NCBI GenBank assembly: GCA_031763025.1
Contig: JASSKH010000024.1
Location: 11,120,087-11,184,086, forward strand
DNA length: 64,000 nt
Origin: Macrocystis pyrifera
Taxonomy: Eukaryota; Sar; Phaeophyceae; Laminariales; Laminariaceae
Reading direction: 5' to 3'
Positions 1-64,000 of this stretch are shown here, in pieces (position 1 is the first letter of the stretch; each line of letters starts with the position of its first letter). The notes under the pieces were generated by a model that was not told where the DNA came from, made no database searches, and saw only the letters and a program-made list of their open reading frames with translations. Both the position numbers and the translations under genes were made by a program.

Positions 1-3000
1 CCTTGCAAGCCGAGTGAGCGTGCATCGATTGCGCGTGTGCTACAGCTCCTCGTAAGCAGTGATCCTGCTGGTGTGTTGAACCTTTACCACGGCGACATAC
101 GTTCGCCAACAGAAACGAAGCTTACGTGGAACCTTGGCTCTTGGCTCTGGTGAGGCACCCCCGATTGTTGCTGACTATCGTTGTTTTTTCTTTTGTCCTC
201 GACGGCAGGCGTTCGATCCTTCCGTTCCTGCTCCCTCCGTCTCTGGCAGGAAAGACATGTGGGGTGGGAGCAGCCGCGTTGTGGCTCTGTTTCCGGGAGA
301 GTGGGACCTGAAAGGGGTAATGGCTACAGTCGAAGAGGTGACTCGCGGGCAGCCGTTCACGAATTGGTTTTACGTTCACGGGACAAAATAAAACACCGTG
401 GCTGCACATGAGCAACTCTACTGAAGTTGGTGCTGTACACTGCCGACACCATTGGGCTGCATTGGTATTCCTGCCGTGCATGTATCCCCCTCTCAGCTAT
501 CCAGGCGGGTGACACTGGCTCTGTGTGTGGACGGGATGGCTACAACACAGCAGTCGTGCGTCAGCTACGGCAGCACCGGGAAGTGCGATGCGTACTCGCA
601 GTAGTAGAACTGCGCAGGGCCACAGCAGGCGGCCTGTGAATACACGTTTTGCGTTGATATCTATAAAGCCATTGCCTTATCGTGCCATCGTTTCACTCCT
701 TTACCTCTACCCAAAACTCTGGAGCCGCATAAACGCACCCGCTTTGATATCCGAGAATGCCCTGTTCGCCGCGCGATGCTGCCACACGGTGCAGGTGTTT
801 GACCTCTCGACCCCTCTGGCTTTCAAAGCGGAGGCTGTGGTGGACAAGGACTGGGTGAAAACTGTGCAGGTGACAAACACCCTTCTTTGGACGGCGTGGC
901 GCCTCATTCGACTTCCACAGAAATACGTCGACTACGATAGGGTTAACACTTTTCCCCCCAAAGAATTTCACACTGGCGGGGACTCCTCAACTGGGGACCT
1001 ACAGCAGTAGTGTGCCTAGTACGTGGTACCCACTGTCGTTGGTTTACCACTTATGTTGCACAATTTTTGCCAAATTTTTACTTTGTTTTTTATGTCATAC
1101 TTCAGTAGGCCATGGGACTGTTCACCGAGCTGCACTAGTTTTGTCTCAAACGTCGGAGGAGGTACCTATAGAGCTGTTCAAATGAGGATCCTCAGAAATG
1201 TTTGGAAATGTCTGGTGCACCCCCTGCTGTAGCATGCGTTCGTTCATTGCATTCATTGTATTCATTGCATACATTCCATTCATACCCCCCCCCCCCCCCC
1301 CCCCCCTTTTTAGCCATCGCTCTTCCGGATAAGGTACCGGCGCGCACGTGAAACTATACTATTTCATGACGGCAGTTGAGATCCACGGATCAGCCCTTGA
1401 ATCGCCAGCGCTGTTGCTGTTGTAGTTAACATCAGCAGCTGGGTAACTGAGTGAGGATGCTCCCTGTTCCATGCCAATCTCCCAGTGCGTGTACTTTCAC
1501 GGTGATCACTGCACCGACACGATTGTTCACCGCGAACCCCACGCTGCCTCCTCTCCCGTACCACCCCTGAATTGACGAACCCTGTAAACAGGAAGGGTGG
1601 GATCCCATTAATGTCGGGAGACTACGCATCCGGTTTCCTTGGCACGACGCTCTCCCCCCCTCCGAACAAACGCCCGACCAGGTGCGCGTTTTACATTCCA
1701 GCTACAATAGTATAAACAGGCACCGATGAGATTATGTTCTCCCTGTATTGCCCGTTTCTCCGACGCTGGGCGCTATGCAGTTATACGCGAGTTGTGGAAA
1801 ATCAATTTGAGGTCAAGTCAGCAGACGAGCGAAAACAGGGACGGTTGAGTACTTTCCATTGCAAGGGAGGAAAGGAGGGCGGGCAGGTTTCAAAGGGCCG
1901 AGGCGGCTTGGGTGCTTTGCAGCGGACGCCGTGTGCAGTCCCGCGCGCATGGAATAAGGGCTCTCAGCGAACGGGGACACCGGCAGCATCGCTTTGCGGA
2001 AGTGACGAAGCGAAGATCGAAACACTGCGACGGATGGCTGTTGCCAAACCTCGTGCATGTTGCTTTTCTTGCCGTCGAAATGGATTACTCCTACCGCGGT
2101 GCATGACTACGGGTCGCGTATGTGTATGAAGGCTGCGTGAACGTCAACAGTCTTGACACACCCCTTTCGGCATTCCCCGCCTCCTCTTCCCGTTACCGTT
2201 GCTTTTGATCTCAAGGTGGAGCTAGAACTGGAGGGAGGGAGGGCATTCGGTACTGGGGAACATCCCACAACTTCCATGTAAGAACCTGGTGCCAAAGTAA
2301 TCACACATGTTCGTAACCATTCTCTGCACCAGGCACTGCGGCATGATTTCGCGCGTGGTGGCGTCTATTTTTGCTCGGTGCAAATCTCTTGCCGCAGCAG
2401 GATAACCTTCTTTTCTACACCCTGCCGTGTTTCGGCAGCCCACTAGGTTATTTGCGGCTTATGACGTACCGCGCAGTGTAGGCAGTTCGGCAGTGATAAA
2501 TTTCAGGCGAGTTTCAGGTATTTTTTACTCGATTACCACGCTAATCCGTGCGTTCACAGGGTCCAAACACCGAAAGATCATTCACTCTATATCCCGATTG
2601 TCGTTTTGTTTTCGACCCTGTACAGGCAGGACGGCCGTTTTTTTCAAGAGTTTGTCGTGCCGGTGGATGAGAAACGCAACAATCACACAACTTACACATA
2701 CTTGATCATACTTGGAGGCGTAGTTATGTTGGCAACTCGCTTAATGTGGCCCTGGGTCCTCCTGCGCCTTTGAGCAGGTGCTGTTTGTGGTTGGAGGGAG
2801 CCGTCTCCGGACAAAGGGTGTTGGACTACGGCAGCGGCAGTGGGATATTGGGCCTGGCGGCGCTTACGTTCGGCGCCAAAGAGGTGCCTTACCAGCGCCT
2901 TCGCATGTAAACGCGGGCGGTTGTGTTTTGAACCGTGCTGTGCTGTACTGTGATGTTGTACTCCAGCCACGACTTCACGGTACTGACGAGCACCCCAATT

Positions 3001-6000
3001 ATTTGGGCTGTGAATCGCAGCTGGTCCATCCGGTTCAATCGTGTGATTCAATACACATCGGACTCACACAATGGTTGCATTTTTTTTGCGATTCCTTCAT
3101 AACGTCTGTTGCCGGCTATAGTGACCCCCTCACCAGCCGGGGGGGGGGGGGTGTACTCATTATCGTGCATGGCCGTAGTCGTATGACCATAGGCCCTCGC
3201 ATCCCTACAATGCCGGGACAGAGCACGTCGGGTTTTCACCGACCAGGCAGACAATGCTTGCACCAAGCGCGAAACGCCGTGAGGTGTCCGGCGAGTCGCA
3301 TGAAGAGTGAGCTGCATCCTACTAAGAACCGCTTTAGAGGCGGATTTTCTTGCATATGGATGACAGCATCAATGAATTGATGTAATTTCTGGTGTGGCCA
3401 CTTCCGGAGACAGCAATGGGTTTACTATGTAACTGTCTCTTGGGTGCCTTACATATACACACTACGTGATACGATCATCCCCCTTGTGCGGGGGGGGGTG
3501 ATTGAGGCTAGCTTCGCTCTTTGAATTTACCTTGAAATCTAAGCGAATCGATAGTATTTAAAGCTTCGCACATCGATTAATCGGCTTTGCCGAAACCTAG
3601 TTAATCTTGATCGAACTTTCGGTGCGATTCACAGCCTTACAGCTGATGCCGCTCGTAGCATACCACCTCTCGCCAGATGATTTGTTGAAAGAACTACACT
3701 AATTGTACTATCACGACACGCCGGTTGATTGTGGACACGGCTCGTATTCAGGGACGGGAGAGCGGTGACCTAAGACGGATCCAAGCAAAATTCGGTGTCA
3801 TGTTTCATGCCACCGCAAGAAAAAACAACCGTTCTACCAGGAAGCAAATATGCTGTCGGTTGCAATGGGTTTAACGCGGCATATGAACAGCATGTAAAGG
3901 CACGAAGTATCTACGTATATATATAGTAACTACACGGTACGTGAGTACGTGGATAGCATGCGAAGTATATATGTCGCAACTACTGCGGGCTATAATTTTC
4001 TTAGCCTCTGGTTTGCCCCAGTGCCCGATTGAATTTCGTCGTGTCTGTAACGGTGTATTTTACCCCTATGAATCCCCCACGCCGCCGCGCGTGCTGTCTC
4101 GTTGGCCATCAGGCCGTCGGGATCGAGCTGGACTTGAGTGCTATCGCGAGCGCTGCTGTGAACGCTGCGAGAAACGGCCTACACATGGACACCTATCATC
4201 CTCATGAGGTACGAGTGGTGTATGATGCAGGGTGCATTTATCTTCAAGGCGTGGGTCGGTTTTGGGTATATGGAACTACTGTCCCCGCATACGTAGCTTA
4301 ATATCATATTATTACGGGGGACCATAGTAAATAGGACCCACACTAAAACCTATACATTTACCTATTTTTACTAACAATATTTGGTCCTATACACTATGGT
4401 CCCCCGTAATAGCATACTACGGGCAGCTCGCATAGTAAATTGCGGGCAGTTCGTTTTGCTCAGCGCGGTTGAATGCAGTGCAAGGGGTGAACTAGAGCAG
4501 TGCTGCGCAAGGCCTGGGGTGGGTAAAACTCGCGCTGGCCGATTCAACATCGTATAGTGTGCCCATGAAAGAAAGAAAGAAAGGCAGTGGGTTCGATATG
4601 CGGTGAAATGCCATGACACACCGCTGGGGCTTGGACTCTGTTGAGATGTTCTGACCACATGTAGCGGTAGCTCAACAGTGCTCCTGATATGTACTAATGT
4701 ACCACAATAGAGGCGTTGAGATGCCGCGGTACTTAATCGTAGAGTTAGGGCGTTCGAAAACACCGCTCCGTATCCCACTCTGCTCACACGTTCGTGCTAC
4801 CACCTCCTATTACGTAGCGGCCGTTTCTTGAGCCAAGCACCTTTTTTTCTCTCTCTGAGAATCCTCACGTGAAAAAACTTGTGCAATGTGTTACCAGGCC
4901 AACGATTCTGTAGACTAGGCATCACGAATCAACCAATCAAAGTATAGAATACGAATTGGGATACTCGTAGCGAGTACTAATATACTATGTATTCGGTAGT
5001 ACCTCAGCTGGGGAGCCGGTCAGTAAGAATTTGTTTTGGTCCCAATATATACCACCTACGTTACCGTGGCATGGCAGGCTTCTCTTATCCAAGATGCCTC
5101 AAGAAACACACAGTTCAATTCATTTTGTAGAGCAAATAGAATATCGTTAGCTTTGGTTGGGGTCGTGTCACGTGAAAACAACCATGCTATGCTGCTTGCT
5201 CCAGGTGGGCACGGGCGACGACCTGGACCTCGTGTTGACGAAGCTGGCTATATCTGAGAACGTGGCGAACATGTTGCCGATCGACGGCTCCAGCATAGGT
5301 ACGGTATATTCTTACTTTCGCCTCGTGCACCTGAGGCAAAATGTATACTTGTCGGTCAGATCACCTAATCACCTATTAATACTATCCCCACTTCATATTC
5401 TAGGCATTTCAGGGACGAGAGATTCCTGATCTGCGTGATGTAGCTTATGTTACCGCGTGAGAGCCGTGTAGCCTGCACCATCTAGCACATGTTCTCTAGG
5501 TTTGATCTGTACTGTGCATATCTTGCGCAACGAAGCACGACGGCAGGTTAGGATCTTGATCTATCCGATGCTTGAAAGGGTGTTTTTGTCATGACGTTTG
5601 CCCTGGTTCTACTCCTATGAATGTAACTCAAAGCAAAGAGGGTCGAAAAGGTGTAGCTCGAGTACGGAGTGGACAAACAAGTTGCATGGCTGTCTTGGCG
5701 CAGTTTGATACACTGCGCCCAAAAGAAACTGCATTCTATTAATGTTACTGTCGTAACGCAGTGGAGAAGTTGCTGCCCATCTGGGAACAGAGACATTGGT
5801 AAGTCGTGGGTCTACTCTTAATAATTACCCAGAGCTCTCGCGGTGGCATGTTCTTTGTTGAAAATTAGTGCTGAAATCGCTTCTCCTGCGTAAAAACCCC
5901 AAACTCCGTCGGGCATTGTCCAATCAGGGCTCTTCAGTCTATTCACCCTTTGACCACAGTAACAATGACCTCTCGCCAGTTCCGAGTAGTTTGTCCGCTT

Positions 6001-8187
6001 AAGCGTGGATGAAATTGTAAAGGAGTCAAGTATACACCGTACCGTTTTACCCTCGATATGTTTGCAGGAGCGATGGAGCCGTTATCGGTCGCTGATGGGA
6101 GTGCGTTTCCCGCGAAAGAACTCGGCACTTTCGACGTCACCGTTGCTAACATTCTAGCGGAGCCAATCATGAGACTCGAGCCCGTCTTCGCACACTTCAC
6201 TCGTCCAGGTGATGCCATTGATGGTGATGTCATGTTGATGTGATGTGATGTGGTGTTGAGGTGATGGTGTGACGGGGGGGGGGGCTCAACTGAGCAACTA
6301 CTGGTATGTACAAATATGTTTGGAAGACGTTTTCAAGCTATCATTCACTTTTGCAATTCTAAACGATGCATTCCTAGCTACCAGGTACATCGACGCCGGA
6401 GATATATTGGTGCTTACTGGTATTTCAGCCCCACCTTTTGGTTGCCTTTGATAACTAGTTAAGAAAGGGATTTTTCGTCGCGTTAAGCGTTCGAGTTTCC
6501 TGGAAGCTAGTGCTTGGGCGAAGTATTGAGCTCCTTTTAGCGAGGAGTCTCGAAAATATTAGGTGCATCCGTACCGAGCATGCGTGTTATATATCGTGTA
6601 GCTGTGCGCCATGCTCACAGGAGAGTGCCTTATCAACGACATTTAAAGAGCGTCCCTACACCCCGCGCTTGTTTGACTTTGGGTTACCTACGGTGCTATG
6701 AAGTTCTGGTGCCGTCTTGACCGAGCCGAAAGTGTGCGCACTGATGCTCTGATGTGCAAACAACTGTTTTCGCGGTTGTAGTGGAAATCATGTGAGCCGC
6801 GTAGCCTTTCCGATTGTGATGGCGCTTGCAACGGTAGGGATATGGCCTAAACTTTCTCACGCTCCTCTTTCAAGGAGACCTATACTTGCAGTGGGCCGCA
6901 CCACCCAACTACCGACTTTGAGAAAAGTTATACGCAAATGCCGTCACACAATCCATCCCATGGGCTTGTAAACTTCGCACCGAATACAAACTCATTGGAA
7001 CAGTTGAGGAGCTCCATCGATGAGGAATGTTTGGGCTTAAAAGTGCAATAGTTGCAACTCTTCTCTTCAACCGAGGCGCGGCTCAAGTGAGAACATAACC
7101 TTTATTGCTTTTTTCTGTGTTCCAGAAATTAAAGCTGTGCAGCACGCTGTTCCCACGCCGGCAATAGTGCTCACACGAAACAAACCGACATACTGTGTGG
7201 TGTATTAAGTACCGCGTGGTGATGCTCCTCGGTAGCATTTGTTGCCCCCTTCGCAGTTAGTTTCATACACCATTTTTTGGTATGCTTGAGACACCATTTG
7301 ATTTGCTTCATACACCATTTGATATGCTCCACACACCATTTGGTATGCTTCATACACCATTTGAAACATATGTCCCTAGGCTGACGACAAAGTGCGCGCT
7401 GAGGGCTGGTACTAATAGCCATACCCTCAGTACTGTAGGACGCGTGCTACGATAGGAGTAACATTTTTTGGCCGAAATATTTCGGACTGACGTGGCTTCT
7501 CAACCATTGTAACTCAGGATTTACCCGGCAAAAGGAGAAGTTGGAAATGTTGAAAAAACTGAAAAAGTTATTATTTAGATAAGTTTGGAAAGTTTGGAAC
7601 TACTCTTTGAGAGGGAGACAAAGTAAGCCAATCCAACCTGAAGGAAGACAATGTAAATTCTTGCCCAATACTATTGGTTTACACCTGTGTATAGGCCACG
7701 GGATTGCTCATCGGGTTAAGTCTACTGCAGTACACATTTTATCGGCGTCGGTTTTTGGGTGATTTGCTAATACCATGGAGCTCTTCAAATGAAGAGGCTC
7801 AACAATTTTACGGTCGGTGCTATCATACCCACCCAGCTGTCATAGGCTGCACTCACAATGTGTATTTACAATGTGTCTACTGTAGTGTCCTGGCAAGCGA
7901 ACATCCAAATGGCTGTCATGTGCATAGCAGCGCTTTCTTTACCACACATGCGCTATCGATAAGGCGTGGTAAGCGCCCTTAGGCGGCTGTACCCGCCGAC
8001 GACTAATACTGGCCGGTTACGCGTTCGGTTATTCTCAAACACGTCAGGGGGGAGGCTGGCGCTATCGGGGGTGTTGGAGGAGCAGGCGGACAGCGTTCTG
8101 GAAACCTACAAAGACAACTTTCAGTTGGCCGTCACAGAGAGTATGGGCGGGTGGGTTCTCATCTCCGGTGTGAGGCGCGCCTCATAG
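1..8187 (+). CDS. prmA: Ribosomal protein L11 methyltransferase (PrmA-like), spliced, 5' partial
   Basis: By family, this AdoMet-dependent enzyme methylates ribosomal protein L11; in algae it probably acts in an organelle (inference). Exons read here: up to 149 (start unclear), 250-337, [gap 338-794 unresolved], 795-869, 1592-1681, 2216-2277, 2778-2883, 4113-4208, 5205-5298, 6068-6208 and 8048-8187 (TAG stop). From 795 onward every intron is GT-AG and all phases agree. Family marks in order are DKDWVKTVQ, the INVGRLRIRFPW strand, GGRAFGTGEHPTT, the AdoMet motif DYGSGSGILG, the acidic VGIELD strand end, the catalytic-loop equivalent VTVANILAEPI, and a C-terminus with GGRLALSGVLEEQ. The 5' end, including any transit peptide, is not resolved. 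A small exon may be missing between 338 and 794, where only a short stretch is expected. A generic methyltransferase is unlikely because the N-terminal PrmA motifs are also present. Confidence 0.88.
1230..1306. repeat. CATTCATTG-type simple repeat followed by a C22 tract
   Basis: Degenerate CATTGCATT/CATTCATTG units run from about 1230 to 1284 and are followed by about 22 consecutive C bases at 1285-1306. It sits in an intron of the PrmA-like gene. Confidence 0.8.
2778..2883 (+). CDS. PrmA-like exon with AdoMet-binding motif I
   Basis: The acceptor is CAG just before 2778 and the donor is GTGCCT at 2884. It enters in phase 2 (completing an ATG codon left by the 2216-2277 exon) and leaves in phase 0. 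It encodes CCLWLEGAVSG followed by RVLDYGSGSGILGLAALTFG, the glycine-rich AdoMet loop of class I methyltransferases. An alternative acceptor three bases upstream (TTGAG) would change only one or two residues. Confidence 0.88.
3139..3500 (+). repeat. G-tract repeat family B, copy 1
   Basis: It starts with a run of 13 G, then GTGTACTCATTATCGTGCAT. The same body is found at 10512-10676 (+), 25073-25432 (-) and 41791-42030 (+). Conserved internal words include GCATGGCCGTAGTCG, GACAGAGCACGTCGGG, GCTTGCACCAAGCGCGAA and AGGCGGATTTTCTTGC. This is one of the two longest copies and continues through GTGTGGCCACTTCC to a second G-run near 3490. It lies inside a PrmA-like intron. Its coding potential is probably incidental, and it is likely a non-autonomous retroelement (inference). 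Confidence 0.7.
4309..4412. mobile_element. Foldback MITE family A, copy 1
   Basis: It is a near-perfect inverted repeat: ATTACGGGGGACCATAGT on the left and ACTATGGTCCCCCGTAAT on the right, about 100 bp overall. The AT-rich centre shares TACCTATTTTTACTAACA with the other copies in inverted sense. It has no coding capacity and sits in a PrmA-like intron. TA is the plausible target duplication because the ends read TATTAC...GTAATA. Confidence 0.75.
5403..5560 (+). repeat. Dispersed repeat family D, copy 1 (ATCTGCATGATCTAG type)
   Basis: Shared words are TTCCTGATCTGCGTGAT, AGAGCCGTGTAGCCTGCA, CATGTTCTCTAGGTTTGATC and a final GGCAGGTTAGGATC. Related copies are at 20676-20840, about 31190-31345, 32910-33105 (reverse) and 60395-60600. 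No terminal repeats or ORF are evident. It lies in a PrmA-like intron. Confidence 0.6.
6068..8187 (+). CDS. PrmA-like last two exons (6068-6208 and 8048-8187)
   Basis: Exon 6068-6208 encodes FDVTVANILAEPIMRLEP, matching the family's conserved ANIL motif. It ends in phase 1 at CCAG/GTGATG. Exon 8048-8187 restores a glycine codon across the junction and reads GGRLALSGVLEEQ, ending in RRAS then TAG. The 1.8 kb intron between them carries nothing I recognise beyond a short tandem repeat. Confidence 0.88.
6224..6283. repeat. GATGT-type simple repeat plus G tract
   Basis: GATGTGATGT units, ending in a run of nine or more G, just after the donor of the 6068-6208 exon. Confidence 0.6.
7264..7373. 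repeat. 22-bp minisatellite, about five units
   Basis: Units of the form CATACACCATTTGATATGCTT are repeated head to tail with small changes. Intronic in the PrmA-like gene. Confidence 0.75.
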
Positions 8188-8856
8188 TGTTTTTTGTCGA
8201 ACACGATAGAACGAGGTACCGATGCGACGTTTCATGTGCAGTAGTGTGGACGGGTTTGGAAGAAGACCAGGGTTTGGATTATTTTAGAGACTGAATGCTG
8301 GAGTTTGTGCCTGTTAGGTTTATAGAACAGTACAGTAGGGGCTAGCATATTGCGTGTGGTACAATAGGGATATACACCGGTAGAGTGCACTTAGCACTCG
8401 ACACCACCTGGAGAGCCCGGATTAGAGCGCAAATAGTCAAGTTTTGCTTAGAAGTATGCATAACAGCACTCGTCGACGTCACTTCTGTTTGATTTCTGGC
8501 CAGTGTTGATACATTCCACGCTGTTGAAGAAGTTGCTCAATATTTTTTAGTTGTGTACAACAGTAGTGGATGCGACGCCTCCTTGTCCGAGCAAGCCTCG
8601 CTAGATAGTTATTTATTATGAAATAAATGTTCACTGCAACCTATATGAGCAGCCGTGCACGGCGCACTAGTCCAGCACCTACACCGTGGAATAGGGCTGT
8701 TCACTGCTGTATGGGCACTTGATGAAGCCTTATACTGATGGTTTCAGAGTACCCTCCGCAGCAGAAGACTCCAAGAGTAGCTCCAGGGTGTCCCAAGTAC
8801 ATAAATACAACGAGGCATTAGGGCCGCGAGGACCTTGAGGTTGAGGAGTGCCGCAA
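8188..8856. other. Intergenic stretch with nothing recognised
   Basis: Downstream of the PrmA-like stop I see no exon with supporting splice sites, no repeat copy and no RNA gene. The 3' UTR and polyadenylation site must lie here, but no signal could be assigned. Confidence 0.5.
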
Positions 8857-8930
8857 TCAACGACCCTCAACATCGTCATGGAGGTATACAAAATCTCCGT
8901 AGTTCTGGCCGCGATGGTGAACTGTCTTGA
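8857..8930 (-). CDS. Possible terminal exon of an unidentified minus-strand gene
   Basis: The minus strand reads HHRGQNYGDFVYLHDDVEGR and then a TGA stop, with possible AG acceptors just upstream. The composition is protein-like but I do not recognise a family. It could be the 3' end of the gene that starts at 10999, but no linking exons were found. Low confidence. Confidence 0.2.
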
Positions 8931-9977
8931 CCTTTCTCAGGACCAATGGAATACAACATGAAAAATTGTAGCGGACAGGATAGTACGTATATATTAATAG
9001 TAGATCTTGGAACACGCAAGCATGGAAGGATACGTACCAAAGCCTGAAAGATCCTGCCAGTCTAGATCTCGAGTCGTCAAAAATCCCCTGCATGGACAGC
9101 GTTGACCTCTCCCCTCAAGCTAACTGGGTGTGCCTCCACAACAGGCCCGATCCGGTATACTTGGTATAGGATAGTCCTCGTGACATTATAGCACCCCGAC
9201 GGTGCCACAACAACACCCAGACCGATCCCGGCCGTATCAATTGCTTGCTAAACGGCGCGATTTTTTTTTTGCTCGGCCTCCCGTCGGTCGTAACGACGGC
9301 TGCAAGTGACCATTGCTCCGAGGCCTCTCCAATAAGGACGACTTCTCCGCGACGTCATCGACTCCAAGACGAGTATAGCATTTACATGGTGGATTGTATC
9401 AAAACCCTCGTACGTTCGGAAATGGTGTTTTGTTCTGCGGGTAGCCATCCACATGCCACATCACTTCACGTCCCGTCATGTCTGTCTGACCTCCTCAAGT
9501 TACAGCAGCAACTGACTTTGGATCTGTTTTTTTGTAGTTACATACCGTACGGTGGTGTGTGTAGCAACGAACTCAGGGGGGTCAATCCGTAAAACGATAT
9601 TGCCCTATATAGGGCCATGCTAAATAGAGCCACAAACTAGAGGGTATCGCCACAGAAAACCGAATGGCCCTTTGTAGAGCCAGTAAAAATGCCACATATG
9701 TACAGGAAACCTCTGTGCAGTCTTCTACTGGTAGACTATGTGATTGCAGAGTATGTTGTGCTATTCCGAACGGCCTACTGTAGGCCTACTCCTATTGATA
9801 CCGTATAAAAAAGCATATAATACTGCTGTCACATAAACGAAGTACGCCAAGGAGTGAACCTCCTGCCCACAGGTAGGCCATATGCTGCAACAGCGCCTCC
9901 CGGCCAAAACAAATCAAGCTGATGAGAGCGCCGATCGAATTCACGACGAGATCTAACGGTCGCGTAATCCCGAGAAG

Positions 9978-10270
9978 GTGGCTATGTAGGTTCGGGTAGC
10001 TGCATGGATAGCATACAGGGGCTATCACGATGGTCCAGATTGTATGAACAGACCAAAAGTGGTACGAACAGACCAAAGGTAGGGACCTATTTCAAGGACG
10101 CACTCTAAATATTCAAAATCCTTCTCGCGCCGGCTATCTAGTTGCATCGATAGCATACAACGGAATTGCCGCGGTGGTCCCAATGGTATGAACAGACCAA
10201 AAGTTGGGAACAGACCAAAAGCAAGAGTCTACTTCAAGGACGCATTCTCGTCATTCATAACCCTTTTAGT
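9978..10270. repeat. Two-copy tandem duplication, unit about 140 bp
   Basis: Both copies carry GATAGCATACA, a GGTCC block, TATGAACAGACCAAAAG and ACTTCAAGGACGCA/TATTTCAAGGACGCA in the same order (first copy about 9978-10120, second about 10130-10270). Confidence 0.65.
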
Positions 10271-10511
10271 GTTGCAGTCCTCATCCGCGAGCTGGTGAGT
10301 TATTGAGCCCTCTTGCTTGATGCCTTGGTCATCGGCGGGGCTGTTGTTCATCGCCACTTGAATAAGGGTGCACACGTGCAATAGCTTCACAGCAGTCGCA
10401 AGACACAAGGACCAAGGAAAAGTCAGAAGTGGGGAACGATTTTTCAGAGGCGAGAGCCTACACGGAAAAAAGTCGACGTGAGGCACGCTACTAACAGTAT
10501 CCTGCCTGAGC

Positions 10512-10676
10512 GGGGGGGGTGTACTCGATATCATGCATGCCTGTAGTCGTATTGCCTTAAGACACTCGTATCCTTACAATGCCGGGACGGAGTACGTCGG
10601 GTTTTCACCGATCAGGCAGACATTGCTTGCACCAAGCGCGAAGCGCCCTGTTCGGCGAGTCGCATGAAGGGTGAGT
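10512..10676 (+). repeat. G-tract repeat family B, copy 2 (short)
   Basis: It begins with eight G then TGTACTCGATATCATGCAT, and keeps the TGCCGGGACGGAGTACGTCGGG-like block (about 10580-10602) and the GCTTGCACCAAGCGCGAA block. It is truncated after GCATGAAGGGTGAG relative to the other copies. Confidence 0.65.
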
Positions 10677-10903
10677 GGGGGACGACGACATACTTCACTT
10701 GCCACCGCTGAGAGTGCAACGCCCTAAGGTGCTGAGCATGGCGCCGACACAGCGGTTAATAGCTAACGTAATGAAGCACGCAGTGTTCTTTTCGGTGTAG
10801 GTATAGCAAGTACTATTTCTAGCGATTTAATCCGGTGACCGCAGTGTGCTCAAGGACCCAGGCACCAGTCACCCAAAATGGGCGGTTGAATGCCCGAGCC
10901 TAC

Positions 10904-10999
10904 CTCAATGACGCTCTCAGACAGCAGCTGGGCTCTGTTTTCTTCGGGCCAAGCACCTTCGCCTTCGAGCCTGCCCCAGTCGCGCCTAGCGTCCGCCAT
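10904..10999 (-). CDS. Probable first exon of an unidentified minus-strand gene
   Basis: An ATG at 10999 (minus strand, context AACATGGCGG) opens 32 codons, beginning MADARRDWGRLEGEGAWPEE and ending LLSESVIE. It stops cleanly at GAG/GTAGGC, a good donor in phase 0. No upstream acceptor is needed if it is the start. I do not recognise the protein. Continuation exons should lie between about 8850 and 10900, but none could be joined with confidence. Confidence 0.4.
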
Positions 11000-11934
11000 G
11001 TTTTCAGAGAAAGCGAGACAATATCCAAACAGAGGCCAACACGCGTACAATAGCGAAATATGCTTTCTTGGCGGCCCCCTTTTGTGTATCGCGTGGATGC
11101 AGAAGCGAATGGCGAAATACGAGACCGGTACGGTTGGCGAACAAGTACTACGATCACATAGTTTTTTTGCGTCTGCACGGTTTTTGCATCCTCTATCGTA
11201 GCTGCAATACTCATGTCCCACCCGGCGGAGCACTCAACGAGTATTTAGTCCTTGCTACCAAGGCACACACATATTTTTCATGGTACGATACGGCGCCCCT
11301 CTTACGTGTAATTGATCTCGTCACTACCACTTGTTTCCAGCCTGCGCCTGGCCCGCTTTGGAGCTGGGACGCCCGATGAGTTCCTGCTGCCCAGCAAAGC
11401 CGACACAAATCGCATGTCGAGATGGAGATAAACGGTGGAGCAAGCCTTTATTTCCTGGGGGGACTCATCCTTAAGACTGGTCTCCTCGAGGGGCGTTTTT
11501 TACTTACGGTGCACTCCCTGCTGCTCATCTATCCATATGGTAGTGCGAAACATGTGGGGAAATCCCGGCAGATCTGACGTCTCACCGCCACAAGGAGGGC
11601 CCATGCAATACATATGTATAAGGACATTTAACAGCAGTACATACGTAAAAAAAGGCCAGGTCCAAAAAATTGTTGCGGCCTTTTTTGTTCGCCGTAGGCT
11701 AAAAAAGAGTTGAAACACTGTTTTTCAAAATTCGCCTTGAGCGAAAAAATTTTGGGCCCCCTTCTTGAATTCGCCGGAAGGCGATTTTGTTTTTTAGGCC
11801 CTTGTTCTATAGTAGAACAAAAGGAATTTAGGTTTTGATCCCGATACACGCCTTTTCGAGGTTCGGGCGGAGATTAAACGCACTTTGTTACTTGGTTTTC
11901 GGGCATATATTCGCGAATATATCGCATTTTTTTT

Positions 11935-12000
11935 AACGTCCGGCGGCCCTCCCGGGGGGCCCTCCGGGGGCCCTCCCGGGGGCCCCCTGCGGGGGGCTTG
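11935..12000. repeat. G/C-only palindromic block (GGGGGCCCTCC units)
   Basis: Repeated CCCTCCGGGGGCCC / CCCGGGGGCCC units make a nearly pure G+C stretch in a region of average composition. It can fold into strong overlapping hairpins. No coding support. Confidence 0.7.
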
Positions 12001-12376
12001 CGCGCCTGCGGCGCAACACACCTTGCATTGCCTGTTGCGCTGCGAGCAACAGACACCGAACCACTACTTATATCCCTGTTGCAGACCATGCATGAGGCAC
12101 ACTACATATTAATAGTTCACCTATCGGGCGTGACCTCACTGCCCAGCTTCTCCGTCTTCGTGTCGTCCATGCTGTCAATTGTGAAGTGAGGCCATTAGGT
12201 GTAAGAAAAGAGGAAAAGCCCCTGAGGTGAAACAAAAACAACAAGCACAACTTGATGTCGGCCAACCATTGAAGGGGTCGTTAGTCGTTACCTGGTACCA
12301 GGTAGTCGCTAGAGTCAGGGGAGCGGTATTCATAGCAAGCTTGCGGGTGACGTCATGAAGCCTACCAGGTATTACC

Positions 12377-12707
12377 TTAATCATCACTTCTATTTTCCAG
12401 CCTAACTCGTAGGAGGTTTTACCCTCAGCGACCTTCTGGACAAGTTCTGGACAAGCCGTGGTCACAGGTGTCGTCCCTTTCCCCCTCCGGTACGTGCCTT
12501 TTATGTTGTGTCGCGCAAATGGTCCAACATTCCCACTGCTCGTCGATTTTCATCGAATGTAGCTAACTCACACTCTCGGGCTTTCAGCAGATCATTTTTT
12601 TTTTGCAAGAAAAAGTCCCTACGCGTACGAGCATGCACTCGGTGAGACTCGAACCCACGAAATTGATCTTGACAGACACGCGGATCACCTACCAAGCCAC
12701 CGGGGAC
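12377..12707 (-). mobile_element. tRNA-derived SINE family A, copy 1
   Basis: On the minus strand it starts GTCCCCGGTGGCTTGGTAGG at 12707, with an A-box-like TGGCTTGGTAGGTGATCC. About 35 bases further on is the B-box-like GGGTTCGAGTCTCACCG. The tRNA-unrelated body carries GAAAATCGACGAGCAGTGGG and GACGACACCTGTGACCACGG. It aligns along its length with 46228-46560 and 48230-48546. This copy has lost its poly(A) tail and looks the most diverged. Confidence 0.75.
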
Positions 12708-12999
12708 TTTACCTTCCGTAGGTAAGATATTGCCTGGCGATTGCCGACCCTTGAAGGGGTACGTAAATGAATCTCCCTTCCGACACAAAGGGGACATTGA
12801 CATGATTTGGTTGCCACCTGCTTTACTTTGTCAGCTATTTTACACATTAGAAGTATGGGAAGTATAGTTGGGACTTGGGACGACCGTTCACCCTAAAAAC
12901 ATTGGTGAACAGCAGGCCAATGGCTTTCATTGGCGCTGAACTACGAGTCACGCAATAATACGGCGAGACCTCCGGTATACAATGGTGTGTCCTAAGCAC

Positions 13000-14100
13000 A
13001 TCACATCTACGCACAACACTTGTTCATAGTGGTGAGGAAAACCGAACACCCAGAGGGTGAGTTTAGAGGGCTCAGGTGCGGGTGGGATCAGGGTTCCAAG
13101 CGGGATCATGGCCTAAATCTGCAGAGTGATATTTGTAGGGCCGTCCTGCATTTAGGTTTTGTCCTTCGAGTGAGGGTTCCGGGTCGGGGTGGTGGCCACC
13201 GCGAAGCCGAAAATAGTATCACCATCGGGAAAAAGTCCCTTTCTCTTCGTGCAAAACCTCCCGAACAGCATAATATTATTCGGGCATGTCTGAGAAAGCT
13301 TATCTGAACGGGCAGATATACGTCAGCTGCAAGTATGATAAACGCGTGGGTCTAGAGCTACAGAAGCAGCTGCTCTGTACCAGGCACAGTAGTACGAGGT
13401 GAAAGTTCCTAAAGGCAGTCAATGGCGGGAAGGCCTCTTCTGTGACATCGCAATCAGCAATCAATCCATCAAGCCTTGATCACCCTTCAGCAATGAAAAA
13501 CGGCATCAAATTTTCGTTCCGTTTAAGGGCGTTCTTCCCTTTACACACACCTGGCGCAGCATGCTGCGGGCTTGCAATTAACTTCTCACTGCAACTCGGC
13601 GCTCTGTACCAGTATACACGAGTATTCGAGTAGGCAGCAAGTATCGTACCACACCTGGGGTACGAAGTAGATACAGGATCGTTACTGCAGGAGGCACTGG
13701 GATGACGATGTTTCTAGCTCCCGTCCTTGCTGATTCTACGATCTTGAACAATAGAACAGTCTCGTAGTCGCCTGCACAGATGGAAGCAATATCGGGGAAC
13801 AATATGCAGCAGGTTGACCCGTTCAAAGGCGACGCCACGGCAGTCCGAGTGTCTACGTACTGCAGTACAACCACACGCAGGGCGCACGGCGCAGGGCACC
13901 TCGCTGTACGCCCAGACTATTTTTCGTTCTACGTAATCTACGGCTATCCACGGTTTTCCGGATTTCGAACGCCATAAAAAAACATCGAAACCCGGGGTGC
14001 TTTCATGTAGATTTCATGGATTTGGCGAGTGACGAGCAGCACAAGAGTGGCTGAGTGCGAGTGCGATACGGTATCATTCATCGCCGGGGCTCGCCTGCCA
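13000..14100. other. Region without a recognised gene
   Basis: A 95-codon open stretch near 13020-13307 is rich in GGTTTAGGG/GAGGGTTC-like words and has no splice support, so I do not call it coding. Nothing else could be supported here. Confidence 0.4.
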
Positions 14101-14128
14101 CTTGTGGCGCTGAGCCGTGGGCGACACG

Positions 14129-14204
14129 ATGGGCGAGGTGGTGAGACTGAAGTCGAGGTTCGTGTCGTCCAGGCCTGGCCAAGCGGAAGCTTCGCACTCG
14201 GTGG
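14129..14204 (+). CDS. Possible first exon, unidentified
   Basis: ATG at 14129 opens 25 codons (MGEVVRLKSRFVSSRPGQ...) and ends at GTGG/GTAAGG, a strong donor in phase 1. It could be an upstream exon of the DZIP1-like gene or of another gene. Its phase does not fit directly onto the exon at 16206, so at least one more exon would be needed. Confidence 0.25.
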
Positions 14205-14961
14205 GTAAGGTATCCAAAATCCTCGTATTTTTTGCCGGCAGTACGTCCGGTAGATGCGGTACAGCAGTATTAATAGTAGTAATCTGTGGAGCGGCTGACC
14301 TTTAGCCAGGAACAAGAGTACAGCACCTCTCCGAAGGACACACACAGAGCCTACCGGCACCAGCTTGTTGTTGAGCTTCGTTCTGTACTGTCATATTAAT
14401 AGTTGCCTTTTGACCTTCGTCGGTGGAATAGTACCTTGGCTGTCATGCGGACTGCTTATTAATAATAGTTACTGCTGTAGTTGTGCTTCCTATTGTAGGT
14501 ACTCGTACGTATGTATGCCCACGATCATACGTATCATCAGAGGAATCACTCGGTGCCGGGATGAAAGGACCATTATTGCATTACAGCATGACACTAACAT
14601 TAACAACAACTTACGTTTCCGAACATTTCCGAACAAAGTGGTATGCCACATACCGGCATCTGTTTTGGGGTATTAATAGTATCTTTAGGTACGTATCATA
14701 TGATACTGCAGTACCAGTACTATTAATAGTGTATGGTACTGTAGTACAGTAGTGGTCGCCAAGCGTCCCCTGGTTCCCCGGTTTCCGTTTACTCTAATAT
14801 CTAGATGTTTTATCGGATCAGAAAAAACACATCGCTAGGTTAACACACTGCGTTTACAACTTGGGCTGGTTCGTGCTCATCAGAGAGCGACGGTGACTTG
14901 AAAGGTTCATCACAGCAGGTTGTGTTTGTCTCGAGATTGATCTCCCGCCCGTTTTCAACAG

Positions 14962-15312
14962 AGACCTACATCTCGACTTAGATGTGCTGCAGTGGTCGAA
15001 ATTGGTCGAGATTTGGGGTGCACAAAATGAGACAAAAACCAACCCCCAACCGAACGTTTGCACCTCACTTGCGGACAGCTACAGCTCCTCACAAGATACT
15101 ACAGCCCGCGAAAATGAGGGATGCTCTTGGTGGGATGTGTGAGGGTATCGGGTGCGCCAGACGGCAGTCGTAGGCACCCAGAAGCGACTCACGAGGTGTT
15201 TTCGTGCACTCGAAGTTGCGAGCGAGCAGCACAAAAAGCTCGCAAAAACGCTAAAATATTTCATTATACGGAAGGGAGCATCGCACAATGGCTACATCAC
15301 CGATGAAGCATA
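14962..15312 (+). pseudogene. Protein-like frame broken by in-frame stops
   Basis: One frame reads DLHLDLDVLQWSKLVEIWGA... to SWWDV, then a TGA. After 14 more codons it resumes as KRLTRCFRALEVASEQHKK...GYITDEA before a TAG. The two halves look like normal protein and are in register. The 45-bp spacer is GT...AG bounded and a multiple of three, so it could be a very short intron. Other introns here are far longer, which favours a decayed ORF. Family unknown. Confidence 0.25.
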
Positions 15313-16205
15313 GGCTTTCACTGAAATGTTGCTGTTCTCCAGGCGGATGATAAATCTCTTAGAGAGTCGTCGTCGAAGATGGACCGGGAGGAAAAACTTC
15401 GTTACCATGATGCGTACGAGTAGGTTCTTGGACTCAAAAAAGGGCTAAAAAGCTCAGGATTCTTATAAGTTTGCATCAACTATTCTACAACTACAAAATA
15501 CGGATCTTGGTTGCAAATCCCTCATTCTAATTCCAAGTCGTACATATATGCTGCCGAAACGTCTACGCTCGGGTACTTGATGACACATTCCTGAGGGTGT
15601 CAGAGTCCCTTTAAGAAACGTCAATTTGGTGTCCAGGCTCAATGTCTTGTTTTTTTCCGACCTCGATCTAACTATATTGCACACCAGTAGGATTTAGAGT
15701 GGGTCCCACTGTTGAGCTGTGCTCCTTAACCCAATTTTCGTAATGTTCGTGACGATATGAGGCTAATTTTCTCAACATAGTGTTTCTTAACTGCGGGCGC
15801 CCACTGCTGTAGTGTGGTATACATGCGCCATACAGCAGCCAACAATACCGACAGTATAGCGGCAACCGGCACTAATTACTCCGCACACAGCCACACTGGT
15901 TAATCCCATCTGTGCCAAGCGATTTCACCGGCACTACTGTAGTGTGGCGGGCAGCCGGCACTTTACAGGGATCACACCTACTCTGTACCTGGTACCTGCA
16001 GCCTGGTATTACAGCACCAAATACCCGACTTTTTCCCGATCGCGCAGCGCGGTATCCCCGGGCTGCTGTGCCAGACTTTCAGCCTAGCCTAGCCATGAAG
16101 ATATCTGAAGTACCTAGTATCGTATATACCACTCTTCTTGATTCCTTCACATGGTAAGATACCTGGTATCATACAAGCGTGTACCGTATTTCCATTGCTT
16201 TCCAG

Positions 16206-18695
16206 GAGGCCGATGGGGCTGCCGCGAGACTTGTGGAAGGCATCCTGAGGCGCAAGTCATTTTACTTCCAACAAAGAACGGGAAAGCTGGACATGCGGGC
16301 AATCGGTCGTGTTGACGTGGACAGAGTGATCAAAGATGTTGATATCGACACGTTGCAGGTCAGTGAACTTCAAGAGTTTCTGTAGTGTTGGTTTAAGCAA
16401 ATGTCATACTTCTACCAGACAGAGTGAGGAGACTCTTCCCCGCGTTATTGTGATCCTGTATCATGTTTCCTTTGGGAAAGACTAAGTAAAATAAAAAGTT
16501 ACGAAACTCACGTTGTCGCCAGCGTCGACGCCAAACGCGTACCAGGTACATTTTATACGTTTTTGCTTCCGTATTTATATTTTTACTTGTCGTCGGTCGT
16601 TGTGCTGGTACTGAAACTACGGTGTAACGTGTAAGGCTGAACGCCAGGGAGGCCCAGGACCCAAGCGGGAGACCACTGAGTAAGAATACTGTTACACTTC
16701 CGGTGCCTTTAGTCGTGACGACCTTCTTCTCACTCCTTCTAGTTCCCTAGAGTACGCGCTCTAGGGTAGTTGAGCGGCTTTACTCTGACTGCCGTACAAT
16801 ATGTACGGTGGTTGTTAATATCGCATGACCTCATCGCCAAAAATGTAGTCCATTGTCACAGAACAGCTCAAATAACTCTGGAGTGGAAGCAAACCTCAGG
16901 AAAAATATAAAATACAATGCGCGTACAGTACACGTGATAACTGAAGCCCATCGAACACCTCAGGCAAGAAAACACAAGTGAACTCAGCGTACGTACGCAC
17001 CCGACACATATATATGTTGTAAGAATTGCAACAGAAGACGCGGGGGCCGCCTACCAAGATAACAAAACAAAATGAAACACATGGGGTCAAAATAAAGAGA
17101 ACGATTGAAGAAAAATCAAGAAAAAAACGCAAAGGAAATGCGCAAAGAGAATACGCACACTTACAAGCTCGCAGGCAGACAGCGGGGAGATGGCGACCCC
17201 CTCCCCCCCAAACATAACCCACCAACAAAAAGAAGTAGCTCTAAATGCCCACGCGAGCACGAAATAAACGAAAGAGTGTAGAAGCCAAACAGGAGGGAAA
17301 AAGAAGAGGTAAGAAATGAATACCGAAAGGCAGGCACTGGGGGCATACAGATAGGCGAGGAAGGCTGGGCGGCCTTGCGCTGACTACTTACGGTCATGGG
17401 AAGGCAGGCATCATGAAGGTGATGGCCATATCCAGACGTCAGTATTTTGGGCAGGACGCCCCTCCCCCCCCCCGCATGCGCGCATTGATGTCAACGGTCC
17501 GTGCCGCGGTTGCAACCGTCGCATGTCGATTTGCCGCTGGGCGCCTCACCGCGGCATGTCATTTCCGCGTAAACACCTCCGCCCCGTCCTCGACCCATCG
17601 AAACCATCTGCCGCCCTTCTGCGTTGCCTCGCGCTACCCTCCAGACTTGATGCTGAACTCCTTCAGGTCTTCCCCGAGGCGCTGCATCAAATCCTTCTCT
17701 GCCCCTCCTGTCTAAAGGAGTATCCTAACCCCGTATCCGCAAGACGGGATCAGGTTCACACCGGTCCCTAATCAAACACTTCACCACGCGGGGCGGTACA
17801 GTTGTCTGTACGCCCCAGTGCTATTCATAGTGTATGGTCGACAATTATCGGGCAACGCCCGCGATATCATTATTTTTACATGTATAGGAAAAACGATACG
17901 CGTCCTGTAGACTACCGTTCTATAAATCGTGCCTACCAGATACACCGTTCGCAGCTTAACTTTAGATTGTGCCTGCAGGGCCACAGCTGCTTCGCTACGC
18001 TCGAAAGCACCACACCAAGCCGCGACATTTGTTCGCCCCTGTACCAAGTCAACCTCAGACACAAACACCTGACAGGTATCGATCGGTCAGCTTCTGCCAT
18101 CTCTCGGGAAAAAAAAAACGGTGCAAGACCGGAAAGCTAAAGCTGAAGCGCGCACAACAGTATGTCCGCGTGCACTCGACGGATGTACTGGCTACCTCGA
18201 GTCCTGACCAAGAGTACACTCCTCCACCTGGCCAAGCTCTGCTCGGGTCAATCAATGTCAAGCTCAATTTCGTTAACATGTTTTCGGAAACACAGTGGTG
18301 CTTTACGCGAGTCTTGGACTCCGTATTCCACCTCGAAGTATCACAACAAGCTGTAGAGGCTGGTTCCAGCAAAACGTGTGCCTTTTAAGATGTGAAAGTT
18401 ATGTTTTTTCCCCGATGGTGGGATCTCAACCTGGTGCCACGACAACACCGTCCCAGCCCTCCTCGTATAGAGCACTGCCCCAGTCCCCCTGAAAGACAAA
18501 CCATATCTTCCCACATTTGTGCCCTCTCTCGTGTCTCGGATCCAGGGTCACCTCGAAAACATCACCTTCGCTGACGTCACAGAGGATGACTTGCGACTGT
18601 ACTCTGATCAGTGCTTCCTCAACCTCTTCCGCCTGAGCCAATTGCTGCTGGAATACCTCCTTAACGTTCAGGACACGCTAGCCACTAGCCTTGAG
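16206..18695 (+). CDS. DZIP-like N-terminal domain (exons 16206-16358 and 18546-18695)
   Basis: The first exon reads KSFYFQQRTGKLDMRAIG and then RVDVDRVIKDVDIDTLQ. This is the family pattern of an aromatic/basic strand, then I-D-V-D-R-V, then D-x-x-T-L-Q. The second continues GHLENITFADVTEDDL and later FRLSQLLLEYLLNVQDTL, matching the DZIP family's NITF and F-R-L-x-Q-L-x-x-E-Y-L-L-x-x-Q-x-x-L. The junction is in phase 0 with CAG/GTCAGT and CCAG/GG borders. The two zinc-type cysteines usual between these blocks in animal proteins are not obvious. Confidence 0.88.
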
Positions 18696-21600
18696 GTGCG
18701 TACGGAATACTCACGCGCCTAGTAGCTTTTTGGAGGATAAACCAGCGTAGAAGGGCTACTCACGTGTCTCTGCAAAGGTCACGCCTTTATTAACAAGGGG
18801 CGCATGGCCGATCGGGAGTTCAAGCTGGTTCTCCTTCGAATTACATGCTTTTTCTTTACGTGGAGGAAATATGTACATATGTTTCCTCTTGCCGCCGAGG
18901 AAATATGCACCTGGTCGTAGCTGTACTGTAGTACACCAGATCACAGTATGAAACTTGTAGAGCAGCACATAGCAGTGGCTATTTACCTGGTCTTAGCTCT
19001 GTTGTAATGTACCAGGTACCTAGAAGTACGAAACAAGTAGAGTAAAGACATATGTCGATGGCGATTTAAATGTGTCCCCTTCTTACGGATGTGGTCATTT
19101 AAACGGGACCCGGCGGCAAGTGAGCAACGTCGCTCACACGCGCCCGTCCTGGCTTGTGGCATCGTTGTGCTCACAAGGAAGCGCGCGTCGTGAACTGTAA
19201 TTTCTGTGCTAGACACGGCGTAGTATTCACCGCATATGATGCCTCTACATTGTAGCTATCTTTGTGAAGCTCGAGAGTTCTACCCACGAAAAAACACGCG
19301 TGGGGCATGCTCTACTCTCGGGTTGTTGAGTTGTCTTACAGTGGTCTTGTCTTAGACATATTTTGCAGCCGAAAAAGGCGACGCCAGACGAGACTTCGTG
19401 CGCACAATTCGGTTCGATTTCAGGCTCTGGCATTGAAGCATAGCTCAACCCGGAAGGCCGTGGATAAAGGGAGGGCAGAGCTCCACGTCGCATCTGAGCA
19501 GGTACGGTTCGCGACAAAAACAGAAATGTTGCAAGATGGGGTAGCAGGTCTGACTCGTGTGCTGCGACAGAGGCAGTAATGTTTGGGCCAAACGGTTTCT
19601 GGCCGAGGGGCGGGGGGTGGCGATACTCATTTTGGTGCTCGCCTTAGTCGTTTGAGCATGGACCACGCATTCGTTTGGAGACGGAGCAATGTTTTAGATG
19701 AGGGGGCTCCTCCACTGAAGAACCGGCCAATAAGTCATGCTTTATCGTTGGAAGACCATTGCAAATAAATTACACCATCGTTCCATAAACAACTCGTCCA
19801 CGAGTGTTTGTCGGATTGCACTATTTTTTCTATGAATCAGTTTTTGGATAACTTACTGTACTGATACTACCAATACTATACAGCTCCTTAAGCGAGGAGC
19901 CTCAGAAGGCACAAGTAGGCGCACCCCTAGCGTGCTATTAGTAGATAGGATGCGTTCTCTATCGCATTCTCGAATAAGTTTAGAAGTGACAAAACGGGCG
20001 TAGTGCCGTTCACAATTGCTGCGAGCCTGCCAAGACTTCACCACAAGTTGCATCAAATGATGCGAACGCGTTTCCACTGCGAGTACTTTAGTGAGGACTA
20101 TCTGATGGGTCATCGCCAAATTTTATCAACAAGTCACCACAAGCGACTGAATACCCCCAAACATATTTGCAGTACCGGAAATCTAATAGGAATCAGGAAA
20201 GCAGTTCCAGGCTGAATTGCATTTTTGAGAAGGGCGCCTTCTACACTACCAAGTATTTAGTGACTTCTTTCAGTACAATGAGCTCTCGAATTTATCTTTT
20301 TTCTTTAAATATCAGCCTTCCTTTAGTATTGCTACTTTTTTTAGGTGCCCTGTTTATATAGCCGATTTTTGAGTTTTCGACGACAATCCTGAAGCATCCT
20401 CACCGCATTTGCCATTTCCCCCCACCCACCCTTTTCACTCTGTTTATGCCCTCTGATTCGCCAATAGGATCGTGCTCTGAAGAGAGAGATCCGGCAAAAG
20501 CGGGCCACAATCGCACGGTAAGCACGGCAAAGCACGGCACCTAAATATTTATATTTTTAACTGTCTTTGCACATTTGCCCCGCGTTTAAAAGAAGAGTCT
20601 TGTTTCCATGTGCGACGCCACCTAGGCACAGTTCATACCCTGGACCAATATCGATTCCCACTTAAATTATGTAGATATGTCAGGGCAGAGACATCCCTGA
20701 TCTGTATGATCTGTATGATTTAGCTCACGCTGCCGGGTTGGAGCCATAAAATCTGCATGTTCTAGGGCATGTTTCCTGGGTTCGATCTGTACTATACAAA
20801 TCCTGCTCAGCACTCCAGAAAAGTAGTTTAGGGTCTACAGTAGATAAATTTAGTCGAGAAGTAGTTAGGATGGTGCATCGCAGTCCGCGGTATTGTACTG
20901 GCAATGAAATGTGATCAGATTTTTTTTAGTAGCATTTATGCATGTACTTGAATAGAGATCAGGTACTGTGTAGATACCGTTCTTAGGATGGTACGCCGCA
21001 ATTCACGGGATTATAGTAGTAATGAAATAACCCTTTGTTTCTGTGTTGATATTTATGTCCTCGCACAGATATCAGGTATCATACTGTACATGTATCGGTC
21101 TTGCGGTACGTGGAACGTTCCGGTACGTGGCACGTTCTGCATGAATTGTTTTCAACCCTTCGAAGCGACACGCCCCGTCTCGTTCGGCACGCCTATTCCA
21201 TGAGGTTATCCCGACGTCATTCGGCTGGCTGGGTGTAGAACGCTCTATTCTTTGGTGTACCTTCTTTCTTCAACGGATGGCAGTGGCCGCAGTTTGACGG
21301 TTGTGCGATCGTCTGATAGGCCACCACACCTAAACTCAATGTATGGACTATTCGCGCCACACCTACACGTGAAGGAGTAGACGAAGGTACTATCTTAGCT
21401 CTTGCCTCTCCAGATGCTCTTGAGAGAGGGGGAAACTAATCCCCCATCCATGAGGAATATATCGGAACGCTTCCACAACAATGGATAGGAAACGGGGATA
21501 CCATGACATGAACTCAAGGTTACGTATGTTGCGTTCACCGCTGGCTGGGTGCAAAACCAACACGCAGATACGAGCAGCTTTTGGCACTACCTGCTCCGCC

Positions 21601-24600
21601 CGCTGGAGGGACTTCATCTGGGAGCAACCTAAAACACGGGAGCAGCTTGCAGGCGTGCCTGACCTGTGGCAAAATGTTCACCACCACCGAATTCTTGCAG
21701 CAACACATCGTCAGAAAGCATGCCTCCCGCGTCGAGACCGGCACTGACACGAGCACGTGAGCAAACGATAATGTGCAGCGCAACTCGCTGAAAAACAGGA
21801 TGGACAACACTCAAGGTTGTCCTACATTTGGACATCGTCTTGGATTGACGGCTTGAATTACTGCTGTAGCACCAGTACGATGTAAGTGTGCTTTGAGCGA
21901 GGCATGGTGTATACTAATAGTATATACGATAGGGGTGCACCTCAAGTGGAGGAGGCGAGCTCTCTACTCTCAAGCAGTCATCCAAACCCGAGCTTTGAGA
22001 AAATAAACGAAAGGTCAACCTGATGAACTACCCCATGACCTAGGTGTACGACAAAACATACCGCTATTGTTGAAAACAAACGATGTTGGGTACTGTACTG
22101 GACTCCTGGTACCTGTATGTATGCAATTCCTCGACTGAGGAGCTGCGCCAGTCACAACAACAAAACAACAACAAAATGCCTCCAAAAGTGCTACCCCTAT
22201 CCCCCATCGTCGCACGCGCCTGGCGTTGTATGTGATATATATATTATGTGGTATGTGATACGTTACCTGGTATATCGTAGGTTTGCGAATGAGATTAGGT
22301 CGATCGGGGGCCGGGTTATTTCAACGATATCTAGGTATATACCAGTATGCACTACCAGGTACGTGGTTTAGCTCGAGATCTCGGCGCAACTGCGTTTGGG
22401 TGTTGGCCTGTTGGACGTTGCGACGTGTAGAAGGGTTATATCGGTGTTTGCTGTACAAAATCGGCGGTGAAGCAGTCTATCTCGGTACAACAACGATGTG
22501 GCAGTGTGCATGGGGGTGCTGATTGGGGCATAAGCATACTCCAGGAGTCACTGGAGGAAAATGTCGTCGATACGCCTGGCTCTTCCCTCCAAAGTGATAG
22601 CCGTTGATGACGACCGCGATGGTGTTGATGATGACGATTTTGATTCTGATGTTGATGATGATGATGTTGTTCTCAAGTTCGCTCATTTCTCTGAAATCTA
22701 GTCCATGGTCACAATAACAGGCTATGCACGCGCGTCTCTTCGTTGCCCCCCCCACCACGCCTCTCTTTAAACATCGTATATACGCACGTAACCTTCTCTG
22801 TCTTTTTCGTCGCGTCGACTCAAACGCTTCTGTTATTCTTGCTGAAATGGGAGAGACAGTCCAGAGTCAGGCGAGGCAGAGAACAAAAGAGTTGAAGCGG
22901 AGAAAGCCATGTTCCCGTCGCAACTCAGGATTTTTGTGCAGGTGAATGCTCCTGCGGTATCATGCTCGTCCGCATCGAGTGAGGGGTGTTGTTTCACCTC
23001 CAAATTAGGCTCGAATAGTGTTTCTTCAGTGCTCAAACTTGCGGCGTGATGCATGCTATGGCAAGGGCGCATGAATAATTTATTCAATGAGGCTCCTTAC
23101 CTGATGAACTCCATGCTGTTAATATTGCCCTACAGTAGTAAGTCACCCAAAAACATGCTTTGGGAAAAACGACACGATTAACCCGATGAGAAATCCGAAA
23201 AAACGTTATGAAACACGAATGAGATTCGGACGGCATTGGATAGTTCTTTCAGCAGTATTGAATAGTTATAGTTCTTCCAACGGCATTGGGTAGTTTTTCC
23301 GACGGTATTGGACAGTTCTGCCAACGGTATTAGGTAGTTCTGCCAACGGTGTTGGGCTTTTCCAACGGTATTGGGTGGTTGTTCCAACGGTATTGGGTAG
23401 TTGTTCCAACAGTATTGGGTAGTTGTTGAGGATAAAATAGCCGCGCCGGATATAAATAGTTGGGTCAACAAGTGCTACCAGGTACCCCTATTGTAACACG
23501 CGTCTTTCTCACTGCTCTCACTGCTCTCACTGCTCCCACTGCTCCCACTACTCTCGCTGCTATCACTACTCTCACTGCTATCACTGCTCTCATTGCCGCC
23601 TGTCTCAAACCGCACGGTCCAGGGCTGATGAAAGAAGCTTATCCCGCATTTGTCCAGCAAATCTTCGCACTACGTAGAGCCAAACTGTGCGCACAAAGTG
23701 ACGGACCGCTGCCTTGAGAGTCTGTACATAGTGTATGCTGTCCACTATGAACGCTGCTGTCCACTTCCCATTGGTCGTAGCTGGCAAACGTAGACATTCA
23801 ATCCACTGTGCAGACTTGTCGTGAAATTTGGTACGTCTCGTGGAAAACTTACACATCAAATGGTGAATCACTTTACACCTACCTGCAGACAAACACGGGT
23901 CAGTGTCTGGACATGATGGTCCACAGGGACGCTACGATTGCGCAGCTGCGGGGATATATCGATTCGACGGCGGGGTTTACTGCTGCGGGCGCGTCGAAAT
24001 TCCTTGTGTACAGGCAAGGAAAATCGGGGCGGTTTTCGATTGCGATGCCGAATCCGTGTCGTTTGTGGGCCTGGCTAGCCCTGTGCCTTGAAATTCTATT
24101 AGAAGCAGCTGCTCAATCCAACACAGATAGTTGATTGTATAGCCATAAGCCTTGAAATACTATTAGCAGCAGATGCTCAACCCAACAGAGAAAATCGACT
24201 TTGAACTTCAGTCGGCGCAATAGTGGGTTGCTGGTACACGATGACCAGCTGTTGATACTGTACTAGGTACGTGTTAGAGCTGTGAAGCGGCAGGATTACA
24301 CGACTAATAACAAATCGGTAGGTGCCGTCAGCTAACTAACTGACCTCAGTCGGAAAGTCGGCTATCGAAGCCAGCTAACGGCCAGTCGACTTTTTTTTAG
24401 GCGAAAAATCAACTCTTCCGGTCGAGGGAGCCCCGCCCGATAAAGAAAATGTATCCCGCATTCAACAATCCTTTCTTCACATATGAAAATCCTTTAATTC
24501 GGATGGTTGGCACCTCCAGGGAACGACCAACTATTATTGATAGTCTGACTGTAGTAATTATGAGTCTGACAAATAACTATTAATAGTTGGTTACGCCGTG

Positions 24601-27600
24601 CCGACTCGCAGCTCTAGTATTGTTTGCTTGCGAACACGGAACCAAGAGTCTCCGACGCATCTTCGCCTGAGTACCGTGATCGGAATGCCTAATCATCTAA
24701 TCATCAATACACCTTCCTTTGTGATGTGCTGGAATCGATGCTGATCGGCAGAGGATTGCGCCTTCACGAGGGCCAAACCCTGAAGGAGTGCAACATACCG
24801 ACAGACAGCCAGCTTGTGCTACTTGACAGCGAGGTATGTTTGTGTCACGCACGGTTGCCCCGCCCCCTCCCATCACCACCACCACCGCCACCGCCCCTGC
24901 CCCCCCCCTATATGAGATATATAGGTTGGGTTGCTGTCGGTTGACAACGACACTGTAAAACAAGCCGCTCACTACTTGAGCTAGACAACCAGGATATCGT
25001 TTTTGTTTTGGCGGTCGGTCACAGCTCGAGGTGGAGTTAGATCATTTGTGCGGGGTGGAGAACCTTTACTCCTCTCAAGGGGTATGATCGCGTCACGTAC
25101 ACGGTAGTGCTTATCGTGAGGCACACAAGAGGCAGTTACATAGTACTCCCATTGCTGTCCCTGGAAGTGGCCACACCGCAAAATAAATGAACTCATTGAA
25201 GCTGTCATCTATCTGCAAGTCCGCATCACAAGCGGTTCTTAGTACGATAGAGCTCACCCTTCATGCGACTCGCCAAACACCTCAAGGCGCTTCGCGCTTG
25301 GTGCAAGCAATGCCTGCCTGGTCGGTGGAAACGCGACATGCTCCGTCCCGGCACTGTAGGGATGCGAGGGTCTATGGTCATACGACTACGGCCATGCATG
25401 ATATCGAGTACACCCCCCTCCAGCTCCCGTAGACATACAATATTTATGTATATATATACAAGTTGGCGTCCGTTGGCAACGACGCTGTAAAACACGTCAA
25501 TCGCTGTGAGAGTTAATCAGGGTCTATTTTTTAGTGTGTTTCGGCGATCCCCATGGCTGCTGGTCAATTACAGATCACATCGTATGGCGTGAAGAACCTT
25601 TACTCCGCACAAGGGGGGTGCTCGTATCAACATATTGTGTTTATGGCCAGGCACCCACGAGGCAATTTTAAAGTATATCGAATGATCTCGTGCCGGTCGG
25701 TATCATGGCGCTCCTTGCTGCACCACAAAATATACGACTCTCATTGTGCTGGAAACTTTTTTGTCCTCCAGGTGAAAGAGTCGGCGGCCGGTGGAGGGGG
25801 GACAAAGGACGAGGAAAGGGTGATTCTTGACAAAAACGGCGCCGAGGAATCAGCGGCTGTAAAACAGATGTCCACCCTTGTAGATCTCATGCGGCAGCAG
25901 ATGGAGTGGACCATGAGGAGCGAGGATGGTCGGCGCGAGCAGGGCCTTGGGGCGGCAGAGGCCCTTGAGACAAGGATGCGAGGGATGGAGGTGACACTTT
26001 TGGATTTTTCCGAGCCGTGCTACGGCAGGTATTGCAATTAGGGGTTGAAAGTAGGCGATCAACTGTTGACCCCAACCATTGTAGCTGATCAACCATTGCA
26101 ACTGAGGAGCTACCCAATGTATTCGGCTCGATGTGCACTGTTGAGCAAATACGTGCGAGAGGAGACGGTACTTTCACTTGGCTGACGGCAATTTTCCCTT
26201 TTTTCCTTGACTGATGCCAGACTACTACAATAGGTTTAGTGTGGAACACTCGGATCCACACCCTTGACCGACGCATGATTTCCCTTGAATGGCCGCCTCC
26301 CGACATACTTCCTTGCTTTTCAGCGTAATCCTTTACACATCTGTATAGCCCATGGGGTTAATTATGTATCAGGCTTGCAGCAGCTTGCAAAGTTATTTTG
26401 TCAAAGCCGGTTGTTGGGTGGGGTACTAACAGTAGTAATAGTACCAATAGTACTACAGAGCTCCCCCTACGTGAGGAGCCTCAGAAAAAGACTGCAGTAG
26501 GTGCGTACAGTAGGTGCTACAGTAGGTGCTACAATAGGTGCTTACGGTAGGTGCTACAGTAGGTGCTACAGTAGGTGCTACAGTAGGTGCTTACAGTGGG
26601 TGCTTACAGTAGGTGCTACAGTAGGTGCTTACAGTAGGTGCTACAGTAGGTGCTTACAGTAGGTGCTTACAGCAGGTGCTTACAGTAGGTGCTTACAGTA
26701 TGAACCCCTCTACTGCACCACGCGTCTCAGACACTACTCCCATCGTGGCATCGGCCGTACGCAAATTATTCGATAGAAACCGTATGCGGCCTTTCTCGCT
26801 CGGCACGTGCGGCTTACATGTATACCGGTACCTGGTATTGGTAATCCTCCGCCGAATTGGTAGAAATATACCAGGTAGCCGACGGTTCGCACGACCGCGT
26901 GGAAACTCCAGAGATGAGGAGCGTAATATTTCCGTGATTACACGTAGCATTAGCGGCCGACCGCTTGCACGACCGCGTAGGAATTCCGGAGATAACGAGC
27001 TCAGGATGTGCTGCATTCAGATCGGAGTCGTGGTTTCGTGTCAATCGATCCATTTTGTACCCCCAATGCCATGTTACGCTTAAAACGTGGCATTGCTTCA
27101 GGCCCATTAGTTAGCGAAATTTTCCATTAATAATACCAGCCACGCATCAGATCCATTGGGACCACCAGCTGGGGCAGGAGGCCTCATCCAATCCAGTACT
27201 TGCTATGAATGATCGGCAGCAGAGTGAAATAGTACTGCAGACAAGTTGAATTTATATCGTGTATTGTGCAACGATTTGGCGCAGGCGTCTTTGCCGAGGA
27301 GACTGGAGGAATTTATGGAGGAGAGCGTTGGCGGCCTCAAAAGTTCGCTTTCGAAGGTAACGTGACCCCAGTACCAGTGATATTGTGTCAGGGTTAGGTT
27401 ATGTCATAGGTATGCACCAGCATTACGACTGACACTGCTTCGCTCGCAGACCCTAAGTTCCTCTGAATGCATTGCAGATGGTTTCCAACCCAGTGGGTGT
27501 ATTGCTGTAGGCGAATGAATACTGCAGCCCTCCTATACATATAGCCTATACGCATACAGATAGGCATAGCCTATTCACGTACAGTGCAGTAGTTCGAAGA

Positions 27601-30600
27601 GGTACTGTAGTAAAGCGACAGGTATGTACCGCGTAACGTTTCCTGCGGAAAAATACCCGGTATTTTGAGTTATAAAAACAAATATTCGCAGTATTATACG
27701 TAAAGAGGCATTGGCGCCGCTTTTCGCGACCGGAAATCATGTAAACTCGACCAACCACGTCGACACGTTACACTATTCATAGTTTTGATATCGTACAGTA
27801 GTGAAAAGCCAGCACCATACGAGTAGAGAGCTGTATTGACTGTGGCTGCGTGTTAGCTGACGAAAATATTATTTTTTGTCCCCCACGAATGACGCATGCA
27901 GTAGTGCTCGGATGTCACATAGTCACATATTTGGTATCGTTCTTGCCGCCATGGACAGTGGAAAAGGTTTCATAGCCAGTTTTTTTTTTCAGGACCAAGG
28001 GCTGGCGCTATCGAAACGTCGCCCCGATCAACCACAGGCCTTCAAAAAGGAAAACAATGGTCAGGCGTTTCCGAAGCAACAGACACAGTGCATTGCACTC
28101 TTTTTCCTTAACAAGCCGGATTCAGGTGTTCCCAGGTATGTCGGTACAAAATTCCGTGCCAATATTTAAAGAATTGACCGCGTATAAACAATATCAAGTA
28201 GAACGTAACGCTAAAAATCGATTCCACATTGAAACTAGGTAATTAGAAGGCAACGACGAAAAATTACACATTCCATTGTCCCACACAAAAGTAATTTTTT
28301 CCGCGCTGTTTTTTTCGAGTCAGACCCTGAAATTTTGCACACGTGTTGTATTATCCCTCTCCAATCTTTTCAGGAACCATATATTTTTTTCTTTTGCTGA
28401 AAATGCTGGGTCCAAGGAAGTCCAAATCTCCTAGAAAGTCCGAAAAAATGCCGAACCCAACCATCAGGCGAAATAAGCAAAACACCGTTCCTCGAACCTG
28501 CGAAAAGGGTTGATAGAAGACGTGCACAGTTTCAGGGTCTGATTAGAAAAAACGGCGTGGACTTTGCCTGGCGAAGAAATGCAGGTCGTTTAACATGAAC
28601 TAGCCTGTAGGCGTTCACCGGTAGTTGTCTAGGTATATATCACAGTCGTAGTTATGTGCAGTGCTTTGCAGACTTCTGCGTCTTCGTGATTGACTGTTAA
28701 TGGCGCGGTTGTGGCTCGAAATGTGAGGTACAGTAGACTGAAGGCACTGAAGACATAAATCAGTTAGATGGTTGGTTGACCCACTGCGCCACGCAATTAA
28801 CAGTGTAGTCAGTGAAGTCAATAGCAGTAAGTCAAGTAACACCCCCTAGCATTTGACTCCAATCAATGCCCAATACTCAGGCATTGGGCGATATGGAGGA
28901 GCTACACGCCAAACGATCCAACGCTGGGGCCATTCAAGATGACGAGGACGAGAGACGAAAAGGCGGGAGGAAGAGGTGCGCATTGAAGAAAGTAGAAAAC
29001 CAATCGGTAAAGTAAGATGCTTGACCAAAAATTGAAAAATGAATCGTTGTCGGGGAGTCATCCCCGAGTTGCGTCGGGCATTTTTCGACCAAATGCGCGG
29101 GCTTTAAAGGTAGCATGCTCATACGCTTCAATCGACAAGCCTTTGAAATTAAACCTTGTCACAGAATAACCACCAAGTTGCGAAGCGTACCTTCGACCAA
29201 TAGCGCGACCCACAAAGGTGGCATGCTCACACTACGCGCATTGAACGGCATGCTTATAAAACTAAGCGTGGTCAGAGAGTCACACCCGGGTTGTGAAGGG
29301 GGCTTGTATTCGACCAATTGCGCGTTGCCATAAAGGATAATCGTAGCGTGCTGATGTTCATTGAACGCTTCCGGTGCAGGAGAAGTCACGGCTGGCATTG
29401 CTCGCGGCTGACGTGGAACGCGTTTCAAAGGAAAACGCGGCGTTACTGCAAGAGTTAGCCGACGCCAAGGCCTCTGCCGCGCAAAGTGCCGAGAGTGTCC
29501 CCTCTGCAAGCCCTGCCGAAGTGCCCAGAGCACACGTGCAGACCATCACTGCAGCACCATTTCCAGAGCAGGTGCGAGTATACGCCTACCATAATAATCA
29601 GTTCGTGACGTGATGCACAACATATCGACCGACAGTACGTGGAGTTTAGTCCCATCACCCGTCTAGGAAGAGCGTTATATAGCCCCTTTATGTTAACATC
29701 ACACTCCCGTTATGAGGACAAATCACTTGGAATTAATGTCAGATTCAAGCTTCTGCACAGCAGTGCAGTACTACAAGGGTTAAGCAGTACAAGCAGCATC
29801 ATCATGCCATCATGCTGCGCGCGTGCCGCACATCTCCTTATCCCCAGTTTTAGTTCGGATACATATACAAATATCCCCTATCCCCTACCCCAGCATCCAG
29901 CGCTATCATATCATATCATACCATTCCTTGTGTTGCAATGGTTGCAATGTTTGCAATGGTTAAAATGACGTATACTACTGTAGGAGGTAGCACCCGATTC
30001 TTCCTGAGGTAGATCTGCCCCAAAAACTGATTGTGAGAAAACTAAAGGGGCGCTTAACCTCGGCCTGTCGTGGGTGTTGTACCAGGCAATAATTCTATTG
30101 TGAAGCAACAATGAGATCAACAATATCGAGTAGTTGAAATGGTTGAGGAACCTCGTCAGTCACATTTGCTGTGGCCAAAACATGCTACCTGGTACTATTC
30201 AATACCAGGTATTAGTTTAGTCCTTATCCTTGTCGTAGGACGCGTTCAATAATAATAATGGCCACATTTTTTTCATCTGCTTTTCCCACTGACGCACCAA
30301 AAGTGTTCATAGTAATAGCAGTATTTTACCAGTTTTCTCGAGATAGGGTGAGCAGGGGGGAGAGGCCGCCGTACTTCGTCCTGTAGTTCACTGGGCTTCC
30401 TTGCCAACGGCGAATACATTTCGACCGCGGCTACTGTACCCCTCGACGGCCTTGGAAGGCATGAAGTCGGCGCAATAACCGAGTATATCACGAATACAAA
30501 CACCACAGTAGGAGGGAAGAGGGGCCGATGGGCAACGACTCCAGCGGCGGCTAACGGAACCTTACTTTCAGGGACCGGAGAGAGCCCTAGGCAGATTTTT

Positions 30601-33600
30601 CCCTACCCTTACGCTCGGGCCCGAAGACTTTCACGCACGCGGTCTGGGTGTCTCTCGATCCCCAGCCATCTAACTTCCCCATATGACTATGACTTCGCAT
30701 AGACAGGCGAAGACCGCAATAAACTGACCCTGTTCAAGTCAAAACCTGGTATATTTCTCGACCGGTCAGCTCGTGAGAGAATCCAACTTCAGCCCCATAC
30801 AATTGCTTATTCAAGTATTTCAGCATGTGGCAGCGCAAGCCTCACCCTACCCCACCGCTAACGGCACACTTGATATCAAACTATACCGTCGTCACTTTTC
30901 TCACCCAGGCACCAAAACCGTCTCGAGAAGGTCCCGTGCCCGGGCCGCTCATCGAAGACCCTCCAAGACCCCAACGCAAAGCATCTTCATGGCATCTCGT
31001 GAGTTGACGCATGCCGTATTGGACGGCAAGAAGCCAGTGCATCGAGTAGTACTGAATTGGTATTGAGCAGCAAACCTATTAATACTGTGTCATCCATTGG
31101 ACAGATCGCGGATTCCTAGTTCATGATATATGAAGACATCTTTCAAGACAACAATATTCCCGATATGGTATGATGTACAGTAGCTGGTGCTGCAGGGTGG
31201 GACAATATAATCTGTTAATATATGATTTACGGTAGCACATGTTTCCTGGGTTGGATATGTACTGTATGTGCAGATAGATCACACTGCAAAGCCTCTCACA
31301 ACAGCAGGTGAAGAACTAGGTCATCTACAGTAGATAGATAGATCATGATCTGTCCGCGTTATGTAATATTTTCATTATTATGGAATGTAGCAGAACTTAG
31401 AACAGAGAGGCTCCCGTAAACAGTGTTGCGCTTCAGTGAAGAAACAGTACCAAGGATGGCTGCTACAGCATAAACGGTAAGTGCGCGTAATCAAATAGGG
31501 ATGACCGTTTCTGGATTTTTCCCTCGTGATTATGCCTGTCGCCGTGACTCTATATAGAAACGCCACTCTAGGTGGGTACAGTAGAAACCCAATACCAATA
31601 TAAACCATTTAATAGATATCACGGGGCCATCTTACGGCATGAACGTATCATTGTGTTATCGCAAAATCTTACACACTTGTGCCACATGCTACCTTAAACC
31701 AGAGCTTTGAATCGATGGTAAAAACAAAAAGGCACGGAGCGTAGACTCCAGCCGTATGCGCAAGTTCTATAGATGCACCGTTCCCACTCCGTCGTGTCGT
31801 GTTGCGGTGATCCCTTCAATATTGCCGCGATGTCCCTGCATTATTCTTGCCGTAAATGCGTCGCGCACATATATACATACCATCCCTGGCATCGCCGAAA
31901 AGCTTCGTGCCACGTTATGGAGCTGCTATAGACTCGTAGTTCGCGGCATGTTGCAGCGCTTCTCGTACATGCTATAATCGACATTTTTTTGTTCATTTTC
32001 TTCGATTTCGAAGACGTTCCCGTCCCAGGGTTCGAGGCGCGCCGTCGCCATCAAAGTGCCTCGAAATGCCAACTGCGAAAGCGTCTGCGAGCGCATCGCG
32101 GAGAAGCTGGACGTAGTTGAGGCCAGAGTTGTCCTCCGGAACAAAAGAGGAGGTGAGGTGTGCGGTCAAATTGAAACCTTTTTTCCCGCATCCCATTTGT
32201 TATATTCGTCATTCATTCTCGTGCTCCCTCCCTAGTCGTGACTCAGATCCGGGGTCACACAGTATGATAGTCTCTCCTCCCCCCCCCTTCCCCCGACTAC
32301 GCTACGCGCCTTGCTTTGCTATTGCGATCAGGGTTCACCACTTTCTCCCCGCGTCGAGTCGCGCCGAATCGTGTTGACTATCTCTCAGCTCCCGGCCAGC
32401 ATCGCTGAAACACCCGAGTGAGAGGGTCACCGCGTTGACGCACTGAAGAGATCCCTAAACAACTATTAGAGAGATAAATACTGAGACACCGAAAACAGCG
32501 AGTGACTGCTGTGGGCGATGTTCACAGAAACGAGCGGCAGTATGTTATATACCCGTCGCAAGGTCCATGCCCTCCTAGGAAACCCGGGGATGTACCCAGA
32601 AAGTCCCCTGACGACTGCATATGGTGTGTGGGGGGACCGCGCAGGGTATGTTAGCTCGGACGTGTCAAAATAAGAGTAGTACTGTATCAACGAGCTGCGA
32701 TAGTACTAAGGTACGTGGAAGTTGCCCCGTACCCGTCGAAAGCTCTCAATGCCCCGTGTTCGGCACGCAGGAACACCTTCAAAACCGTTTCAATTCGAAA
32801 GCTCAATTTGGTTGGAGTATGCGTAATGTTATCAACGTGGGAAGTTTGCGATAAGTCGGTGCCTCGGAACGTGGTGTAGGGTTCACATCAAGTACTCCAC
32901 ACGTCGGACAGATCATGTACAGATAATCATCTACATATAGATCATCTAGATCCTACGAACCTGCCGTCATGATAAGTTTTGCAGGATCTGCATAATACAG
33001 ATCCAACCTAGGAAACACGTCTTGAATAATGCAGCTTATACGACTCCCAACCGGCAAAATGAGCGAGATCATTCCGACCGAGAATGTGTCTGCCCTGAAA
33101 TAGCTAGTTAAGGCAGCAGAAATAGCACCGCAGTAGGAGGTGATCTGTCCGATGATTGAAATACTTTAGCTTTTTTTTTTCTTAATCCAGGCGACGGTGC
33201 AGCTGCCGACCTTTCTGAATGTAAAGGCAGACTGCCGCCACGCCGAGAAAAACACACTTACATCGATGCAGATTCCTTGATGATCGCCTACGGCGACAGA
33301 AAAAAGAGACCCTGGTTTTGATTTTGTTGGTGGGAAATAAATCAAATTACATTCGGCCAAAAAAATAAGCATCCGTCAGAGACTCATCCCGCGGTGAGGG
33401 TACTTAACACTTTTTGGCTCAACATTATTCTGAGCGGTTGGGCTTCTGAAGTCAGTAGCTATTAGTATACCGATTAGAATGATATGATACTTTTACTGAT
33501 GCATTTGTTGTAGAACTATTACGGGGGAACATAGTAAATAGGACCAAATTTTGTTAGTAACAATATTAAAAATATAGGTTTTTGTCTATACCGTAGGTCC

Positions 33601-36600
33601 TATTTACTATGGACCCCCCGTAATAGCGCATAGAAATCTTGGTCGAGTTGCGCGAATAAAACGTTCTTCGAAGTTAGTCATGCTTCGGCTGGAATATTGA
33701 GCTCCTCGTGTGATCAGCTCAGACACTAATAAGATACTCCTAACCTGGCGTTGGTCAACTTGCGCGTCCATCCGCTTCAAAATCGGCACCAGGCGCAATT
33801 CTTCCGCTAGAGACGCTTTCGGGTGAGCTCCAGCGCTTGCACGAGGAGGAATGCCTCAAGCTGGAGGTGCTGCAAGGGACTGTTTTGTCCGATAATGTGG
33901 TAAGGGAGCGTAGATACACACGTCCAACAGCCTGATGATATATACATACCTGAATGATATGATATGCATACTCCGAAGTATTTCTAAAAGTGGAATGGGT
34001 GAAGCTGATGAATTATTGGCTTAAGCTTGTGTTAAGGAACTGTTATGTTTTGTGGAACACGATGTATTTTCTAGAAGAAAGTCACGTACTTCGCCGAGGG
34101 TACACGATAAACAACTAAGCGCTACTGTTTTTTTCCGGGTATCTAGATATTATCGGGGGGGGTCATACGAATACCAAGTTGTCTTCTTTTTTCATGCGTG
34201 CGGAAATCCCACCCCCCGCTGGTTTGCTTTCATCTGACATTACTGGGAGCGCGGTGTCGTTTTCGCCTTGTCGCCATGTACCCTCATGTACCTTCGACTT
34301 TCACACCACCAAAAGGAATGTCATATCATGGGCAATCGTATAATCATACCATCCACTGCGAAGACGATAAGGTAGCTCTTGCTAGGTGGATAACTGTAAC
34401 TGTCGTCAACTGTTTGTGTAGGGTGGAGAACGCAGTGATATTATTTTTTATATTTTTCGGAGATACAGTAGTAACCCTTTTTCGAAGATTTTCGGTCGGA
34501 AGGCGCGGATCTCATAATCAACATTGTTCTATAGGATATCCGGCTTCACCTAGGTCAAAAGGGTTATAAGGCATGCCCTACCCGCTCTTTGTTAGGCGGC
34601 CGTAAAAATGAGAACTCCCTTCGGTCGAAATCACACCAATAAGCGCTTGCGGGTTGGTGGACAATCGCCATGACATTCTGGTGAAATCAAAAATAAATAT
34701 ATACCGCACACATGTTGACTTCGAGCACGAAACCGTATCGTACGAATTACGATCCGCCAGGTGGACGGCCTGGTGGACTTCTACGAGCAGCACGTGCCGG
34801 CGAATGCAAAGGTGAGCTACAAGGACAGCCAGAAATAGTCGCGGCGGGACGCAGGGGTTGCTCTCGACTACATAGCATACCTCTTGAATCATGCGTAGGG
34901 TGGCGGTACTATCTGTACAGTATATCTAGAACAGAATGTAGTAATAGTAGTAGTACTGTAGTAGTTGTAGTAGTAGCAGTGGCAGTAGTAGCAGTAGTAG
35001 TAAGTAGTAGTACTTCGAAGTAGTATTACGGGCGCCCATAGCAAGCCAGAACCCGCGATGGACCCAAAAACCTTGTGTCCCCATACTGTATGTGTTCACA
35101 CCGTGTTTGGTTATCATTTCACGTGTTACCCCGTATTAGTTGTATTAGTACAGTATTGATAGTTGTAGATGTTATCGGGGATCACAATTACTCTGCTTGG
35201 CATACAGAAGCACGACAAGGGTAACCTATTGCACAGAGTATATATGAGCTTTGCCCGGGTGCGATATTTGGCGCGGAAAACGCCGGAGTGCCGTATGTCA
35301 CCGCCATATTCGTTACCATATGCCTTTTCCACCCAAAACGTTTAGTGAAGAAAACAAAATAGTGTTATTATCACATGGTTGAAGTGCTCAAAGTGATGCT
35401 GCGAAGTAGGACTATTGCACGGGAGCAATACGAGTAGCGCTATTTCATGGAGTAGTAGCAGTATAGGCGAGGTTAGGCGAGGACATGCAGATACCGTCAG
35501 CGCCGTCGCCGGTAGTATGTTCAGGCAGTACATAACATCTACACGTCTTATTTTTCGTCGGTAGTATGCCTAGCCAGCGCACAAAGTGTACGTACACGTA
35601 CTAACTTTCGTCGTGCTTTACCGTCTCCTCTATGCAGGCGTCTGGTGTCATCAGCCGATCGATGGCTGAGATAGACGAAACGGCAAAACGGCACGCGTTG
35701 GGTGAAAGGAACGGCATGGGGACAGGGACAAGAGCGGGCATGGGGACAGGGCAGGTGTTTCGAGGAAACGAAGGCGGCGACGCCACCGAACACGCCGAAA
35801 AACAGGTGTCTAAAAGTTTCTGTTATTACGGGTGTGCATAGTAATACATAGTAATACATAGAAATACATACTAATATATAGTAATACATAGTAATACATA
35901 GTAACACATAGCAATCTTAACCCACGATGAACCCCAAAACCATGTAATTACCCATGTGCACACACTATACTTGGTTCTGAAATACTATTAAATCTGTACT
36001 ATCAATAGTGTGTTCTCCCCTTACAGCCCCTTTGGGACTTGGTTATAGTATGGCGTTGAAAGAAATGGCCAGTGTCGTAGTACCAACCATCTCCTATCCC
36101 CTATGGTGTCAGCGCGACGTACAAATACTGCAGTAAATATGAACAGTATGAATAGTACCTTCCAGTGCGCGTATCGTGCAAGTCATCGCATTGGGCTCGA
36201 GTTTCGGGTGCTACTCCATGTATATATATGTATTTATATATGATGCCCTGCCCCAGTACTGCATCTAGGTATGGCCATGCTGGGCATTTCGTATACTAGA
36301 TATACTCCAGCAAGTTTGGCCAATGCTGTAATTGTCAGTTTCGTTCAGACCTGCTTTATCTCTGAAGTTCCGGAGGGGTTGATCGATGCCCGCGCAAGCG
36401 CGCAAGGCGCTGTCTTCAGGGCACGTAAGGTGCATCTCGTACCAGGTGTCTATCACGATGCCACGACAGCGCAAGCCCGAGCGGTTGAAGCCTTTAACAT
36501 GTCAAGTTTGTAAGGTATAGGTACCTTGTGACTGATAACTCAGCCCAAGTCCGCTGGCTGGTGCCGCTTAGGCCTCCTCCGCACGTTCACTGGAGCACCT

Positions 36601-38911
36601 TCTGCTCAGCTTGAAACAAGAAGTGTACAAGATACAAGGCATATGACATGATGTACGAAGTAGGTTACGAATGCGTCAGCTGTAAATATGACTGAAAAAG
36701 TAGTCGGTACTTAGCTTTGCAAGCTACCAGGGTTATATCATCAGGGCAGCTGCATATTTGTTGTTCAACCTATTGCATAAAAAAATGAAGAAAAAAACCG
36801 TTCTCCATCGTCCGGGATCGGATCGCACCATCACAGGTTGACAACATCCGCGCGCAGCTGTCAGCGACGCTCACCGGCGGGCGCCGCCCATCCGACAACG
36901 CGTTTCAAGCGAAAAGGAACAGCATCAGCAGCAACACCCCAGGTTTGGGGCTCTCAGTGCACGCTAGGAGAGTTAGTGGCGGTTTCAGCGATGCGAAAGG
37001 GAACATGTTGCGCGATGGCGAAGGAGAACATGCAGACTTGTCGCGGGCGGAGCTTGAGAAGGCTGTGGAAGAGCGGAAACGGGCAAGGCCTGCAGGCATC
37101 GAGCGCCAGGTTCGTCTTTGTTTTTTCTAACTTTACCGGCGCCAAAACAATAGAGGTCCCTTTTGAGTTGCCGAAAGCGTCTGCCGTATGCCGTGCACCG
37201 ACGAATACAAGTTGAGGACAGTCGAAAATACGCTGTTGGGCGAGTTCCTAGCGACAGCTGTACTGTATTTGCCCTGAGGTATTCCTCCACTCCAGTGACA
37301 ATGGAGTGTGTACTGTCACCACGGACTAGATTAGGGAGATTATGTTAGTTAGTGTTTAGATAGTGTGAGAACAAACGAACAAACGAACAAACGAACGAAC
37401 GAACAAACCTTTGCTGTAGCTTGTCCTGTTGGCCTGTATGTACTACTGTACGATCGTAGTATGGGGGGTGTTTCTATCTGCTTCGCTCTACTCGTATGGT
37501 ATATGCATGGTTGAAACAGTACCATGGTTAGAGCAGAGCCATGGCATGTGCGAGGTAAAGTACCCTGCGACTACGCGCCCCAACACTTTTTCGAAACATG
37601 TCAGTCAGAAGGCAACGACCGGCTGAAGTTGCCACAACAGCACCGTTGTGTACTAAGGCATAGTTCAGTTGACACACAACACAATTATATTGGCCCGAAT
37701 GCAGAGTGTGGTGAGCTCAAGCTTAAGCTGTATTGTTACCCATCCGCCGGAGGAAAGAACAAACCCAGCGTGACCTACCGCTGGCTCGTCTTGAAGTTGA
37801 GCAAAACCAATAACGTACGTGTAGACTGAACGTTACAACTATTCGCGTGGTGTTTTCACAGCCACGGTTGACCATCATGTATGTGACAGCACTTTACTTT
37901 AGTCCACGATCACAGGCACACTTTCTTCGATGTGAGCCAAACGCAAGGGTCAAGATACAGGCACACTTTTTATGTGATACTGCAGTAGTACTGTATTCGC
38001 CTCCTCTTGCCTCGATGCTTGTGCCGACGTAACTGCGACCATGTGATAACAAACAGATGGACAGTGTGTCGATGTCGATGGAAGAACAACTCAACATTCT
38101 GCTGGAGGAAGCGGAAGAGGAACTCGAACAGCTCGAACAGGACTCCCTTGGGTAAGAAGAACGGAACGGATTGCGTTTTCATGGCAGTGTACGTAGTGCC
38201 ATAAACGTAGTAGCGGTGGTTCAAGAGGCTGTGAATCAATCTAAACGTCGCAGCGATGGTTGAAGATATAGTGAGTCAATCGAAACGTAGTAGCGGCAAT
38301 AGCAGAGGCGGCGAGCCAATCGGATCGTAGAAGCGATGGTTCCAAGAGGGGGTGAGCCAATTACATCTTAGGAGCGACAGTCGAGGAGGAGGCAAATCCA
38401 ATCAAAACACACCAAACGATTATCTCCCCGTCCGCACCCCACCCTCGCTGGTTGTCTTCGTCGTCGCCCTTTAACGGCATTCAGGAGCGAAACCTACAGC
38501 TCCACCGTCCCTTCAGTAGATGGAGCCGTCTCATCTTTTGCAGACCCTTTGGAGAGCCAACTGCGGAGTGCGAGAGACGGCTGCGGGAGTGGCACGCACG
38601 AAGGCGACGGTAGTAGGTCACGCGCCAATGTGAGGAGGAGAGCGTCTGGCACAAGTAGCACCCACGCGACCAGTCGTCGGCGTCAGAGCGAGAGCAGCGG
38701 AATAAGCAAAACCCTCGCCCGAAGGTCAAGCAGGGCAAGAGATGAGTACGAAGATGTCCCGAAAAGCGACTGGGGTAGGACCTTGGATACTACGGTCTCA
38801 ATTCCAGAGGGCCCGGAGGAGAGGGCTGATGAGCACGAGGCGAACGCCTCACTTGAAATGATGGATGATCCCATTGAGATCATGACGAGCCGGGGGGGGG
38901 CGGCGGCGTGA
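16206..38911 (+). CDS. DZIP1/Iguana-like ciliary protein with ubiquitin-like domain, 18 exons
   Basis: By family, DZIP1 acts at the basal body/transition zone in ciliogenesis. Exons: 16206-16358, 18546-18695, 19424-19501, 21653-21756, 22854-22941, 23889-24013, 24752-24833, 25772-25990, 27285-27356, 29380-29571, 30909-30998, 32029-32152, 33793-33899, 34761-34811, 35638-35805, 36837-37109, 38057-38151 and 38485-38911 (TGA). All phases agree, giving 865 codons plus stop. Order: DZIP N-terminal domain (residues 1-100), C2H2 finger (129-151), ubiquitin-like domain (about 185-257), coiled-coil-prone segments (about 280-420), a possible second beta-grasp unit (about 453-520), acidic coiled coil (about 700-722) and a Ser/Arg-rich tail. 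The start codon lies upstream and is unresolved. An ATG at 16151 directly before a GT would leave only a 52-bp intron. All introns are GT-AG except one GC-AG. Confidence 0.87.
19595..19690 (-). mobile_element. LINE 3'-end fragment
   Basis: On the minus strand it resembles the 3' end of the LINE at 42085-43070: a GCGTGGTCC block, then a spacer, then GAGTATCGCC and a C-rich tail. It lies in a DZIP1-like intron, just after the exon at 19424-19501. Confidence 0.45.
20676..20840 (+). repeat. Dispersed repeat family D, copy 2
   Basis: It shares CAGGGCAGAGACATCCCTGATC, AAATCTGCATGTTCTAGG and TTTCCTGGGTTCGATCTGTA-like words, in the same order as the copy at 5403. Just after it, a diverged block (GGATGGTGCATCGCAGTCCG / GGATGGTACGCCGCAATTCA) occurs twice, near 20869 and 20986. 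Confidence 0.6.
21653..21756 (+). CDS. DZIP1-like C2H2 zinc-finger exon
   Basis: The exon starts after TTGCAG and reads CLTCGKMFTTTEFLQQH then IVRKH, an exact C-x2-C-x12-H-x4-H finger. A single finger after the N-terminal domain is the DZIP1 arrangement. It leaves in phase 2 at AGCAC/GTGAGC. Confidence 0.92.
22600..22675. repeat. GATGATGTT trinucleotide-like repeat
   Basis: Degenerate GAT/GTT triplets in a DZIP1-like intron. Confidence 0.6.
22854..24833 (+). CDS. Ubiquitin-like domain across three DZIP1-like exons
   Basis: Exons 22854-22941, 23889-24013 and 24752-24833 join to give LRIFVQTNTGQCLDMMV..., the ubiquitin beta-1/beta-2 hairpin pattern. A helix follows (ATIAQLRGYI), then FLVYRGLRLHEGQTLKECNI (equivalent to the ubiquitin I-F-A-G-K-x-L-x-x-G-x-T-L-x-x-Y-N-I stretch) and SQLVLL as the last strand. 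There is no terminal di-glycine and the chain continues, so it is an embedded, non-conjugating domain. Phases agree at both junctions. The second intron is GC-AG. Confidence 0.88.
23236..23425. repeat. Minisatellite, about 22-bp units (CCAACGGTATTGGGTAGTT)
   Basis: Eight or nine head-to-tail units with slight changes, in the intron that splits the ubiquitin-like domain. Confidence 0.8.
23505..23612. repeat. CTCACTGCT nonamer repeat
   Basis: About a dozen CTCACTGCT/CCCACTGCT units in tandem, in the same intron as the previous array. Confidence 0.8.
25073..25432 (-). repeat. G-tract repeat family B, copy 3
   Basis: Reverse orientation. It matches 3139-3500, including the GTGGCCACACC end and the block with GCTTGGTGCAAGCAATGCC. 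It is bracketed by two similar stretches (24907-24990 and 25440-25520), each with GACAACGACACTGTAAAACA or a close variant. This suggests a local duplication around the insertion. Confidence 0.65.
25772..25990 (+). CDS. DZIP1-like coiled-coil exon
   Basis: 73 codons between TCCAG and GAG/GTGACA. A glycine-rich start (AAGGGGTKDEE) is followed by charged, heptad-like sequence with LVDLMRQQMEWTMR and EALETRMRGME. Likely a coiled coil in the middle of the protein. Confidence 0.8.
26493..26700. repeat. 12/13-bp minisatellite, GGTGCTACAGTA / GGTGCTTACAGTA
   Basis: About 16-17 head-to-tail units with two length variants, in a DZIP1-like intron between exons 25772-25990 and 27285-27356. The unit contains CTACAGTAG-like half palindromes seen throughout the window. 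Confidence 0.9.
29075..29365. repeat. Three-copy tandem repeat, unit about 110 bp
   Basis: Units begin TTCGACCAAATGCGCG, TTCGACCAATAGCGCG and TTCGACCAATTGCGCG. Each carries a GCATGCTCA/GCGTGCTGA block and a TTGAAC block. The last unit runs up to within a few bases of the acceptor of exon 29380-29571. Confidence 0.65.
31190..31345 (+). repeat. Dispersed repeat family D, copy 3 (partial)
   Basis: It keeps CATGTTTCCTGGGTTGGATATG and the terminal CAGCAGGTGAAGAACTAGG region. The 5' part is eroded. Confidence 0.45.
32029..33899 (+). CDS. DZIP1-like exons 12-13: possible second beta-grasp module
   Basis: Exons 32029-32152 and 33793-33899 join in phase 1. The sequence reads RRAVAIKVPRNANCESVCER, IAEKLDVVEARVVLRNKRGG and then AILPLETLSGELQRLHEEEC plus LKLEVLQG. 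The strand-strand-helix-strand rhythm, with L-R-N-K-R-G-G before the last strands, resembles ubiquitin-like or doublecortin-type folds. I cannot name the family. The exons themselves are well supported by phase and borders. Confidence 0.7.
32910..33105 (-). repeat. Dispersed repeat family D, copy 4
   Basis: On the minus strand it reads CTATTTCAGGGCAGACACATTC-like sequence, GTGTTTCCTAGGTTGGATCTG and GGCAGGTTCGTAGGATC, colinear with the other copies. Located in a DZIP1-like intron. Confidence 0.6.
33516..33626. mobile_element. Foldback MITE family A, copy 2
   Basis: CTATTACGGGGGAACATAGT on the left and ACTATGGACCCCCCGTAATAG-like on the right, with the shared AAATTTTGTTAGTAACAATA centre. Located in the intron before DZIP1-like exon 33793-33899. 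Confidence 0.8.
34933..35022. repeat. GTA trinucleotide microsatellite (GTAGTAGTA)
   Basis: Imperfect GTA/GTAGCA runs across about 90 bases in a DZIP1-like intron. Confidence 0.8.
35024..35955. repeat. Diverged repeat pair (35024-35100 and 35826-35952) with an ATACATAGTA array
   Basis: Both members start TATTACGGG, continue with a CATAGYAA block and end in CCCGCGATGGACCCAAAAACC or CCCACGATGAACCCCAAAACC. In the second, an ATAGTAATAC decamer array (about 35838-35910) is inserted. They may be worn relatives of MITE family A. The DZIP1-like exon 35638-35805 lies between them. Confidence 0.5.
37372..37410. repeat. AACAAACG tandem repeat
   Basis: About nine ACAAACGA-type tetra/octamer units in the intron after exon 36837-37109. 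Confidence 0.8.
37605..37814 (+). CDS. Candidate optional (cassette) exon of the DZIP1-like gene
   Basis: 210 bases open in phase 0 between TGTCAG and AATAAC/GTACGT, exactly compatible with the phase-0 junction it interrupts (37109 to 38057). It would add 70 residues with blocks such as ECGELKLKLYCYPSAGG and VTYRWLVLKLSK. The composition (Tyr, Cys, aliphatic) differs from the charged flanks. It could be a real alternative exon or a captured fragment of another element. Confidence 0.35.
38485..38911 (+). CDS. DZIP1-like last exon, Ser/Arg-rich tail
   Basis: It enters in phase 2 after TTCAG, reads SETYSSTVPSVDGAVSS, then an Arg/Ser-rich stretch, then an acidic part (EERADEHEANASLEMMDD). It ends TSRGGAAA followed by TGA. 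It is low in complexity and probably disordered. Confidence 0.8.
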
Positions 38912-40230
38912 CGGGGTCTGATACTTCATCAGATTTTGGGAGAGAACTGACATATTTTCTGTGCTACTTTCTGTGTCGAGGAAGGGTCTTTAGGAACGGC
39001 AGTCGGCTGGGAAGTATGTAGCTTTTGTCAGTTTCTCATCACTAGATAACATGCATTGTTTCAGAGTGGGTGCTTAATGCATTGTTTCCAGTGTTGCTGC
39101 TTCATTTTTCTTCAGTATTCCCGATGACGTTCCTAGGGCTAGAGTACGGTTAGACGTTGGGACAGGGCTGTTGAGGGCAAGGGTGGGGAATTTTTCCCAG
39201 TATCCATTTTCTAAATACTGGAACCATGCGCTGGCCTTATCATAGTACCCATACCTTTAACTAGGCTCTAGATAGTATTGGTGGGAACGTGGAGAAGCAG
39301 TCTCCGGCTGGGCAGTATATCCAACCCACGAAAAGAGATCGTCAATTGGGGCGTGCTGTACACCGTAGCAATACTACAGTACTACATTCATGGGTGTACC
39401 TTCGATAGATTGGCAGAGCTGTAAAAAAAAAATCATAGGTGCGCGTGATACGGTGCGGGGGCATTATCGGAACCTGGTATTTGTCGAAGGCGCATTGGTG
39501 ACCAGTTGACGTGACACATGTGTCGGTCGAGCTCCAACACGAACGCCTCTACGTTGGCATTAATAGCACAAACTTAAATACATCGATCATCGCTTGCCTC
39601 CGACAAAGTTATAATATTGGTATAATTGGGCGTCCTGTGTAACACTTGGTATCATCAGTTCGCGTCTCTCCGAGCTCTTAACAGCTGGCGTGGCGAGTAA
39701 AGCGGAATCGGACGCAACCGGTCAATCTAGAAACGACAGCCATACGTGTACTTAGCTCGAACCTGGCCACCAGCTACAATGTCGTACTCTTTCACTCTAA
39801 AAACAACACACGCGAGTACCAACTACTGGTACACTCAATGGTTACAGCAGTGCCGCCGGTGGGATTGCACGCGAACTCGCACACATATCTACAGCCCGTC
39901 TATGCAGACACATGCGCCGCGAAAATGATCCAGCCAGCTTCAGGACTTCCACACTCGACGATAGAGCTACTGCGTATACTTCCAAGAAATAACGTGTAAA
40001 TTTGCGAGCAATGGATCTGTGCCCCGCATTGCAGACACCAAAGCGCCACGAAGTGCGTGTTATGGCAGAGAGGCCGAAACCATGTACGTATGTATGCATG
40101 CATGCATGCATGGGATGAGTGCAGCCATTCTGTTCCACAACCGCCTACCCCAGCTGGCTCAAGGCATTGCATCTGTGGCGCATGAGATGAAATAACAAGT
40201 GGGTCTGCCTAATCGGTGGCCAGCACTGCC
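38912..40230. other. Intergenic region, no gene recognised
   Basis: Contains the 3' side of the DZIP1-like gene. I see no exon with splice support, no RNA gene and no clear repeat family copy. Confidence 0.45.
40085..40112. repeat. GCAT tetranucleotide microsatellite
   Basis: GTATGCATGCATGCATGCATG, a short perfect run. Confidence 0.8.
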
Positions 40231-40273
40231 ATGGCGGCATTCAAGCAAGCGCAGACAATCGTGGATGCCGAAG
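40231..40273 (+). CDS. Possible short first exon, unidentified
   Basis: ATG in a good context (CACTGCCATGGCG) opens MAAFKQAQTIVDAE and ends at GAAG/GTAGGA in phase 1. The nearest spliceable block downstream (40954-40995, YSGNRYWPTEIMNK, phase 0) does not match in phase. No gene could be assembled. Confidence 0.2.
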
Positions 40274-41790
40274 GTAGGAGGGTAGGTGAGCAGGAAAAAA
40301 CAACAAAAAAACACGTGCGCATCGTTGGAAGAAGACGGGCAGTCGGCCCTTTTGCTCCAAGAAGTTAGCTTCTTCGAGTGTTTTTTATTTGTATATATTT
40401 TCCATTCCCTCCACTATAATCGCACTATTAGGACTACTGTAGTAAGTACGTTGCCTCCAACTCCCTCCCTTTCGTGACTCAGATCTACTAGTGGGGTCAC
40501 ATCGCAGGAGCTCTTCTCTGCTCCCCACTACGGTGCAGTGGATTATATAAATACGACATCTTACTTATATACGAGTTCAATCGATCTGCGGCAGTGCCGT
40601 CCTGCAGTGATGCAACCCGAGCACCGCGAGAGAACATCGAAAGCAACCCACTTGACAGTGGTTGCGCACTAGGATGACGGCAGTTCGTCCGTGAGAAACG
40701 ACAGGAGACGGCAAGGACGCACACTCGCTTGCACACGCGCGGCAGTTGCTCTGAAAGCTTGAAACGAACGCAGGAGATGTACACGGCGATCCGTATGGGA
40801 CGACCCAAAACATGGGAAGGGCGGCATTATCAACCTTACCAGCCGTCTTGCGTGCGCGCGCAGAGGTACAAAGAATAGTCAACGCTGAGAGAGTGTCGAT
40901 ACGGATCTGCGCATTGTGGTTTGGGTACTAAGCTCATCACCCTCTGTTTGCAGTACTCCGGTAATCGATATTGGCCTACGGAGATCATGAACAAGGTAAT
41001 AGGGTATATATGGTGTGAGGGGGGATTATTATCCTCAGGTCTTCATGGATGTGGCTCGGCGGGGCGGGATATGGCTTGCCCTTTGATGCTAGTCGCTGAA
41101 ACTACAGAAATACGATACGACTCGGGTATGTGAAACAACGATACTGCCCGTGCATATAGATGTGTAGAGCCTGTGACATCCAGGTACGGCTCAATTGCTT
41201 GCTCTATTCTTACTTACCAGGTACGGCATAGCCGTAGGCCGCGTGGTCAGGTAGGAGACGCCACGCCAACAGTGCATACGTACAAATAAATCCCCAACTG
41301 GTTTCCCTTGCTGCTAAGTGTGGCTGATACTGCAATCGTTATGTCTCTCCTCCGAAGTCCCAACAGGATTGATGGATATGGCGCGCATACACGTTCTCAA
41401 GGTTCACCAATAGCTCCACCTACAGCGTTCCAGCAACAAAGGCGACGCATTGTTCCAACCTCTCTCCGTCGCCAACCCGCCCGCAGTCATCTACACCAAA
41501 GGAAGGTAACACGCTAACACACCTGATTGGCTCTGTATGCCGTCACCCAAACACCCAAACACAGCTGATTTGTTATGCCTGCTGCTACACGAACGAAAAT
41601 AAATGAACACAAAGGAAGGGAGAGGAAGAATCAATGGAAGCATCATATACGTGTGTCACGAGACGGGGATGGAACTCCCGTTAAATCGTTGCTATGGCCG
41701 CCATCAACTTTATCGTCGTACTCACCACTCTCAAGGAGTTTTTCCTCCTGTGATACACGAAAACAAAAGCGACGGCCCACTTTGTTTCAT

Positions 41791-42030
41791 GGGGGGGGGG
41801 GGGGGGGGTACTCATTATCATGCATGGCCGTAGTCGCATGACCCTCGCATCTCCATCATGCCGGGACGGAGCACGTCGGGTTTGCACCGACCAGGCAGAC
41901 ATTGCTTGCACCAAACGCGAAGCGCCGTGAGGTGTTGGGCGAGTCGCATGAAGGGTGAGCTGCATCCTGTTAAGAACCACTACGAGGTATTGAGGCGGAT
42001 TTTCTTGCGTATGGATGACAGCGTGAATGA
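41791..42030 (+). repeat. G-tract repeat family B, copy 4
   Basis: A run of 18 G and then TACTCATTATCATGCATGGC. All family blocks are present through AGGCGGATTTTCTTGCGT and the end near TGACAGCGTGAATGAA. It is immediately adjacent to the 3' end of the LINE at 42085. Confidence 0.75.
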
Positions 42031-42084
42031 AAAGTGACAGCCCGCATTGTCTTTTGGAGCCAGGAACCGGGAGGGGGGGGGGGG

Positions 42085-43070
42085 AGGGGGCGAACTCAAT
42101 TGTTACTTGCCTTAACCACTTGACCATTGACCACGCATCCCTTTCGAGACGAAGCGTCGTTCCTACTCCTGATAGAGACACCTCCAACATGTGGGCGCTC
42201 ATGACGCTGTTTCCATATATTATATTTCTTTTTTTGCTAGTTTTATCCCCTTCCTGTTTCGCCGCCTGTGGTTACCATTTATTTCCAAGGATAGCGATCG
42301 TTTTCTCGCTGCTATCTAGTGCACCAAACTCCGTCATGTCACATTCGTCTATTCCCCTCATCCATTATTCTAACGCATCCCGTTCCTCCTTGTACATTTC
42401 ACATTCTCCTACTATGTGAGTTCTACTTTCTATGGCTTTGCCACACGGGCACATCTGTGCATCTACCTCCTCCTCCCCCGGCTGCTGGTGTATCTCTTTC
42501 TTCCTTCTGACATGTCCAGGTCACCTACACGAAATCACAGTTTCAGCGTTTTCGCGAAGTCCATTGGGGCGTGCAAATATTTTTTCATTCCCCTGTCTTC
42601 GCTCAGTTCCCAGTTTATCTCTACGTGTTTCTCCGATTTCACCTTGTTTCTTAACGCTAGCCTCTCCTTTCTTTGTATCCATTCTTCTACTTTTGTCTTG
42701 TACCTCCCAAACTTCTCTGCGGACATCGTCTCTTCTTCGTTTCGTCATATATCCTTCCGTACTTTCTCAACTACGCTATCTCACCTTGCCCAGCTCGCCC
42801 TTTAGCTATTTTTTCCCATACAGCTCTATCAACTTTACTGGCAACCTCTTTTTGGGCATGTTCCTTACTTTATATTGCCCTTTCAACTTTCTCACATCTC
42901 GTTTTGTCTTAAGTGGGTGCATTCCCAGTTCTGCTATTAATACTGTTATTTGTCGTATTTGAGCATCATAGGATTTTTTTAGCTGCTGTCATCTGTGCTG
43001 CTGTTTCCAACTGTTTTACGAACTTGATGTTCCCTTCTCGTACTTCTGAACCCAGGAACGGGAGGGGGGG
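42085..43070 (-). mobile_element. Decayed non-LTR retrotransposon (LINE), 3' end of ORF2
   Basis: On the minus strand, fragments of one protein appear in order with several stops and frameshifts. They are FVKQLETAAQMTAAKKIL, then ELGMHPLKTKRDVRKLKGQY, then KTKVEEWIQRKERLALRNKV, then MCPCGKAIESRTHIVGECEM, then DSSEKTIAILGNKW. The C-x1-C-x8-H-x4-C block is the zinc knuckle found at the C-terminus of LINE ORF2 proteins. The coding end is followed by a C-rich 3' tail (42078-42100). The reverse transcriptase core is not in the window, so the copy is 5'-truncated. Transposition-incompetent. Confidence 0.75.
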
Positions 43071-43924
43071 GGGATACTAACGCCGAGTCAAAGTAAAATG
43101 AAGATTGTGATATCTGTATTTCGTACAAAAACTCCATTCCACCGGTTTGTTTGTCATTGTGGGGAACGTGGTGTCGTGTTCTCTTTTGGTCGTGTACACC
43201 TGTCCTGACTCTTTCGTTTCCCTCTGCGGCTGCTTGCGATAGATCAACTGCATGCGTGAGTGATCATCATGATGAGCCAGGGCCGAGTATTTCCCCCCCC
43301 CCCTTTCTCAGAAGGTGAACACACCTCGCGGGGTTGGATTTACGGAGAACCCCCGAGGAAAGACTCGCCTGTCACCGTCCTTTCGTGTGACGAAAGGTGC
43401 CCCAAGGGAAAAGTGATGCCGGTTTGTCGACATTTCCGTCAATACTTCATACATCGGTAGTTATACACCGACGCGTACTCTCACATCAATCTATCGTCTT
43501 ATGGGAGGTGCTATCGGGCTTGAGAGAAACGTTCACGTGCTATGTCAGTGGCTGCAACCCTACGGGTCACGGGATACTCGGCTCGTAGCGGAACTGCCAA
43601 TGCTGTTGCAGGAGGTGGGCTTTACAGTAGGGGGACTCCTGCGGTGGGATTCGTACCCACCACTCCTTGGGTCAGCACACTCTCATCGCACGTTCGAATG
43701 CTGTCTGCTGTCTGAACTGGAGTTTCACCCCAAACGTCCGTCGTAGAGCTACCGTGCTGGCCTCAGTGCCGGTACACCAGTAGAAAACGTAGCCCAACTC
43801 TCCAACAGTTCAGGGTACAAGAGAAGAGAGACAACTCATGCAACTCGTGTATTTTAGCGCAGAACTGGAGAGGAGAACATATACTATTACTTTCCCAAGG
43901 CCTGGATGGAGCAGCTGCGTGAAT

Positions 43925-44640
43925 GAAGCAGGGTGTTACTCCCTACCATAAGAAGACCTGGTCGAGAAGGGCATGCATTGTCGAACCGCTCGTAATATAC
44001 GTACTGCACATGTGCTGTCCAAGAGGAGAGGGGTGCGACGGATCTTTCTTAGACCTACTCTATAACACCCCAAATGTGGTTGTCAGGGGCTGTGGGCTAT
44101 GAAAAAAAATAGCCCATAGGTCAGGGGATATCCTCAGGACATGGCCTCGGGTTTTCTAATATGTGGATATGGGTCTCGCTGGTGCTCCTTGCTGCTGGGA
44201 TCATCGCGCACAGCAGTCATTCTGTTTTGGGCCCCTCAGTAACGCGGCTACAGTATTATGGGCCAGCGTAATACCAGGTACTACTGTAATAAATCATGGA
44301 TATATTTCGGCTCGATTTAGCATCTCACTCGGATGCTTCAGCGATGCTGGTCTTGAGTTGGGCGTGATCATCCGGCTTACCATACGTAGATCGGTACATT
44401 TACGCCCAGAGTGAGTGAGTGGTACGTAAAGCATGTGCCAGGGCAGAACACATACATGCATGATGCTCTCACTTACGACCCTGCTCTCCAACGCTCATCG
44501 TCAAGCTCTCCTCTTGTGAAAGGACCTGGTCATGAAGGGTGCGCATCGTCGAACCGCTCGCACTACCTGTATACGCACTGCGGCTGTGCTGTCGAAGCGG
44601 AACAGTTGCGTGACGGATCTTTCTTACCTACCACTATTCC
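43925..44640. repeat. Diverged duplicate pair, about 120 bp each
   Basis: 43940-44060 and 44515-44640 share GACCTGGTC, GAAGGG, TCGTCGAACCGCTCG-like, CACTGCGGCTGTGCTGTC-like and GACGGATCTTTCTTA words in order. No coding or element boundary is clear. Confidence 0.45.
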
Positions 44641-44744
44641 CGCTATGTACGAAAATGTAATAACTGTTTTTATTCATATCAACTGTTAATAGGTCCTTAT
44701 ATTTTCGTATATGTCGGTACCACAGGTTTAATTGCACATGATTA

Positions 44745-45605
44745 ATGCTCTCACCAACCACGCCTCTCCAATGCTCGTCCCCGCGTTCTCCTCTTATCCG
44801 GTCCCTAAGGCACGATGCAAGAACCTGCTGTGGACGCGCTGCTTCCTCTATCCTGACCCCGGTCATAACGTGGTACCGTCGCGTTCTCTCAGGTCGGCGG
44901 ACAGCATCAACGGGCAGGACGGCAGGACGTGTGAAACCGACTCTCTTGCACGTGCCAGGTATACATTTGTTTCATCTCGGGCGGCACTTCCCATCTTTCG
45001 GTCTGCCTCTCGCTCATAATCCAAGTTGGCCCAACATTAGTGTGACCACATATACTCGACCGTACAGCAGCAACACTGGTCGCACTGCGGCTGTATCTCT
45101 ACTCTGGCCTTTAGATTCTATCACACTGCACTCGAAAGCTCGAAACAATACGAGGTCATTCCCATTTGGCTCGAAATCCAAACGACCCAAAGGGTTTCGA
45201 TCGTACGCCCTTGGATGTTTGTTTTCAAGCGAGGCTGGAGGTTGGAGACCAGCCCAACAGACCACGAAACCAAGCAACGACAACAGGGAAGGATTAACTG
45301 AGGCAAGTCCAGACCCCAACGGTTGGTTTCCTGCTCGTCTTCCCAGCCTCTCAGCCTCCCCGTCGGTCAAGGGTCCTGGTCGGGAAGGCTGGCAGCACCC
45401 AATTAGTTGCTCATCGAAAGTTCGCTACGACCCGGACCTTTGCGATTCATCACAATCCGACTCGGTTGGTGCCTTGTTTGATTCAACTTTCTTGCACTCT
45501 CACTCTCAGCAAGGGTCTTTCGAGGTGAGTTACGGGTATGAGCTAGCTAGGAGCGAAGCTTACCGCCGCGAGGGCAGTAGCACACCATCCGCCCAGCCAC
45601 GTTAG
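44745..45605 (+). other. Longest open frame of the window (286 codons), coding status doubtful
   Basis: An ATG-to-stop frame rich in Ser, Arg, Thr and Pro, with no recognisable domain. A good donor lies inside (TTTCGAG/GTGAGT at 45525), so part of it may be an exon (ending SQSDSVGALFDSTF...). The opposite strand is also open for 118 codons. I do not call a product. Confidence 0.25.
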
Positions 45606-46227
45606 GGTTTGCAGATGTACCGTGCAGTGCATCTCATAGTGCTGCTCATGCTGGATGGGGATGGAGCAGCGGTGTGTGTGTGGGCGATCACTCGTGCTGA
45701 TTTTCTGATGACGTTTGATTCTCGATGTGACGATAAGTTGTGCCGCATCGACTGCTGTGGTTGTGTAGCTGTGCACAACAAAGTCAAAGTCAGGCTTCGT
45801 TGCTTCGCAGACATTCTCCTACCAAACTGGGCTGCTGTAGATTAAAAAAGTCGGTTATGCTGATGCACGTCACAGGTGTGGTAGCCGTGCTATGATCTGA
45901 TGTTTGCCTCTTTCTAGAAAGCACTATCGTGGGTACTGCCTGGTAGAAGAACATGCATAGAAATACAATCGTGTTGAGTACCAGGTATTATACAGCAGTA
46001 AAGAGGAGCAGGAGAGCAAAATAGTCAACCGACCATGCAACACGTCTACACCTTACGTACGTACTGCTGTGTAGTTCAACCGTTGTGAAAATGGCCGGTT
46101 TTTGCACAGCACTATATATCCGATTGACGCGGCGTGTGAAGCGAGGTGTGCAGTGTGCAAGACACAGGGGTACTGGCTGCAACAGAGTACCGGTACAAAG
46201 TACCACATATCTTCGTATACGATATAC

Positions 46228-46560
46228 GTCCCCGGTGGCTTGGTAGGTGGTCCGCGTGCCTGTCAAGATCAATTTCGTCGGTTCAAGTCTCACCGAGTGC
46301 GTGCTCATAGGGGCTTTTTCTTGCACAAAATTGATAAGCGGAAAGCGCGAAAGCGTGAGTTGGCTATATTCGATGAAAATCGACGAGCAGTGGGAATGCT
46401 GAACCCTATGCGCGACAAAAAATAAAGGCACGTACCGGGGGGGAGAAGGGACGACACCTGTGACCACGGCTTCTCCAGAAGATCGTCGAGGGTAAAACCT
46501 CCTACGAGTGGGCTGGAAAGTAAAAGTGATGAAGAAAAAAAAAAAAAAAAAAAAAAAAAA
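46228..46560 (+). mobile_element. tRNA-derived SINE family A, copy 2, with poly(A) tail
   Basis: It starts GTCCCCGGTGGCTTGGTAGG (A box) and has GGTTCAAGTCTCACCG as a B box. The body carries GAAAATCGACGAGCAGTGGG and CGACACCTGTGACCACGGC, and it ends in an A-run of about 26 bases. A complete, apparently recent copy. The B box differs from copy 1 by one transition. No convincing target-site duplication was found at the ends. Confidence 0.85.
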
Positions 46561-47696
46561 CGCACCAGACCATATGCCAACATGTTCATGAACACTATTA
46601 ATACTACTGTAGGTATCACATATCAAACCAGGCATCATGTAAGTATGATACGTATCGCCCCTCAAGCACGACATGAGCGTATGTTAGTTCTGGAAGAACC
46701 GCACGGAGACACGCTACTACACTGCGTGCCGACAACCAGGTAAACGCGTTGCGGGTGCATCACACCGCGATCGCATACCTCAGCGCCGTATCACCGTCGG
46801 AGGGGTATGGAAAATCGTACACGACGTTCCCACGGGACAACCAACGGCAGCAGAACCCCTAATCAACCAGGCAACAAGTTTGGGGACAATGAGGAATAGA
46901 AGGCACCTGCAAAAAGGATACGCATCAAACGAGCGACGTCATTGAGATAAGAGAAGGTTCAACAAGTATGGGTGTGATCTCATGCCGCAGCAGCAGGAGG
47001 CCTCATTGATCCCAAACTATATACGAATTAACGTACGACGCGATGATACAACAGTACTGCCTTGTTGTACGCCTGTGATACCATTATTGCGATGTACATA
47101 TACGAGTCTGCCGCGTTGTCCTTATTACCAGGTATATATGTACATATCGACAACGTCTCTTCTTGTCTCTTCTTGCGACTGTGCCGGTTAGAGGGCACCT
47201 TCTTGTCTCGTGGTGCGTGGCCGGTCAGCGGGTACCGCAGCAGTAGCACTGCTGGTGTACACGACACTACGAGCACACAGACAGGCCACTGATTTTTGGC
47301 CTGTTACCGATTACGTTACGTACGCGTACAGCAGTCGGTGGTCAGTGGGTCAGTGCAGCGGTATTTGATGTACAACTTGTAAGATATGTAAAATATGATA
47401 CCAGTACATAGAAGATAAGTGAAATGTTCTGGTTGTGTTTCAATTTTGGTCCGATAAGGTATAAATATTAGGCGCCCGCTGATAATAATAAGAAGCACCA
47501 ATTTGGCGTCGAGGCTCAGTTTCATATCTTGTTGCCACCATTGAGCACAGGCTATCATGCTGTTGGCTGTCATAATGGCACCCGACACTGAGCGCCGCTT
47601 CTTCGGTCAAGTTTCTTGTTTATCGTGAGAAAACGTCCCTCAATTCTTACGAACGAATTTCTTAGGAGCGGGCACCTTCTGTAGTACGGTGTAACA

Positions 47697-47930
47697 ACAC
47701 TATCACACGGCTGATGAGATATCACACCCCCCTGTGCGAGCCGGTTTTCTCCAACACAAAGGGGGGACACAATACCGGAAGAGTGGCGTTGGAAATATCT
47801 CGTGGAGACCTTTCCATAGGCGTACTAGTATGTATGTAGGCGTTTGCACTTGCACTCTCCCCGTTCTCGAGAAAATCACCTGGGAAATTTGTCCGAGGGT
47901 GTGTGTAATGTTATCGCTAGCGTGTTCTGG
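47697..47930. mobile_element. Foldback MITE family B, copy 1
   Basis: The left end reads ACACTATCACACGGCTGATG, then TATCACACCCCCC. The right end, read in reverse, gives GATAACATTACACACACCCT, then CGGACAAATTTCCCAGG. Internal TTTTCTCCAACACAAAGGGG and CACTCTCCCCGTTCTCGAGA match the copy at 52085-52292. Confidence 0.5.
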
Positions 47931-48060
47931 CACCGGCATAATGTTCTATGCTGGTTGGCATAGGGTTCTAAGGTGGTGTGCCCCAAGTTGTTACCTGCGA
48001 GTGAAAGTTGGACGTGATCAATCAAGCGATTACCAGATACATCACAGCAGCCGTAGCATA

Positions 48061-48171
48061 CTATTACGGGGGTCCATAGTTAATGGGACCAAATTTTGTT
48101 AGTAAAAATAGGTAAATATATAGGTTTTTATGTATACCATAGGTCCTATTAACTATGGACCCCCGTGATAA
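48061..48171. mobile_element. Foldback MITE family A, copy 3
   Basis: Ends are CTATTACGGGGGTCCATAGT and ACTATGGACCCCCGTGATA. The centre has TTTTGTTAGTAAAAATAGGT. It directly precedes a (TA)n run and a SINE. Confidence 0.85.
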
Positions 48172-48185
48172 GTGTGCGAGAGTAT

Positions 48186-48191
<6 letters not shown>

Positions 48192-48229
<38 letters not shown>
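48192..48229. repeat. (TA)n microsatellite, about 19 units
   Basis: A pure TA run that passes directly into the poly(T) end of the minus-strand SINE. Confidence 0.9.
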
Positions 48230-48243
<14 letters not shown>

Positions 48244-48546
48244 CATCATCACTTTTACTTTCCAGCCCACTCGTATTTACCCTCGACAATCGTCTGGACA
48301 AGCCGTGGTCACAGGTGTCGTCCCTTCTCCCCCCCGGTACGTGCCTTTAATTTTTATCGCGCATAGGGTTCAGCATTCCCACTGCTCGTCGATTTTCATC
48401 GAATGTACAGCTAACTCACGCTCTCGCGCTTTCCGCTAATCAATTTTATGCAAGAAAAAGTCCCTAGGAGTATGCACTCGGTGAGACTCGAACTCACGAA
48501 ATTGATCTTGATAGGCTCGCGGACCACCTACCAAGCCACCGGGGAC
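48230..48546 (-). mobile_element. tRNA-derived SINE family A, copy 3
   Basis: On the minus strand it starts GTCCCCGGTGGCTTGGTAGG at 48546 and has GAGTTCGAGTCTCACCG as a B box. It aligns throughout with 46228-46560 and ends in a 14-base A-run next to the (TA)n tract. Confidence 0.85.
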
Positions 48547-48789
48547 GCCGGTGTGGAGACCAGTAGCATAGATGTGGAGGATACATCCTTTCTGAAAGCG
48601 TGGTCCATCACAACGGGGAAAGCAAATCTACCACTCCGACGACTGCTGCGATTCAAGGCTCGACCACAGCCCATAAAACTCCTTTGCAACCGCTGCTATG
48701 ATATACTAGGCACCTGATATCTTCTTTGCCAGGACTTCGTATCACGCCCTCGCCTGCCTGGAGTGTGGCAAGTCCTTTGCAACCACTGC

Positions 48790-48905
48790 TATCGCACCCC
48801 ATTGTTATCACACCCCTACGGTATACCACCAGGGCGATAATTTCTTCAAAACCCTTGAAATTATCACCGAGGGTGTGTTATACATCGTCGTATACGGTAC
48901 GCCTA
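48790..48905. mobile_element. Foldback MITE family B, short copy
   Basis: ATTGTTATCACACCCCTACGG on the left and CCGAGGGTGTGTTATACATC-like on the right form an inverted repeat. The interior is also palindromic (GATAATTTC...GAAATTATC). Confidence 0.4.
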
Positions 48906-49204
48906 CATCGCACTGGTGTGCACGTTTCGTGGGTCACTCTCACACAAGTCGACCTAGTCAGGCTGAGAGTCTTTTTCGAACTTGTAGTATTGACAATAGT
49001 TCGTTGGCAGATGTGATATTTATCAAATCCGCCTCTCGAGTATATACCAGGTCATGGTACAGTACGTAGCTCTATGACGTGTGGTACATGACTTGAAAGT
49101 TCGTGGCTTGGGGTACGAGTGGCGTGTTGCACACACATTGCACACGCACACGGTATCTGTTCTTTTACTCAAGAAGCGCCTATACATATTGATAGGTGCA
49201 CAAT

Positions 49205-49311
49205 CTATTGCAGGGGATCGACCAAATATTGTTAGTAAAAATAGGTAAATATATACCTGGTAGTTTTTTGTGTGTACCGTAGGTCCTATTTACTATAGTC
49301 CCCCGTAATAG
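49205..49311. mobile_element. Foldback MITE family A, copy 4 (left end eroded)
   Basis: The right end, TTTACTATAGTCCCCCGTAATAG, is intact apart from one change. The left end, CTATTGCAGGGGATCGACC, is worn. The centre has TTGTTAGTAAAAATAGGTAA. A TACCTGGTA word is inserted relative to other copies. Confidence 0.75.
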
Positions 49312-51372
49312 ATTAGGATTGACCTTGGCTTAGAACGAGGCATCGCGACCACTACGTGAGCGCCATCCCTTTTGTGTGTGTGTGTTTTTTTTCTTTTCTT
49401 TTCGAAGACAGCGTGAAGTTGTCTCGGTCTCTTGATAAAGCAGTTGCAGCCCCACTATCAACACTGCTGTCACATAGTGTTCTTTCTCGAACCCTACCTT
49501 ACGAAGCTATAGCAAGCAGTGAGTGGAAATTTAGTCATGTTCAAGGGTCAAAGGGGGTGCCAACGCTCGTTTTTTTGAGTTATTAATATAGCCTAATAAT
49601 TATTCCGTACAATATTGTTTGGAGGTAGACTCAGTTCTTGCCTCGGTGGCTCCCGCGGTTACGGGCAGTAGTTCCCGAACGATACATGAGTGAGAGGTAA
49701 TCGTTCTCGTGCTGATATAGGATAGTGCGGCGTGTTGCGTTATCTCACCATTTTTTTTTGCTGCTCACCCTGGATCAGTTACGTGTTATACATGAGTGAA
49801 ATATCGGCGCGTTCGCTTTATACCCCGAGTAGTCTACGTACACTATTAATTAAATAGACCATTAATAGTGGCTAGCGGCGTGTTTTTTTATGTGTATACT
49901 GCTGGCGCTGATGGGCTGCATTCTTAGTTGACCATACTGCGTGGCAGGTGTTCGATGACACTAAAAAGTGTTATCTGGATACGCGGATTAACGGTTTTGC
50001 CGACGGGAGGTTTTGCCGACGGGTAGGGTAGGGGCTAGGGCGGTGTCTGCAGTAAAGTACATGTATCGGAAATTTGGGAGGTGTATGAGAGGTTGTGACT
50101 CGACCGAAACAAATGAGTAGTGTTCACCATTGTACATCCCCTTCATTGGAAAGAGAATGTTTCCCAAATCTCGCAACATAATAGGGGGGCATAGGGACCT
50201 TGAGAGAATATTTGAGGTATTGCCAGTACAAACCTGGTACAGTACTCGATACACTTGTAGCACTCCAACTATGATGCCTGGTACCCGGGTAAAATATACT
50301 ACGCGATTGCTGCCCAGCAACACGGAGCTACTGTAGGTTCAATGGGAAATGGTGCTGAACGTGTTATGGAAAGTTCTGGCGACGGCAATTTGCGCATATT
50401 TAGCGCCCAGAACTTTTGTTTCTAATATTAGCAGAAACCCATACACCGACGCTTTTTCCTTTTGACAGGAAGAAACATTTTACACCGACTTTTCTTGACC
50501 CCACGCGGTGTGCTGCTTGATTGAGGATGCAGAAAGGTCCTCTAGAAGCAGACGAAGCCGATGCTGGCTTTTTATTGTATTTTCAGCGTATATTTCTCCG
50601 GTGCTGAACACAGCGCGGTATTTGGTGCCCTCTCCGGTGCTCCTAGCTGACTGCTATTACGGTATAACACTATCACATTAGGGTAATAAGATAACACTCA
50701 CCCTCGGACGAATTTCAAAGCTGTTTTAGTCGACATCGGGGACTGTGTAGACGCCGTGCGACGCGTTTAAGAAAATATATCGCCTAGAGATTTCCGAAGT
50801 CACGATTTTCGTTGTGTACCCTCCTTCAAGGGATGTTTTGGACAAAATCGACTCTCGTGGGTGAGTCAACGTTTCTGCGAATCATTACCACCAGCTAATG
50901 CCAACCCGCGTCCACACAAGGAGGCAAGCACCAGGAGATTAAGACGAGAGACGGAGACAAGAAACCGTCTGCTACGGTAGGGCAAGCACCCTTTTCTCCT
51001 TCGCACACTCCCAGTCAACGTGTCTTTCGAGATAAAACAGTGACCGCAGGAGATCAAAGAGCTGCTATCCTATACGCCGCCGTCGGGGCCGTTTCTTGCT
51101 GGCGGCCCTTGCGCTAACCCCCGTCCTGCTCTCCCTTCCTCGTCGGGGAAGCCGTCATGCTTTTCCGGCAGAACTGAGCGATCTCAATGAGGTATTCGTG
51201 TCTTTGCCCTCGCCAACCTTGTCGAACTGTTCAACTCAAAGCTTGATGTTGTCGAAGTGTTTCAACAAACTGTTTCAACGAACTGCTTCAACCAGGTTAC
51301 TACCTCTTCGCCGTTGGTACTGCAGACCTACAGTGCGTATCTCTGCAGCAATACGACTGCTAGTTGAGCTGT
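49312..51372. other. Upstream region of the hydrolase gene, no gene recognised
   Basis: Contains a family-B MITE-like end (50664-50722, AACACTATCACATTAGGGTA...GACGAATTTC). It must contain the promoter and 5' UTR of the downstream gene, but no element could be assigned. Confidence 0.4.
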
Positions 51373-54300
51373 ATGCTCGACTCACCTTCGAGCCCGGTTC
51401 CACCCATGTCGCCGAAAGACATCCTATACAACGGCTCATTCCATCACGCGGATCAAGCGGCAACCGAACCGAGTGTCAACATCGATGGAGCAATGAGCGA
51501 AGAAGAGGAAGTTCGGCAATGTTTGGCGGAGGAGAGGATGAATCGCACCATGTATCTTCCGGAGTGTATGTGCCTCCGGTCGCCACGAGTCGTGAGCTAC
51601 GCTGAGGTTGGGGACCCGGGCGGCTATCCGGTATGTATAGCTTGCTGGTATGTATGTAGTGTTTTTCGAGATTTTTTATAGGTGGCAACTTTGTAATCGC
51701 AAGCACTGCACACTAATAGCGCAAACACCTTGTATCAAGTTGCAGAAGGCCTGGTTTGCATACCGGGACGCTATCAAAGACCGCAGGGGGTGCTCGTTGG
51801 TGTTCGATTTTAGCGTGGGAGCAAGATACCAAGTACCCGATACTAGGTACCAGAAGTACCGTGTTTTCGTACCGCGTACTGATTGGTCCTTATGTTAACG
51901 CGCAGTTTTTCGGGCGGTGTGCCTGAAGAGATATATCGTTTTTCCCGTTTATCGCGAGCAGAGCAAAGCTGAAATCGTTTCTCGTAAAAACTGAGTTAAG
52001 CCGCACGTGGGGAACATGCTGGCCGGCCCCGGCAGTTACGACGTTATTAATAGGACCCAGCTCAATTGTCCGTTGTTGGTGTTGTACATACCATCTAATT
52101 ATAGTACACAGGATATAGCACCCCCTGGGACAAATTTCCGCGGCAAGTTTCTCCAAACTCAGAGGGGCACACACAACCAAACTGGTGCATAGATACATCG
52201 CTCGGCGCTTGCACCTTCCCCGTCGATAAAATTGTCTTCGAAATTCGTCCAAAGGGGTGTCTTATCCTATCACCCTAGTGTGATAGTGTCTAACGGTGCG
52301 AGAATTGACCGGGTGCCGCGTTCGTGTGCCACTCGCGCCTGTGGTGGGACAGGCGTTTTTCCTGCTGGGGATGGACTCCCACCGATATATGTCGTTGCTG
52401 CTCGACAAAGCTGCCAAAGCAAGGAGTGTTCGACTTATTTGCCTTGACCGTCCGGGGAGGGGCCACTCAAGCGACTTCGAAGATCAAAGGTAAGGTACCG
52501 GCCGCTGCCAAGTACTTGGCTGTGCTGCATACAGCGTCAATAAACGACGTCTGTCTGTTTTTGCCTAGATGTTCTAGATTCAAGGTTGGAGGGCGCATTA
52601 CGAGTTACCTGGTATCATGTACCAAGTACCTGATAGGGCTGTAAAACCTCGGAAAGCTTAATGCATGGTAGTAGATACGAACTATCATGTGCCAACTACT
52701 GCTGTAAAGCCCCGTAAAATGTATGCATAGTACTGCAGTAGGTGCATCGTGCGTAGGGTTACGGCGGCTTGTCGTTTGCTTTATCGTCGCATGTCTTCGT
52801 CTTCGATGATAACCCGATGGAAATCACACCCTTCGAAAGGGAAAGTGGGTCGTGCCCAAAATTCTTAGGAACTCGATGTACCCATCACGTACACGTCTTA
52901 GCTTATGGAGCTAATGGTCAGGACGAAAGTGTGCCCATCGCGCCGAAAGAACCCGTCATTCCGTTCTGTGCCCCCGCTCAAATAGCAAAACAAAATTCGA
53001 AAATGAACTACCCGCAGGGCAAATCGCGTCCTGGAATTCCCAGAGATTTTGAGGCTGTTTTGCCGCGCGTCCGGGATACGATTCTTCTCCTTGGTGGGGC
53101 AGTCTTTGGGAGCGAGCTATGCTCTGCGCTGCGCACAGGTGAGCAATATCGCAAGAAATAGAGTAGTAGGTGATGTGGTGACTAGACGCCGTGTTGAATG
53201 CGCGTTCGTTGAGGGTACAGCTACTTTCCCTGTGTATATGTATATCTCTGTCAACTAGACCTGTGAGTAAAGCATGCGCTGGCAGGAGTTCAAGGCTAGT
53301 CATGAGTTAGCTGACCCACTGATTCGATTATTTCTCGATATAAAAGACATAGCGAGCCAGTAATGCACCAGTCCGGTATAAACACGCAGAACGCCGCAAA
53401 AGTTGCAGCAATTACGTAAATGTAATACTCTGCCTATATAGCCAACTATTAAGAATAACTAGTCCGCGACTTTGACAGTCTACCAACTCACAAGCCCTAC
53501 TGTTTACAGTATACAGTTCGTTTGATGCAAGAATGTGGCTACTGACTCGCTGATGACACACTTCTGTTTGCGTTTTCGTGGAACCGCACCGTCCGCAGGA
53601 GATGCCGGACATGGTGGCGACGACGGTCTACCTCATCAGCCCTTGGGTCCCACTGTCGGTTCCCGGTTCAAGTCGAGCCCTCAACGTCGTCGAAAAACTC
53701 CCACAGTGCGTGGGTTGGTTTATCGTGGGGTTCCTCCACTATTGCCGCGCGTTGTACCAGGTTGCAGTAAGCGTATAGGTTGATGCAGAAAGTCGTTACA
53801 TAAGGGTTTGGGCAACATACATTTACGCCTCGGGTAATCCCACGAGACGCCTGTATGCGCACGGTGTTGGCTTGACACGTCGTTGGTCGTAGCGAGGAAC
53901 CCAAGGCTTGAGTTGATAAAATCTCTGTCTGGAGTATTATTTTTGCGGCAGTCACTACATAGCACCTGCTGGCGTTCGATGAAATCCAGAACGCCTGCTA
54001 AGCCTACGACTATGATGCACCTTCCTCGACGACACCTCCTTAAAGTTCGCCCCTTCGTTGCGGTGTGATGTCACCAGATGACATATCATACACTTGAAAC
54101 CGTGCCCCCTCATTGTGGTGTGATTTGATCTGATGTGATGTGACCAGATGGCTTATCATAAACTTGAAACCATGCCCCCTAATTGTGGTGTCTTGTGACC
54201 AGATGGCTCATCATACTCTTGAAACAGTGCCCCCTCGTTGCGATGTGATGTGGTGTGATGTGATGTGACCAGATGGCTTATCAAGGCGGCGATGACGATG

Positions 54301-57300
54301 GGGACGGCTATGCCAAGATTACTGGCCGCTACCGGTGGCCTTGGCCTGATGGCCAAGGGCTGCAGCGAAGAGGAGGGGTTGCAGTTTGCTTCGAACATCG
54401 CTTCTGAGGTACAGGAGCTCGCCTTCCGCGCTCTCATCGGCAAGGGGCGATACAATCATGGCAGCAGATCTGCGCTCCATTGAGCAAGCTTTCGCTAGCA
54501 TCCGCCTGGCAGATTTCTGCTGCTTTTTTCACATCGCCCTTTATATTTTTCGTAACTAATGAAGAGCCCCCACGACTACGCACACGTCACCACCGGTAGG
54601 TGCAACTTTTTCAGCGAACTTCGGGGCTCGTAGTTTCTGTGCTGTGACGAGTTTTACAGGGGTGGTATTCGTTTCCCTCCGTAGTTGTGAACAACTCTGA
54701 CCGCGTTAAAAGTTGAGAGGACCTTTGGGACCATGCCCGATTCACGGCTCCGCGGTTGCTTTTGAAGCGTTTTTTGCACCTCTTTCTTCGTTTTTTTTTC
54801 TGGCGCATGGTTGAAATGGAAGGATTTTGCTCACCCTGAGAACGGTACCCTACCCGGAATGGAACGCAGAAACAGATAAAGTACCTTCAATACTTATAGC
54901 TGCAATGAAAAGACATCCCGGGGTAACGACAGATGACCCTCGCGCACCTCCCTTGGATGTTGATCCAATGTCGATCCTTGCTAGGAGACGATGACTGAGA
55001 GACGGCTAAATCACTCTGTTTCATGACGCTTGACATGCTTCCTGTATTCTCCGCGACTAACTTTCAAGTACTATGAAACGCAGATTTAACATACAGTGAT
55101 TGCCCACCATGAACGGCGCGTGGCGACTTTCAGGTGCTTCGGGCTGTGGGCAGAGCCAATGAGTCAACGAGAGGGGTAATTCTGGACGCCTTGACGGCAC
55201 TCGAAAAGGACCAGTCCATGGGGTTCGATTATCGAGATGTATCAATGCCTGTTCATGTCTTCCACGGGCGGGCGGATCATATGGTGAGGAGTGTGATGGT
55301 GGTTATAAGTTAGATAGGTGACCAAGTAGGCCAGTGGGTATCACCTTAGTCATCAAATTACGTCCGCGGGCTCGAGACTCGTTGGCAACGCTTTTATTTT
55401 TCAATGAAGGAGCTCTTGGAGGCCGAGTATTGGTAGTAAAGGTGCTCCTGGATACTGCCGCAGTGCTTGGCTAGGGCTTCGACCCGGAGACCAATGCGCA
55501 GACGGAGTCGAACTCACAAAGTCTGAATGTTGACCTACTAGCCTACTCAGACAACATTTAAGTCGAGCTTTATTTTTGCAGTGCGCTGTTGCGTGGCGTG
55601 CCCGTTTGGCAAGGGCGGCTTCATCGCGATGTGTAGAAAACGGGCGACGAGCGAGAGTGCTTGCGCTACTATCAAGGATTGTGCCTGTGTCTATGCCGCT
55701 GCAGCACGTCATCCAGCGCCACCATAATGGGATGGTGGCAACCGGTTCGTGATTGGGCAGGGGACAAGCGTTTCGAGAACCAAAGTCTTGCTGTAGTCTA
55801 CAGTAGGATAGTCGGGCAGCTGCTACGTTTGCGGATGGAAAGCAACCTACCTTAAATCTACGGTCTGACTTTGCGGGCGAAATCCCGTATATGGGCGACC
55901 GTGCTGCGCTTCTCAACCTATTACAATATTTGTGGCTATTTATTGCCCTCTTTCCTCTCTTTCATGTAACGCCTTGCAGGTCCCGTTCGCGGCAGTGCAG
56001 TGGATTGCCGAGGAGATGCCTGCTTGCACACTGTCCGTGAAGATGGGAGGGTGAGATGAACGCCCGCTTCGCCTCCACGTACCTGTCAGACTGCCGAGCA
56101 GGGCATTGGTTGGCGCCGAAAATCACTGTACTGTTTAGAAGCCTTCCGAGTCTTGAAAATGTATGAAAAGGCGCCCCAGTCGAAAAATACACCCGCAAGA
56201 TCGTTTTCGCCTGCTTCGATTACATTTGCGGCGCGCGGAACACAGGTTGCGGCAAGCCTTGCGTGAATACTATGGCCTCTGGCGGCTGCTGCGGTGAACC
56301 GAAATTCCGACGTGAAGTTGCGCCAGCACAACAGCTACCTCATGCCCTGCTGCCGAGCACGGAGGCGTTCCTACTTCCTACGAATTTATGTGCTGTCTGT
56401 AACACGGTTTTGCAATAGAAGTGAAGCTGTAGCATGCGACTTGTGGGCGGGGGGGCGTCTGAGCCCGGACCTATGGTAGCACTATCGTGGGTGGCATGAT
56501 GGTTGCGTGAGAGCCGATGAGCTCGGCTCAATCACTCGCACCTGTCCTGCTATTATCGGAAGCTACACGATCCTCTGTCAATCAGTTATGTGGATGCCAC
56601 AAAATTCACCAGTGCGCTGCGTTTGAGCGTACGCAGTAACGTGTCATTGTCGTGGCAGTTTTGGGCAAAACAAGCATGCACGACACCCGTCTTTAAATAC
56701 CCCGGTTTTACCGGCGTTGTGATTCTTGTTTTATCGTGTTTTGCAGTACGCACGCCCTCCTGATGGATGCCGGAGTGCTCGACTGTGTGCTGGAGCTCAT
56801 GTGCGAGGACTTCAAGCACTTCGAGGAACATGCCGCGAACCGATCCGATAGGAAAGCTGCCGCTGGACGTGTAAGTTTTCCTGGATCACAGGCTGCACCA
56901 TCATCGCTCTTTGAGTCCCTCGCTGAGCGGACGTGTTGCTTTGACTAGATGAATTCTTGCCTTTGCTCCCCCCACTGAGCGGACGTTTTGCTTTGAAAAT
57001 GTGGGCTCTTGCACGTAGCCGTGATGTGCACTGATCGCGCGTTTTGCTGGGCCACACCCGTGTCTGCCCACAATTCTTCCCGTTGTTTCACCCAGGGCAT
57101 AGCGGTGGCCATCAACGCAGTGTGTCCACGCCTCGTGTCTCTCTCCGTGTTTTTTTCTCTTTTCCTCTCTCTGTGTCTTCGGTTCTTTGAGTGTTTTCCT
57201 CTGCTGCGGCTTTTGTCTCCCGCCCGCCCTCCGTTGCCCCGATGTCGATGCTGTTGCCAATGGCGATGCCGATGCTGCTGCGGGTGGCGATGCCTGTGGC

Positions 57301-60022
57301 GGTCCCGGCATTCGCTTTATTCATGTGATGGGGGGGTGAAGGGACCGGCCTTTAGCTTCCCGGTGCACACCCAGCACTTCCAGGCGTATGGCCATCTGTT
57401 CTGTCGGGAAGGCTTGCTGATCAAGGCGTGGGAGGACAGGTAATTCAGGGGTTGGCCTACTCGGTTATGCCTTGTGGGACTCAAGCGCCTTAGTAGGGAC
57501 GTGGGTTGGAGTATGGAGCTTGTAGTCTTTCTACAGTTGGTGCGCAGTTACTAAGCACGAGTACGGGTGTCTTAGGTAGGGTATTCAGCCTAACGCAACA
57601 CCAGCCACCAGTATTCATTCTACTAGAGCTTCGAGTTGGCTGACTCTAAGTCGCCAACTCGTTATTAGTTGGCTAGGTATTAAAGCTAGTTGCGTGCGGT
57701 AATTTGTAGCGCTGTGTGCCTTTGTGTCAGACTGCCGCGTTTTTGCTCGACCTGTGTTTTTTTATGTCCAAGTACGTGGTACTATTGAAGTCGGTTAGTT
57801 GGCTTGTTTCTGCACTCAAGTAAAAATCAGCTTTAGTAATCAAGGCATGATTTGGTGTAGTGAGCCAACAGAACAGCCCTGCATTTTAGACATGTGGCGC
57901 GGTAAAACGTGAACCCGCAGGGGAAGTGGAAAGCGGAGAATTAGATTGTGTGCGTGTCTGGCGATTTCCAGGGGCTTTGTGGAATCCCCGTTGCGGCTTC
58001 CAGGAAACTATTTCTTTCGTGGATTAATCCGGGTTCGGCCACGACACGCGGCACCGATAGCATATCCGAAAAATCTCGACCGCACCCACACTGGCCTGGC
58101 AGGTACTTTGTCCTTGAGGGGTTTCAGCTGTACGAATTCGACGAACCAAGCAGTTCCACGGCGCGCCGTGTGGTTGACCTCCGGGGGACAGTCGCGCATG
58201 TCCACACGGATTCCTCTGAAAGCCATTCTACCGACCCTTTGCAACGGGTGTTCCCATTCAAGGTGCGTTTCGCTCTATACACTGCTGATATAGCTAATAC
58301 AGCCAAAGCTTTCTACGCTACATTTTATGCGACAGCTTGCCCGCACGAGTGGGCGGGTGCTGCCCCAAACAAGTAAGAGTGGCGTGTAGACACGTGGAGC
58401 GTGCAATCATGCAGACGACAGGCCATCTTGTGTGCCGTCTGTTTTCGTTTTTTTGAGACACGGATTGCGCCAGTAGTGGTTAAGTGGTACCGTCGGGGGG
58501 GAGTGGCGGGATGGTCGCCCTCAGTGAAGGTGGGGTGACGCGACACTTAGTCTTTTTACGTCGCCGTCTCTTGCGTCGGTCGCCATGTATCGCTATCGCA
58601 CAAAAGGGTAGGGTAGCCGTCAGCGTCATGTACTGCTTGCGTAGGCGCGCGACTGCTGGGATGGCACGTCTTCGTGTATTTTGTACATACAGTACCGTTT
58701 ACGGCGAGGCTGGTGCAATTCCCAGGGACAGGGGTACATACAGCGATTTCTCGTCGGGTTCATTTTCAGATGAATGCAAACACCTGCCACCCCCTCCCCT
58801 CCCTCCGCCGTCGTTTCCCGCCGGACCGATCCCTCTACCACGCCACACAGTTGGTCGACGCCAAGCAACGCGTGTTGTACGACCTAGGCGCAAGCACCAC
58901 CGGAGACCGCGCTTTTTGGGTGGAAACCCTCACAAAGGCGTCACGTTTTTTCCATGGGGTCAGGGGATGAGCAGCGGCAAGGGGCCTTGAGCAAGCGTTT
59001 CCTTGTGACGACAAGGGCGGGGAACAGGGGGGGAATTGCAGGCGGTCCAGGAGGAGGAAGAAGAGGTTGGAGCGAGCGGGGGGAAGGCACAGGGCCCTCA
59101 ACAAGGTACAATATGGACGGCCACTGCGCTTGCCGTACTTAGCTCGTAGCCCTTGTGCGCTGCAGCTGATTCCTTGTTTGTGACAGCGACCTTGCTTGAC
59201 GAACGCTGGGGCCAATGATTGGGAAAATACTCCAGAGAGAAAAGGATTTTCCTCCAATCAAACAAGGATTGCTTGACAAATGTCGACCAAGGATTTTCCA
59301 CCAATCAAAAAATCTAACCTAACAAATTGACCAATAATAAAACTGCGGGCACGAAATCCTAATGTATTCCCAGTTTGGTTTTTCCCTCCGTTTGGACGAC
59401 AGGGGTCGTCATGCCTGGGTGTCGGACGGTTTAGGCCGCTGATACCGAAATGAGTGTCACAGTAGACCCAGGCTGGCGGGGCACCCATACTATTGTATTC
59501 CGTATGTGTAACACATGGGATATCGACCGGGAACATGTTCCTCGCCACCGGGTGTACAGGTTCTTAATCTCTCCGCCATCCCTCCCCGCCTTGAATCCCC
59601 CCTCGATGGTCGACTTCCTTCTTTCTTTAACCTTGGCGATAGCAACCCCGATTGAACCTTTTCCTCGTGATTTTCACCTTGCACTTAATGCAGGCGCCGT
59701 TCCTCCTTTCTTGAATCCACTCCGACGCGAAACGCACGCAGGCGGCAATCTATTGCGACGTTGCGATCACCGCACGAAGAACAAAAGCCGAAAAGCCCGG
59801 CACCCCGGCAGGGGCAGTCGACGGGAGCGAGCGAGACGGCGGGAGAGACAGCAAGCACTCCCGTCGATGGATCGCTTAGCAGACATGTTGCTATTTCTAG
59901 ATATGCACATGCTTCACATGAGGCTCCCCCCCGAGAGGAGATATGTGCACGGGAGGAAACGAGTATCCTTGAAACGAGCGACCCTGAATCGTAAGCAGTC
60001 AGTTGGGAGTGTTCGATGTTAA
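51373..60022 (+). CDS. Alpha/beta hydrolase fused to a PH domain, spliced
   Basis: Exons: 51373-51630, 52353-52489, 53054-53138, 53599-53760, 54286-54408, 55134-55283, 55980-56050, 56747-56870, 57342-57439 (acceptor uncertain), 58004-58262, 58851-58958, about 59042-59105 and 59694 to about 60022. Phases agree throughout the first eleven (525 codons). Hydrolase features are YAEVGDPGGYP, RLICLDRPGRGHS, the nucleophile elbow VGQSLGASYALRCA (Ser149), the acid loop VHVFHGRADHM (Asp303) and GGTHALL (His331). The PH domain follows (about 372-525). Likely a membrane-recruited esterase or lipase-type enzyme (inference); substrate unknown. About 15-20 residues expected before the elbow are missing, so an exon between 52490 and 53053 may have been overlooked. 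An ATG at 51496 is an alternative start. Confidence 0.8.
52085..52292. mobile_element. Foldback MITE family B in hydrolase intron 1
   Basis: The right end, GTGTCTTATCCTATCACCCTAG followed by TGTGATAGTGTC, inverts the left-end sequence of related copies (50664 and 47697). Internal GTTTCTCCAAACTCAGAGGGG and GCACCTTCCCCGTCGATAAA match 47697-47930. It lies 60 bp before the exon at 52353. Confidence 0.55.
52353..56870 (+). CDS. Catalytic part of the alpha/beta hydrolase
   Basis: Seven exons carry the core fold. 52353-52489 holds a DRPGRGHS turn after strand beta-4-like RLICL. 53054-53138 holds G-Q-S-L-G. 53599-53760 opens with MVATTVYLISPWVP after the elbow, as in the ISPW/SPW loops of this family. 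54286-54408 is a cap-like helical part. 55134-55283 ends with the acidic loop, and 55980-56050 plus 56747-56870 carry the histidine loop and last helix. The histidine codon lies just after a phase-2 junction (GG/T). The serine, acid and histidine are all present, so the enzyme is predicted to be active. Confidence 0.8.
54064..54285. repeat. 60-bp tandem repeat ending at a splice acceptor
   Basis: Three to four units of GATGTGACCAGATGGCTTATCAT...CTTGAAAC...GTGCCCCCTCATTGTGGTGT. The last unit reads TGGCTTATCAAG and there the AG serves as the acceptor of the exon at 54286. Confidence 0.75.
55395..55562 (-). mobile_element. Possible second tRNA-like SINE
   Basis: The minus strand has an A-box-like TAGGCTAGTAGGTCA and then GTGAGTTCGACTCCG as a B box. 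Downstream is an unrelated body ending ATTGAAAAATAAAAG. The tRNA-like part does not fold into a complete cloverleaf by eye. A single copy in this window, so the family status is unproven. It lies in a hydrolase-gene intron. Confidence 0.35.
57240..57300. repeat. GCGATGCCGATGCTG simple repeat
   Basis: Imperfect GATGC/TGGCGATGCC units in the intron before the first PH exon. Confidence 0.6.
57342..58958 (+). CDS. Pleckstrin-homology domain exons of the hydrolase gene
   Basis: Exons 57342-57439, 58004-58262 and 58851-58958. The first gives CREGLLIKAWED (PH strand 1, x-G-x-L-x-K-x). The second gives WPGRYFVLEGFQLYEF and RRVVDLRGTVAHV (strands 2-5). The third gives FPFKLVDAKQRVLYDLGAST across the junction, then RAFWVETLTKASRFF, with the invariant PH Trp at residue 512. 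The insert between strands 1 and 2 is long and Ser-rich. Phosphoinositide binding is plausible from KAW...R-Y-F but not provable. If the GT at 58959 is not used, translation stops at TGA 58968-58970 and the product ends after VRG. Confidence 0.85.
59042..60022 (+). CDS. Low-complexity C-terminal exons, frame uncertain
   Basis: Exon 59042-59105 reads AVQEEEEEVGASGGKAQGPQ, phase 0 in and phase 1 out at CAAG/GTACAA. The next block starts after ATGCAG at 59694. The phase-matched frame is Arg-rich (NLLRRCDHRTKNKSRKAR...) and stops at 60022. An alternative frame is Ser/Pro/Glu-rich (SIATLRSPHEEQKPKSPAPR...) and stops at 59994. The latter looks more like a disordered tail but needs a different junction. 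Confidence 0.45.
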
Positions 60023-60394
60023 AGGTAAGTATCGAGCCTGTATTGTGTGTGATCGGCTGATAGTGTTTGTATTTGACCAAGTGACCCCTCTTTGTGGGTA
60101 GTGTATTTTTGCTGTCCTGTGGTTATCTGTTGGCTGGGTGTATAGTGACGTTTACCTGTGGTCAGTTCAGAGTGGCGAGGCCGCCTTTGTATATTGGATG
60201 TTTGCCGGTGGGCGGTGTGATGCCCACTACAGTGCGGTCCATTACAGTGCGGTAGGTGGTGTACAGGTTGTTGGTCGTGTCTGAAGAAGGTAAGCATTGG
60301 AAGCTGCCGCTATCGGATATCGTGTGATACGATGCTCTGTCCAGGAAGTTGCGTTGTGGTTTACAGATCACCGATCTCCACTTAAGATTCTAGA

Positions 60395-60600
60395 TCTTTA
60401 GGGGCAGATATATTCCTGATCTGCATGATCTAGCTCGTGTCGCTGTGTGGAAGCCGTAGAATCTGCATGATCTAGAACGTGTTTTCTCTGGGCTGGATCT
60501 GCACTACAACAAAAAGATCCTGCACATCCTCTCATAGCGGCAGGATTAGGATCCAGCTGAATTACTGTAGACACATACATGGTGATCTGTCCGATGTGTG
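60395..60600 (+). repeat. Dispersed repeat family D, copy 5
   Basis: GGGGCAGATATATTCCTGATC, GCCGTAGAATCTGCATGATC, TTTTCTCTGGGCTGGATCTG and GCGGCAGGATTAGGATC in the family order, ending GGTGATCTGTCCGATG. The same end is found at 33141. Confidence 0.65.
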
Positions 60601-61160
60601 TATTGTTGTACCAGATATTCGACAAGTAAGTGCGGGATCCATCACAAGTCTCACGCCGGTCGTGGCTGTCTGTATGCCAGATTATCGTCGGATAACGACT
60701 GACGTTTTCAAGCACGCGTCGCGGCGTCGATTACTTGTTTTTTGTTCTCAGAAATGCCGGCATGTCCCTATTGACCATATATATATCATTGTTTTTCGTG
60801 TTGACTCGTTGAGGGTTGGAGGCTGACGCAGCTTCGAATTTAAGCTTATGTCTGTCGTAGCGCAATACCCGAAGAGAGGAGGCACTGTATACGGGCCTCT
60901 TATTATGAGGTATATATACTATACCAGGTATGTTGGCTTGTGTGAGAAGGGGGCGACTGCGACTTGGAAGCGCATACTACACTGAATGCCGAGCACTGCC
61001 ATTAAATGAAGGGCACGGAGTTCGGGCGTATGTTGCCTTTCGTGTTTAACATTTTACCGGGAAGGAAGGCCAACGCACACACGGGGCGAACTACTGCAAG
61101 GCGGGCATTGCCTTTCGTGTTGCATCCCTCTCTTACTAACGGGATACCCGACAAACTCGC

Positions 61161-61376
61161 GTGGCTTTCGTTTTTCCAGGCATCGCATCGGACATACATA
61201 CACGTGCCGTTCCGCTGTTCTATGATTTCCATAGACCCTTTACGACAGTATGCTGGTATCGAAGCGCAGCACACACTACTGTAGTACGCGATTCGCGCAA
61301 GCATGTGGTTCATGTGAAGGCTCCGCTATCGTTTGTTGCCAGTTGTCGTGTCGGCAACGCCACTTCGGCTAAATAG
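61161..61376 (+). CDS. Possible terminal exon, unidentified
   Basis: After TTTTTCCAG (61179) the frame reads GIASDIHTRAVPLFYDF and later VVHVKAPLSFVASCRVGN, ending in TAG at 61374. Protein-like but with no upstream exon found. A second short block with an acceptor, 61725-61791 (LVSLYDEESARTLGVLDVDE then TAG), is an alternative 3' end. Confidence 0.25.
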   Translation: MAFVFPGIASDIHTRAVPLFYDFHRPFTTVCWYRSAAHTTVVRDSRKHVVHVKAPLSFVASCRVGNATSAK

Positions 61377-61869
61377 TGTAATGGTGCAGCCCCCATCAGT
61401 ACCGCAGAAGGGAACAGCACAGAGACTCGTGAAACAATGCTCTCACAAAAAAGTCGTGCCATTTTTTGTGTCCCGTCGAACACTGTTGAACGAAAAACCT
61501 TCAGTTTAGTTAGCAGTAGTACTGTAGTACTATTATTATATACCAATATTTTTTTCCGTTGCTTCGTTCGTTTTTCTCTCTTTCAACGTATGTATCTGGA
61601 TTGCCAGCGTGTGTGTGTTATTTATGCTGTCGTATCTATACGCGTATGGCATTGCATTGTCTACTCTGCTTACTGCATTTCGATGCAGTAATAAATATTT
61701 CATGTGTCGTGGTTTTGTGACCACAGAGCTTGTATCTCTCTACGATGAAGAATCGGCACGGACACTGGGTGTGCTGGATGTCGACGAATAGAAAGAACGA
61801 ATGACACACAGCACCAGTGGTGGTATAGTCGTATGTCATCCGCAGCTGACTCTATGTCGACGGCGGGTT

Positions 61870-62110
61870 ATTAGTACGTTATCACGGGGGAATGGGTCGC
61901 ATACAGAAAAATAGCACACCTCGGAAAACGTAACACTTAACGTTTTATGTTAATGTTGGGCGTCAGCGAAAAAAAACCGTAACATTGCGATACTGCGTTA
62001 ACTACTTTCTGGATTTTGTGATCACATAGTGTTATTAATAGTGTGTTATGATATTGGCGGGCAATTGCGTAACATTATGTTAGAGTGTTACCTTGATCCC
62101 GTACTGACCG
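61870..62110. repeat. GTTAC/GTAAC-rich stretch
   Basis: Repeated TAACGTT, GTAACATT and TGTTAATG words with no clear period. Similar in word content to 63500-64000. Confidence 0.4.
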
Positions 62111-62159
62111 CATATTCTCAGTTTGTAAAACTGAGTCTCAGCTGCGGTAATTGCAATCT

Positions 62160-62180
62160 TGTCTGTCTGTCTGTCTGTCC
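62160..62180. repeat. TGTC tetranucleotide microsatellite
   Basis: CTGTCTGTCTGTCTGTC, short perfect run. Confidence 0.8.
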
Positions 62181-62282
62181 GCAAGCTTATATTTTCGAAC
62201 ACTTTCCAATGGCCGATATATAAGCTCGTTACAATTGATATTCGTACGACGTTTTCGACCCTTACGGACCTTATATACTGAA

Positions 62283-62512
62283 ACATACCATACCACAAGG
62301 CAAATTTTGCCATATAATACATCCACGACATCGTACCATGGTACCATACCACAAACGTACCATACCATGTACTGTGTTTTTTTTTCCGTACCATACCGTC
62401 AACACATACCATACCACATACGGTGGTTTTCCCATATATATCCCCATATACCATACCACCAATATCCCATATACCATATTCCCACATACCATACCAACAT
62501 ATCCCATGTCCC
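62283..62512. repeat. ATACCATACCAC satellite-like array
   Basis: Degenerate CATACCATACCACA / CCCATATACCATA units over about 230 bases. Confidence 0.75.
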
Positions 62513-62735
62513 ACACCGAGTTGGGGAGACGGCTATACACCAGACCAGGTGCCTGCTACTGCTGTAGTGCCGTCTTGTTGTGCAAGAGTGGGGATGAATA
62601 CAAGACTTGGCTCAGACGCCCATACCGAGTTGGGGAGACGTCTATACACCAGACCAGGTGCATGCTACTATTGTAGTGCTGTCTTGTTGTGCAAGAGTGA
62701 CGATGAATACAAGAGTAAGAGCTGGCTCAGACGCT
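62513..62735. repeat. Two-copy tandem duplication, unit about 108 bp
   Basis: Both copies carry ACCGAGTTGGGGAGACG, CTATACACCAGACCAGGTGC, TGTAGTGC, GTCTTGTTGTGCAAGAGTG and GATGAATACAAGA. They are very similar, so the duplication is recent. Confidence 0.85.
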
Positions 62736-62871
62736 TGGGTCCCACGCTCAGTGCAGCGCATTGGCCGCTGGTGTGCACGAAATAGATGAAAAACATTAGC
62801 TATGAGTACTACTACTGCTGCATCCGTCTCGAATGGCAAAAAATGGGCTTTTTTCAGGTTTGGGAGGATAC

Positions 62872-63032
62872 CGCAGGACGCCGCCGGCAAGCTCTTGCCC
62901 CCTAGAGCATGCATCCACCTCATTTCTTCGAGCCCGTCATCTATACTAGTTGATCTTGCCCGCCACCGCGCGGGTTGCCCGTGGGCTGAGTCTCTGTCGA
63001 GATCGAGCGTCAATCGTGAATCGTCGCACGAG
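62872..63032 (-). CDS. Probable internal exon of an unidentified minus-strand gene
   Basis: On the minus strand an excellent acceptor (TATTATTTCAG) is followed by 161 open bases. They read SCDDSRLTLDLDRDSAHG, then ARWRARSTSIDDGLEEMRWM and HALGGKSLPAASC. The exon ends at TGCG/GTATCC (phase 1 in and out). Upstream exons would lie beyond the repeat array at the right edge. No family recognised. The plus strand is also open here but lacks as good a context. Confidence 0.4.
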
Positions 63033-63329
63033 CTGAAATAATACTTTTTTGGTGAACTTCGCGTTTCCATTCGCATACTACACCATAACGTACGCCAAAC
63101 GGATAATGTATAATATGATGAATAATACACTAGCATTATTTTAATGTGTTAGCTCGTGTGCAATGTATGTAGTGACACAAGTTAGCAGATAACGTACACC
63201 CCCAATCTAACATCAACAATATGTTACTGCCGTGATAACTCGTACGTGCGAGTGTGCAGATTACGTTTTAGAGGGATAACGTACTGTGTCACAGATGGAC
63301 AACGTACTGGCGGGGTTTCCAGAAAAATG

Positions 63330-63460
63330 AGGCGTTTTTTTTGCGGGGATCCCTCCTAAATATCCCCTGCTTTGGGGTTTAAAATATAAAGGCGTTTTTT
63401 TACCGGGGGTGTCATTCTATCCTCCCCCCGGGGGTATTTTGTAGGTATCCCCTGCTGGGA
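63330..63460. repeat. Diverged pair with GGCGTTTTTT and TATCCCCTGCT blocks
   Basis: Two units, each with GGCGTTTTTTT, a G-run and TATCCCCTGCT. The second ends in GGGATG. Confidence 0.5.
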
Positions 63461-63499
63461 TGTCGGGCGAAATTGGATTACACGGCTACGTTATGTTAC

Positions 63500-64000
63500 T
63501 CCCACACGCCCGCTTTACCACTAACATAGAATAGGTAACACATGTTAGATCTCGGGAAAATCCAAAGGGTAACGTAGTAACATTTTCGTCCCAACGGTAA
63601 CTCAGTAACATACTGTTAGACCCGGATTGATTTTTATGGTAACACGGTAACGGAATGTTACCATCAGATCTTTACTGACGCTAACACCGTAACATAATGT
63701 TACAGACTTCCTGAATCCGCATTTAGGCTAGCACCCTAACATAATGTTACGTATGGGCCGGCTAAGACTGTAACGTATCTAACGTACGTTAAGTGTTACG
63801 TTATCCGAGCCTAAGGTAATCAGATAGAGGGTCCAGAAAACGTAGTGTTAGTAGTGCTGGCCACTGCGTTATGCTACGTTAGTGTGTTGTCTGTAACACA
63901 ATGTTATGCGTGTTAATAGTGCTGGCGAACATGGTAACGCTATGTCAGGGTGCTATGTATAATAACACTCCTCCTACGCGCATCACTGTGTTAGTGTGAT
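63500..64000. repeat. Degenerate array rich in GTAACATAATGTTAC palindromes
   Basis: CTAACACCGTAACATAATGTTAC-like cores recur about every 45-60 bases (near 63590, 63645, 63690, 63740 and 63785), with variable spacers. It runs off the window. Confidence 0.7.

Follow-up and report, generated by a model that had tools for sequence, protein, structure and literature searches.

Does a kelp gene of the DZIP1 family, known for proteins located at the ciliary gate, encode a ubiquitin-like domain as part of the same protein, and what could such a domain be doing there? The question is raised by a 64,000-nucleotide stretch of the Macrocystis pyrifera genome (the window, which has no unknown bases). The answer towards which we lean is that it holds one 18-exon gene, its first exon missing, for a paralogue in the DZIP1 family that is at least 878 aa long and whose ubiquitin-like domain would act as a docking module at the flagellar base. 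The family is a known one; judged from the sequence, what appears to be new is a variant with a ubiquitin-like domain after the finger. A literature search found DZIP1 paired with “ubiquitin-like domain” in no paper, and with “brown alga” in none. In its account of their architecture, PMC11200010 gives animal and worm DZIP1/DZIP1L proteins a DZIP-like domain at the N-terminus and a single C2H2 finger, makes no mention there of a ubiquitin-like domain, and describes DZIP-1/DZIP1L as transition-fibre proteins, while the corresponding portion of PMC4091656 states that DZIP1 and DZIP1L have “no other defined domain”. Insofar as these descriptions go, they are consistent with the claim of a first-pass annotation of the locus that the animal proteins lack such a domain.

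Nine forward-strand exons between 16206 and 25990 have consistent splice sites and together read as a single frame, giving a product of 376 aa, and exons 10-18, on the same strand, extend the frame to a TGA stop at 38909-38911, for a total of 878 aa with the 5′ end missing; a search by eye for an upstream first exon found none. All 18 exons are open, and they probably form a single message. The Dzip-like_N profile (PF13815) matches the 376-aa protein from position 1 to position 118 of 118, with 115 bits against a cut-off of 27.9 (E 2.4e-33). The match starts in exon 1 (16206..16358; 36.7 bits in the genome search), the remainder of the domain core lies in exon 2 (18546..18695; 54 bits), and a later part runs through exon 3 (19424..19501) to stop inside exon 4 (20468..20517); all four exons are called on splice sites, frame and the Pfam match, and the last two, helical by eye, on coding statistics as well. 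Downstream, exon 5 (21568..21756; splice sites, frame, Pfam) carries a single finger, CLTCGKMFTTTEFLQQHIVRKH, whose pattern C-x2-C-x12-H-x4-H is intact in the translation and which the PF00096 model scores at 17.3 bits, under its cut-off of 25.2. Matches in the kelp's own genome fall within this gene in 16 of 18 cases, and the remaining two are the N-domains of two other loci. One of these, C211, is a third Dzip-like_N locus; the other, C199, has N-domain exons and, about 4.7 kb past the second of them, a finger exon that probably belongs to the same gene and whose finger is also below the PF00096 cut-off (18.1 bits).

The ubiquitin-like domain is itself split. The first-pass annotation had assigned it three exons within 22854..24833, and three exons are indeed retained, at 22860-22941, 23889-24013 and 24752-24833 (exons 6-8); the start at 22854 survives only as an alternative acceptor, read by hand from the sequence, which is frame-compatible and would add two residues to exon 6. 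Exon 6 runs from a charged linker into the first ubiquitin-like strand and is called on splice sites, frame, Pfam and coding statistics, whereas exons 7 and 8, which hold the middle and the end of the domain, are called on splice sites, frame, Pfam and the random-join control described below. The acceptor of exon 6 is purine-rich, which counts against the model.

Could these exons belong to a different gene? If so, the locus would consist of two neighbouring genes on one strand: a short DZIP gene, ending immediately behind the finger at the TGA at 21758-21760 that overlaps the exon 5 donor and into which unspliced exon 5 runs straight, and a ubiquitin-like and helical gene starting near 22909, where exon 6 has an ATG just ahead of the domain (MFPSQLRIFVQ). 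The gap between them holds an AATAAA at 22002 and a TATATAT at 22236, short words of a kind that is common, and a DZIP protein of small size is conceivable, since the C. elegans DZIP-1 described in PMC11200010 consists of the domain and the finger in only 156 aa. However, the exon 5 donor (CAC|gtgagc) is good and in phase with exon 6, and the 15 codons that precede the ATG (22861-22905) are open and look coding in the expected frame, with a score of 0.193 against 0.028 and -0.205, few as these codons are. The finger exon of C199 likewise continues in one frame beyond its finger, into a charged tail. A pair of genes is thus an improbable reading of the locus. In the single gene that we prefer, exons 6-8 sum to 289 bases, so that losing the whole set, or any one of the three, would put the message out of frame, and exon 5 joined directly to exon 9 runs into stops. 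Skipping exons 6 and 7, or 7 and 8, keeps the frame and destroys the domain, and forms without a working domain are therefore possible.

The ubiquitin model PF00240 (cut-off 25.4) gives 26.6 bits on the 376-aa protein (E 5e-6), 30.0 bits on a 105-aa piece holding the domain (E 4.4e-7) and 25.3 bits, marginally under the cut-off, on the 878-aa protein. Along the joined protein the order, from Pfam and the translation, is Dzip-like_N, C2H2 finger, ubiquitin-like domain. The earlier suggestion that a DZIP-type protein here includes a ubiquitin-like domain in phase with the rest is therefore borne out by one open frame with PF13815 and PF00240 matches, although of the three domain models named for the joined protein only Dzip-like_N and ubiquitin match it above cut-off, zf-C2H2 falling below. 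Since the exons were first chosen by eye, and one intron, between exons 7 and 8, has a GC donor (CAG|gcaagg), the match might be a chance product of that choice, or the gene a decaying pseudogene. However, of 10,000 open joins of three exons drawn at random, 5,000 from each strand, the best reached 11.1 bits against 35.7 for the real join, and all 11 of the best decoys printed contain pieces of the real ubiquitin-like exons. Codon-position statistics trained on exons 1-5 preferred the annotated frame in all 13 exons outside the training set, these having been chosen by eye as open, and base composition by codon position is nearly equal between the ubiquitin-like and DZIP exons (GC3 0.656 and 0.655). 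Together with the open frame of all 18 exons, this makes chance or decay highly improbable.

What kind of ubiquitin-like domain is it? The 60 sequences listed of 296 matches in a PDB search all represent ubiquitin itself, fusions of it or engineered variants, and the kelp domain is identical to ubiquitin at 22 of 74 aligned positions. Positions 75-76, the terminal Gly-Gly, have no counterpart, as the chain goes on as DSEVKES, which points to an internal, non-conjugated ubiquitin-like domain. On the ubiquitin surface, I44 and V70 are replaced conservatively by hydrophobic residues (V and L), whereas L8, K48 and H68 have become N, L and V, which might prevent binding by the usual ubiquitin receptors; K63 is altered as well. 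These changes and the low identity would suit a fold that is purely structural, used for stiffening or self-contact and unrelated to the ubiquitin system, and beta-grasp domains are often plain protein-contact modules. But the domain scores higher with the ubiquitin model (30.0 bits) than with the two other ubiquitin-like models listed in Pfam (17.5 and 17.0 bits), and it remains hydrophobic at positions 44 and 70. A purely structural role is a serious contender, if on balance an unlikely one. Rad23, ubiquilin, BAG1 and parkin are non-conjugated ubiquitin-domain proteins that, like the kelp protein, hold one ubiquitin-like domain in a larger chain with no Gly-Gly for conjugation. Their domain is mostly N-terminal and paired with UBA, BAG or RING, whereas in the kelp it is internal, beside Dzip-like_N, and a Pfam search of the 878 aa found no UBA, BAG or RING partner domain.

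The rest of the protein is a long tail. Exons 9-17 are charged and, by eye, helix-prone, beginning with exon 9 (25772..25990; splice sites, frame, coding statistics); exons 10-18 are called on splice sites, frame and coding statistics. Exon 10 (27285..27356) has the lowest coding score of the 18, and exon 11 (29380..29571, with an alternative end at 29604) passes from its helix-prone part into a linker; these two match SCP-1 and bZIP-like models weakly, short of the cut-off. Exons 12 (32029..32152) and 13 (33793..33899) include, with exon 11, a stretch that might form a second beta-grasp domain, a possibility only: three versions of exons 11-13 gave 13.3, 14.2 and 14.0 bits with Pfam RA (cut-off 21) and 13.3, 13.7 and 14.0 bits with Ufm1 (cut-off 27), a previous manual join that lacked exon 13 reached 18.6 bits with RA, likewise below cut-off, the score from a local ubiquitin-like model was 2.4 bits, and a PDB search returned five weak matches, none useful. 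We also tried linking exon 12 to sequence near 33192; since that version ends in a stop, whereas exon 13 keeps the frame open, it was set aside. Exons 14 (34761..34811), 15 (35638..35805) and 16 (36837..37109) lead to exon 17 (38057..38151), with an acidic stretch, MEEQLNILLEEAEEELEQLEQ, and to exon 18 (38485..38911), which encodes a C-terminus rich in Ser and Arg and ends with the stop. An Rfam scan of the window gave no match at gathering scores.

Is the ubiquitin-like domain common to the kelp's DZIP loci? Scans of the gene strand in frames of 15 aa or more detected no ubiquitin-like exon in 40,000 bases around C199 (local model maximum 2.7 bits) and reached at most 4.4 bits in 35,001 bases around C211; the same model on the window's unspliced frames gives 10.5 bits for exon 7, 8.4 for exon 8 and only 1.0 for exon 6. 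The arrangement had been read as lineage-specific, which the finding at C199 bears out in part, for the kelp genome alone. A genome search with PF00240 returned 48 matches that do not include the window's own split domain, so other split ubiquitin-like domains may likewise have escaped it. Viral contigs scanned with the joined protein yielded eight pattern matches and no relatives, and a search for FAM92, the DZIP1 partner family, yielded no match, which does not prove absence.

The protein shares with DZIP1/DZIP1L/Iguana the full-length Dzip-like_N profile, one C2H2 pattern after it and a tail that is helix-prone by eye, and differs from animal DZIP1/DZIP1L, as far as the descriptions above extend, in the ubiquitin-like domain between finger and tail. 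By analogy with mammals and worms, the N-terminal part would anchor it at the basal body of the flagellum or at the transition fibres. The ubiquitin-like domain would then be a fixed docking module, as in Rad23 or ubiquilin, for a partner that recognises ubiquitin folds, such as a proteasome subunit, a p97 adaptor or a ligase, and this partner would be held at the flagellar base while the flagella of spores and sperm are built or removed. An independent hint that the DZIP1 family touches the ubiquitin system comes from an entry in PMC12159753, citing Schwend 2013, according to which vertebrate Dzip1 keeps the ubiquitin-ligase adaptor SPOP from being lost to the proteasome. A bolder and rather doubtful proposal is that, in a brown-algal lineage, one DZIP paralogue became a scaffold whose internal ubiquitin-like domain, maybe together with a second beta-grasp domain, physically couples the basal body or the transition fibres to ubiquitin-proteasome or p97 machinery, for local protein turnover as spores and sperm make or resorb their flagella. 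A fusion of DZIP and ubiquitin-like domains in an alga whose flagella are only temporary would allow one to ask directly whether protein-disposal machinery is brought in by the ciliary gate, and the second DZIP locus, with no ubiquitin-like domain detected, may provide a built-in comparison in the same genome.

Called from splice sites and frame on the plus strand, exons 1-9 of the DZIP1-family gene (16206-16358, 18546-18695, 19424-19501, 20468-20517, 21568-21756, 22860-22941, 23889-24013, 24752-24833 and 25772-25990) join into a single open frame of 376 amino acids. Acceptors are all AG and donors all GT, except for a GC after exon 7 (24014), where the context, CAG|gcaagg, is strong. Inspection by eye suggests a possible further GC donor, HVQ|gcaagc, in the Dzip-like_N gene on contig C199; GC-AG introns may thus be nothing unusual in the giant kelp genome. 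Pfam places Dzip-like_N at residues 19-136 (E 2.4e-33) and ubiquitin at residues 231-299 (E 5e-6; 26.6 bits, cut-off 25.4) of the 376-residue protein, bearing out the first-pass annotation's claim that the ubiquitin-like exons, 6-8, continue in phase from the DZIP part, exons 1-5. The C2H2 finger it had also placed there (residues 174-195) keeps its pattern intact but scores under the Pfam cut-off. Nine more exons, 10-18, follow in frame and end with a TGA at 38909-38911, for 878 residues in total (889 with an alternative exon 11 end) and a tail that looks charged and helix-prone by eye; a by-eye search upstream of 16206 found no first exon. Exons 11-13 (29380-33899) may hold a second beta-grasp-like stretch, RAVAIKVPRN...CESVCERIAEKL...ARVVLRNKRGG...LKLEVL, which matches RA and Ufm1 models, both under cut-off. 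Tandem arrays lie within the introns at 23269-23424, 23507-23596 and 26495-26700 (periods 22, 9 and 13).

Joined, exons 6-8 score 35.7 bits against a small local model made of seven ubiquitin-like sequences, whereas the best of 10,000 random three-exon joins (5,000 per strand; open, phase-matched, with AG/GT ends and pieces of 70-140 bases) reaches 11.1 bits. All of the best 11 decoys shown include pieces of the real ubiquitin-like exons. The alignment with ubiquitin crosses two introns and is ungapped but for insertions of two residues after position 38 and one after position 70. Pfam's ubiquitin model gives 30.0 bits to a 105-residue piece holding the domain and 25.3 bits, slightly below the cut-off of 25.4, to the match in the whole 878-residue protein; in a PDB search with the ubiquitin-like piece, the top 60 of 296 matches are ubiquitin, fusions thereof or engineered variants.

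Codon-position composition is nearly equal in the ubiquitin-like and DZIP exons (GC3 0.656 and 0.655), and a codon-position score trained on exons 1-5 ranks the annotated frame best in all 13 remaining exons, which were preselected by eye as open; among decoys, 11% on the plus strand and 17% on the minus strand reach the score of the weakest, exon 10. It is possible that the two parts belong to separate, adjacent genes, since unspliced exon 5 runs into an in-frame TGA (21758-21760) and an ATG at 22909 directly precedes the ubiquitin-like part, but the donor of exon 5 is of good quality and fits the phase, and the 15 of 16 codons scored between the exon 6 acceptor and that ATG are coding-like, though few. 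The gap between exons 5 and 6 contains AATAAA and TATATAT words. In the single-gene model, exons 6-8 total 289 bases, and the frame is lost if all three or any one of them is skipped, exon 5 joined straight to exon 9 running into stops; skipping 6 and 7 or 7 and 8 (207 bases each pair) keeps the frame and destroys the domain.

Over 74 aligned positions, the kelp domain has 22 identities with human ubiquitin. Hydrophobic residues are kept at 44 (V) and 70 (L), and there are changes at positions 8 (N), 48 (L), 63 (T) and 68 (V). The Gly-Gly end is absent and the chain runs on, so the domain should not be conjugated in ubiquitin's manner. Shuttle or docking proteins carry fixed ubiquitin-like domains, and the kelp domain is similar to these.

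Does the rest of the genome hold the same arrangement? Own-genome searches covered 537,376,219 bases in 223 contigs, and the published giant kelp assembly is described as 537 MB in 35 scaffolds and 188 contigs with a GC content of 50.37% (PMC10498591); the window has a GC of 0.45-0.55 in 2-kb steps and no unknown bases. Matches to the Dzip-like_N model PF13815 fall on five exons, spread over three loci: two in the window gene, two at C199 (1099068-1112339) and one at the more divergent C211 (19226876-19227097). N-domain identity is 33/71 aligned positions between the window gene and C199, 22/81 between the window gene and C211, and 23/69 between C199 and C211. At C199, two N-domain exons and a third stretch, joined by hand, score 76.8 bits; about 4.7 kb beyond the second N-domain exon, and on its strand, sits a finger (KVCETCGKAFSSDFFLSKHIGRRH) whose open frame carries on into a charged tail lacking any ubiquitin-like part. 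We infer that these exons form one gene. On the gene strand, the local ubiquitin-like model detects no such domain at either locus, its best scores being 2.7 bits over 40,000 bases at C199 and 4.4 bits over 35,001 at C211; window exons 7 and 8, unspliced, receive 10.5 and 8.4 bits. With a 737-residue part as query, 16 of 18 own-genome matches fall inside the window gene; the remaining two hit the C211 and C199 N-domains. The ubiquitin-like domain is therefore confined, as far as searched, to one DZIP paralogue, alongside a form that lacks it. A dispersed repeat, 'gcgagggtctatggtcatacg ... catgcatgatatcgagtacaccccc', varied and on either strand, was picked out by eye in the window (around 10530, 25340-25420 and 41810-41950) and at the C199 locus (near 4890 in its stretch L022). 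A plus-strand frame at 57945-58373 has a PH-domain likeness (PF00169, 17.4 bits, below the cut-off of 25.1).

Among the papers searched, none combined DZIP1 with "ubiquitin-like domain" or with "brown alga". The window gene may well be annotated in giant kelp already; the DZIP family is known, and the ubiquitin-like arrangement is a new variant of it, of moderate interest pending transcript and orthologue evidence. In worms and mammals, DZIP-1/DZIP1L is placed at the transition fibres of the basal body (PMC11200010), and fly Dzip1 is described as forming a transition-zone complex with Fam92 (PMC6904220); a table entry has vertebrate Dzip1 protecting the ligase adaptor SPOP from loss through the proteasome (PMC12159753). 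In sugar kelp, flagella-related gene expression is reported as highly male-biased, and eggs of its order can also form flagella (PMC6742357); the main text of that study lacks the terms DZIP, iguana and DAZ-interacting. On the strength of these reports, the giant kelp protein would most likely act as a scaffold at the flagellar base, where its ubiquitin-like domain would hold a partner able to bind ubiquitin folds.
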